DNA from: Carboxylicivirga caseinilyticus | GTDB lineage: Bacteria; Bacteroidota; Bacteroidia; Bacteroidales; Marinilabiliaceae | Assembly (NCBI GenBank): GCA_025499705.1 | Contig: JAFMVE010000052.1 | Coordinates: 1 to 39,800 of the forward strand | Direction: 5' to 3' | Length of the DNA: 39,800 nucleotides | Shown here: in pieces, positions 1 through 39,800 of the stretch | Layout: the number at the start of each line of letters is the position of its first letter | Numbering within the stretch: the stretch's first letter is position 1 | Notes under the pieces: generated by a model | Databases searched by the model: none | What the model was told of the DNA's origin: nothing | Seen by the model: the letters and a program-made list of their open reading frames with translations, nothing else | Position numbers and translations under genes: made by a program

Positions 1-78
1 AGAACCAGATCATACTACAATAACTTAAAATTATATCCGGAGATTTCCCTAAAACTATTACAGAAATACTCTTTTTGA
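1..78 (+). CDS. Possible 3' end of a truncated upstream gene
   Basis: Frame 1 of the + strand stays open from the window edge to a TGA at 76-78, giving 25 residues that end in LKLLQKYSF. The other two forward frames close within 30 bases. A terminator-like hairpin follows at 141-176, which fits the end of a transcription unit. The fragment is too short to assign to a family, and an open stretch this short could be chance. It is listed only because a gene may enter from the left. Confidence 0.25.
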   Translation, partial: RTRSYYNNLKLYPEISLKLLQKYSF

Positions 79-90
79 GAACCGAAAATC

Positions 91-139
91 CGTGTGTCCC
101 TGCCACGATAATTATCGCGGCGATTCCAGGTGGCACCAC
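91..139 (+). ncRNA. Structured GC-richer element with T-box-like core
   Basis: This stretch is visibly richer in G and C than its surroundings and folds on paper. TGCCAC (101-106) pairs with GTGGCA (130-135), and a perfect 12-base palindrome CGATAATTATCG lies at 106-117. The segment GGTGGCACCAC (129-139) resembles the T-box core GGTGGNACCGC, and an intrinsic terminator follows at once. T-box leaders are rare in Bacteroidota, and the next + strand gene starts more than 400 bases away, so a T-box call is not secure. It could also be the 3' end of another structured RNA or a hairpin after the left-hand gene. Confidence 0.3.
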
Positions 140-140
140 T

Positions 141-176
141 TAAAAGGTTGATTTCGAAAGAAGTCAACTTTTTTTT
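141..176 (+). terminator. Intrinsic terminator
   Basis: GTTGA (147-151) pairs with TCAAC (164-168) across a short AT-rich loop, and a flanking A-run faces a run of eight or more T. This is a typical rho-independent arrangement for + strand transcription. It closes whatever enters from the left edge or the structured element just before it. Confidence 0.6.
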
Positions 177-602
177 GTATTTTTAGTCATGGTCAAATAC
201 AACGTTTATAAATTTATTCTGAGAAATTTGACAGATTTTATATTGGTCAAACTCAAAACCTAAAGTTAAGAATTGAACAGCACAACTCGAATCAGAACCA
301 AATTCTGGATCTAAGCATAAATTTTGCATTGAATGATTATCTAGCATTTTTAGATTGCTAATCATCTTCACCTTTTACATTCGTTGCATTTCCATTTTTT
401 ATACCACTTTTTTATCATTTTATTGCATTAATTAGGCAAAAAACACATTTTCTCTACTTATACAAAGTTCTTAAAATCCAGTACCTGAAAAGGATTCATC
501 GATTCTAACATTAATTCAATGTGAGTTTTATGTGAACTTTGTGGTTTTGATATCGTAATAATTTGAAGTAATATTACGCACCAAATTTTATGAAAACCAG
601 CT
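177..602. other. Intergenic region before the CotH cassette
   Basis: This 426-base AT-rich stretch has no convincing gene. A 62-codon open frame on the minus strand (183-371) begins with GTG, with an in-frame ATG at 363-365 behind a purine-rich AAAAGGTG. The composition gives no further support. The stretch must hold the promoter of the gene at 603, but I could not find a clear TAnnTTTG box close to that start. Confidence 0.4.
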
Positions 603-3600
603 ATGAATTCATCTTCCCAAATAAAAGGATACACTTTTGTTTTATCCATTTTTTTACTTCTAAATACACTATCTGTAAATAGCCAAATCAAGATTAATGA
701 ATTTGTTTCATCTAACGTAACAGGTTTAAGTGATGACGATGGTGATTTTCCGGATTGGATAGAACTATTTAACACTTCAACTTCTCCAATTAATTTAGCT
801 ACTTATTATTTATCTGATGACATTTCGGATACAACCAAATGGAATATACCAGACATTCAACTACCTGGTCAATCACATTTATTAGTATTTGCTTCTGGAA
901 AAGACAGAACGGACTTAGTTAATGAGTGGTATACCATTATTGATAAAGGGGATAGTTTTAACTACCTCGTACCAACCCAGGAACCTGATGCCTCATGGAG
1001 AACACTTGGGTTTGATGACTCATCATGGTCAACAGGCCCCAGTGGTTTTGGATATGGAGATGATGATGACGCAACCGTTATTGGCACTACTATGAGTGTA
1101 TTTGTTCGTAAAACCTTTTCAATCGAAGATACAAGTAATATTGCACAGGCTGTTCTGCATATGGATTACGACGATGGCTTTGTTGCGTATATTAATGGCA
1201 TTGAAATAGCGCGTGATAATCTGGGTACACCAGGAACAATTATTCCATACAACCAAGGTAGTGATACCTATGATCATGAAGCAAGAATGTATCAAGGACT
1301 GGCTCCAAATGAATTTCCATTACTCAATTGGTCAGGTTTTTTAAAGGAAGGCGAAAATGTAATAGCTATTCAGGTACATAATCACAGCACAACATCTTCA
1401 GATATTACCTGCATTCCATTTCTTTCACTGGGTTTAAGAAATGCACAAGGACACACAGCCTCTGAATATCTTGAATTACCAAAATCGTACTTACACACAA
1501 ATTTTAAGATAAAAGCTGAAGGTGAATCACTTTACCTTTTTAATAATAAAACTTTTGTAGATTCTATTGGAGCAACCAACCTAAATGCAGACATTTCCTT
1601 TGGTAGAAGAACTGATGGTAATTCTCAATGGGTCTATTTTGGGACTCCTACACCTTCAAGTGCCAACAGTGGTGATTATGCCACAACTTTAAATACCGAT
1701 TCGGTGCATTTTTCTGTGGCAGGAGGAAAACATGCTTCTTCTGTAACCTTATCACTTTCAAATCCTGATAATCCATCTTCAATTATCTATTATACAACTG
1801 ATGGATCGGTTCCTACGGTATCAAGTAAGCTTTATAGTGCTGCCTTTAACATTAGCACAACCTCCATTATTAGAGCTCGTGTTATTGATACAGGTAAATT
1901 AGCCGGACCAGTAGTATCGAATACTTATATTATTGGAGAATCACACACATTACCAATTGTTAGTATTTCAACCGATCCTGCAAATTTATGGGATTATTAT
2001 ACAGGAATTTATGTGATGGGACCAAATGCCGAAGCAGGTAATCCTTATTTTGGAGCCAACTTCTGGATGGATTGGGAGAAACCTGTTCACTTTGAATACT
2101 ATGATAAAAACAATATTAAGCAGATAGATCAGGGTGCAGGATTAAAAATCTATGGAGCCTGGTCAAGGGCCAATCCTCAAAAATCTCTGGCATTATATGC
2201 TCGTAAAGAATATGGTGACGGATCTTTTAGTTACAAGTTTTTCAATAACAGAGAAAATGATAAGTTCGAAGCTTTGGTTCTCCGTAATTCGGGTAACGAC
2301 TTCTACAGCACCCATTTTCGTGATGCATTAATCTCACATGTGATGGATCCTTTAGAATTGGAAACTCAGGGATTTCAACCAACTGTATTATATTTAAATG
2401 GAGAGTATTTTGGTATAATTAATTTGCGAGAGAAAATTAATGAACATTTTATTTCTGATCATACCTATATCAATTCCGAAACCGTTAATATTCTCCAAAA
2501 TGGTGGAGAGGTTGTTCAGGGAGTCAATACAAAATACGAAGAGTTTCTAAATTTTATCAATACCACTAATTTGAGTACTGATACAAACTATGAAAAGGTT
2601 AAAAATTATATTGATGTAGATAATTATATCGATTACATTTTAGCTCAGACTTTTATTGACAACAGAGACTGGCCGGGTAATAATATCAAATTTTGGAATA
2701 CTACGAGCAATAAAAGTCGTTTCCGTTGGATTTTGTTTGATACAGACTTTGGTTTTAGTTTATACGGTTCTACAAATTACAATTACAACACCTTATCGTA
2801 CGCATTAGTCGACAATGGTCCAGACTGGCCTAATCCACCATGGTCAACGCTTGTTTTCAGAAAGTTAAAAACCAACACAAAGTTTAAAGAGCAATTTGTA
2901 AAAAGAGCTAAACACTATTTAAATACTTGTTGGAGTATCGGTGTTATGAATGCAAAGGTCGACTCTATTAAACAGCTTTATAGCTCCGAGATAGTTGATC
3001 ATTGTACCAGATGGGGTTTTAATTACACCGACTGGAACAATGAAGTTATCAAATTAAAAAACTTCGCGGGTAATCGTCCTTATTACTTTGAGAAGTATTT
3101 ACAGGAAGTATTTGGCTATACACAAAAGGTATTGGTAAATCTGGATGTTTCGAATAACATGGGATTTATTAAAGTGAATAAACGAAACATAACCGGATTC
3201 CCATATTCTGATGATTATTACAATAATTCAGAGATTGAATTGATTGCTATCCCTAATCCTGGTTATAGATTTGTGGGTTGGACCGGAACTTATACTTCGG
3301 AATACAGAAGAATAGCACCAAAATTATCTGGAAACATCTCATTAACAGCCGTATTTGAAGCAGCTACAGATGATGATGTTAATGTAGTATTTAATGAAGT
3401 ATTTTATAAATCATCAGAGACGATGAAACCGGGTGACTGGGTGGAGTTATACAATGCTGGTAATACAAGTGTTAACTTGTTAAACTGGACATTCAGTGAT
3501 ACACAAAAAGACTCAGCTATGCAAATTGATAAGTCAATTCTACTTGCTCCGGATGAATACATTGTTTTGTGTAAAGACCTGGAGAAATTTAAGACTACTT

Positions 3601-4151
3601 ATCCAATGGTTAACAATGTAGTTGGCGAGTTTGAATTTGGATTAAGTAGTACTGGTGACTATTTAAGACTTTATAACAGCAGTAATAAGTTAATTGATTT
3701 TGTAGATTATTTCCCAAGTGGATCATGGCCAAGCGATGCAAACGGCACAGGAGCTTCTGCTGAATTAATCGATCCTGAAACTGACAATTATCTGGGTAAA
3801 AACTGGGAAGCCTCTATTGATGGAGGTACACCTGGTGAAGCTAACCGTACACACGCCAGCCTTGGTATTTTCACTCCTTCTAGAAGTTTGGATGCAAATC
3901 TGCAATGCGTGCCTAATCCATTTGTTGATCAGGCAAATGTATATTTCAATGCAACAAAAGAAGGAAATTACTACCTTGAAATATCCAGTCTGACTGGAAC
4001 AAAAGTTTATCAAAGTAATAATCTATTCTATTTTGAGGGAGCACAACAAATAGATGTTCACTTAGATAATAAACTTCCTCAAGGAGTTTACATTTTAACC
4101 TTATTCGGACAAGGCAAACAACAAAGCATTAAAATTGTAATAACTAACTAA
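603..4151 (+). CDS. T9SS-secreted CotH kinase / lamin-tail multidomain protein
   Basis: A 1182-residue exported protein. Residues 1-28 are a signal peptide ending NSQ. A lamin-tail domain begins at 29-100 and appears to resume at about 298-355, interrupted by a galactose-binding-like module (101-297, with SWRTLGFDDSSW). A chitobiase C-terminal-like beta domain follows (365-432, YYTTDGSVPT). A CotH kinase domain spans about 449-830 and contains NRDWPGNN (687-694) and DTDFGF (713-718). An InlB B-repeat-like segment (842-918), a second lamin-tail domain (925-1085) and a type A T9SS sorting domain (1101-1182, VPNPF) complete it. CotH proteins are secreted protein kinases in known cases. Here the likely place is the cell surface, by T9SS. 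It leads the cassette that runs to 6705, with the next gene 5 bases downstream. The substrate is unknown. Confidence 0.85.
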   Translation: MNSSSQIKGYTFVLSIFLLLNTLSVNSQIKINEFVSSNVTGLSDDDGDFPDWIELFNTSTSPINLATYYLSDDISDTTKWNIPDIQLPGQSHLLVFASGKDRTDLVNEWYTIIDKGDSFNYLVPTQEPDASWRTLGFDDSSWSTGPSGFGYGDDDDATVIGTTMSVFVRKTFSIEDTSNIAQAVLHMDYDDGFVAYINGIEIARDNLGTPGTIIPYNQGSDTYDHEARMYQGLAPNEFPLLNWSGFLKEGENVIAIQVHNHSTTSSDITCIPFLSLGLRNAQGHTASEYLELPKSYLHTNFKIKAEGESLYLFNNKTFVDSIGATNLNADISFGRRTDGNSQWVYFGTPTPSSANSGDYATTLNTDSVHFSVAGGKHASSVTLSLSNPDNPSSIIYYTTDGSVPTVSSKLYSAAFNISTTSIIRARVIDTGKLAGPVVSNTYIIGESHTLPIVSISTDPANLWDYYTGIYVMGPNAEAGNPYFGANFWMDWEKPVHFEYYDKNNIKQIDQGAGLKIYGAWSRANPQKSLALYARKEYGDGSFSYKFFNNRENDKFEALVLRNSGNDFYSTHFRDALISHVMDPLELETQGFQPTVLYLNGEYFGIINLREKINEHFISDHTYINSETVNILQNGGEVVQGVNTKYEEFLNFINTTNLSTDTNYEKVKNYIDVDNYIDYILAQTFIDNRDWPGNNIKFWNTTSNKSRFRWILFDTDFGFSLYGSTNYNYNTLSYALVDNGPDWPNPPWSTLVFRKLKTNTKFKEQFVKRAKHYLNTCWSIGVMNAKVDSIKQLYSSEIVDHCTRWGFNYTDWNNEVIKLKNFAGNRPYYFEKYLQEVFGYTQKVLVNLDVSNNMGFIKVNKRNITGFPYSDDYYNNSEIELIAIPNPGYRFVGWTGTYTSEYRRIAPKLSGNISLTAVFEAATDDDVNVVFNEVFYKSSETMKPGDWVELYNAGNTSVNLLNWTFSDTQKDSAMQIDKSILLAPDEYIVLCKDLEKFKTTYPMVNNVVGEFEFGLSSTGDYLRLYNSSNKLIDFVDYFPSGSWPSDANGTGASAELIDPETDNYLGKNWEASIDGGTPGEANRTHASLGIFTPSRSLDANLQCVPNPFVDQANVYFNATKEGNYYLEISSLTGTKVYQSNNLFYFEGAQQIDVHLDNKLPQGVYILTLFGQGKQQSIKIVITN

Positions 4152-4156
4152 AACTC

Positions 4157-4555
4157 ATGAAAAAAATCGGAATCATACTACTATTGATGATTAGCCTGAT
4201 GGCCTGCGAAAAGGGAGCCGGAGAAGGTGGTACCTCTAAAATATGTGGTAAAGTGATTGTTGAAGAATATAATATTGACTTCACGTATCTAAGAGCTTCC
4301 TATCCTGCCCAGGCATATGATGTATATATCATTTATGGTGATGAGCCTTACTTTGGAGATAAGATAGAAACTAATTATGATGGCTATTTTGAATTTAATT
4401 ATCTGAGAGAAGGTGACTATACAATTTATGCTTATTCAAAAGATAAAACCCTTGATTATAATATGACCTCGGAACTTACTATTGTTGAAAGACAAGTAAG
4501 TATAACTGAGAAAGATCAGGAAATTATTGTTGAAGATATGATTGTACTAGATTAG
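4157..4555 (+). CDS. Small lipoprotein with carboxypeptidase-regulatory-like fold
   Basis: A 132-residue protein with a lipoprotein signal. The hydrophobic stretch IGIILLLMISLMAC ends in a lipobox, with Cys17 as the predicted lipidated residue. The mature part reads like a single transthyretin-like or CarboxypepD-regulatory beta sandwich: TNYDGYFEFNYLREGDYTIYAY is the usual 'G.f.f..l..G.Y.l.ay' pattern. It starts 5 bases after the CotH gene and ends 4 bases before the DUF2490 gene, so co-transcription is near certain. It probably sits on the periplasmic face of a membrane or at the surface as an accessory of the CotH protein. That role is inferred from position only. Confidence 0.75.
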   Translation: MKKIGIILLLMISLMACEKGAGEGGTSKICGKVIVEEYNIDFTYLRASYPAQAYDVYIIYGDEPYFGDKIETNYDGYFEFNYLREGDYTIYAYSKDKTLDYNMTSELTIVERQVSITEKDQEIIVEDMIVLD

Positions 4556-4559
4556 GGCT

Positions 4560-5288
4560 ATGAAACAAAGGTTTTATATAATTGTCCTGTTATTACTATC
4601 AGTAAAAACCATTGATGCTCAGGTTGAGGATTTTGTTACGTGGTGGAACTTTACGGTGAAAGGAGAAATAAGCAAGAAATTAAATTATTCTTTTGAACCA
4701 GAGTTACGTTTCTTTGAAAACTCAAGTCAGCTAAGTAGTTGGCAATCTGAATTCAGCCTTGATTATGAAGTAATAAAAAATCTGAATATCGGAGGTCTTT
4801 ATCGTTATACTGTTGATTACAGAACACCTGATTTTAATCGCAGGAGAAATCGTTTCTCATTATTTTTTAAATACGAAGTAAAAACCGGTCACTTTAGATG
4901 GCAATACAGAGGGATATGGCAAAACGATTTCACCAACGTAAATACCTCTGTTGATGGAAAAACAGATTTTATGGCCCACAGGCATAAGTTTGCTGTCAAG
5001 TTTAAGGATAAAGACTGGCCTGTTGATCCAAGTTTTGGAGTTGAATATATTTCAGCCTTAGCTCCTTCAAAAGATTTGGGAGAATGGAAACGAAGATGGT
5101 TTATAAACGTTGAAAGAGAAATAAATAAACGATTAAGCGCAAAGATATCTTATAAAAGACAAAACGAATTTGAAGTTTCAAACCCCGACCTGACAAACAT
5201 TCTTTTAGTTGGATTGGAATATGAACCAAAATTTTTGAAAAGAAAGAAGAAAAAGAACAAGAATAAAAATGAAGCTGCAACCGAATAA
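4560..5288 (+). CDS. DUF2490-type outer-membrane beta-barrel protein
   Basis: A 242-residue protein with a cleavable signal (VLLLLSVKTIDAQ). It continues as alternating aromatic and charged strands such as LNYSFEPELRFFENSS and HFRWQYRGIWQNDF, which is the usual look of the DUF2490 family of small Bacteroidota outer-membrane barrels. The C-terminus is a lysine-rich tail (KRKKKKNKNKN), unusual for a barrel and perhaps periplasmic. It begins 4 bases after the lipoprotein gene, and its last 20 bases overlap the start of the VTC gene. The function of DUF2490 is unknown. A pore, anchor or export role for the cassette would fit but is not shown. Confidence 0.75.
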   Translation: MKQRFYIIVLLLLSVKTIDAQVEDFVTWWNFTVKGEISKKLNYSFEPELRFFENSSQLSSWQSEFSLDYEVIKNLNIGGLYRYTVDYRTPDFNRRRNRFSLFFKYEVKTGHFRWQYRGIWQNDFTNVNTSVDGKTDFMAHRHKFAVKFKDKDWPVDPSFGVEYISALAPSKDLGEWKRRWFINVEREINKRLSAKISYKRQNEFEVSNPDLTNILLVGLEYEPKFLKRKKKKNKNKNEAATE

Positions 5289-6036
5289 TATATACGAGGA
5301 AATTGGCAATGTACTGCAAAATTTTTCACCCATTAGTCTGGATGAAATGAATCATGTAAGCCTGATGAATCGCATGGACACAAAATTCATTGTTCCTGTA
5401 TCCATTCTTCCTACTCTTTTAAGAGATATTGGGAAAGACTATAAAGTACTTGATATCAATAATGACAGAGTTTTCTTATATAAAACAGAATATTTCGATA
5501 CACAGAATTTTAGTATGTACGAAGCTCATCATAATGGTAAACTGAATCGTTTTAAAATCAGAAAACGAGAATATGTAGCCTCTGGCAAGCTGTTTTTGGA
5601 AGTAAAATACAAAAACAATAAACGACGTACTATTAAAAAAAGAATCGAGAAGGAAAATCATGAATTCTCAACTAATGAAAGTCATTTTATAGAAGAAAAC
5701 AGTCCATACAAAATGGAAGATCTGGAACTAAAGCTATCCAATGAATTTTATCGAATAACATTGGTGGGTAGTGACGAAAGGCTTACCATTGATTTTGATC
5801 TATCATTTACGCATGGCGATGATAAGGATGCCGACTTTCCTGAAGCTGCTATCATTGAATTTAAGCAATCAAGATTCAACATTAATTCGGCTGGAATGCA
5901 GGTTTTAAAAAAACATGGTATTCGACCGGAATCATGCAGCAAATATTGTATTGGGGCTGCTTCGATACACTCAAACATTAAGGCTAACCGTCTAAAACAA
6001 AAATTTGAGTTGCTCGAAAAATTCAAATTAAACTAA
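5269..6036 (+). CDS. VTC-domain polyphosphate polymerase-like protein
   Basis: A 255-residue soluble protein with the VTC (CYTH/TTM-like) tunnel fold. It shows NRMDTKFIV near the N-terminus, then RFKIRKREY, LFLEVKYKNNKRR and the acidic AAIIEFKQS strand near the C-terminus. These alternating basic and acidic strands line the tunnel in yeast Vtc4, which makes polyphosphate from ATP. Bacterial VTC proteins are often annotated as polyphosphate polymerases, but activity is unproven for most. The start overlaps the end of the DUF2490 gene by 20 bases, which suggests translational coupling. VTC genes beside DUF4956 and CotH genes recur in many bacteria (established association, function unsettled). 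Confidence 0.85.
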   Translation: MKLQPNNIYEEIGNVLQNFSPISLDEMNHVSLMNRMDTKFIVPVSILPTLLRDIGKDYKVLDINNDRVFLYKTEYFDTQNFSMYEAHHNGKLNRFKIRKREYVASGKLFLEVKYKNNKRRTIKKRIEKENHEFSTNESHFIEENSPYKMEDLELKLSNEFYRITLVGSDERLTIDFDLSFTHGDDKDADFPEAAIIEFKQSRFNINSAGMQVLKKHGIRPESCSKYCIGAASIHSNIKANRLKQKFELLEKFKLN

Positions 6037-6057
6037 CATTAACACAATAACCACTGT

Positions 6058-6705
6058 ATGGATTTTACAACCTCATCACTAATTAACTGGAGCGATTTTT
6101 TTAACTTATTAATACGGTTTTCATTCAATCTTTTAGTAACTGTAATTTTAGTACGAGTTTTATACTATCAGACTGCACGGCGTAAAGACTATTTGTTCAC
6201 ATTCTTACTTATTGGTACCATTGTTTTTCTTTTATGTTTCCTACTTGAAAGTGTGAAACTACAGCTAGGTTTTGCCTTAGGACTATTTGCCATTTTCGGA
6301 ATAATCAGATACCGAACCACACAAATTCCTATTAAAGAGATGACCTATTTATTCCTAACCATTGGAATTGCTGTCATCAATGCTTTAAGTAGCGACAATG
6401 TAAGCTATATTGAGCTGGGCTTTACCAACTTAGCCATTTTAGGTATAACATATGGTTTAGAAAGAGTTTGGTTACTAAAACACGAATCCAGCAAATTGAT
6501 TGTATACGAGAAGATTGAATTAATAAAGGCTGGTAAACGAAAAGAGTTAATTGAAGATTTGAGAGAACGCACTGATTTACCAATTCACAGAATCGATATT
6601 GGCAAGATAAATTTCTTGCGAGATACTGCACAAATCATTGTTTACTATTATACTGATGATGTAAGCAATGTAAACGTAAGCGAGATGGATGACGATGATG
6701 ATTAA
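6058..6705 (+). CDS. DUF4956 integral membrane protein
   Basis: A 215-residue protein with about four membrane segments in its first 135 residues (for example LLVTVILVRVLYY, LLIGTIVFLLCFLL, LGFALGLFAIFGIIRYRT, TNLAILGITYGLE). A cytoplasmic C-terminal domain of about 75 residues follows and ends in a run of aspartates. The FGIIRYRTTQIPIKEMTYLF stretch is characteristic of DUF4956. The gene lies 21 bases after the VTC gene and is the last of the cassette, followed by a strong terminator. DUF4956 proteins are regularly encoded beside VTC-domain proteins. A membrane channel or a partner for the VTC enzyme is a plausible role but has not been established. Confidence 0.85.
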   Translation: MDFTTSSLINWSDFFNLLIRFSFNLLVTVILVRVLYYQTARRKDYLFTFLLIGTIVFLLCFLLESVKLQLGFALGLFAIFGIIRYRTTQIPIKEMTYLFLTIGIAVINALSSDNVSYIELGFTNLAILGITYGLERVWLLKHESSKLIVYEKIELIKAGKRKELIEDLRERTDLPIHRIDIGKINFLRDTAQIIVYYYTDDVSNVNVSEMDDDDD

Positions 6706-6723
6706 ATCACAATATGTCAAAAG

Positions 6724-6755
6724 AATGCCTTGCTGAACCGCAAGGCATTTTTGTT
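6724..6755. terminator. Intrinsic terminator between convergent genes
   Basis: AATGCCTTGC (6724-6733) pairs perfectly with GCAAGGCATT (6740-6749) across a 6-base loop, and the T-run continues to 6752. It ends the CotH cassette. A weaker T-run on the opposite strand means it may also serve the cobalamin operon that converges on it. Confidence 0.85.
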
Positions 6756-6757
6756 AT

Positions 6758-7822
6758 CTATAATTCTATTCTGATATCATCATTTGCAGTATTGTAAACA
6801 GCTGCTTCGTCAAATGAGGTCATTTTATTTAACATGGCCACTGAACCTTTGATTACAGAATAAGCCACTGCCGATCCGGTTCCTTCACCCAGGCGGAAGC
6901 CTAAATCCAGAATTGCTTTTCCTCCCAGGTATTCAACCATCTTTTTATGTCCTTGCTCCTGTGATTGGTGCGAAAAGAAGGTATAATCCACCACTTTATC
7001 ATTTATATGATGTGCCACCAATAAGGCTGAAGTAGTAATAAATCCGTCGGTGATTATCACCATCCTTCGTGCAGCTGCCTCCAGCATACCTCCAGCTATT
7101 GTGGCAATTTCCAATCCACCAAAACGAGCCAGGTTCTCAATCGGATCCTTCGAAATACTATGTTTAGTAATGGCATCCTTTAATATCTGAGCCTTGCGAT
7201 TAACCCCCTCTTTACTCAATCCTGATCCAGGTCCAACACATGTTTCAATATCTAATCCGGTAAGAACAGATAATAGTGCAGAAGCCGGTGAAGTATTTCC
7301 GATACCCATCTCGCCAAAACCAACCACATTACATCCTTCATCATGCAGTTTAGCCACAATGTTTTTCCCATTTTCCAATGCCTGCAGACACTCCTCAATA
7401 GTCATTGCCGGCTCTTTAGAAAAGTTTCTACTGCCTTTTCGTACTTTAGCGTCAATTAATTTAGGATGTGGTTTGAAGTCGTAATCAACACCAGCATCAA
7501 CCACACGTAAATCAAATCCATATTCCTGACTGAATAATCCAATTCCACCACCACCGTTTAAGAAGTTCAGACATTGCTGCCAGGTTATTTCTACCGGACA
7601 AGGGCTCACACCCTCTTCGCATATCTGATGATCAGAAGCAACAGTTAGCATTACCGGATGCTTCAACTCCGGAGTTAAGCTACCTTGAATCAATCCTACC
7701 TGAAGAGCAATCTCTTCCATCAGACCTAAGGAACCAATTGGTTTAGCTTTCTGATCAATTTTATACTGTAATTCTTCTCTCAACTCGTTATGTAACGATG
7801 GAATTTCGATGGTAAACGACAC
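6758..7822 (-). CDS. cobT: Nicotinate-nucleotide-dimethylbenzimidazole phosphoribosyltransferase
   Basis: A 354-residue enzyme that transfers phosphoribose from nicotinate mononucleotide to the lower-ligand base, giving the alpha-ribazole phosphate used in the last steps of cobalamin synthesis. Family signatures are clear: SDHQICEEGVSP, GFGEMGIGNTSPASALL, a glycine-rich GPGSGLSKEG, and near the C-terminus LGFRLGEGTGSAVA, whose Glu matches the catalytic base of Salmonella CobT. The length is normal. It is the last gene of the cobQ-cobD-cbiB-cobT operon, 11 bases after cbiB. Neither cobU nor cobS, which commonly accompany it, is in the window. Confidence 0.95.
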   Translation of the reverse strand: MSFTIEIPSLHNELREELQYKIDQKAKPIGSLGLMEEIALQVGLIQGSLTPELKHPVMLTVASDHQICEEGVSPCPVEITWQQCLNFLNGGGGIGLFSQEYGFDLRVVDAGVDYDFKPHPKLIDAKVRKGSRNFSKEPAMTIEECLQALENGKNIVAKLHDEGCNVVGFGEMGIGNTSPASALLSVLTGLDIETCVGPGSGLSKEGVNRKAQILKDAITKHSISKDPIENLARFGGLEIATIAGGMLEAAARRMVIITDGFITTSALLVAHHINDKVVDYTFFSHQSQEQGHKKMVEYLGGKAILDLGFRLGEGTGSAVAYSVIKGSVAMLNKMTSFDEAAVYNTANDDIRIEL

Positions 7823-7833
7823 GTTTTAAACTT

Positions 7834-8772
7834 TTATAAATTATTGATAATATGAATAGTTATAACAATTATCACAGTTAAAATACATACTGTATGATTT
7901 ATTCGGGAGGTTATTTTAAAATCGCGATATTGGAGATCGCGATAATTTTTTCCTATATATGGTTTTTCGACCAATTGCCCATGATAAACATTCGGACCTC
8001 CGAAACGTACATTTAAAATTCCGGCTAAGGCAGCTTCGGGGTACCCAGCATTTGGGCTGCTGTGTTTTCGACCAAAAGTGAATATATAAGAAATAGCCCT
8101 CATTGATGGAGCAGCCAGGGCCATAAGCATTGCGCTTATGCGAGCCGGTATATAATTAACAACATCATCGATCCGGGCTGCAAATCTACCAAAGTAAAGA
8201 TACCGATCACTCTTATAGCCAATCATTGAATCGAGGGTATTTATCATTTTGTATGTCATCATTGCCGGAATACCGCCTACCGCATACCAAAAGATTGGAG
8301 CCACTACTCCATCGCTCAGATTTTCAGCCATGGTTTCCAACACCGCAGTACGTATTTGTTGTTCAGTTAACTGAGAAGTATCCCTGCCAACAATTCTGGA
8401 AAGTTGTTTCCGCCCTGCTTCCAAACCATTATTATCCAATTCCTTAAAGACCATTCTTCCTTCATGAATCAACGTTCGGTTAGCTATTCCATAAAAGAAG
8501 AAGAGCGCAACAAACCCAAAATAAACATAAGGATTTAGCCATTTTGTAAACCACTGTAACACCTCAAAAAAAGAAAATACAAACAGGATTAAAAGAATAG
8601 TCAATAATGCACCCTTTAGCAGACGGCTAGAATCTTTGTTTAGCTTTTTCTCGCCAAAGGAAATGGCTTTTCCAAAGTAAACAATGGGATGAGGCAACCA
8701 CATAGGATCTCCTAAAATCAAATCGAAAAAATAAGCAATGGCTAGTGCTATAATTATTCCATATGATTCCAT
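7834..8772 (-). CDS. cbiB: Adenosylcobinamide-phosphate synthase
   Basis: A 312-residue integral membrane protein of the CbiB/CobD family, which attaches aminopropanol (or its phosphate) to adenosylcobyric acid. Typical motifs are FDLILGDPMWLPHPIVYFG at the N-terminus, the AVLETMAENLSDGVVAPIFW block, YKMINTLDSMIGYKSDRY, and SPNAGYPEAALAGIL near the end. Several hydrophobic helices include one at the N-terminus and one in the C-terminal tail (CILTVIIVITIHII). The start codon overlaps the stop codon of the preceding aminotransferase gene in a TAATG arrangement, so the two are probably translationally coupled. Note the naming clash: this enzyme is called CobD in some organisms. Confidence 0.94.
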   Translation of the reverse strand: MESYGIIIALAIAYFFDLILGDPMWLPHPIVYFGKAISFGEKKLNKDSSRLLKGALLTILLILFVFSFFEVLQWFTKWLNPYVYFGFVALFFFYGIANRTLIHEGRMVFKELDNNGLEAGRKQLSRIVGRDTSQLTEQQIRTAVLETMAENLSDGVVAPIFWYAVGGIPAMMTYKMINTLDSMIGYKSDRYLYFGRFAARIDDVVNYIPARISAMLMALAAPSMRAISYIFTFGRKHSSPNAGYPEAALAGILNVRFGGPNVYHGQLVEKPYIGKNYRDLQYRDFKITSRINHTVCILTVIIVITIHIINNL

Positions 8773-9812
8773 TAGCTATGAGTTGCATTAGCTTCGGACA
8801 GACATTTCTTAAGTCCTGATATTAATAATTGATTTTTGTCGACGGATAAACTGGCTACCCGAATATGAAATGGCGTGAGCGTACGAAAATTGGATGCATC
8901 ACGAACAAGTACTCCCATTTCGTTTACCAGGTAATCTTTAACAACAGAGGCTTCAAGAGGTGTTTTCAACAGAAAGTAACCAGTTTTTGACGACTGCACC
9001 TCACATCCTAAATGCGATATTTCATTTAACAACTGCTGAGCCAATGATTGATATGTAATAAGATCATCGATGGTAATACGGGGATGCTCAAGCACATATT
9101 TCCCTGCTTCTACAGCCAGTGCATTTACCGACCATGGTGCCTGGATAGCTTTTAACCTTTTACCCATTGCCGGATGACAAAGAATATATCCCAAACGCAA
9201 ACCGGATAAGCAATTATTTTTGGTGAGCGACTTTAATACAATCAGGTTTTCGATCTGACCCGCTTTGCTGTCCAATGTGATATCATCCATACAGAAATCG
9301 GCATAAGCCTCGTCAACCACAAATGTTGTTTGGGGATTATTTCGAACTAAAGTCAACAATGAATCAGGCTTAATTACCTGACCTGTTGGATTATTTGGAT
9401 TGCAGATCCAGAAGAGATCAAAATCAGTTTGCATTCCTTCCCTTATAAAGCCAGAGCCGCAAAAGCTAATAGTATGATTATTTACCTGGCAAGCATGTTC
9501 GTACTCCGAGAAGGTAGGACTCATGATACGGCTTTTTTTACCGGCAAATAAGCGGGCAATCAGAAAAATAGCCTCAATAGTACCATTGCAGGCCAGAACA
9601 CTGTTTGTTGAGATCGCATATTTTTTTGCAATTTCTTTTACAAACGATTCTGCATAAGGTTCAGGATAAGAACCCAACAAGCATATCTTTTCTTTCAGGT
9701 GATCCAACAGTAATGGATCGGGACCCAAATACCATGCATTGGTGCTGAAATCAGCTACAATCTCACGATCATATCTGTAACTATCATCTCCATGATCAAA
9801 CCGGTTATGCAT
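8772..9812 (-). CDS. cobD: Threonine-phosphate decarboxylase-like class I/II aminotransferase
   Basis: A PLP enzyme of about 346 residues. From its place between cobQ and cbiB it is best read as L-threonine-O-3-phosphate decarboxylase, which makes the aminopropanol phosphate that CbiB joins to cobyric acid. Visible features are CNPNNPTGQ, FVVDEAYADFC, and the lysine motif LKSLTKNNCLSGLRLGY, where the Lys forms the PLP Schiff base. Histidinol-phosphate aminotransferases look similar, and position decides the call. An in-frame TTG lies just upstream (9813-9815), but the ATG at 9810-9812, which overlaps the end of cobQ by 8 bases, is the likelier start. Confidence 0.85.
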   Translation of the reverse strand: MHNRFDHGDDSYRYDREIVADFSTNAWYLGPDPLLLDHLKEKICLLGSYPEPYAESFVKEIAKKYAISTNSVLACNGTIEAIFLIARLFAGKKSRIMSPTFSEYEHACQVNNHTISFCGSGFIREGMQTDFDLFWICNPNNPTGQVIKPDSLLTLVRNNPQTTFVVDEAYADFCMDDITLDSKAGQIENLIVLKSLTKNNCLSGLRLGYILCHPAMGKRLKAIQAPWSVNALAVEAGKYVLEHPRITIDDLITYQSLAQQLLNEISHLGCEVQSSKTGYFLLKTPLEASVVKDYLVNEMGVLVRDASNFRTLTPFHIRVASLSVDKNQLLISGLKKCLSEANATHS

Positions 9813-11289
9813 CAATATCCTCCCTTTTCATTACTTTATAGATGTAATCAATATCCAGGTTGTTACGCAAATGATCAGCCAAACGATCGTATTCTTTATT
9901 TTTAAATTCTTTATAACCCATGGTCGACACCTTCTCATCACTGTATGGAGCCAGCAAATGATTTATCACAACCTGATTATCCAATATCCCATGCATGTAT
10001 GAACCCCAGCATTTATCATTAAGCATCACACCTTCCAAGGTGCCATCCTTCAAGGTTACCAATGGTTGGATATCTTTTGTAATATCTGTTCTTCCCATGT
10101 GAATTTCGTATCCTTCACATTCATCGGGCTGATTCAAAAATTGAAATTTAGCCTGAACCGTTTGTTTATCATTGGTGATTACAGTTCTAACTGGCAATAA
10201 GAATAAGCCTTCTATCTGATTTACATTTCCTTCGAGCTGGTCAGGATCAGCAATACTCTCACCCATCATCTGGTAACCGCCACAGATACCAATCACAGTT
10301 TTACCACTCTTATACATATCCATCAAAAGTTTATCAATTCCTTTCTCTTTCAGAATAGTAAGATCTTTAATGGTACTTTTCGATCCGGGCAAAATAACAA
10401 TGTCTGCTTTTCTTATTTCTTTGAGCTGATCGGAATAATATAGATTCACTCTGGGGTCGTGTTGAAGGGCATTAAAATCAGTAAAATTCGACATTTGATT
10501 CAATAAAACAACAGCAACATTTACTTTATCTTCCACTGCTGTTTTTTTCTTTTGATCAAGAACTACCGAATCTTCTTCTTCAATATAAATATCTCTGAAA
10601 TATGGAATTACCCCAACTACAGGAACTCCAGTCAGGTCCTCAATCGTTTTTTTGCCATCCTCAAACAATCGGATATCGCCACGAAACTTATTAATGATAA
10701 TTCCTTTCAGGTGCTTTCTTTCCTCTTCGTCAAGTAGCATTACTGTTCCATAAACACTACCAAAAACACCACCTCTATCGATATCAGCAACCAGATACAC
10801 TGCTGCTCCTGTGCGAATAGCCATTCGCATATTTACAATGTCGCGATCTTTTAGGTTTAATTCTGATATAGAACCTGCTCCTTCCAATACGATAGGTGAA
10901 TAGCGGGTAGTCAATCGTTCAAATGCTTCGAAGGCTGCATCAAATAACGGTTGGCTGTTATGAGAACGAAAATATTCATAAGCCGATCTGTTTCCAACGG
11001 GCTTACCATTCAGTACAACCTGCGACATCATATCACCTGTAGGCTTTAACAACACCGGGTTCATATCTGAATGACAAGGTATACCACAGGCCTCAGCCTG
11101 TGTGGCCTGAGCTCTGCCAATTTCGAATCCTTCAGGCGTTGCATAGCTGTTTAACGACATATTTTGTGCCTTAAACGGTGCCGGGGCATATCCATCCTGT
11201 TTCAATATCCTGCAAATACCAGCATTTATTACACTCTTGCCAGCATCGGAACAGGTTCCAACAATCATAAGTGGTCGTAATTGTTTCAT
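9805..11289 (-). CDS. cobQ: Cobyric acid synthase (glutamine-hydrolysing)
   Basis: This enzyme amidates peripheral carboxylates of adenosylcobyrinic acid a,c-diamide to give cobyric acid. The N-terminal dethiobiotin-synthase-like ATPase domain shows LMIVGTCSDAGKSV (P-loop) and FKAQNMSLNSYAT. The C-terminal triad glutaminase has ICGGYQMMGE, with the nucleophile Cys, and SYMHGILDN, with the catalytic His. A longer frame opens at 11376, but the ATG at 11289 gives the family-typical N-terminus MKQLRPLMIVG. A TATCTTTG promoter box lies at 11311-11318, inside that extension. With this start the protein has 494 residues. It is the first gene of the operon. No B12-box sequence was found upstream, so cobalamin riboswitch control is not apparent. 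Confidence 0.94.
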   Translation of the reverse strand: MKQLRPLMIVGTCSDAGKSVINAGICRILKQDGYAPAPFKAQNMSLNSYATPEGFEIGRAQATQAEACGIPCHSDMNPVLLKPTGDMMSQVVLNGKPVGNRSAYEYFRSHNSQPLFDAAFEAFERLTTRYSPIVLEGAGSISELNLKDRDIVNMRMAIRTGAAVYLVADIDRGGVFGSVYGTVMLLDEEERKHLKGIIINKFRGDIRLFEDGKKTIEDLTGVPVVGVIPYFRDIYIEEEDSVVLDQKKKTAVEDKVNVAVVLLNQMSNFTDFNALQHDPRVNLYYSDQLKEIRKADIVILPGSKSTIKDLTILKEKGIDKLLMDMYKSGKTVIGICGGYQMMGESIADPDQLEGNVNQIEGLFLLPVRTVITNDKQTVQAKFQFLNQPDECEGYEIHMGRTDITKDIQPLVTLKDGTLEGVMLNDKCWGSYMHGILDNQVVINHLLAPYSDEKVSTMGYKEFKNKEYDRLADHLRNNLDIDYIYKVMKREDIDA

Positions 11290-11310
11290 GGTTAAGGTTG
11301 AAATTTTGTG

Positions 11311-11341
11311 CAAAGATAAGGTTTTACAAGTGCGTGCACAT
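11311..11341 (-). promoter_or_regulatory. Promoter of the cobalamin operon
   Basis: On the minus strand TATCTTTG (11311-11318) matches the Bacteroidota -7 consensus TAnnTTTG exactly. The expected -33 position (about 11338-11341) is only weakly TTTG-like. Transcription would begin near 11304, leaving a leader of about 15 bases, too short for a riboswitch. It also supports 11289 as the cobQ start. Confidence 0.65.
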
Positions 11342-11663
11342 TTCATTCGGGTGTTTAAGTATATGTTATGAAACATGATAATAAGCTAAAGCAAGCCTGA
11401 TAACGGAAGTAGTTTTATCAGAATTTATCAACAGTATGAATTCATAAAATTCAGAAGGTTAATTTAGAGACTCTTTTAAAGCAATGCTTCACACTTCAAA
11501 ATGAAACAATTAGAAATCTATTAACAACCATTTTTCTTCGTAATATGGTATTAATTCTAATTTCACTTTTAGCAAAACCTACTTGCCGAACTATCTAAAA
11601 AGGCTAGTCACTTAATAATAAGCATATTCTACACCAGATTCTTTACTGATTAGTAAAAAATTC
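11342..11663. other. Intergenic region between divergent cobQ and DUF3667 genes
   Basis: About 320 AT-rich bases. I see no gene, no B12-box and no clear hairpin terminator. The only recognisable elements are the promoters at its two ends. Confidence 0.5.
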
Positions 11664-11671
11664 TATCTTTG
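11664..11671 (+). promoter_or_regulatory. -7 box of the DUF3667 gene
   Basis: TATCTTTG is an exact match to TAnnTTTG, placed 28 bases before the ATG at 11700. The -33 region is not a good match (CTTT). Confidence 0.55.
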
Positions 11672-11699
11672 AAAATCTAATCTGAACGAACCTTAAACC

Positions 11700-12719
11700 A
11701 TGAATCAGGATTCTCATAATCACTCTACCGAAACAACCAATCACGAAGAACTATGTAAAAACTGCGATACATCATTTGTTGGCCAGTATTGTCCTAACTG
11801 CGGACAACATGTTAAAGAAATAGAACGACCTATTCGTTTTATGATTGTTGATTTTATGGGAACCATCATTTCGTTTGACACACGATTGGTAAAAACACTG
11901 GTTGCCATACTTTTTAAACCCGGTAAGCTTACTCAGGATTTTCTTGAAGGTAGAAGAGCACGTTATATGCCTCCTTTCCGCTTTTATGTCTTCATCAGCT
12001 TTGTTATGTTTTTATTGATTTCTACTCTAACAGGTAATTCGATTAAGAACGGAATGAAAAATGGTCATGATTCTGAATTTACTTTGAATGATGCACCTAT
12101 TAAAGCTGATTCGGTTAAGGTCATCAAGGACTCAATAATGACCCAGGTTGATTCTGAACTAAAAAACAATCTTGATTCAACACAATACAGTACATACAAA
12201 GAAATAATTGAGAAGAAGGACTCTTCACTTACAAATTTAAGTTATTCAATTTTTAATAAAGACTTGGAAGATGATGATGAGGAATTTTCGAAGTATGAAG
12301 AAACTGCAAAACTTATACAACAACACCCCGAGTTGTATACAACCAAACTCTTTCAATATACTTCATGGTCATTGTTTTTGTTTATGCCCATATTTGCATT
12401 CTTCCTGTGGATGTTGTTTTATAAAAGTAAAAACCTATATGTTGGACATTTAATATTCGCCTTAAACATTCATTCATTTATTTTTACCATCACTTCTATT
12501 GTAGTTGGAATGGCTTTGATCTTTCCAAATCATAGTACAGCCTGGACCGGATATCTATATCTTCTTATGCCGGTATACCAGGTTATAGGGGCACGTAAAT
12601 TATATAAGCGTAAATGGACCAGCACATTTTTTAGATTAACACTGGTGTGGTTTTTATACGGCTTTGTTTGGTTCATAGGGTTAATTACTTTAGTAGCATT
12701 TACGTTCTTTCTAATGTAG
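11700..12719 (+). CDS. DUF3667 zinc-ribbon membrane protein
   Basis: A 339-residue protein of the Bacteroidota family DUF3667. The N-terminus carries a zinc ribbon (Cys19, Cys22, Cys31, Cys34 in CxxC-x8-CxxC form). The family core follows: LVKTLVAILFKPGKLTQDFL, GRRARYMPPFRFYVFISFVMF. One membrane helix lies at about 92-112. A charged linker of about 100 residues, probably cytoplasmic or periplasmic, comes next. Four further helices fill about 220-339. The function is unknown. It is a single gene with its own promoter, divergent from cobQ. No intrinsic terminator was found after it. Confidence 0.85.
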   Translation: MNQDSHNHSTETTNHEELCKNCDTSFVGQYCPNCGQHVKEIERPIRFMIVDFMGTIISFDTRLVKTLVAILFKPGKLTQDFLEGRRARYMPPFRFYVFISFVMFLLISTLTGNSIKNGMKNGHDSEFTLNDAPIKADSVKVIKDSIMTQVDSELKNNLDSTQYSTYKEIIEKKDSSLTNLSYSIFNKDLEDDDEEFSKYEETAKLIQQHPELYTTKLFQYTSWSLFLFMPIFAFFLWMLFYKSKNLYVGHLIFALNIHSFIFTITSIVVGMALIFPNHSTAWTGYLYLLMPVYQVIGARKLYKRKWTSTFFRLTLVWFLYGFVWFIGLITLVAFTFFLM

Positions 12720-13071
12720 TTAACAGTTGTTTTCCTGAAGATTAGTCTTATAGTAACTGAACCATGTTCTAGGATTAACTATTTTAAAGATTTCTCAGTT
12801 CTTACTATTCAATAACATTCTCGTTATGGTAAAATTGAATTGTGAGTGTTAACTCATTGTCCTATCATTCCAACTTTAACCCTTATTTAGTTTGATGAAT
12901 TTGTACACTTTTTTTCTCGATTATTGAACCTCTGATTGGTGATATGTAAACATATTAGCAAGTACAAAATTTAATGGTTTTAAACTCTCAGAAAGGGATT
13001 GAACTGTATTCACCGTTAATTTTGTGATAGTTTTTTTAATATTCCTGACGGTTAATCGTAATCGATACAAA
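12720..13071. other. Intergenic region before the GH43 gene
   Basis: An AT-rich stretch without a supportable gene. Short imperfect inverted repeats (for example TGAG...CTCA near 12843-12856 and AAGA...TCTT near 12739-12750) are too weak to call terminators. Only the -7 box at its right end is recognisable. Confidence 0.4.
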
Positions 13072-13079
13072 TATATTTG
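13072..13079 (+). promoter_or_regulatory. -7 box of the GH43 gene
   Basis: TATATTTG matches TAnnTTTG exactly and lies 67 bases before the ATG at 13146. No clear -33 TTTG was found at the usual distance, so another transcription factor may be needed. Confidence 0.5.
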
Positions 13080-13145
13080 ATGGATAAATGGAATAATTGT
13101 AAAGCTAATAAAGATTCAATAATAGAAAACTAGATCAACAATCAT

Positions 13146-14150
13146 ATGAAATTGCTAACTACAAGTTTACTGACCCTGGTAATAATAATTGCAACTTCGG
13201 GTTGCTGCCAGCAAGAAAAGAAAATAGAATACATTAACCCAATTGTTCCACAAAGAGCAGATCCATGGGTAGTTCGCAGCGATAACGGTGAATATTTCAT
13301 GATATCAACCGCTCCTGAGTATGATCGCATCGAAATAATAAAATCGAAAACTATAAATGATTTGGGTGTTAATGAGCCGGTTGTTGTTTGGAGAAAACAC
13401 GAAACCGGTAATATGGGTGCACACATCTGGGCACCTGAATTACACCGATTAGATGGTAAATGGTATATCTACTTTGCAGCAGGAGATGCTGAAAATGTGT
13501 GGAATATCAGAATATATGCCTTATCAAATGAATCGGAAGATCCAACTCAGGGAGAATGGAAAGAAGAAGGTAGAATCATGACTCAAAGAGAATCTTTTTC
13601 GTTAGACGCTACCGTTTTTGAGCATAATGGTAAAAGATATATGATTTGGGCACAATCAATGGGACCTGAAAACTCTTCTTTGGTGCTGTCTGAAATGGAA
13701 TCACCCATAAAATTAAAGGGACCGGAGATTGTGATTACCAAACCTGAATATGAATGGGAAACGCGTAAACACAATGTGAACGAAGGACCTGCCGTGATCA
13801 AACGCAATGGAAAGATCTTTGTCACATATTCGGCCAGTGCAACCAATCATAATTATTGCATGGGCTTGCTTTGGGCTGATGAAAATGCAGATTTACTTGA
13901 TGTTAAATCGTGGAATAAATCTGAAAAACCTGTTTTCTCAACCAATGAAGCCGTTCGACGTTATGGACCAGGCCATAACTCGTTTACAGTTGCCGAGGAT
14001 GGAAAAACAGATGTTTTAATTTACCATTCAAGGGTTTACAAAGACATCAGAGGATGGGAATTGGCTGATGTTAATCGTCACACACGCGCCCGCACATTTA
14101 CATGGGACGAAAAAGGATTTCCTGACTTTGGGCAGGAACTGGCTGATTAG
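13146..14150 (+). CDS. Glycoside hydrolase family 43 lipoprotein (arabinanase/xylosidase type)
   Basis: A 334-residue lipoprotein. A hydrophobic signal ends TSGC, with Cys20 the likely lipidated residue (Cys21 follows). The rest is a five-bladed propeller of GH43. The three acidic catalytic positions are visible: Asp39 in RADPWV (base), Asp154 in FSLDATVF (pKa modulator) and Glu213 in VNEGPAV (acid). Other family marks are GAHIWAPELHRLDGKWYIYF and YGPGHNSF. GH43 enzymes cut alpha-L-arabinofuranosyl or beta-xylosyl links in plant or algal polysaccharides. I cannot fix the substrate by eye. It stands alone, without a SusC/SusD pair nearby, and is followed by a strong terminator. Confidence 0.9.
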   Translation: MKLLTTSLLTLVIIIATSGCCQQEKKIEYINPIVPQRADPWVVRSDNGEYFMISTAPEYDRIEIIKSKTINDLGVNEPVVVWRKHETGNMGAHIWAPELHRLDGKWYIYFAAGDAENVWNIRIYALSNESEDPTQGEWKEEGRIMTQRESFSLDATVFEHNGKRYMIWAQSMGPENSSLVLSEMESPIKLKGPEIVITKPEYEWETRKHNVNEGPAVIKRNGKIFVTYSASATNHNYCMGLLWADENADLLDVKSWNKSEKPVFSTNEAVRRYGPGHNSFTVAEDGKTDVLIYHSRVYKDIRGWELADVNRHTRARTFTWDEKGFPDFGQELAD

Positions 14151-14179
14151 GCTTTTAGATAGTTAATTAATAATACCAT

Positions 14180-14225
14180 AAGCTTACCTGCGCGAGCATT
14201 GCTCAATTTAGGTAAGCTTTTTTTG
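14180..14225 (+). terminator. Intrinsic terminator after GH43 gene
   Basis: AAGCTTACCT (14180-14189) pairs perfectly with AGGTAAGCTT (14210-14219), and a T-run follows. The 20-base loop itself holds a small GAGC...GCTC hairpin. Confidence 0.85.
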
Positions 14226-14393
14226 TTTTTATACACTTCAGATAAAGGAAATAATCAAAATTTAATTAACATAATTAATTCGGAACCAAATTATATATCT
14301 GGAATGAGAAAGCAGACTGTTACAATGATTTAGTATTTGATTAATACAGAAACAAAAGCACTACTTTAGGGTTATTGAAGAAAAATAAAAATC

Positions 14394-15023
14394 ATGAATG
14401 CACTAAATCCAAAAGTCGATCAATATTTATTGGAAGGTTGTGGCAGATGTTCAAAGGTAGCTACTCCTGAATGTAAAGTGCATAAATGGAGGAACGAACT
14501 GGATCAACTGCGAATAATTGTGCTCAATTGCGGCCTTACCGAAGATCACAAATGGAGCATGCCTTGTTACACTTATCAGAAAAAAAACATTCTGATGATA
14601 GCTGCATTTAAAGAATTTTGCTGTATCAGTTTTTTCAAAGGAAGCCTGCTTACAGATGAAGAGAAATTATTAGTCGCTCCCGGAGAAAATTCGCAAGCTG
14701 TTCGTCAGTTTAGATTTACCAATGTTGATGATATTATAAAAATTGAAGACTACATTAAAGCCACAATTTTTGAAGCAGTTGAAGTAGAAAAAGCCGGATT
14801 GAAGGTTGATTTCAGTCAATCCAGTAACATTGAAATAACCGAAGAGTTTCAACTTAAACTGGATGATTTTCCGAAATTGAAAATTGCATTCGAGAACCTT
14901 ACTCCGGGCCGTCAAAAAGCTTACTTACTCTATTTTTCTCATGCAAAACAATCAAAAACCCGATTAGCCAGAATTGAAAAATACATTCCTCAAATATTAA
15001 AAGGCAAAGGACTGAACGATTAA
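14394..15023 (+). CDS. YdeI/OmpD-associated family protein with DUF1801-like domain
   Basis: A 209-residue cytoplasmic protein. The first part has the YdhG/DUF1801 look (SMPCYTYQKKNILMIAAFKEFCCISFFKG). The C-terminus carries the YdeI pattern of a helical 'F..L.PGRQKAYLLYFS.AKQ..TR..RIEKY...I..GKG' segment. YdeI-like proteins have been linked to resistance to some antimicrobial peptides, but their biochemical role is unclear. Six cysteines in the first 90 residues (including GCGRCSKVATPEC) are more than usual for a small cytoplasmic protein. The gene is monocistronic. Confidence 0.75.
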   Translation: MNALNPKVDQYLLEGCGRCSKVATPECKVHKWRNELDQLRIIVLNCGLTEDHKWSMPCYTYQKKNILMIAAFKEFCCISFFKGSLLTDEEKLLVAPGENSQAVRQFRFTNVDDIIKIEDYIKATIFEAVEVEKAGLKVDFSQSSNIEITEEFQLKLDDFPKLKIAFENLTPGRQKAYLLYFSHAKQSKTRLARIEKYIPQILKGKGLND

Positions 15024-15204
15024 TCTATGAATCCAGACACTGTTTAAAGAAAGTTTAACAGTTTTAAATTTGATAAGACTAGAAAGCCCTTTAATTTTGA
15101 ATCACCTTTAGTAGAAAACTGTTATAATGGTAGAGTCTTTTACCCCGCAGTTTTTAATTGACCACTAAGTCTTGGTCATCTTAATTTAAGTAAACACATA
15201 GCTT

Positions 15205-16413
15205 ATGAATATCATTCTAAGTATTGGCATTCTTGTATTTACAGGTTTTATACTTGGTGAATTGGCCGAAAAAATAAAGCTACCTAAAATTTCGGGCTAT
15301 ATTTTAGCAGGAATACTGTTAAATCCGGATGTTACAGGTATTATGCACAACGAATTTGTAGCACAAACCGATCCCCTTCTAACCATTGCTCTTGCTTTTA
15401 TTACATTCTCAATTGGGGGTAGTTTGTCGTCAGCTAATTTAATAGCGACCGGCAAATCTATAATATGGTTAACAGTTAGTGAATCGTTATTCGCTTTCCT
15501 TTCCGTATTTCTGTTTTTACTTGGCTGGCTCTATTTCTTCACCAACCTGTATATATCCTTTTACATTATAATTGCCGTCAGTTTACTATTGGCATCATTA
15601 GCCGCTCCGACAGATCCATCTGCCACACTGGCTGTTATACACGAATACAAGGCAAAAGGTCCGGTTAGCAGTGCCATGTTACAAATTGCAGCTTTCGACG
15701 ACCTGGTTGGAATCATCATATATACCTTAGTTGCTGCTTTCGCACCTTATTTTTTAGGCAATAATGATATTCAGCTTGGGCATAAACTAATTGAAATGGG
15801 TGTTGATATTGGTTTTGCACTTCTAATAGGAGCTTTGGTTGGCATTCTATTTATTTTCATTGTTAAATTGGTAAAAAAAGAAACAGAAGGATCCCTCATT
15901 GTTTTAACCTTTGGGCAAATATTACTTACCTATGGTATTTCGGAATATTTTGGATTCGAATCGTTGTTGGCAACAATGGCATTAGGTGCTGTCACGATTA
16001 ATTTTAATCCGATGGCAGGTAAAATATTTAAATTAATTGAACGCTACACTGATGAATTAATTTTTGTAATATTCTTTTCCTTATCCGGATTGCATCTTCA
16101 ACTGTCATCTGTGGCCGGAAGTGTTTCCATCATTGCAATTTATATTATTGCAAGAGCTATAGGTAAATTTGGTGGTATATTCTTTGCCTCCTCATTTATG
16201 CAAATAGATGCTAAAGTCAAAAGATTTGCAGCTGGAGGATTAATCCCTCAGGGAGGAATTGTTATTGGTCTGTCTATCCTTCTGACGAAAGATCCGGAAT
16301 ATAGCAACTTAGCTTCCACTATAATTGGAGTTGTTATTGGTGCTGCCTTAATTCATGAAATATCAGGTCCGCTTATTTCAAGATTATCATTAAAAAAAGC
16401 TGGTGAAATATAA
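15205..16413 (+). CDS. Cation:proton antiporter (CPA family)
   Basis: A 402-residue protein made almost wholly of hydrophobic helices, about 11-12 in number, in the sodium/proton exchanger fold. Landmarks are PKISGYILAGILLNP in the second helix, AAPTDPSATLAVIHEYKAKG and LQIAAFDDLVGIIIY, whose acidic pair fits the ion-binding site of this fold. There is no C-terminal TrkA-N domain, so it is a membrane-only form. It probably exchanges Na+ or K+ for H+ in the inner membrane. A small inverted repeat (GACCA...TGGTC, about 15160-15177) lies in the presumed leader 28 bases before the ATG. The exact ion is unknown. Confidence 0.85.
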   Translation: MNIILSIGILVFTGFILGELAEKIKLPKISGYILAGILLNPDVTGIMHNEFVAQTDPLLTIALAFITFSIGGSLSSANLIATGKSIIWLTVSESLFAFLSVFLFLLGWLYFFTNLYISFYIIIAVSLLLASLAAPTDPSATLAVIHEYKAKGPVSSAMLQIAAFDDLVGIIIYTLVAAFAPYFLGNNDIQLGHKLIEMGVDIGFALLIGALVGILFIFIVKLVKKETEGSLIVLTFGQILLTYGISEYFGFESLLATMALGAVTINFNPMAGKIFKLIERYTDELIFVIFFSLSGLHLQLSSVAGSVSIIAIYIIARAIGKFGGIFFASSFMQIDAKVKRFAAGGLIPQGGIVIGLSILLTKDPEYSNLASTIIGVVIGAALIHEISGPLISRLSLKKAGEI

Positions 16414-16488
16414 ATCGATTCTCACCTTTGATTGTTATAATTTAACTAACTCCTCTAAGACAACAAACATTACCGAATTATTGATAAT

Positions 16489-17520
16489 ATGGAAGACAAT
16501 AAGACAAGAAAAATAAAAATGGCAGTATTCAGCAGCCGTAAATGGGTTGTTGATTCATTTAATGAACTAAATACCAAATACCAATACGATTTAACCTATT
16601 ACGAAGCCAGACTTTATAATAATACCATCCCATTAACCAAAGGATTTGATGCTGTTTGTGTATTTGTAAATGATACGGTTGATGAAGAAATCATTAAAGG
16701 TTTAAAAGCCAATGGTGTTAAACAGATAGCTTTGCGCTGCGCCGGCTTTAACAATGTAGATATAGAGGCAGCACAGCAACATGGTATAAACGTGGTTAGA
16801 GTTCCTGCATACTCGCCGTATGCCATTGCTGAACATTCTTTAGGGTTGATTTTAAGTCTGAATCGTAAATTTCACAGGGCATACACACGCGTACGAGATG
16901 GTAATTTTGCATTGGACGGACTCCTTGGTTTTGATTTGCATGGAAAAACAGTTGGTGTTATCGGTACCGGTAAGATTGGCGAGATATTTATCAATTTAGT
17001 AAAAGGATTTGGTTGCAAAATATTGGCTTACGATAAGTTTCCGAACGAAAAGCTGCAAAAGGCAGGACTTGAATATGTAGAATTACATGATATTTATAAA
17101 CAAAGCGATGTAATTTCATTACACTGTCCATTGACTTATGAGACTTTTCATATGATTAATGAATATGCCATTGCAGCCATGAAAACCGGAGTGATGATTA
17201 TTAATACCAGTCGTGGCCCTTTAATTGATACAGAAGCTGTTATTGATGGATTAAAAAAAGGGAAAGTTGGATATCTGGGCCTTGACGTTTACGAAGAGGA
17301 AGAAGAATTATTTTTTGAAGATCATTCTGAAACAGTGATACAGGACGATAAATTTGTACGATTACAAACTTTTCCAAATGTATTGATTACTGCCCACCAG
17401 GCATTTTTCACCAAAGAAGCAGTAATGAATATTGCCGAAACAACTTTTGAAAACGTTAAAACATTTTTGAAAGATGGTAAAACTGCCAATGATGTTATTC
17501 CTAAGGCAGCATCCAAATAA
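16489..17520 (+). CDS. ldhA: D-2-hydroxyacid dehydrogenase, probably D-lactate dehydrogenase
   Basis: A 343-residue NAD-dependent enzyme that interconverts pyruvate and D-lactate, or a similar 2-oxoacid pair. The Rossmann dinucleotide motif VIGTGKIGE is clear. The catalytic residues can be placed: Arg in INTSRGPLIDT, Glu in LDVYEEEEELFFED, and His in ITAHQAFFT. The N-terminal segment LRCAGFNNVDIEAAQQHGINVVRVPAYSP is typical of the LdhA subgroup and supports D-lactate over glyoxylate or phosphoglycerate. It is probably a fermentation enzyme in the cytoplasm. The gene is followed by a strong terminator. Confidence 0.88.
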   Translation: MEDNKTRKIKMAVFSSRKWVVDSFNELNTKYQYDLTYYEARLYNNTIPLTKGFDAVCVFVNDTVDEEIIKGLKANGVKQIALRCAGFNNVDIEAAQQHGINVVRVPAYSPYAIAEHSLGLILSLNRKFHRAYTRVRDGNFALDGLLGFDLHGKTVGVIGTGKIGEIFINLVKGFGCKILAYDKFPNEKLQKAGLEYVELHDIYKQSDVISLHCPLTYETFHMINEYAIAAMKTGVMIINTSRGPLIDTEAVIDGLKKGKVGYLGLDVYEEEEELFFEDHSETVIQDDKFVRLQTFPNVLITAHQAFFTKEAVMNIAETTFENVKTFLKDGKTANDVIPKAASK

Positions 17521-17542
17521 ATAATATTAAAATCGATTAAGT

Positions 17543-17575
17543 ATGCCACCTGAGCCGAACAGGTGGCATTTTTAT
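17543..17575 (+). terminator. Intrinsic terminator after ldhA
   Basis: ATGCCACCTG (17543-17552) pairs perfectly with CAGGTGGCAT (17560-17569) across a 7-base loop, followed by a T-run. Confidence 0.88.
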
Positions 17576-17629
17576 ATCCTTTCACATTCCGTTAAAAATA
17601 CTATCTTCAACTTTCAAACCCGGGAATGA

Positions 17630-19684
17630 ATGCATCGATTATTCTTTTTGCTTCTGCTTGTTCTGATGTGCAATTCAATTTTTGCACAATCCTTTAATCC
17701 TCAACAAAGAGCATATCTTTATCGCATCGTTCAAAAAACACCTGTTCTTTATCACAACCTTCATCAGTACTTTTTATTTAACAAGGAAAAATTCATTCAA
17801 CACACTGCCTATAAATCATATGTTGACTACAATGCAATTGAATATTACCAGATAAATAACCCAGATTCATTACAAATCGATTGGTCAGGAATAGCATTGA
17901 CTGATCCGGGTTTAATAGCAGAAGCCTCCACCCTTTTGGCGCTTTATGAGTTAAACGAGCAATTAAAAACCATTGTAAACAACGAACAATATGCAGATAA
18001 GCTTTATCTCATTTTTAAAACAAAACTCTCCAAAAATTTACCTTCTAAAATGAAGGATAAAAAGATGGATGAAATTCTTTTTACAATCATACATCCATCT
18101 CTACCTCTCAAGATTAAACTGCAAAAACTGAATGATTTTAAACTTGAACCCAAAACTCAGCAACACGTAATGAATCAATGGCGAATTGAGTTGAACAAAA
18201 CCATTGAGAAACGCAGTAAGACTTACTTCAATCTTATTAATCCAGCCAATAAGTTTGATCATTTACTGATGCTGGCTGCCGGGGAAGGGAGCGGAACAGC
18301 AGGTTTGCTATATGAGACTGAACCTCATCCGGATGGATCAAACAAGTCCTGGTATGGAAAAGCAATTGGACTGTTTACTTATGAGTTAGTTGCTCACAAT
18401 AATATGGTGAGTCCGAAAGACATACGCAGCACAGTCATTAAATTATCCAATGATGATGGAAAAGCTTTTCATTTCTCATTATGGGGTTTGAACTCAACAT
18501 TTAAACCTTTAGTAGTTATTACATGCAATAACAAGAGTTATCATTTGTTTTCTGATTTTAAAACAAAAATGTTATCTCCTGATGCTACCGAAGGTGAAGG
18601 TATTTCATATATCGACAGAATTAAACAATTACAAGAAGAATTGATTGATAAACCATTAGTTGAACTAAAATCTGAAGGCTCACTCCTGGCAATTCTTAAA
18701 AAAGAGTATCAAAGCAAAGCTGATATGGAAAGTAGATTGGAGAAACTGGGACTTGAGATTGACAGTTTACAAAAAATGAAACCCATTTCGGAAACCGCTA
18801 TCAATTATCGTCGAACATTGATTGATTCTCATTTAACAAATCTGACCAAAAAGGAAGTTAGAATAAAAGAGCTGGAAGACAAAGTTGCCAAAGAATACAA
18901 GCAATTAGATAACGCTCAACGCAAAATTGAGAAGATGGAAGCTTTACTTGGCCCGAATCCTCAAAGCTGGAAAAAAAAAGATGGCATTTATTATTTTGCT
19001 AATGGTGTTTGGTTTAACATAGCCAGTCAGGACCTGGTATTTCCGGATTCAATCAAGCCCAATGAAGTTAAAATAGACTTACTATCGGCCTCGTACAGTC
19101 TGCTTGGAGAACAACGCGACGAAATACAATTACTGGCAAATACGGTCTCTTCTCCAGAAATAAAAACACCTGAATCATCAGCAATAAAGGTTGATACCAT
19201 TCAGCTTAAACACTATTTTAATCCTGATGAATTTTCTATAAAAAAGGACCTTATTATTGATGCCCTTAATGATTCTTTGCCATCAATTGATATTGAAATC
19301 ATTATTCAACCTGCCATTGCTATAAATAGCAAAACTCAACATTATAAATACATAGAAAGAGAATTCGAACTTCCACTAACCCAATTTGGTAAACAGCGAT
19401 TAGTAAAAGCTGATCTTATAATTAATGGCGATTCTAAAAGGATTACAATTACCAGTTTCACTGATCCGGTTGCAACACGTTTATCACAATTACCATCAGA
19501 AATCAGGCAAAAACTGAACGTTCAAAATTATTCAAAAGAGAATAACAAATACCTAGCAATGCTACGTGCATTAGCATTTTTACAAAGACTTCCTATTTCA
19601 ATTGACAGTCATAACATCCTATTTCCTAAAGCTATAGAAGAGGAAGAATCAAAGCTATTATTCCAATACATAATGCATGATTAA
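17630..19684 (+). CDS. Large secreted protein of unknown function with coiled coil
   Basis: I do not recognise this 684-residue protein. It has a clear signal peptide (LFFLLLLVLMCNSIFAQ) and so acts in the periplasm or beyond. Residues about 21-340 form a mixed domain containing LAAGEGSGTAGLLYETEPHP and a helical segment. About 365-443 is strongly coiled-coil-like (heptads such as LEKLGLEIDSLQKM and VRIKELEDKVAKEYKQLDNA). About 450-684 is a mixed-structure C-terminal part with no visible T9SS tail. It is a single gene between a terminator and convergent oxyR. The stop codons of the two genes overlap in TTAA. Nothing nearby gives a function. Confidence 0.8.
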   Translation: MHRLFFLLLLVLMCNSIFAQSFNPQQRAYLYRIVQKTPVLYHNLHQYFLFNKEKFIQHTAYKSYVDYNAIEYYQINNPDSLQIDWSGIALTDPGLIAEASTLLALYELNEQLKTIVNNEQYADKLYLIFKTKLSKNLPSKMKDKKMDEILFTIIHPSLPLKIKLQKLNDFKLEPKTQQHVMNQWRIELNKTIEKRSKTYFNLINPANKFDHLLMLAAGEGSGTAGLLYETEPHPDGSNKSWYGKAIGLFTYELVAHNNMVSPKDIRSTVIKLSNDDGKAFHFSLWGLNSTFKPLVVITCNNKSYHLFSDFKTKMLSPDATEGEGISYIDRIKQLQEELIDKPLVELKSEGSLLAILKKEYQSKADMESRLEKLGLEIDSLQKMKPISETAINYRRTLIDSHLTNLTKKEVRIKELEDKVAKEYKQLDNAQRKIEKMEALLGPNPQSWKKKDGIYYFANGVWFNIASQDLVFPDSIKPNEVKIDLLSASYSLLGEQRDEIQLLANTVSSPEIKTPESSAIKVDTIQLKHYFNPDEFSIKKDLIIDALNDSLPSIDIEIIIQPAIAINSKTQHYKYIEREFELPLTQFGKQRLVKADLIINGDSKRITITSFTDPVATRLSQLPSEIRQKLNVQNYSKENNKYLAMLRALAFLQRLPISIDSHNILFPKAIEEEESKLLFQYIMHD

Positions 19685-20628
19685 CGCCATTCAACCACCA
19701 ATCCTCTTGATTTATCCAGCATCTCTTCAGGCACTTGCTGTTTAACTGATTCAATAAGTCTTTCGAGTAATATTTTTTTATAAAATGAACGGGAATAAAC
19801 CAGACTGACCTCGCGAACCGGAACAGGCAATTCAAATTCTTTGATATTTCGATGCATCTCAAAAGGTAACTCTTCTGCAGCCAGGCCGGGAAGTAAAGTA
19901 TATCCTCCTTCAGCATCTACCAGTTTACGTATCGTATCGAGCGATCCACTCTCGAAGTTAACCGGCATATCTTTTCGCATTTCATCTTTCACTTCGCAAA
20001 GGTTGAGAACCTGTGAGCGAAAGCAATGTCCTTCATCCATTAACCATAAACCATCCGAATCGAGCATCTCTGTTTTTAAATGCCCTTTGCTATATAAGGC
20101 ATGATCAGGATGGGCATAAATCAATATATCCTCATAAAAAAGAGGCTGTTCTACAATTCCATGTTCGTGCAATGGCGTTACCAGAATAGCAGCATCCAGC
20201 AAATCATGTTCAAGTTCTTCAACACACCTCTCCGTTACCATTTCTTTAAACGAAACAGTGACTAATGGATTATCACGTTTAAAAGCCCCCACAAAACGAG
20301 GCAACAGGTAAGGTGCCAGTGAAGGAATGATACCAACAGTAAGATCTCCCTCTATCCTGCCCGATTCTTCACGTACAATTTCCTCCATCCGATTGTATTC
20401 ACTTAAAATCTTACGAGCCTGATCTACAATCTTCTTACCCAGGAGCGTTGTAACGATGGGTTGTTTCGACCGGTCGAATATTACAATTCCTAATTGTTCT
20501 TCCGCCTTCTTAATCTGCATACTTAAAGTAGGCTGTGTAACAAAGCATTTTTCAGCTGCAACCGTAAATTGTTTGTAATTATCTACAGCTACTAAATATT
20601 CTATCTGTTGAAGATTAAGTCCAAGCAT
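19681..20628 (-). CDS. oxyR: Peroxide-sensing LysR-type regulator OxyR
   Basis: A 315-residue LysR-family regulator. Residues 1-60 are the winged helix-turn-helix (FTVAAEKCFVTQPTLSMQIKKAEEQLG). About 90-300 is the sensor domain. Cys202 (EGHCFRSQ) and Cys211 (LNLC) are nine residues apart, the same spacing as the redox pair Cys199/Cys208 of E. coli OxyR, which forms a disulfide on exposure to hydrogen peroxide. The preceding LMDEGHC context also matches OxyR. It is divergently transcribed from dps, the classic OxyR target in Bacteroides. The stop codon overlaps that of the convergent upstream gene. Confidence 0.95.
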   Translation of the reverse strand: MLGLNLQQIEYLVAVDNYKQFTVAAEKCFVTQPTLSMQIKKAEEQLGIVIFDRSKQPIVTTLLGKKIVDQARKILSEYNRMEEIVREESGRIEGDLTVGIIPSLAPYLLPRFVGAFKRDNPLVTVSFKEMVTERCVEELEHDLLDAAILVTPLHEHGIVEQPLFYEDILIYAHPDHALYSKGHLKTEMLDSDGLWLMDEGHCFRSQVLNLCEVKDEMRKDMPVNFESGSLDTIRKLVDAEGGYTLLPGLAAEELPFEMHRNIKEFELPVPVREVSLVYSRSFYKKILLERLIESVKQQVPEEMLDKSRGLVVEWR

Positions 20629-20660
20629 TTGAATTTCAATTTATATAAATATCATCGATA

Positions 20661-20668
20661 CAAATATA
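20661..20668 (-). promoter_or_regulatory. -7 box of oxyR
   Basis: The minus-strand reading is TATATTTG, an exact TAnnTTTG match, 33 bases before the oxyR ATG. It lies only 12 bases from the dps -33 element, so the two promoters are interleaved and one bound regulator could affect both. Confidence 0.6.
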
Positions 20669-20679
20669 AAAATTATCTA

Positions 20680-20711
20680 TTTGATTGATGATGTATAACT
20701 TGATACATTTG
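20680..20711 (+). promoter_or_regulatory. dps promoter
   Basis: TTTG (20680-20683) and TACATTTG (20704-20711) are separated by 20 bases, a full match to the Bacteroidota -33/-7 promoter. The ATG lies 47 bases beyond the -7 box. No textbook OxyR tetranucleotide array (ATAG-N7-CTAT) is obvious, though the region is AT-rich enough to hide a degenerate one. Confidence 0.75.
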
Positions 20712-20757
20712 TAATACAAAATGAAACAAGATATATAAACAATTAAAACACAATATT

Positions 20758-21240
20758 ATGAAAACGATGAATGAACTACTTGGAATGAAAACTGAACAAA
20801 GCATAGATCTAACAAATAAATTAAACGGACTTTTGGCAAACTACCAGTTATACTATCAGAATCTGAGAGGTTTTCACTGGAATGTAAAAGGAGAAAAATT
20901 CTTTGAACTTCATACAAAATTTGAAGAATTGTACGATGATGCTGTACTTAAGATAGATGAGATTGCAGAGCGAATATTAACTTTAGGAGGAACTCCCCTT
21001 CACACTTTTAATGATTACATCATCAAGAGTGAAATTGCCGAGCAAAAGAACGTATCCAACGGAATAGAATGCATGCAAAATACTTTGGAAAATCTTGCTA
21101 CCATTGTTCGATTAGAAAAAGGCATTTTGCCTGTTGCTCAGGAAGCTGAAGACGAAGGTACTTTAACATTACTAACGGACTATATTAGTCAACAGGAGAA
21201 AGTGATGTGGATGCTAAAAGCCTGGTTAAGCAGATCATAA
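20758..21240 (+). CDS. dps: Dps ferritin-like DNA-protection protein
   Basis: A 160-residue mini-ferritin that forms a dodecameric shell, oxidises Fe(II) with hydrogen peroxide and stores the iron, protecting DNA from Fenton damage. The ferroxidase residues lie in the expected places: RGFHWNVKG and FELHTKFEELYDDAVLKIDEIAERI. The late SQQEKVMWMLKAWL helix is also typical. The length is normal. The N-terminus is short with few lysines, so DNA binding through a basic tail is not obvious. It is divergent from oxyR, with a consensus promoter and its own terminator, consistent with peroxide induction. Confidence 0.95.
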   Translation: MKTMNELLGMKTEQSIDLTNKLNGLLANYQLYYQNLRGFHWNVKGEKFFELHTKFEELYDDAVLKIDEIAERILTLGGTPLHTFNDYIIKSEIAEQKNVSNGIECMQNTLENLATIVRLEKGILPVAQEAEDEGTLTLLTDYISQQEKVMWMLKAWLSRS

Positions 21241-21266
21241 GACCGCATATTTTTAACCTACATGAA

Positions 21267-21300
21267 AAAGACTTGCCACTATTGGCAGGTCTTTCTTGTT
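21267..21300 (+). terminator. Intrinsic terminator after dps
   Basis: AAAGACTTGCC (21267-21277) pairs with GGCAGGTCTTT (21284-21294) with one G-U pair, and a T-rich tail follows. Confidence 0.85.
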
Positions 21301-21558
21301 TTGCTCAGAATGAATGACCATTAATACCAACTCAAGATACTTTCAGAGACTTATATATCTCTGGTTTTTTAGAACAATTACTATTACGTATTTATACTAC
21401 CTTAACTACGTACTTACACCCAAAATACGCTATATATCAACATTTTAATACTCAATTAATTGTTGAGAATATTATCAGATTGTACTTTTCGAACACATTT
21501 TTTTAAATACAAACCGTGTTTTGATGCTTACACAAGAAGGATCAATTCGAAAACGAAA
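21301..21558. other. Leader region of the TonB-dependent receptor gene
   Basis: About 260 AT-rich bases with no gene. An open frame runs upstream of the receptor start from 21460, but it lacks a signal-peptide-like sequence and is not taken as coding. No exact TAnnTTTG box or recognisable iron-box was found. Confidence 0.4.
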
Positions 21559-24114
21559 ATGATGAAAAGAACAACACTATTAATATGCTTACTATTGTTA
21601 GCTTGTATTTTTCCTTTATTTGCTCAAACAAATATTGTGGGCAAAATTTATGATGAAAGCACATCTGATCCACTAATTGGAGCTGCTATTCAAATCAAAG
21701 ATTCACAAACAGGAACAATTACTAACGAATATGGCGAATTTACACTTGAAACTGATAAGGCATTACCTGTAACACTGGTACTGTCTTATCTGGGATATAC
21801 TACTAACGAGATTGAAATTAACACTGGTGATGCACAAGTGATCTATTTAAAATCGAGCAGCACCTCATTAAACGAATTCACGGTAACATCACGAAGAAGG
21901 CAGGAAGAACTTCAAAAAGTTCCAATTCCTATTGCTGTTATAGGTGTTAAGGAAATAGGTAATTCAGTCTCTTTTAATGTAAACAGGATTAAAGAACTGG
22001 TTCCATCTGTCCAGCTCTATTCATCCAATCCACGAAATACTACTTTAAACATCAGAGGACTGGGATCAACCTTTGGTTTAACAAATGATGGTATTGATCC
22101 CGGCGTTGGTTTTTATGTTGACGGGGTATATTATGCCCGCCCTGCTGCAACCACTTTAGACTTTATCGATGTTAAGCAGATTGAAGTAATAAGAGGACAG
22201 CAAGGAACTTTATTTGGAAAAAATACAACAGCAGGGACGTTTAATATTACAAGTAAACTTCCTTCTTTTGAAAACGCGGCAACATTTGAACAATCTTTTG
22301 GTAATTATGGATTCATACAAACTAAAAGCTCGGTAACCGGCCCTATAATTAAAGATTTACTGGCTATGAGAATATCATTTAGCGGAACACAACGCGATGG
22401 TACAATCTACAATACTGCAACAGAAAAATTCACCAACACACTTAATAACCAAGGAGTAAGATGTCAGTTTTTATATATACCACAAGATAAGTTCAAGATG
22501 ATTTTTTCTGCAGATTTTACCCGTCAACGACCCGATGGATACGCACAGGTATTTGCAGGTGTTGCTCCAACACAACGAGCTGAATTCAGACAATTCGAAA
22601 ACATTATTGCAGATTTGAACTACCATCTTCCAAGTCAAAACCCATTCGACAGAATAATCGACCATGATACTCCCTGGAGTTCCAACCAGGATATGGGTGG
22701 TATTACATTCAATATTGACCGGGAATTTACCCGTGGAACATTAACTGCAACAACTGCCTGGAGATACTGGCACTGGGATCCATCCAATGACAGGGATTTT
22801 ACCGGTTTATCGGCTATAGCAAGATCTCAGGCGCCCTCTTTTCACAATCAATATTCCCAGGAAATTAGATATGCAGGTGATTTCAACAATAATATCAGTG
22901 GAGTTATCGGGCTTTTTGCATTCTATCAACAACTGCGAGCGGATGGAGCACATATATTGGAAGCAGGTTCGGATCAATGGCGATTTGTCCAGGATACCCA
23001 AGACCCATTATGGCAAACACCCGGTTTATTAGATGGATACACACAAGAAACCAAACCCGGTTTTAATAATTTCAGTGGAGCTTTATTTGGACAACTGGAA
23101 TGGAACATCACTGAAAAACTAAGTATCTTACCTGGACTTAGATTAAACTATGATATGAAAGAAGTGGATTTTGAAAGAACAGTAAGCGGTGGTTTAGAAA
23201 CCGATAATCCTGATTTAATCAAATTACAGCGAAAAGTATTTAAACCACTTTCATTTCAAACTAATACTGATGACTGGAATCTATCCGGTAACCTTACTCT
23301 GAAACATCAACTTTTGCCTTCAACCAATCTGTTTGGAACCTATTCGTTAGGATTTAAACCTGTTGGTTTAAATCTGGGTGGAATTCCTTCTGAAAACGGA
23401 GAACCAATGCTGGAATTAGCTGTCATTAAGCCTGAAAAGGTTAATCATTTTGAATTAGGTATCAAATCGAATCCAATAAAAGGTATCGACCTTAATATAA
23501 CAGTTTACTCAACCCATATAAATAATTATCAAACCAATGTGCGTTCAGCTGAACTAGGTGTTTCGAGAGGTTATTTGGCCAATGCTGAAAAAGTACAGGT
23601 GGATGGTGTTGAAATCGAAATGTATTACAGCAGCAGTAGTTTCTACCGAATAAACTCATCACTCAGTTATAATGATGGCAGATATATATCTTTTAAAAAT
23701 GCACCCGTACCACTTGAAGAAACCGGAGGTGCAGATTATAAGGATATTTCAGGTGAGACTCTCCCTGGTATTTCAAATTGGGCAACGACAGTAAATATGG
23801 AACTTTTTAAGACTGGCAGGTTCATGACGAAGAACGGAGAATACTTCTTCGGAGCTGATATTTTTTACCGATCATCCTTTTCATCCAGTCCTTCAGCTTC
23901 GAAGTATTTGAATATTGATGGATATTCACTCATAAACAGTCGTATCGGATTCAGATCAAGCAAAGGATTAACCACTTTTATATGGGGGCGGAATATCTTT
24001 GATACCAACTATTTTGAACAGCTTTTACCTGCTGGTGGAAATGCCGGACATTATGCCGCTGTACTTGGAGATCCCAGAACTTATGGTATAACTTTAAGAT
24101 ATTCATTTAATTAA
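21559..24114 (+). CDS. TonB-dependent outer-membrane receptor
   Basis: An 851-residue receptor that takes up a substrate across the outer membrane using TonB energy. With the start at 21559 the signal is MMKRTTLLICLLLL...PLFAQ. It is followed by a carboxypeptidase-regulatory-like domain (IVGKIYDESTSDPLIGAAIQ). The plug domain shows LNIRGLGSTFGLTNDGIDPG, GFYVDGVYYARP and QIEVIRGQQGTLFGKNTTAG, and the 22-strand barrel ends in an aromatic (RYSFN). The plug resembles the iron-complex (pesticin/yersiniabactin-like) group rather than SusC, and no SusD gene follows. The substrate is unknown; a siderophore is the leading guess. It converges on the siroheme genes across a shared terminator. Confidence 0.9.
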   Translation: MMKRTTLLICLLLLACIFPLFAQTNIVGKIYDESTSDPLIGAAIQIKDSQTGTITNEYGEFTLETDKALPVTLVLSYLGYTTNEIEINTGDAQVIYLKSSSTSLNEFTVTSRRRQEELQKVPIPIAVIGVKEIGNSVSFNVNRIKELVPSVQLYSSNPRNTTLNIRGLGSTFGLTNDGIDPGVGFYVDGVYYARPAATTLDFIDVKQIEVIRGQQGTLFGKNTTAGTFNITSKLPSFENAATFEQSFGNYGFIQTKSSVTGPIIKDLLAMRISFSGTQRDGTIYNTATEKFTNTLNNQGVRCQFLYIPQDKFKMIFSADFTRQRPDGYAQVFAGVAPTQRAEFRQFENIIADLNYHLPSQNPFDRIIDHDTPWSSNQDMGGITFNIDREFTRGTLTATTAWRYWHWDPSNDRDFTGLSAIARSQAPSFHNQYSQEIRYAGDFNNNISGVIGLFAFYQQLRADGAHILEAGSDQWRFVQDTQDPLWQTPGLLDGYTQETKPGFNNFSGALFGQLEWNITEKLSILPGLRLNYDMKEVDFERTVSGGLETDNPDLIKLQRKVFKPLSFQTNTDDWNLSGNLTLKHQLLPSTNLFGTYSLGFKPVGLNLGGIPSENGEPMLELAVIKPEKVNHFELGIKSNPIKGIDLNITVYSTHINNYQTNVRSAELGVSRGYLANAEKVQVDGVEIEMYYSSSSFYRINSSLSYNDGRYISFKNAPVPLEETGGADYKDISGETLPGISNWATTVNMELFKTGRFMTKNGEYFFGADIFYRSSFSSSPSASKYLNIDGYSLINSRIGFRSSKGLTTFIWGRNIFDTNYFEQLLPAGGNAGHYAAVLGDPRTYGITLRYSFN

Positions 24115-24137
24115 AGCAATAAACATTGATGCAAAAA

Positions 24138-24165
24138 GAAAAGATCTGGAATTGCAGATCTTTTC
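24138..24165. terminator. Bidirectional intrinsic terminator
   Basis: GAAAAGATCTG (24138-24148) and CAGATCTTTTC (24155-24165) form a perfect 11-bp stem with a 6-base loop. Read on the minus strand, the stem is followed by five T. It lies between the convergent receptor and cobA-hemD genes and can end both. Confidence 0.82.
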
Positions 24166-24187
24166 TAAACACAATATCAAACTATTA

Positions 24188-25849
24188 TTAACTCGCAAAA
24201 ACTTCTTTATACAACTGACTAAAAATATGTTCTGCTGTTTCACCTCGACATATTGGAACCAAATGAGAAGGAAATGAACCATAAAACTCAAAGAAATGCT
24301 TAATGGTTGTTGGTGAGGTAAAAACAACACCTGTAAATTCATCCAGATTATGTCTTACTGCATTTTCGGGAATCATATTCTCATATAAACAAAGTTCCTT
24401 TACTTTATTACCCAGTAATCTTAACCCCTCAGGCAACTTCTCAAATCGTTGAACCGAACAAGGCAACAAAATCCGTTCTCCTCTCACCTCATCATTCTCA
24501 AAAACCTTTAACATGGCCGCAATATTATTTTGTGAAGTCTCCGGAGGAATTCGAAGTCCATATTTCTTTAATTTGGCTGAGGTAGAACGACCGATAGATG
24601 AAATTTTAAGTCCATGCAAAGCTCTGGCATCCAATCCCAGATTATATAAAGCTTTAAAAAACTCCTTAACAGCAAAAGGACTCGCAAAAATCAACCGGTC
24701 AAATGTGTTGAGATTTTTTAGTAAATCAATTTCACAATGATTAGGTTCTATTGATTTGATGTCAATCATCGGATTATGAACAACCATACCTCCATCCTTA
24801 TAATCATTTACATCAGAACCGGTATACAGCCATTTCTGACCAAGAGATTTCACATTTTCAGTTGCTGTATGTCCAACAATCACCAGGCAAGGTGCAGGTA
24901 GCAATTCTTCTTCACGCTGCAACTGATCAAGTGTATATCGTTTAATTTCTTTTGCTGGCAAAGATGCATTTCGTATGGCTGCCACAGGAATATTAGCAGG
25001 CCAACCTTCCTTAATCAACCTTTTCGCCCATTTCTTTTGTTGTGACGCCGCCATATAAAACACCAATGTATCAGCGTGCGGCAGGTTATTATGTAAGGCA
25101 TCATGTCCTAAAGCAAATGCCACCGACGTACTTAATCCTCTTGATGTAAGAGGAATAACACCATCTGCCGCTGCTGCCAATGCAGCAGTAATGCCCGGCA
25201 CTATTTCAGCTTCAATAAATCGTTGATCTAAATAATGATATTCTTCTCCACCTCTTCCAAAAATAAGCGGATCACCACCTTTTATACGTACCACTTTATT
25301 TCCGCTAATCGCAGCCTGATAAAGTAGTTCGTTTATATTTTCCTGTCGTGCACTATGCTGACCTTTGCGTTTACCGACATAACGTTTTTCACCCTTAAAC
25401 TGATCTAAATAAGTCTGGTCAATCAGATCATCATAGAATATTACATCAGCTTCCTGTAATAAACGATGAGCTTTAATAGTAAGTAGCTCCGGATTACCCG
25501 GACCAAATCCTACAATATGAACCTGACCATATTTTCGACGCTGATCAATTGACCAAAAATCGAACTGCAATTCCTTTAGCGAAATAAGAACCAACGTCTC
25601 TTTCTCAGGTCCGTTTAATACAGCCTGTATTTTTACCCCCTCGGGCAAAGTCACATCAATCTTATCCCGTTGAACTAAAACCAAATCAACATCTCCCATG
25701 TACAACATCATCAGCTCTTCTGTTCCCAAACGCTTTTTGGCATTGGCAAAATTCCACTGAAGTTTAGTCTGAGCAGGCAATGCTGATTCAATCTCAGGCA
25801 AAACATTATCCAAAACCGGCTCATAGCTTTTTAAAATGACTTCGTACAT
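24188..25849 (-). CDS. cobA-hemD: Uroporphyrinogen-III methyltransferase / uroporphyrinogen-III synthase fusion
   Basis: A 553-residue fusion for siroheme synthesis. Residues about 109-345 are the SAM-dependent methyltransferase (VHIVGFGPGNPELLT, VVRIKGGDPLIFGRGGEE, VPGITAALAAAA, PLTSRG) that makes precorrin-2. About 368-553 is uroporphyrinogen-III synthase (RLIFASPFAVKEFF, GVVFTSPTTIKHFFEF). Residues 1-108 are unusual. GTEELMMLYMGDVDLVLVQ and VTLPEGVKIQAVLNG resemble part of domain 1 of porphobilinogen deaminase (HemC), but the conserved catalytic Asp is not kept in a simple alignment and the dipyrromethane Cys domain is absent. This looks like a non-catalytic remnant. It is the last gene of the cysJ-cysI block, 27 bases after the dehydrogenase gene. 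Confidence 0.9.
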   Translation of the reverse strand: MYEVILKSYEPVLDNVLPEIESALPAQTKLQWNFANAKKRLGTEELMMLYMGDVDLVLVQRDKIDVTLPEGVKIQAVLNGPEKETLVLISLKELQFDFWSIDQRRKYGQVHIVGFGPGNPELLTIKAHRLLQEADVIFYDDLIDQTYLDQFKGEKRYVGKRKGQHSARQENINELLYQAAISGNKVVRIKGGDPLIFGRGGEEYHYLDQRFIEAEIVPGITAALAAAADGVIPLTSRGLSTSVAFALGHDALHNNLPHADTLVFYMAASQQKKWAKRLIKEGWPANIPVAAIRNASLPAKEIKRYTLDQLQREEELLPAPCLVIVGHTATENVKSLGQKWLYTGSDVNDYKDGGMVVHNPMIDIKSIEPNHCEIDLLKNLNTFDRLIFASPFAVKEFFKALYNLGLDARALHGLKISSIGRSTSAKLKKYGLRIPPETSQNNIAAMLKVFENDEVRGERILLPCSVQRFEKLPEGLRLLGNKVKELCLYENMIPENAVRHNLDEFTGVVFTSPTTIKHFFEFYGSFPSHLVPICRGETAEHIFSQLYKEVFAS

Positions 25850-25876
25850 AATATGAATGGTTTTAATGGTTACTAA

Positions 25877-26359
25877 TTAAAAACGAGACTCTTCTTTAGA
25901 CTTTACTTCCGGAAGTTCTCCATTCTCTCCTAATTCTCTTATTTTATTTCTCCAGTTAATAGCTGCATAAACATTTTCACCATTTGAACTGACAGCTACC
26001 GTCATTTGATCTTTCTTATAGATGGCAGGTGAAATAAAATCGCAGTTGGAAGGTTTATCAACAACATTTACCAGACATCTGTAATTTAAAGCATCAGCCC
26101 TTATCTGACTATTGAGTTCGTGGTTATTGGTTGCTGCATATACCAATAGATGACCTTTTAAATCGGCAGGTTCGTAAGCTTTTTCAACGATCTCGATAAA
26201 TCCTCTTTCCCTGATTTCATCAACAACATCTAACGCAATTATTTTAATATTATGTGTAAACTTTTCGAGAGATTCTATTTTGTGGATAGCCACTTTTCCT
26301 CCTCCAATTATTAAAATGGACTCTCTTTCTATGTCAATTGCAACCGGTAAAAAATTCAT
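25877..26359 (-). CDS. sirC: Precorrin-2 dehydrogenase (siroheme synthase N-terminal type)
   Basis: A 160-residue NAD-dependent enzyme that oxidises precorrin-2 to sirohydrochlorin. The Rossmann motif IIGGGKVA is at about residues 18-24, and the conserved NVVDKPSNCDFISPA block is at about 98-112, where Asp101 matches the key Asp of CysG/Met8. It is shorter than full CysG or Met8 because the C-terminal helical domain is missing, so iron insertion may need another protein. It lies 22 bases after the DUF2061 gene and before cobA-hemD, so it feeds siroheme to the sulfite reductase encoded upstream in the same block. Confidence 0.88.
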   Translation of the reverse strand: MNFLPVAIDIERESILIIGGGKVAIHKIESLEKFTHNIKIIALDVVDEIRERGFIEIVEKAYEPADLKGHLLVYAATNNHELNSQIRADALNYRCLVNVVDKPSNCDFISPAIYKKDQMTVAVSSNGENVYAAINWRNKIRELGENGELPEVKSKEESRF

Positions 26360-26381
26360 ATCTCAATACATTAAATAATTT

Positions 26382-26612
26382 CTAAATCTGATATTCCGGA
26401 TCTGCCATCTTTTCTCGTCCCAGCTTAATTCTGTTCCATACACGCTCGTGTAAATAATAAAGCAACAGTTTAGTAAAAACCTCTACACCACTTATGGAAG
26501 CTGCAATTCCCACTTTCCCTGTTATCAGGTACGAAACCAGAAAAGTATCTATCGTTCCGGTTATTCGCCATGAGATAGTTTTAACAATGCTCCTGTATCT
26601 TTTTTCCTTCAT
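26382..26612 (-). CDS. DUF2061 small membrane protein
   Basis: A 76-residue protein with two hydrophobic segments (SWRITGTIDTFLVSYLITG and GIAASISGVEVFTKLLLYYLHERVW). The pattern 'R.i.KtiSWRi.Gt.dTf..s...tG....A..i...E..tK..LYy.HER.W' is the DUF2061 signature. The function is unknown. DUF2061 genes recur beside sulfate and sulfite assimilation genes, which fits this position between cysI and sirC with gaps of 9 and 22 bases. A role in transport or in housing the reductase is a guess. Confidence 0.85.
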   Translation of the reverse strand: MKEKRYRSIVKTISWRITGTIDTFLVSYLITGKVGIAASISGVEVFTKLLLYYLHERVWNRIKLGREKMADPEYQI

Positions 26613-26621
26613 AGCTGCAGA

Positions 26622-28337
26622 TTATTTTACCACTTTTATCTCATTAGCCGGACTAATTATCTTTTTTCGAATGACAAAATCTCCGAAGCGTTCTCCGCTT
26701 AATCTTTCCTCAGAATATTGTTTGAACAATGGTTCCAACAAGCTTAAGATTTCATCTTCATCAACCATCTCTTTGTAAAGAGTATTCAATCGATTTCCTG
26801 AGAAACCAGCTCCCAGATACAAGTTATACCTTCCAGGTGCTCGTCCTACCAATCCAATCTCACCTAAAAACGGACGGCCACATCCATTTGGACAACCAGT
26901 CATTCGAATAAGAATATCATCATTCGTTAGCCCGGTTTTCGCAAGAAGCAAATCCAGTTTATCAATGAGCTTTGGCAAGTAACGCTCTGCCTCAGCAAAA
27001 GCCATGGTACAGGTATTTAGTGCTACACAAGCAATGGCATTCTTTCGTAAACCACTCAATTTTTCTCCTTCTCCAATCCCGTATTCCACTAAAATGGTTT
27101 GAATCTTTTCTTTCTTACTTTCTGCTATATTGCCCAAAACCAACCCCTGGTTTCCAGTTAAACGAAAATCACAGGCATGTAATTCAGCCACTTTTCGTAA
27201 TCCTTCCTTTAATTTTAAGGTTTCGGTATCTTTTATTCTGCCATGCTCAATAAACAAACCTGTAAACCACTTACCATCGGCAGCTTTTTTCCATCCAAAA
27301 ACATCACCATTACTCTCAAAATGATACGGTTTTGATGCTTCCAGCTCAAACCCCAATCGTGTTTCTAAAACATTTACAAAAGCATCAATACCAATTCGAT
27401 CAATTGTATACTTCAAACGGGCCAGTTTACGATTTTCACGATTGCCAAAATCACGTTGCACCTTAACGATTTCCTCAACCACATCCAGAGCTTTATCCTT
27501 CGTTACAAAACCAATAACATCAGCCAAACGAGGATAGGTTTCGGCAAGACCGTATGTTTTACCCATTCCACCGCCAACTGCTACATTATATCCAATTAAC
27601 TGATCCTTTTCAACAATGGCTATTAATCCTATATCATTGGCAAAAACATCGGTATCGTTATAGGGCGGAACAGCTATGGCAATTTTAAATTTACGCGGCA
27701 AATAAGTTTTTCCATAAATTGGCTCCTCATCCTGCTCACCTCCGGCTATTAATTTCTGATTCAACCATATCTCGTGATATGCAGTTGTTTTGGGCAACAA
27801 ATGGTCACTGATAGTATTGGCAAATGCTGCCAGTTCAACAACAACAGGAGATAAGCCTTCATTAGAAGTACTCATCACATTTCGGTTCACATCGCCACAG
27901 GCAGCAATACTGTCGAGCAAAGCATCATTGATACCTTTCATTGTCTGACGAAGATTTCGTTTAATGATACCATGTAATTGAAAAGCCTGGCGTGTTGTTA
28001 ACTTCAATGTACCATTACCATATTGATCTGATAATTTATCAAAGGCAATCCATTGCTGTGATGATGAAACGCCAGCCGGCATACGTGCCCTGATCATAAA
28101 ACTGTATAATGGCTCAAGCTTTTGACGCTTTCGTTCATCATCCAGATCTCTATCTGTTTGCTGATAACTACCATGAAACTTGATCAGTTGGGTATCATCC
28201 GGAGCAATGGCTCCTGTTATAGAATCATCAAGGCTTTCAACTAATGTTCCTCTCAGATAATTACTTTTAATTTTAATATGCTCAACCTCCGATGGTTTCC
28301 ATTGCTGCGGTTGGGGTATATTTTTAATTTTGGTCAT
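26622..28337 (-). CDS. cysI: Assimilatory sulfite reductase hemoprotein subunit
   Basis: A 571-residue siroheme and 4Fe-4S enzyme that reduces sulfite to sulfide with six electrons from CysJ. The cluster ligands are visible near the C-terminus as Cx5C (CVALNTC) and Cx3C (TGCPNGCGRP). Siroheme-contacting segments such as GNGTLKLTTRQAFQLHG and GDVNRNVMST lie in the N-terminal half, and GLVGRAPGRYNLYLG follows the second Cys pair as in E. coli CysI. The length matches the family. The start lies 28 bases after the stop codon of cysJ. Confidence 0.96.
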   Translation of the reverse strand: MTKIKNIPQPQQWKPSEVEHIKIKSNYLRGTLVESLDDSITGAIAPDDTQLIKFHGSYQQTDRDLDDERKRQKLEPLYSFMIRARMPAGVSSSQQWIAFDKLSDQYGNGTLKLTTRQAFQLHGIIKRNLRQTMKGINDALLDSIAACGDVNRNVMSTSNEGLSPVVVELAAFANTISDHLLPKTTAYHEIWLNQKLIAGGEQDEEPIYGKTYLPRKFKIAIAVPPYNDTDVFANDIGLIAIVEKDQLIGYNVAVGGGMGKTYGLAETYPRLADVIGFVTKDKALDVVEEIVKVQRDFGNRENRKLARLKYTIDRIGIDAFVNVLETRLGFELEASKPYHFESNGDVFGWKKAADGKWFTGLFIEHGRIKDTETLKLKEGLRKVAELHACDFRLTGNQGLVLGNIAESKKEKIQTILVEYGIGEGEKLSGLRKNAIACVALNTCTMAFAEAERYLPKLIDKLDLLLAKTGLTNDDILIRMTGCPNGCGRPFLGEIGLVGRAPGRYNLYLGAGFSGNRLNTLYKEMVDEDEILSLLEPLFKQYSEERLSGERFGDFVIRKKIISPANEIKVVK

Positions 28338-28365
28338 GATTTATATTTAAGTGTGGTAAATGAGG

Positions 28366-30129
28366 TTAGTAAACATCCTCCTGATAACGATTCAACTTTC
28401 GTAATTCAAATAGTTTCTCTTCTGCCTGCTCTTTATTCAATCCACCTTCATTTTGAAGAATCTCGAGGAAAGCATTTCTAACGTCTTTTGCCATATTGTT
28501 TTTATCACCACACACATAAATGTAGGCTCCATCCTCTAACCACTTATATACTTCTTTGCTTTTCTGAAGTAATCGATGCTGAACATATACTTTCTCTTCC
28601 TGATCGCGTGAGAATGCCACATCAATTTTATTAATCACACCGTTTGACCGATGTTTTAACCATTCTGCCTGATACAGAAAATCAGTTTCAAAATGTTGAT
28701 CTCCATAAATCAACCAGTTTTTACCCTCAGCACTTTGCTCAGCCCGTTCCTGAATAAATGATCTGAATGGAGCAATGCCTGTTCCGGGGCCAATCATTAT
28801 TATTGATTTATCCTGTTCAGGTAACTTAAAACCTTCATTTCTTTTTACCCTTACTCCCACTTTCTCTTCCACTTCGATACGATCGGCCAAAAACACAGAA
28901 CAAGCTCCTTCATGCAACCTGTCATTTTTTTCATAACGAACAGCTCCCACAGTTATATGCACTTCATCACCAACCTCCGATTGAGCTGAAGAAATAGAAT
29001 AAGCCCGTGGCATAAAAGATCGAAGAGAGTCGACCAAATGCTGAGCATTCAGTTTGAAATCATAATCAGTTATCACATCAAACAAATCGCGACCTTCGAG
29101 ATAAACATCCAATTCATCAATGTTATCAAGTAAAGTATCAAGGTCTGATTCATTCACATAAGCCGATAACTTTTTAATAACGGGCAATGTCACAACTGTT
29201 ATTTCTCGATGGTATTTTAATGCATCAGCCAATGATACCGTTTCATCCTTTATTTGAACTTGCTGCTTTTTATCAAGGCTAAGCTTGGTAATAATCTGAT
29301 TAACCAGCTCTTCATTATTAATGGCAAAAACTTCCAAAGCATCACCTGGTTCATATTCCAATCCCGAATCTTCCAATGAAAGCTCTATGTGATAGGTTTC
29401 TTTCTTTGATCCTCGGCCATTTAGATTCACCTTGTCAAGCACTTCAGCCTGATGAATTTTATTAGCTGTAGATACAATTGTACTTTTTGAAGAAATCTGA
29501 GGTTTAGAAACGGTATTTATTGACCCAAACAAATCCAAAGTACCGGCAACAACAGTCTCAAGCTGATCCAAAAAATCAACATCAAGTAAAACTGCTTCGG
29601 CCAATGCTTTAGCTCCTCTTGAAATGAGTCGGTCATGAAAATCGAGACCCGTCTGACAGAACTTTTTATAACTACTGTCTCCAAGAGCAATCACTGCAAA
29701 ATTAACACCTGATAAATCGCCAGCTCTTTTTGTATCCAGAACCTTGTATAATTCTTCAGCTGCTGCAGGAGGTTCTCCTTCACCGTGTGTAGAAACAACA
29801 ATTATTACATTTGATTCATCTTTCAGTTTCTTCACTTTGTAATCAAGCATATTACTCACCTCGACTTTCACCCCAATTAAACTTGCTTGATTTTGTATTG
29901 CATTTGCAACAATATTTGAATTTCCCGAGTGTGATCCCACAAGGATAGTTAAGGTAGATTCAGCAATTGATTGTGTTACATCAACAATGGTTCCTTCATT
30001 TTGAAGTCCAATACCAGATAAGTATCCTCCTAACCAAATCAACTGATCTTTTGATAACTCTTTAACCAGTTCATCTGCCTTCCCCAATAATTCGACTGGC
30101 AAAACATTGCTACCTGCTATATTTGACAT
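28366..30129 (-). CDS. cysJ: Assimilatory sulfite reductase flavoprotein subunit
   Basis: A 587-residue diflavin reductase that passes electrons from NADPH through FAD and FMN to CysI. Flavodoxin domain: LTILVGSHSGNS, VVSTHGEGEPP and ALGDSSYKKFC. FAD domain: PRAYSISSAQ. NADPH domain: IMIGPGTGIAPFRSFIQER and YVCGDKNNMAKDV. The C-terminus YQEDVY matches the end of E. coli CysJ. It is the first gene of the block. Its roughly 235-base leader holds several hairpins (30160-30244) and no exact TAnnTTTG box, so the regulation deserves attention. Confidence 0.95.
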   Translation of the reverse strand: MSNIAGSNVLPVELLGKADELVKELSKDQLIWLGGYLSGIGLQNEGTIVDVTQSIAESTLTILVGSHSGNSNIVANAIQNQASLIGVKVEVSNMLDYKVKKLKDESNVIIVVSTHGEGEPPAAAEELYKVLDTKRAGDLSGVNFAVIALGDSSYKKFCQTGLDFHDRLISRGAKALAEAVLLDVDFLDQLETVVAGTLDLFGSINTVSKPQISSKSTIVSTANKIHQAEVLDKVNLNGRGSKKETYHIELSLEDSGLEYEPGDALEVFAINNEELVNQIITKLSLDKKQQVQIKDETVSLADALKYHREITVVTLPVIKKLSAYVNESDLDTLLDNIDELDVYLEGRDLFDVITDYDFKLNAQHLVDSLRSFMPRAYSISSAQSEVGDEVHITVGAVRYEKNDRLHEGACSVFLADRIEVEEKVGVRVKRNEGFKLPEQDKSIIMIGPGTGIAPFRSFIQERAEQSAEGKNWLIYGDQHFETDFLYQAEWLKHRSNGVINKIDVAFSRDQEEKVYVQHRLLQKSKEVYKWLEDGAYIYVCGDKNNMAKDVRNAFLEILQNEGGLNKEQAEEKLFELRKLNRYQEDVY

Positions 30130-30159
30130 TTACTTATAATTTAGATAATACAATCCCAT

Positions 30160-30244
30160 GACGATAACTCGTCGACAAAAAAATTTTAGAAGTAAAGAGC
30201 AAACCGACTTGTTTGCAAATGGATTATGAAGCCCCTCAGGGCAT
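30160..30244 (-). promoter_or_regulatory. Hairpin-rich leader of cysJ
   Basis: Three short stems lie in the leader read on the minus strand. GCCC-4-GGGC is near 30231-30242, GCAAAC-6-GTTTGC at 30199-30216, and GACGA-4-TCGTC at 30160-30173. A run of seven T (30175-30181) precedes the last stem. The fold is only a paper prediction, and no known riboswitch class was recognised. Confidence 0.3.
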
Positions 30245-30314
30245 TCGTTTGGAGAGAGCAGAAATGGATATAATCGAACTATTCATAACGGTGTATTTAT
30301 GGTTAATGAATGCT

Positions 30315-30358
30315 ATTCAAAGGACATTTGTAATGTGGTTAAAAAATGCCCTTTGAAT
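30315..30358 (-). terminator. Long inverted repeat just after cysK
   Basis: ATTCAAAGGACAT (30315-30327) faces ATGCCCTTTGAAT (30346-30358) with one mismatch in 13 and an 18-base loop. It starts 10 bases past the cysK stop codon. There is no T-run after it, so it is an unusual terminator if it is one. A 3'-stabilising hairpin or a protein site would also fit. Confidence 0.4.
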
Positions 30359-30367
30359 CTGATATCC

Positions 30368-31291
30368 TTAATCGATATTAAATGTGCTCAAATAGCGTTC
30401 GCCTGTATCCGGTAGTACAACTACAACTCTTTTACCAGCATTCTCAGGACGTTTTGCAACCTCTAATGCAGCCCAAAGAGCAGCACCTGAAGAATATCCA
30501 CAAAGAATACCTTCGCATACCGCAGCATGATGTGCTGTTTCAATGGCATCCTCATTTGATACACGAATCACTTCGTCATAAACTTCGGTATTTAAAACAC
30601 CCGGAACAAAACCCGCTCCAATACCCTGAATTTTATGCGGTCCAGGATTTCCACCCGATAAAACAGGTGAAGATTCTGGCTCAACAGCCACCACTTTTAC
30701 GTTCGGATTCTTCTGTTTTAAAACTTCGCCAACACCGGTAATCGTACCTCCTGTTCCGATACCTGCAACAAAAATATCAACTTTACCATCCGTATCATTC
30801 CAAATTTCCAAGGCAGTTGTATTTCTGTGAACCTCAGGATTGGCAGCATTATTAAACTGCTGAGGAATAAATGCTTTAGGCAACTCTTCAGATAATTCAT
30901 TTGCCTTTTCAATGGCTCCCTTCATGCCTTTTTCAGCTGGTGTAAGAACCAGCTCAGCACCAAATTTTTTCAGCAACTTTCTACGTTCGATACTCATGCT
31001 TTCGGGCATTGTAAGAATCAGGCGGTAACCCTTCACAGCTGCTACAAAAGCCAAACCTACTCCAGTATTTCCACTGGTTGGTTCAACCAATACTGTGTCT
31101 TTATCTATCTTTCCGTTTTTCTCGGCATCAGTTATCATTGCAAATGCAATACGATCTTTTACCGAACTTGCCGGATTAAAAAATTCCAACTTGGCAACTA
31201 CCTCTGCTGAAGCTCCTTCAGCTAACTTATTTACTTTTACCAACGGTGTGTTACCTATCAAGGCGGTAACGTTTTCAGCTATTTTGCTCAT
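30368..31291 (-). CDS. cysK: Cysteine synthase (O-acetylserine sulfhydrylase)
   Basis: A 307-residue PLP enzyme that joins sulfide to O-acetylserine to give cysteine. Lys45 in [11 protein letters not shown] is the Schiff-base lysine. PTSGNTG (71-77) binds the substrate carboxylate. [14 protein letters not shown] holds the PLP phosphate, and CGYSSGAAL and [13 protein letters not shown] close the fold. The length and motifs are those of CysK rather than cystathionine beta-synthase. It starts 31 bases after the Rrf2 regulator gene and is probably co-transcribed with it. It is the acceptor step for the sulfide made by cysJI, transcribed just downstream. Confidence 0.96.
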
Positions 31292-31322
31292 GGTTTTAAT
31301 ATTTTATGGTTATCACTTTTTT

Positions 31323-31742
31323 TTAGATATAATACATGATGTGATCATTTTCTTCTTTATAGTGCGCCTTTAGCTTATCAAGCGTAAAAGTTTTCAAAAC
31401 CTCATCATATTCGTCCTTGACTTCCTGGAGAAATATAGCCGAAGCTATATTGGCATTATTTCCTTCTTTTTCTATAGGCTTTTCCATTTTCTCATCCAAA
31501 ACACTCATTAAATCATACAGTGTAATATCCTTTAATGGCCTCGCCAAAAAATAACCTCCTCCGGCTCCTCTTTTAACATCAACAACTCCTTTCTTGCGAA
31601 GGATAACTGCAATAGCCTCAAGGAATTTCAACGGCAGATCTTCATTCTCAGCTATCTCCGCCACTCCTCTCAGTCTACCTTCAGGCAGAATTGCTAGAGC
31701 CAGAACAAATCTTAATCCATAATATACCTTCTTTGGAAACAT
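31323..31742 (-). CDS. Rrf2-family regulator, CymR-like
   Basis: A 139-residue winged helix-turn-helix regulator of the Rrf2 family: YGLRFVLALAILPEG, IAENEDLPLKFLEAIAVILRKKGVVDVKRGAGGGYFLARP. It has no cysteine at all, so it cannot carry the iron-sulfur cluster of IscR, RsrR or NsrR. The best functional comparison is Bacillus CymR, a cluster-free Rrf2 repressor of sulfur genes that senses O-acetylserine through a complex with CysK. Here cysK is the next gene, 31 bases downstream. That role is an inference. Two related palindromes lie upstream of its promoter and are candidate operators. Confidence 0.88.
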   Translation of the reverse strand: MFPKKVYYGLRFVLALAILPEGRLRGVAEIAENEDLPLKFLEAIAVILRKKGVVDVKRGAGGGYFLARPLKDITLYDLMSVLDEKMEKPIEKEGNNANIASAIFLQEVKDEYDEVLKTFTLDKLKAHYKEENDHIMYYI

Positions 31743-31769
31743 ATCCTACTTATTTACTATTTACATAGG

Positions 31770-31801
31770 CAAATATCAATCAAAGTCTTATAAAAAACAA
31801 A
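31770..31801 (-). promoter_or_regulatory. Promoter of rrf2-cysK
   Basis: On the minus strand a TTTG -33 box (31798-31801) and GATATTTG (31770-31777, one base off TAnnTTTG) are separated by exactly 20 bases. The ATG lies 28 bases beyond the -7 box. Confidence 0.65.
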
Positions 31802-31803
31802 TG

Positions 31804-31822
31804 ATTAATCCGGTATTAATCC
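31804..31822. repeat. Tandem ATTAATCC direct repeat
   Basis: ATTAATCC occurs at 31804-31811 and again at 31815-31822, an 11-base period or about one DNA turn, immediately upstream of the rrf2 -33 box. The second copy runs into the 21-bp palindrome at 31819. Confidence 0.6.
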
Positions 31823-31839
31823 TATTTTTACAATAGGAT
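31819..31839. promoter_or_regulatory. Candidate operator palindrome 1
   Basis: ATCCTAT and ATAGGAT form a perfect inverted repeat with a 7-base spacer, 17 bases upstream of the rrf2 -33 box. The geometry fits a dimeric winged-helix regulator. It shares the form ATCmTAT-N7-ATAkGAT with the palindrome at 31892-31918. Confidence 0.5.
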
Positions 31840-31891
31840 ATAACACAAGACTTTAATTTTCAAATAAATAAATATTTTTCATCAATGAATT

Positions 31892-31918
31892 TTAATCATA
31901 TGCTATTGATATGATTAA
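31892..31918. promoter_or_regulatory. Candidate operator palindrome 2
   Basis: TTAATCATAT and ATATGATTAA are perfect 10-base arms with a 7-base spacer. The central 21 bases (31895-31915) match palindrome 1 except for one symmetric change. It lies 20 bases past the end of the Omp85 gene but has no T-run on either side, so a terminator is less likely. Confidence 0.5.
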
Positions 31919-31938
31919 GTAAATTAAGATCAAAGAAA

Positions 31939-33147
31939 TTAAAAAGCTTCCCGAATCGTAAAGAATACCCCACTCTCATTATGGTTTGAGAAACCATAAT
32001 CCATTCTAAAATTCAAACCATCCTTTGGTAAAGCCTGAAAACGCAACCCAAAACCCGCAACAGCATGAAGATCGGAAAACCAGGAGGAACTAAAATCAGG
32101 CATCACCTTACCTAAACCACCAAAACCTACAGCACCAATACGCCACCAAACTTTCTGACGCCATTCAAACTGAGTAAACCAGCTTGCTTTATCAATATAT
32201 TTATAGGGATGAGGAATTCCGCGGAGATTATACTTACCTCCAACAGATGGCAATTTGTAAAAAGGTACATTTCCTGAAGAAGAATTCAAGACCAGCTGAG
32301 CTGCCAGAATATTATTCTCTTTTAGAATAGGAAAATAACGTCGAATATCAATTAAACTCAAATTAAAATCAAAGTCACTTCCCAAATAATTATTATAAAA
32401 AAGAGTCGATCCTGTAATTAACCATCCTTTTTCAGGATACAATACATCATTTCGATTATCGAATATAAACACAGGTCCAATTCCATTAGCCCAACCGCCC
32501 TTATATCCTGATATAAGCTCATTCAACAAACCACCTTCAATATTATCATGCCTATTACTGTTAAAATCGAGCCTTAATCCAATAAAAAACTGATCATTTA
32601 ATCCTTTGGCAATATCTGAAGTAAATACAAATGAATTTAAATCGTATTGAGTAAAAGGTTCCGCTTTTATTCCATTGCCTATTCCAAAGAACTCATCATG
32701 CAGAAAAAGATATTGGAGTTTGGAGCTTAACGACCAATTGTTTCTCCAGTATGAAATCAAGTCGAGCTTAACTTCGTACATTCCTTTTGTTGATACCTGA
32801 AATGATGACGCCAGAGTAGTTGGGCGATTCATCTCCTTATTCAAAGATCCGATTCGCCAGACTGGCATAACCCCAATTTCAATTCCTGTGCGTGGAGAAT
32901 AACCTGCTGCTGGATAAACCGAAACCACATGCCTTCCCTTCTCCCATGTAACCGCATCCAACACTTCTTCTGCCAACCCAACGCCCCACTCCAACAGATT
33001 TGTCTTAACCGTATCATTCTGCGACCATACATTCTGAAACAGAAGCAATAAAACTGCCAGCCAAATAAATTTGCTTCGATATAATATATTAGAAGTCAAG
33101 AGCCTGATTAAAATCTGCAATAATATCTTCAGAATCCTCAATACCAA
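31939..33147 (-). CDS. Compact Omp85/BamA-type outer-membrane barrel protein
   Basis: About 400 residues that look like the 16-strand 'surface antigen' barrel of the Omp85 family without POTRA domains. Supporting segments are GPVFIFDNRNDVLYPEKGWL, LPSVGGKYNLRGIPHPYKYIDKASWFTQFEWR, and a C-terminal strand ending in Phe. A signal peptide (KFIWLAVLLLLFQNVWSQ) precedes it. The start is unsure. The ATG at 33147 gives 402 residues but overlaps the metY-like gene by 59 bases and puts 26 residues ahead of the signal; a TTG at 33099 would give a normal signal peptide and an 11-base overlap. The cargo or substrate is unknown. It is probably co-transcribed with the metY-like gene. Confidence 0.82.
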   Translation of the reverse strand: MVLRILKILLQILIRLLTSNILYRSKFIWLAVLLLLFQNVWSQNDTVKTNLLEWGVGLAEEVLDAVTWEKGRHVVSVYPAAGYSPRTGIEIGVMPVWRIGSLNKEMNRPTTLASSFQVSTKGMYEVKLDLISYWRNNWSLSSKLQYLFLHDEFFGIGNGIKAEPFTQYDLNSFVFTSDIAKGLNDQFFIGLRLDFNSNRHDNIEGGLLNELISGYKGGWANGIGPVFIFDNRNDVLYPEKGWLITGSTLFYNNYLGSDFDFNLSLIDIRRYFPILKENNILAAQLVLNSSSGNVPFYKLPSVGGKYNLRGIPHPYKYIDKASWFTQFEWRQKVWWRIGAVGFGGLGKVMPDFSSSWFSDLHAVAGFGLRFQALPKDGLNFRMDYGFSNHNESGVFFTIREAF

Positions 33148-34330
33148 CTGATAAACGAATCATCGTTGATCGGATTCCCATTTCTCTCTTCTCTTCATCG
33201 GTAAACTCAGCATATATAGTAGATGCCGGATGAATGGCTAATGTTTTATTATCATTCAGATTGGTTGCTCTACGTATCAATTGCAATCGATTATAAAACT
33301 GAAAACACGCCTCCTGCGATTCCAAATCAAATGTCATCACAGCTCCAGGCTTACCCTCAAACTGCTTAACTGCCAAATCATAACCTTCATGGGTGTCTGA
33401 TCCGGGATATCGATATGATTTTATTTTGGAATGACTCTCAAAATACTCAGCCAGAGCCCTACAATTTTCAACACATTTATTTACCCTTAAAGCCATAATA
33501 TCGAGACCCATATTCATATAATGAGCCGTATGAGCAGTCATGGTACCTCCAAGGTGCCTGAAGATCTCCTTGCGTATCCGGGCAACAAGAGCATTCTGAC
33601 CAAATTTAGCTGACCACTCCTTCAAGGCAGGTAATTTACTCCAATCAAAAGTACCATTATCAATCACCACCCCTCCAAATGCAGCAGCACCTCCCGAAAT
33701 AAACTTAGTCGTTGACATAACCTCAATATCAACCCCAAATCTCTTAGATTCAAAAACATAGGGTGGTGTAATAGTACTATCTACCACAACAACAACATTG
33801 TTCTGAATAGCAAGCTGCGATATCTTCTCAATATCAACAATCTCAAGTTGAGGATTGGTTATCGTTTCGAAAAAGTAAACTCTGGTCTTCTCATCTGTAG
33901 CGTCAGCAACAACTTTTTCATCTGTCATATCTGCAAATCGCACCTCAATCCCTAACGAGGGCAATGTTTGTTTCAGTAAGGCATATGAATGACCAAAAAG
34001 ATGATTGGATGCAACAATATTACCACCATTCTCAACCAAACCGATAAGCACATTCGATATTGCAGCCATACCTGAAGACAAGGCAACAACAGCATGTGCT
34101 CCGGTCACCGATTTCATTTTATGCTCAAAGTATTCAACTGTTGGATTAGATGTTCTTGAGTATGCATGAGCCACCTGCTTTCCTGCAAAGACCTCTTCAA
34201 TTGTTTCTGCACTATCAAATTCATAAGCAACACCATCATAAACAGGCATATGAAGTGCATTATAAGCATCTTGCTTTGGATAAGGCGTATGTAGTGAACG
34301 GGTTACAAAACCCTTTTTATCATTTTTCAT
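33089..34330 (-). CDS. metY: Cys/Met-metabolism PLP enzyme, O-acetylhomoserine sulfhydrylase-like
   Basis: A 413-residue transsulfuration-fold PLP enzyme. Marks are AYSRTSNPTVEYFEHKM, VALSSGMAAIS, VDSTITPPYVFESKRFGVDIEVMSTTKFISGGAAAFGG (Lys of STTKF binds PLP) and LSVGIEDSEDIIADF at the end. The length and the SRTSNPT/FGG pattern favour O-acetylhomoserine sulfhydrylase, which makes homocysteine from sulfide, but methionine gamma-lyase and cystathionine gamma-synthase share these motifs. The location beside cysK and sulfite reductase favours an assimilatory role. A -7 box at 34364-34371 gives it its own promoter. Confidence 0.82.
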   Translation of the reverse strand: MKNDKKGFVTRSLHTPYPKQDAYNALHMPVYDGVAYEFDSAETIEEVFAGKQVAHAYSRTSNPTVEYFEHKMKSVTGAHAVVALSSGMAAISNVLIGLVENGGNIVASNHLFGHSYALLKQTLPSLGIEVRFADMTDEKVVADATDEKTRVYFFETITNPQLEIVDIEKISQLAIQNNVVVVVDSTITPPYVFESKRFGVDIEVMSTTKFISGGAAAFGGVVIDNGTFDWSKLPALKEWSAKFGQNALVARIRKEIFRHLGGTMTAHTAHYMNMGLDIMALRVNKCVENCRALAEYFESHSKIKSYRYPGSDTHEGYDLAVKQFEGKPGAVMTFDLESQEACFQFYNRLQLIRRATNLNDNKTLAIHPASTIYAEFTDEEKREMGIRSTMIRLSVGIEDSEDIIADFNQALDF

Positions 34331-34363
34331 TTGAGAAACCTAAGTAATTTGTTTTGTCAGTAA

Positions 34364-34371
34364 CAAAAGTA
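34364..34371 (-). promoter_or_regulatory. -7 box of the metY-like gene
   Basis: TACTTTTG on the minus strand is an exact TAnnTTTG match, 33 bases before the ATG. No TTTG is seen at -33. A hairpin-like palindrome (TGATTC-4-GAATCA, 34373-34388) abuts the upstream side. Confidence 0.55.
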
Positions 34372-34372
34372 G

Positions 34373-34388
34373 TGATTCTAAGGAATCA
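34373..34388. promoter_or_regulatory. Palindrome abutting the metY-like promoter
   Basis: TGATTC and GAATCA with a 4-base spacer lie 5 bases after the end of the cytochrome gene and directly upstream of the metY-like -7 box. It could be a small terminator stem for the cytochrome gene (the minus-strand sequence beyond it has TTTTG), an operator, or both. Confidence 0.4.
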
Positions 34389-34393
34389 TACTA

Positions 34394-34843
34394 TTAACGC
34401 AATGCTTTAACTTGAGCTGGAGTAATCATTTCACCTTCATTACCAAAGTTGGAACGCAGATAATTTAAAACCGAAGCAATTTCTGCATCTGATAAATTTC
34501 GATAACTAGCCATCACCCCATTATATTTAATTCCATCCACCTCAATTTCACCAGACATACCATTCAGAACTATTTTAATTAGATTATCCTTATCACCTGA
34601 TATAACACTATTTTTTGATAGCGGTGGATACATCTTTGGTATACCCCCTGCATCCTTCTGATGACAAGACATACAATGTTTTTTATACGACAACTCTCCG
34701 TTATCATTAGTATTTAGCAAAGCAGACTCAGTTTGGTTACTAGCTACATTTAACTGAGCTCCATTATTCTTAGACTGCCCGCAACCCACCAAGCTTATAA
34801 CAACAAATAAAAACACAAATTTGAATAAGTTATTCCAATTCAT
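34394..34843 (-). CDS. Monoheme cytochrome c lipoprotein
   Basis: A 149-residue lipoprotein with a lipobox at SLVGC (Cys21). It has one heme c site, CMSCH (Cys57, Cys60, His61), and Met111 in YNGVMASY as the likely sixth ligand. The helix NLSDAEIASVLNYLRSNFG is the usual C-terminal helix of a class I cytochrome c. The protein is held on a membrane in the periplasm and moves electrons. No oxidase or other redox enzyme is encoded next to it, so the partner is unknown. It is transcribed toward the metY-like gene, but a promoter between them suggests it is a separate unit. Confidence 0.9.
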   Translation of the reverse strand: MNWNNLFKFVFLFVVISLVGCGQSKNNGAQLNVASNQTESALLNTNDNGELSYKKHCMSCHQKDAGGIPKMYPPLSKNSVISGDKDNLIKIVLNGMSGEIEVDGIKYNGVMASYRNLSDAEIASVLNYLRSNFGNEGEMITPAQVKALR

Positions 34844-35039
34844 AATTTACTTTTAAATGATTCACTTAAATAAAAAGAGTTTATTCATCTTAATCATTGC
34901 AACAATTAAAACAATAAAACGTTCCATTCAAACATAAAAATATCCATATAATCACTCTTTTGAAACCAAGCAAACGCACAAACGTTATTAACCCGACAAT
35001 AGACATGCAAAAAATAAAAATTGTAAACATTCTTTTTAG

Positions 35040-35047
35040 TACTTTTG
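35040..35047 (+). promoter_or_regulatory. -7 box of the PRiA4-ORF3-miaA operon
   Basis: TACTTTTG matches TAnnTTTG exactly, 40 bases before the ATG at 35088. A TTG lies at 35021-35023, a few bases nearer than the usual -33 position. Confidence 0.6.
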
Positions 35048-35087
35048 CAGGTCAGACAACAAGCACGCAACAAAAAACTGAGGATAT

Positions 35088-35627
35088 ATGATCATTTACC
35101 TTAGATTATTATCAGACGAGAAGGACGATTTTGTGAAGGAGATTGCTGTTGATGACAAACTCACATTTGCTGATCTCCATAATTTTATACAGGAATTACT
35201 AAAATACGACGCTACACAGATGGCCTCGTTTTTTACGACCGACAAAGAGTGGAATAAGGAAACTGAAATTACCCTCTTTGACATGGCTGATATTGACTCG
35301 GCCAACTTAAGAACAATGCAGGACACCATGCTGACTGAATATATTTATGAAGTTGGTCAGCGAATGCTTTACGTATTTGATTTTTTCTCAGAACGCGCTT
35401 TTTTCATTGAAGTGGTTAATACCGCTGATGGCGATCTTGAAAAACCAATGTGCTATAGAAATGACGGTGAAGCTCCTGAACAAATCCAAATGGGCGATTT
35501 AACCGGAAATATAAGAAAAGAGCAAATAAATTTTCATGAAGATGAGTTTGATGGCTCAATCGATTCGTTGGATTTTTCGTCATTGGACGACTTAGATTTC
35601 GAAAGTGAAGATTCTGATTACTATTAA
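35088..35627 (+). CDS. PRiA4-ORF3 / IS1096 passenger-like family protein
   Basis: A 179-residue acidic protein. The first 100 residues match the PRiA4-ORF3 fold in outline: LTFADLHNFIQELLKYD, ASFFTTDKEWNKETEITL, LLTEYIY-like and RMLYVFDFFSERAFFIEVV. The last 35 residues are very acidic (SLDFSSLDDLDFESEDSDYY). The family is named after plasmid and IS1096 passenger genes, but no transposase, inverted repeat or target duplication is present, so this is a resident gene. It ends 15 bases before the miaA ATG and shares its promoter. A function in tRNA modification is only suggested by that neighbour. Confidence 0.78.
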   Translation: MIIYLRLLSDEKDDFVKEIAVDDKLTFADLHNFIQELLKYDATQMASFFTTDKEWNKETEITLFDMADIDSANLRTMQDTMLTEYIYEVGQRMLYVFDFFSERAFFIEVVNTADGDLEKPMCYRNDGEAPEQIQMGDLTGNIRKEQINFHEDEFDGSIDSLDFSSLDDLDFESEDSDYY

Positions 35628-35642
35628 CATTTGCCTGCCGAA

Positions 35643-36548
35643 ATGACAAAACACCTGGTGGTATTGGTTGGACCAACCGGAATTGGAAAGACTGATACCA
35701 GTTTAAAAATTGCAAAACATTTCAACACTGAGATTATATCAGCTGACAGTCGTCAGATTTACAAAGATCTTAAAATTGGAACTGCTGCTCCCACCAAAGA
35801 ACAATTAGCTGTTGTTCCACACCACATGGTAGGCACACATTCTGTAAGCGACTATTACAATGCATGGCAATTTGAACAGGATGTATTGAAACTTTCTGAA
35901 GAACTATTCCAAAAACACAACACACTTGTCTTAACAGGTGGTTCGATGATGTATATTGATGCTGTTTGTAAAGGTATCGATGACCTGCCCACCATCGACC
36001 CTGAACTTCGTCAGGAAGTAATGGACCTGTACGAAAAAGAAGGCCTGGATGCCATCAGAAGACAATTAAAAATGCTCGATCCTGACTTTTACAACGAAGT
36101 TGATCTGAAAAATCACAAACGTGTTATGCATGCCGTTGAAGTTTGCCTGATGACCGGAAAACCATACAGCGCACTACGTACGAACTCCACACGTCAACGC
36201 CCCTTTAACATCATCAGAATTGGGCTCGACATGGATCGTGATGAACTATACAACAGAATCAATCATCGCGTCGACATGATGATAAAGGATGGCCTCTTTG
36301 ATGAAGCCCGTCAATTCTACCATCTTAAAAACGAAAATGCCTTGAACACAGTAGGCTACAAAGAAATTTTTGCCCATTGGGACGGAGAATACGATGCTCA
36401 GACAGCTATCGAACTGATCAAAAGAAATTCCAGGCGATATGCAAAACGACAGCTATCATGGTTTCTCCGTGACAAAGAAATGCACTGGTTTCACCCCAAA
36501 GATGCTGATGAAATTATTACATTTGTAGAACAACAAATTTTTGTTTAA
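35643..36548 (+). CDS. miaA: tRNA dimethylallyltransferase
   Basis: A 301-residue enzyme that adds a dimethylallyl group to A37 of tRNAs that read codons starting with U. The P-loop GPTGIGKT lies at residues 10-17. SADSRQIYKDLKIGTAAP, PHHMVGTHSVSDYYNAWQFE, VLTGGSMMYIDAVCKG and LNTVGYKEIFAH are conserved MiaA blocks, and KRQLSWFLRDKEMHWFH is near the end. An in-frame TTG at 35631 would add four residues, but the ATG at 35643 gives the normal N-terminus. It is followed by a strong terminator. Confidence 0.95.
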   Translation: MTKHLVVLVGPTGIGKTDTSLKIAKHFNTEIISADSRQIYKDLKIGTAAPTKEQLAVVPHHMVGTHSVSDYYNAWQFEQDVLKLSEELFQKHNTLVLTGGSMMYIDAVCKGIDDLPTIDPELRQEVMDLYEKEGLDAIRRQLKMLDPDFYNEVDLKNHKRVMHAVEVCLMTGKPYSALRTNSTRQRPFNIIRIGLDMDRDELYNRINHRVDMMIKDGLFDEARQFYHLKNENALNTVGYKEIFAHWDGEYDAQTAIELIKRNSRRYAKRQLSWFLRDKEMHWFHPKDADEIITFVEQQIFV

Positions 36549-36550
36549 CC

Positions 36551-36610
36551 CACCGGGCCAATTACGCATAGCCTTGCTCGCGGTTTACATTTTCAGGCCC
36601 GGTGTTTTTC
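36551..36610 (+). terminator. Intrinsic terminator with long loop after miaA
   Basis: CACCGGGCC (36551-36559) pairs perfectly with GGCCCGGTG (36596-36604), then a T-run. The 36-base loop is unusually long. The U-run ends only about 10 bases before the next ATG. Confidence 0.82.
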
Positions 36611-36619
36611 TTTCTTTAA

Positions 36620-37066
36620 ATGGTCTATCATAAACCTTTTAACCTTCGAGTATATGGACTTTTAATAAATCCTAGCAACGAAGTTTTACTCACAGATGAG
36701 CACCGCATGGGTATGTATATGTGCAAATTTCCGGGAGGAGGATTAGAATATGGAGAAGGAACCATTGATTGTCTGAAACGCGAATTCGATGAAGAACTGG
36801 GTATAGCGATTGAAATCAAAAAGCATTTTTATACCACCGATTACTTTCAGAAGGCTCTGTTTTTTGAGAATACTCAATTAATCAGCATCTATTATCTCGT
36901 TGAATCTGATCAATGGAAAGAAATTAAAACATCTGATAAACCCTTTGATATAAAAGATATAGAAGGGGAACAAAGTTTTAGATGGAAAAATATTGATCAA
37001 TTAAAAGCTGAAGAACTAACTTTCGCAATTGACAAAAAAGTAGCTGTGATGCTAAAAGAATTATAA
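36620..37066 (+). CDS. NUDIX hydrolase
   Basis: A 148-residue hydrolase of nucleoside diphosphates linked to another group. The Nudix box is complete: Gly40-x5-Glu46-x7-Arg54-Glu55-Phe-x-Glu58-Glu59-x-Gly61-Ile62, with the Glu residues binding Mg2+. It has the plain single-domain form, and the substrate cannot be read from the sequence. The start lies just beyond the miaA terminator, with no room for a promoter between them, so expression probably relies on read-through or a promoter within miaA. Its last 6 bases overlap the convergent methyltransferase gene. Confidence 0.9.
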   Translation: MVYHKPFNLRVYGLLINPSNEVLLTDEHRMGMYMCKFPGGGLEYGEGTIDCLKREFDEELGIAIEIKKHFYTTDYFQKALFFENTQLISIYYLVESDQWKEIKTSDKPFDIKDIEGEQSFRWKNIDQLKAEELTFAIDKKVAVMLKEL

Positions 37067-37783
37067 AGTTGCCTCAACTACTAAATGAAAGGTTTCCTCA
37101 TTCCATTCAGATCGATCAAAGCCTCCATAGAATTCAACTCTTGAGAACAAATCTTTTAGTGGTTTTTCCAGCCAGCTTTTTAACAACGGAAGTAATTCAA
37201 CCTGATTTTCAGTTATCGTATTTCCTTTAAAACTTAAAGTTGTATTAAAGGTTATCTTTCCATCACGACGGTGGATATAATCTCTTTTAAAACTCAGATC
37301 ACCTGATTCAATCATCGGCAAATGATCAACATTCTGACTTAACACCCTATCGTAATTAACGATCTGGAAAATAAACTTTCCACCGGGTTTCAGTTTATTT
37401 TTAACATTCCAGAATAACTTCAGCACATCAGCCTGTTCATCCAGATGAACCATAGTATTTCCCAAACACAAAATACTATCAAAAAGCATTGATGGATAAT
37501 CATCCAAAAAAGTACGCAGATCTCCTTTACGAAATTGCAAATCCAGGGCTTGCGGACGCTTTTCTTCCGCCTTGGCAATCATCTTCTCGTCAAAATCAAA
37601 AGCTCTTACTTTTGCACTTCTCCGAGCCATTGCAATCGCCAAAGAACCGGTTCCACAACCCATATCAAGAATAGATTTTTGAGCTAATTTACCACTAACT
37701 GCTTTCTCTACAAATAAAAGCTGCTTCTCATTAAAGGGAAACAGCTGATCATACATCTCGGATATGTTACTATAAAACTCCAT
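37061..37783 (-). CDS. Class I SAM-dependent methyltransferase
   Basis: A 240-residue soluble methyltransferase. Motif I is ILDMGCGTGSLAIAMA, the acidic end of strand 2 is VRAFDFDEKM, and motif IV is in FDSILCLGNTMVHL. This is the common small-molecule or lipid methyltransferase type (Methyltransf_25-like); the substrate is not deducible. The start codon overlaps the stop of the glycosyltransferase gene (TAATG), so the two are translationally coupled, which points to a shared substrate or cell-envelope role. Confidence 0.85.
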   Translation of the reverse strand: MEFYSNISEMYDQLFPFNEKQLLFVEKAVSGKLAQKSILDMGCGTGSLAIAMARRSAKVRAFDFDEKMIAKAEEKRPQALDLQFRKGDLRTFLDDYPSMLFDSILCLGNTMVHLDEQADVLKLFWNVKNKLKPGGKFIFQIVNYDRVLSQNVDHLPMIESGDLSFKRDYIHRRDGKITFNTTLSFKGNTITENQVELLPLLKSWLEKPLKDLFSRVEFYGGFDRSEWNEETFHLVVEATL

Positions 37784-38733
37784 TAATCGATCGTTTCTGA
37801 TATATGGTATTTATTTCGTTCTGATCCATTACGAGAAACCAACTCAGCAAGAAAACCAGCCAAAAAAAGTTGCGTTCCTAATAGCATTGAAGTTAATGCA
37901 ATATAAAAGTATGGACTCTCAGTAACCAATGGAGCCGATATATTGTGATAAACAGCCCAAAGTTTTCGAACCCCTAACCAAAGTGCAGAACCAAAACCCA
38001 CGGCAAACATTAAAGTACCCAAGGTTCCAAAAAGATGCATTGGTCGCTTACCAAACTTAGAGATAAATGTTACTGACAGCAGATCCAGAAATCCTTTAAC
38101 CGTTCGCTCTATACCAAACTTGGAAACTCCATATTTGCGTTCCTGATGCTGCACTACTTTCTCGCCAATCTTTGAAAAACCAGCCTGTTTTGCAATCAAA
38201 GGAATATAGCGGTGCATCTCACCATAAACCTCAATACTTTTAATTACTTCTTTTCGATAAGCCTTTAAGCCACAATTAAAATCATGCAGTTTAATACCGG
38301 AAACCATGCGAACGGTTCTATTAAACAGCTTACTCGGTAAGGTTTTGCCAATTGGATCAAATCTTTTCTTTTTCCATCCACTTACCAGATCATAACCTCC
38401 CTCTTTCACCAAACGAACCAGTTCCGGTATTTCATCAGGGCTATCCTGAAGATCAGCATCCATGGTTATCACCACATTACCTTCAGCAGCATCAAAGCCA
38501 CAATAAAGAGCTGCTGACTTTCCATAGTTCCTTCTAAAGCGGATGCCTCGTACCATTGGATTCGACTCCTTCAACTCTTCCACTACCTTCCATGAAGTAT
38601 CTGAACTTCCATCATCTACAAACAATACTTCATAAGAAAGATCCAACGAGTCAACTACTCGTCGGATCCAGCTTAATAATTCGTTTAACGATTCTTCCTC
38701 GTTATATAATGGTACAATTATCGATAAATCCAT
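37783..38733 (-). CDS. Membrane-bound family 2 glycosyltransferase (DPM1/ArnC-like)
   Basis: A 316-residue enzyme. The N-terminal GT-A domain has IIVPLYNEEESL, VLFVDDGSSDTSW, RNYGKSAAL and TMDADLQDSPDEI (the DxD metal site). The segment VVQHQERKYGVSKF is typical of polyprenyl-phosphate sugar transferases. Two membrane helices follow (about 234-254 and 277-300). Such enzymes load a sugar onto a polyprenyl phosphate on the inner face of the membrane. It lies 5 bases after the DUF4199 gene and overlaps the methyltransferase start, forming a three-gene operon. Confidence 0.9.
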   Translation of the reverse strand: MDLSIIVPLYNEEESLNELLSWIRRVVDSLDLSYEVLFVDDGSSDTSWKVVEELKESNPMVRGIRFRRNYGKSAALYCGFDAAEGNVVITMDADLQDSPDEIPELVRLVKEGGYDLVSGWKKKRFDPIGKTLPSKLFNRTVRMVSGIKLHDFNCGLKAYRKEVIKSIEVYGEMHRYIPLIAKQAGFSKIGEKVVQHQERKYGVSKFGIERTVKGFLDLLSVTFISKFGKRPMHLFGTLGTLMFAVGFGSALWLGVRKLWAVYHNISAPLVTESPYFYIALTSMLLGTQLFLAGFLAELVSRNGSERNKYHISETID

Positions 38734-38738
38734 ATTCT

Positions 38739-39278
38739 CTATTCAGCCTGTGCTTCTTCAAACATTGGTTTGTCTTTTTTGAAGATGGCAGCTAAGATAA
38801 GAGAAATAATTACGCCTCCAATAGCAGATCCAACTACACCAAAAAGAGCAAGTGCTGTTGGACTCATCATTTTTCTCATCATTCCTTCCACCATATCCAA
38901 ATTCTGCTCAACCTCTGGATTCTTAGCAATGGCTTCCTCTATAGCCATATTAAAAAGTTGATCCGGGATAGATGGATCAATAACAGTCATTAAAATGTAG
39001 GAAAAGATAGAACCTAATATTCCACCAATCAAGGCTGTCATAAACCCAAGACCAACACCTGTTCCGTAGCTCATATAACCACCATTAACTTTATCTCTAT
39101 ACGTTAACATAGCCCATATTAAAATACCAATTGTTATAAGGTAAGAAACATAACTTAGTGGTTTATTACCAATCATACCGGCAACATAGATAATAACCGA
39201 ATAAAGAATTGAGATCACACCTAAATAAATTCCGTAAGTCAAAGCAGTTTTCGACCAAGGTGCATTTGTTTTTTCCAT
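38739..39278 (-). CDS. DUF4199 membrane protein
   Basis: A 179-residue protein with about four membrane helices (LTYGIYLGVISILYSVIIYV, YVSYLITIGILIWAML, GLGFMTALIGGILGSIFSYIL, LFGVVGSAIGGVIISLILAAIF) and an acidic loop of about 45 residues before the last. The pattern YRDKVNGGYMSYGTGVGLGF is the DUF4199 core, a family largely confined to Bacteroidota. The function is unknown. It heads the operon with the glycosyltransferase and methyltransferase, an arrangement I recall as common in this phylum. Confidence 0.85.
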   Translation of the reverse strand: MEKTNAPWSKTALTYGIYLGVISILYSVIIYVAGMIGNKPLSYVSYLITIGILIWAMLTYRDKVNGGYMSYGTGVGLGFMTALIGGILGSIFSYILMTVIDPSIPDQLFNMAIEEAIAKNPEVEQNLDMVEGMMRKMMSPTALALFGVVGSAIGGVIISLILAAIFKKDKPMFEEAQAE

Positions 39279-39438
39279 AATCAGGGTTTTTAAAATTTAT
39301 AATTCAACTAAATTACAAAATCCACTTGAAACAGCCTTCATTTGGTTAAAGAATAAGTCTGAATGAAAAAAGATGTAAAATTTTGTTTTTCATTTTCACC
39401 ATTTTACAGAAACAAGACAAAAAAAGTAGTGCATATTA

Positions 39439-39469
39439 TTTGCAGGAATTGAGTTTTGTTTTACTTTTG
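39439..39469 (+). promoter_or_regulatory. Strong promoter of the SRP RNA-tRNA unit
   Basis: TTTG (39439-39442) and TACTTTTG (39462-39469) are separated by 19 bases, a full match to the Bacteroidota consensus and the cleanest promoter in the window. Transcription should begin near 39475, about 14 bases before the SRP RNA stem. Confidence 0.8.
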
Positions 39470-39488
39470 CATCCGCAATCACAAACAC

Positions 39489-39585
39489 GGGTAAGTCTCA
39501 TACGACTAGCTCCTGTTGAATTCCCCCAGGGCTTGACGGCAGCAAGGGTAGACGGTTGTAGCAGTGCGATGTGGGTAGCTTACCC
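39489..39585 (+). ncRNA. ffs: Small signal recognition particle RNA (4.5S type)
   Basis: About 97 nt. The ends pair (GGGTAAG at 39489-39495 with CTTACCC at 39579-39585). The middle carries the SRP helix-8 core in the Bacteroidota form, CCAGGGCTTGACGGCAGC...AAGGGTA with a GACGG-type apical region (about 39524-39554), which binds Ffh. The RNA guides ribosomes making membrane proteins to FtsY. No terminator follows; tRNA-Thr begins 5 bases later, so the 3' end is probably made by processing. The exact 5' and 3' ends are estimates. Confidence 0.9.
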
Positions 39586-39590
39586 ACCCT

Positions 39591-39664
39591 GCCGGTGTAG
39601 CTCAGCTGGCTAGAGCAGCTGATTTGTAATCAGCAGGTCGGGGGTTCGAGTCCCTCCACCGGCT
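39591..39664 (+). tRNA. tRNA-Thr (anticodon TGT)
   Basis: A 74-nt cloverleaf. The acceptor GCCGGTG pairs with CACCGGC, the D-arm is GCTC...GAGC, the anticodon loop is TTTGTAA on stem GCTGA/TCAGC, and the T-arm is GGGGGTTCGAGTCCCTC. The discriminator is T64 of the line (39664), and CCA is not encoded. Confidence 0.97.
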
Positions 39665-39716
39665 CCGATAAGTAACCAAAGGGTTACCGGAAAATTTTAA
39701 AATATTGAATGCAATT

Positions 39717-39799
39717 GGGGAGATACCAAAGTGGCCAACTGGGGCGGACTGTAACTCCGCTGACTTATGTCTTCGTAGGTTCGAATCCTGCTCTCCCCA
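39717..39799 (+). tRNA. tRNA-Tyr (anticodon GTA)
   Basis: An 83-nt class II tRNA. GGGGAGA pairs with TCTCCCC, the anticodon loop is CTGTAAC on stem GCGGA/TCCGC, a long variable arm follows (about 39757-39777), and the T-loop is GGTTCGAATCC. The discriminator A is at 39799. The window ends at the next base, so an encoded CCA cannot be checked. Confidence 0.97.
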
Positions 39800-39800
39800 C

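Follow-up and report, generated by a model that had tools for sequence, protein, structure and literature searches.

Genes for CotH, polyphosphate polymerase and DUF4956 proteins have been described side by side in Gram-positive bacteria. In streptococci, clostridia and bifidobacteria, they adjoin pelDEADAFG and, together with DUF4832, make up a Pel accessory set (cotH/polyphosphate polymerase/DUF4956/DUF4832) for which regulation by phosphorylation was suggested (excerpts of PMC7112168). The preliminary description of the locus analyzed here had called the joint recurrence of CotH, VTC and DUF4956 known, and for Gram-positive Pel operons, which that description did not mention, it is indeed in print (same excerpts of PMC7112168). 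The window, that is, the whole 39,800-nucleotide stretch of Carboxylicivirga caseinilyticus DNA, has, like the Pel set, CotH, VTC-type and DUF4956 genes next to one another but, unlike that set, also encodes a lipoprotein and a DUF2490 barrel, and its CotH carries a T9SS sorting domain. It is this diderm architecture that is new, the link between CotH, VTC and DUF4956 having been published already; in open-access papers, no link of the lipoprotein, DUF2490 or HlyD-type proteins to the set was found.

A Pel operon at this locus was rejected, given that no pel-type gene was found among the 5 cassette products and the products of 20 of the 28 other ORFs of at least 120 aa. A broader alternative, rather unlikely in our estimate, is that the cassette serves as an accessory module in making an exopolysaccharide or surface matrix, regulating or modifying that polymer or matrix, with CotH phosphorylating matrix proteins and polyphosphate being incidental. 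Besides the pel adjacency in Gram-positives, it draws on the Clostridium perfringens NELoc-2 locus, in which VTC, a membrane protein and CotH are encoded near a glycosyltransferase (excerpts of PMC2879425); on a Pseudobutyrivibrio plasmid cluster that sits amid glycosyltransferase, acyltransferase and pyruvyl transferase genes; and on the carbohydrate-binding Cthe_2159 proteins that stand in for CotH at a second locus of the window's genome and in Paenibacillus. However, no polysaccharide synthase lies beside the cassette among the same 20 scanned ORFs, the sole glycosyltransferase among them is ∼31 kb away, most of the Bacteroidota loci listed lack a recurrent polysaccharide neighbor, and the role of VTC and DUF4956 is left unexplained.

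Layout and recurrence of the cassette

Five co-directional genes occupy positions 603 to 6705 of the window, followed by a hairpin:

603..4151, + strand: CotH kinase-like protein, 1182 aa (ORF, Pfam)
4157..4555, + strand: lipoprotein without a Pfam model over the cut-off, 132 aa (ORF, family alignment A7)
4560..5288, + strand: DUF2490 predicted outer-membrane barrel, 242 aa (ORF, Pfam 1.6e-14)
5269..6036, + strand: VTC-domain polyphosphate polymerase-like protein, 255 aa (ORF, Pfam 6.1e-22)
6058..6705, + strand: DUF4956 membrane protein, 215 aa (ORF, Pfam 2.4e-52)
6721..6752, + strand: terminator-like hairpin at the cassette end (13 pairs, then a T run)

The tight packing noted previously was borne out, with spacings of 5, 4, −20 and 21 bases, the negative value being a 20-base overlap of the VTC gene start with the DUF2490 gene end. 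The claim that one terminator ends the set held in part: the DUF4956 stop is followed by a hairpin of 13 pairs and a T run, and the gene beyond it is convergent, but the hairpin is a plausible rather than a proven terminator because the terminator scan returned 4 sites in total against a shuffle mean of 4.5. Compared with a same-genus copy, dN/dS is 0.060 for CotH, 0.042 for DUF2490 and 0.019 for DUF4956, with dS saturated (2.98 to 4.08). The products are predicted for the cytosol, inner membrane, periplasm or outer membrane, and surface, in agreement with the distribution proposed earlier.

The exact five-gene order was found in 5 of 14 same-genus genomes (the window's own, G148, G150, G152 and G153), and because it recurs in genomes with different flanks, the arrangement exceeds chance. 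Across the 148-genome phylum sample, DUF4956 is present in 29/29 genomes with VTC versus 16/119 without, and CotH in 29/29 versus 31/119; counted by genus, the one-sided Fisher values for association with VTC are 2e-12 and 4e-8, respectively, with kinship ignored. Among 40 relatives, DUF4956 accompanies VTC in 28/28 genomes and occurs in 3/12 others. The rarity of co-occurrence that would have spoken against a single system was not seen: of the 35 VTC places in the phylum sample, 31 have DUF4956 no more than 1.5 kb away, and 2 more have it within 5 kb. Two same-genus genomes (G156 and G158) carry VTC without an adjacent DUF4956, which in both is ∼21 kb off on the same contig. Bacillota and Actinomycetota plasmid records show VTC followed by DUF4956 in all six cases, with CotH in the cluster in four.

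Among 80 named loci, which are the best 80 of a longer list and thus lean to window-like DUF4956, VTC is part of the gene run in 71, DUF2490 in 47 and the lipoprotein in 30, whereas CotH is found in 16 runs and the complete five in 12; contig edges cut short 32 of these runs, and the set includes near-duplicates (for example, L126/L131, L096/L097 and L158/L159), with L082 and L239 appearing to be one record. The HK and LytTR labels derive from one seed each, the HK seed matching His_kinase (3.6e-23). Mirror-tree correlations of 0.61 for VTC/DUF4956 (81 loci), and of 0.77 for VTC/DUF2490 and 0.69 for DUF4956/DUF2490 (48 loci), were reached by 0/500 permutations and do not separate vertical inheritance.

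A random gene neighborhood was rejected on co-occurrence and adjacency, and together with the shared order these support the earlier view of the five genes as one system: judged from sequence, they very probably form one functional unit. The genes do travel together, as proposed, but as a modular set rather than a fixed five. Their distribution establishes VTC and DUF4956 as a near-obligate pair, the predicted inner core, and CotH, the usual partner, or another exported protein would be the payload of the modular system.

That the genes are merely co-transcribed, with VTC-DUF4956 storing phosphate or acting as a regulator and the lipoprotein, DUF2490 and CotH each doing something else, is very unlikely. 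The outer pair and CotH can sit apart from VTC (G041 and G045), and CotH also occurs in VTC-less genomes, as such a reading would have it; however, the order is kept in five genomes despite differing flanks, the association by genome persists where the genes are unlinked, and all 5 of the 148 genomes with a strong lipoprotein match also possess VTC, DUF4956 and CotH.

The VTC-DUF4956 pair and the outer modules

The VTC domain spans residues 34 to 234 of 255 (78.8 bits versus a cut-off of 23), and its profile matches yeast Vtc4 (3g3q) at 2.5e-20. Window residues R98, R100 and E197 align with yeast Vtc4 R264, R266 and E426, the residues mutated to inactivate Vtc4 (excerpts of PMC9911596), and are kept in 134/134 distinct relatives; all 134 share the same residue at 11 of the 16 active-site-type positions examined (rows with fewer than 150 aligned residues left out). 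With the active site conserved, a polyphosphate linkage of the cassette is plausible, and the alternative "nucleotide-linked" reading gained no support in this analysis. The genome also possesses a PPK1 gene, so VTC is not required for ordinary polyphosphate.

The likeness to the eukaryotic VTC complex extends from the catalytic VTC (TTM) domain to the pairing of that domain with a membrane protein bearing basic residues at the membrane; the yeast channel is lined by basic residues (excerpts of PMC9911596). An AlphaFold2 model of DUF4956 (mean pLDDT 85.4, pTM 0.72) predicts five helices (11 to 138) and a C-terminal beta-alpha-beta-beta domain (143 to 198). An R-x-R pair, Arg84 and Arg86, is invariant in 138/138 distinct relatives (rows with fewer than 120 aligned residues left out) and falls between model helices 70 to 86 and 92 to 110, probably on the cytosolic side by the positive-inside rule. 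Conversely, unlike its eukaryotic counterpart, the window VTC protein shows no SPX and no fused transmembrane domain, VTC being its only domain over the Pfam cut-off; the membrane part, if it is DUF4956, is a separate protein that is not detectably related to Vtc1, and the membrane concerned is the cell envelope rather than the vacuole. Comparison of DUF4956 with known folds, including membrane channels, gave no clear structural match.

The DUF2490 domain (54.5 bits versus a cut-off of 29.8) belongs to a putative porin family, TC 1.B.81 (excerpt of PMC4827864). The lipoprotein has no Pfam match over the cut-off (the best, fn3_3, scores 23.9 bits versus 24.4); it possesses an invariant Cys17 followed by G-x-G-G across the 25 members of its family alignment, is prealbumin/Ig-like by weak matches and pairs with DUF2490. 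Strong lipoprotein matches were found in 5/148 phylum genomes, with at most 28 first-look candidates scored per genome. Gene distributions establish the lipoprotein and DUF2490 as a predicted outer pair, separable from VTC-DUF4956. In Bacteroides thetaiotaomicron, as in the window, DUF4956 and DUF2490 genes adjoin (BT3498-BT3499), both tabled among iron-dependent changes (excerpt of PMC10434189). A Lys-rich DUF2490 tail, considered as a general polyphosphate-binding feature, was rejected: the window protein and its close relatives have it, but most family members do not.

Elsewhere among diderms, DUF2490 gives way to an HlyD-type fusion protein, an alternative absent from the preliminary description: across 126 loci, DUF2490 is present in 55, an HlyD-type protein in 29 and both in none, and 6 Gram-positive loci carry neither label. 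No periplasmic fusion protein gene was found among the five window genes or labelled in their run. The HlyD-type labels come from iterated models; of seven such proteins checked against Pfam, four passed an HlyD cut-off (L060, L068, L069 and L072), L054 matched only Biotin_lipoyl, L048 fell below the cut-off and L047 had no match. These HlyD/TolC-type export operons (L047 to L081, in the Bacteroidota phylum) share a VTC-DUF4956 or DUF4956 core with the window but, where the window has the lipoprotein and DUF2490, they possess a fusion protein of the periplasm and, in some cases, an OEP-like protein.

Such operons bear on a further alternative, in which DUF4956, as a general exporter subunit, cooperates with DUF2490 or HlyD/TolC-like parts to handle some substrate other than polyphosphate, either a small molecule or a polymer, and VTC is another TTM-type tunnel enzyme that makes or modifies this substrate. 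In 10 of 46 phylum loci, DUF4956 is accompanied by an HlyD-type protein and a 412-aa protein, and VTC is lacking; the 412-aa family matches OEP in 2 of 10 members (best 5e-5), and one locus (L072) combines DUF4956, HlyD_D23 and OEP (4.3e-17). The active-site residues of VTC, however, are those of a polyphosphate polymerase and are invariant, and VTC was found only in DUF4956 genomes in both samples (148 phylum genomes and 40 relatives), leaving this alternative unlikely.

The CotH protein and a proposed export pathway

From the N terminus, the CotH protein comprises a signal peptide-like start, LTD domains, a chitobiase-like C-terminal domain, CotH, Flg_new_2, LTD and a T9SS tail. The CotH domain covers residues 515 to 828 (Pfam 1.1e-43, 150.4 bits versus a cut-off of 23.8), and LTD (6.4e-24), CHB_HEX_C_1, Fn3_assoc and Flg_new_2 also exceed their cut-offs. 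A type A sorting domain at residues 1104 to 1180 matches Por_Secre_tail (1.6e-6, 28.7 bits versus 27) and TIGR04183 (28 bits versus 23); with the SprA gene present in the genome (2632.7 bits), it supports the previously claimed T9SS export of the protein, which is thus predicted to be exported.

With the CotH family profile (A5), the solved structure of spore coat protein H (5jd9) was hit at 1.4e-36; the window domain used as a single query sequence gave no match. Catalytic-type aspartates lie at residues 689 (N-x-D) and 713 (DTD), with aspartate in 47/50 and 50/50 CotH rows, respectively, from DUF4956 genomes (rows with fewer than 180 aligned residues left out). Through the 5jd9 alignment, and not the B. 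subtilis sequence itself, D689 and D713 are matched to D228 and D251 of B. subtilis CotH. The D228Q change inactivates CotH of B. subtilis (excerpts of PMC7821199). The window protein thus has in common with the Bacillus spore-coat kinase (same excerpts of PMC7821199) the CotH domain, the 5jd9 match and the conserved aspartates but differs in its predicted T9SS export and its flanking LTD and other adhesion-type domains.

Control searches in B. subtilis found CotH and neither VTC nor DUF4956. A contrast between cytosolic CotH without the pair, as in B. subtilis, and exported CotH with it was suggestive in 14 control genomes, but the rule fails in Bacteroidota, where 18 of 60 CotH genomes in the phylum sample lack DUF4956. 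The catalytic aspartates are kept in 22/22 CotH proteins examined from 16 of those 18 genomes, and the idea that exported CotH strictly depends on VTC was rejected.

In the polyphosphate-export reading that we prefer, the cytosolic VTC protein would use ATP to build polyphosphate where DUF4956 opens to the cytosol, and DUF4956 would thread the chain through the inner membrane, just as the eukaryotic VTC complex threads it into the vacuole. The lipoprotein and DUF2490 barrel would carry the chain over the outer membrane or retain it there. In other diderms, HlyD-type fusion proteins and a TolC-like protein would take the outer step, and Gram-positives would need none. The exported CotH would be a surface kinase-like enzyme that works with the phosphate polymer once it is delivered, the simplest case being that the polymer provides the phosphoryl groups with which CotH modifies surface proteins. 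That synthesis is coupled to export by DUF4956 has, on comparative grounds, about an even chance; the whole chain up to polyphosphate delivery outside falls slightly below that, and use of the exported polymer by CotH is doubtful. A little more doubtful still is the general form, in which VTC-DUF4956 is a polyphosphate synthase-translocase with interchangeable outer modules that supplies a phosphoryl donor to extracytoplasmic CotH, where ATP is scarce.

The phosphate source of CotH is stated to be unknown even in B. subtilis (excerpts of PMC7821199), and if the general form is true, the question would be answered for extracytoplasmic CotH enzymes. Should the pair export polyphosphate, it would be a bacterial machinery devoted to secreting this polymer, a parallel to the VTC complex of yeast, and a donor would become available for protein phosphorylation outside the cell. 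With an exchangeable outer-membrane partner, DUF2490 or HlyD-type, a vague co-occurrence would become a testable envelope pathway.

Cassette genes and same-genus copies

ORF calling confirmed the five genes that the preliminary description had placed in one cassette:

603..4151, + strand: CotH protein
4157..4555, + strand: lipoprotein
4560..5288, + strand: DUF2490 protein
5269..6036, + strand: VTC (polyphosphate polymerase-like) protein
6058..6705, + strand: DUF4956 protein

The CotH, DUF2490, VTC, and DUF4956 labels are Pfam matches over the cut-off. Besides its CotH domain, the CotH protein has domains of the LTD, chitobiase-like, and InlB-like kinds, together with a type A sorting domain of type IX secretion (T9SS), a system considered present in this genome (G000) because the SprA gene was found. 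The lipoprotein matched no Pfam family over the cut-off; its family (alignment A7) has an invariant Cys followed by G-x-G-G and is single (∼130 aa) or tandem (∼250 aa). A hairpin and T run lie 3' of the cassette; terminator-like sites, counted across the whole region, were not in excess. The downstream flanking genes are convergent to the cassette and resemble cobalamin genes, some through CobQ-type domains and the others in our reading. Elsewhere in the window, a siroheme/HemD fusion, sulfite reductase parts, and cysteine/methionine PLP enzymes (24188..34330) likely form a sulfur assimilation cluster, and a Bacteroidales small SRP RNA precedes two tRNA genes (39482..39799).

Fourteen genomes of the genus were searched, and five have the exact gene order, G000 and four others:

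G148 (locus L231): proteins 74 to 89% identical to those of the window; same flank
G150 (L239; L082 appears to be the same record): in L082, proteins 58 to 76% identical
G152 (L240): exact five-gene order
G153 (L242): exact five-gene order

None of three window flank proteins compared was matched in the flank of L082. G153 holds a second copy (L241) that lacks DUF4956. In the remaining genus members, VTC often accompanies a short CotH-like gene (∼345 to 360 aa), with DUF4956 elsewhere (for example, ∼21 kb from VTC in G156 and G158).

Co-occurrence across genomes

Among 148 genomes drawn evenly from the phylum, DUF4956 was found in 45, VTC in 29, and CotH in 60. DUF4956 was present in 29/29 genomes with VTC versus 16/119 without it, CotH in 29/29 versus 31/119, and CotH in 42/45 genomes with DUF4956 versus 18/103 without. 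By genus, the association with VTC gave 2e-12 for DUF4956 and 4e-8 for CotH in a one-sided Fisher test that ignores relatedness. In this sample, 31 of 35 VTC places lie within 1.5 kb of DUF4956 and two more within 5 kb; the other two are the third VTC gene of G000 and a fragment. Among 40 relatives, DUF4956 occurs in 28/28 VTC genomes versus 3/12 others, and CotH matches, some of them weak, in 23/28 versus 3/12. Among 14 control genomes, VTC and DUF4956 were both detected in Bacteroides ihuae, Corynebacterium glutamicum, and Methanosarcina acetivorans, and neither was detected in the other 11; CotH was found in C. glutamicum, M. acetivorans, and B. subtilis.

A tblastn search of plasmid records with one VTC protein identified six, all from Bacillota or Actinomycetota, in which VTC is followed by DUF4956 (6/6), with CotH close by in four; the Nonomuraea VTC is a tblastn match where the ORF caller picked another frame. 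None of the six loci received a DUF2490, lipoprotein, HlyD, or OEP label, as expected because these cells have one membrane. The order in a Planococcus maritimus plasmid (VTC, DUF4956, CotH, a 689-aa protein, a HEAT-repeat gene; L255) resembles the list reported for C. perfringens NELoc-2.

Architecture of DUF4956 loci

Runs were defined as the genes within four genes of DUF4956. In the 80 loci nearest the window's DUF4956 (the best 80 of a longer list, near-duplicates included, with 32 runs reaching a contig end), VTC is present in 71, DUF2490 in 47, the lipoprotein in 30 (29 of them beside DUF2490), CotH in 16, and all five in 12. The 46 further phylum loci have VTC in 32 runs, an HlyD-type protein in 29, DUF2490 in 8, and CotH in 7. 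No run contains both DUF2490 and an HlyD-type protein (0/126). One locus (L072) reads CotH, DUF4956, HlyD, OEP, VTC, LTD protein; G041 and G045 carry VTC on a different contig from the lipoprotein-DUF2490 pair, which twice adjoins CotH. Cthe_2159 takes the payload position in a second G000 locus and on a Paenibacillus plasmid. The loci are thus built from an inner VTC-DUF4956 pair, an outer lipoprotein-DUF2490 pair or HlyD alternative, and an exported payload.

Several other arrangements were observed. The second G000 locus (L074, contig C61) comprises a Cthe_2159 carbohydrate-binding lipoprotein, a histidine kinase, a response-regulator-like gene, VTC, DUF4956, and DUF2490. An operon of DUF4956, an HlyD-type protein, and a 412-aa protein without VTC is conserved in ten loci (L059-L061, L066, L067, L070, L071, L077, L079, and L080); OEP is matched by 2/10 members of the 412-aa family. 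A secreted ∼138-aa family, with a weak, below-cut-off HemS match, lies directly 5' of VTC in many Bacteroidales loci (L108:7799-8212 and 17 others). A short CotH-like family (∼340 to 365 aa; Pfam CotH match weak or absent) adjoins VTC and/or DUF4956 in L075 (contig C108 of G000), L045, L135, L140, L207, L212, L216, and L225, and is followed by a calcineurin-like phosphatase gene in L045 and L140. In L085 and other same-genus loci, a lone DUF4956 faces a LytTR-like gene; in L085, an SBF symporter-family gene precedes it.

Active-site residues and a possible polyphosphate role

Structures of yeast Vtc4 are matched by the VTC profile at 2.5e-20, with R98, R100, and E197 of the window protein aligned to Vtc4 R264, R266, and E426 (chain numbers 267, 269, and 429; offset 3), residues whose joint change was used to inactivate Vtc4 (PMC9911596). 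Eleven of 16 VTC positions checked are identical in 134/134 distinct relatives. The CotH protein aligns with 5jd9 (1.4e-36) and keeps aspartates D689 and D713. PPK1 is also encoded in G000.

The families, residues, adjacency, and co-occurrence of the cassette genes are direct observations. Mechanistically, the cassette would synthesize polyphosphate, which might pass through DUF4956, cross the outer membrane in a further step, and be used by CotH. Against this mechanism, the aspartates are intact in 22/22 CotH proteins examined from 16 of 18 CotH genomes without the VTC-DUF4956 pair, DUF4956 operons without VTC exist, and G176, G184, and B. ihuae have VTC without CotH. The main rival, an exopolysaccharide-accessory role, is suggested by Pel operons of Gram-positives (PMC7112168) and by Pseudobutyrivibrio clusters, and is compatible with part of the polyphosphate mechanism.

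PMC7112168 already groups CotH, a polyphosphate polymerase, and DUF4956 in Gram-positives. The open-access literature searched yielded no diderm version, lipoprotein family, DUF2490/HlyD exchange, or genome-level coupling, and the diderm cassette is thus a variant of the published grouping. We read it as a putative polyphosphate synthase-translocase with exchangeable outer parts that would serve the exported CotH protein.
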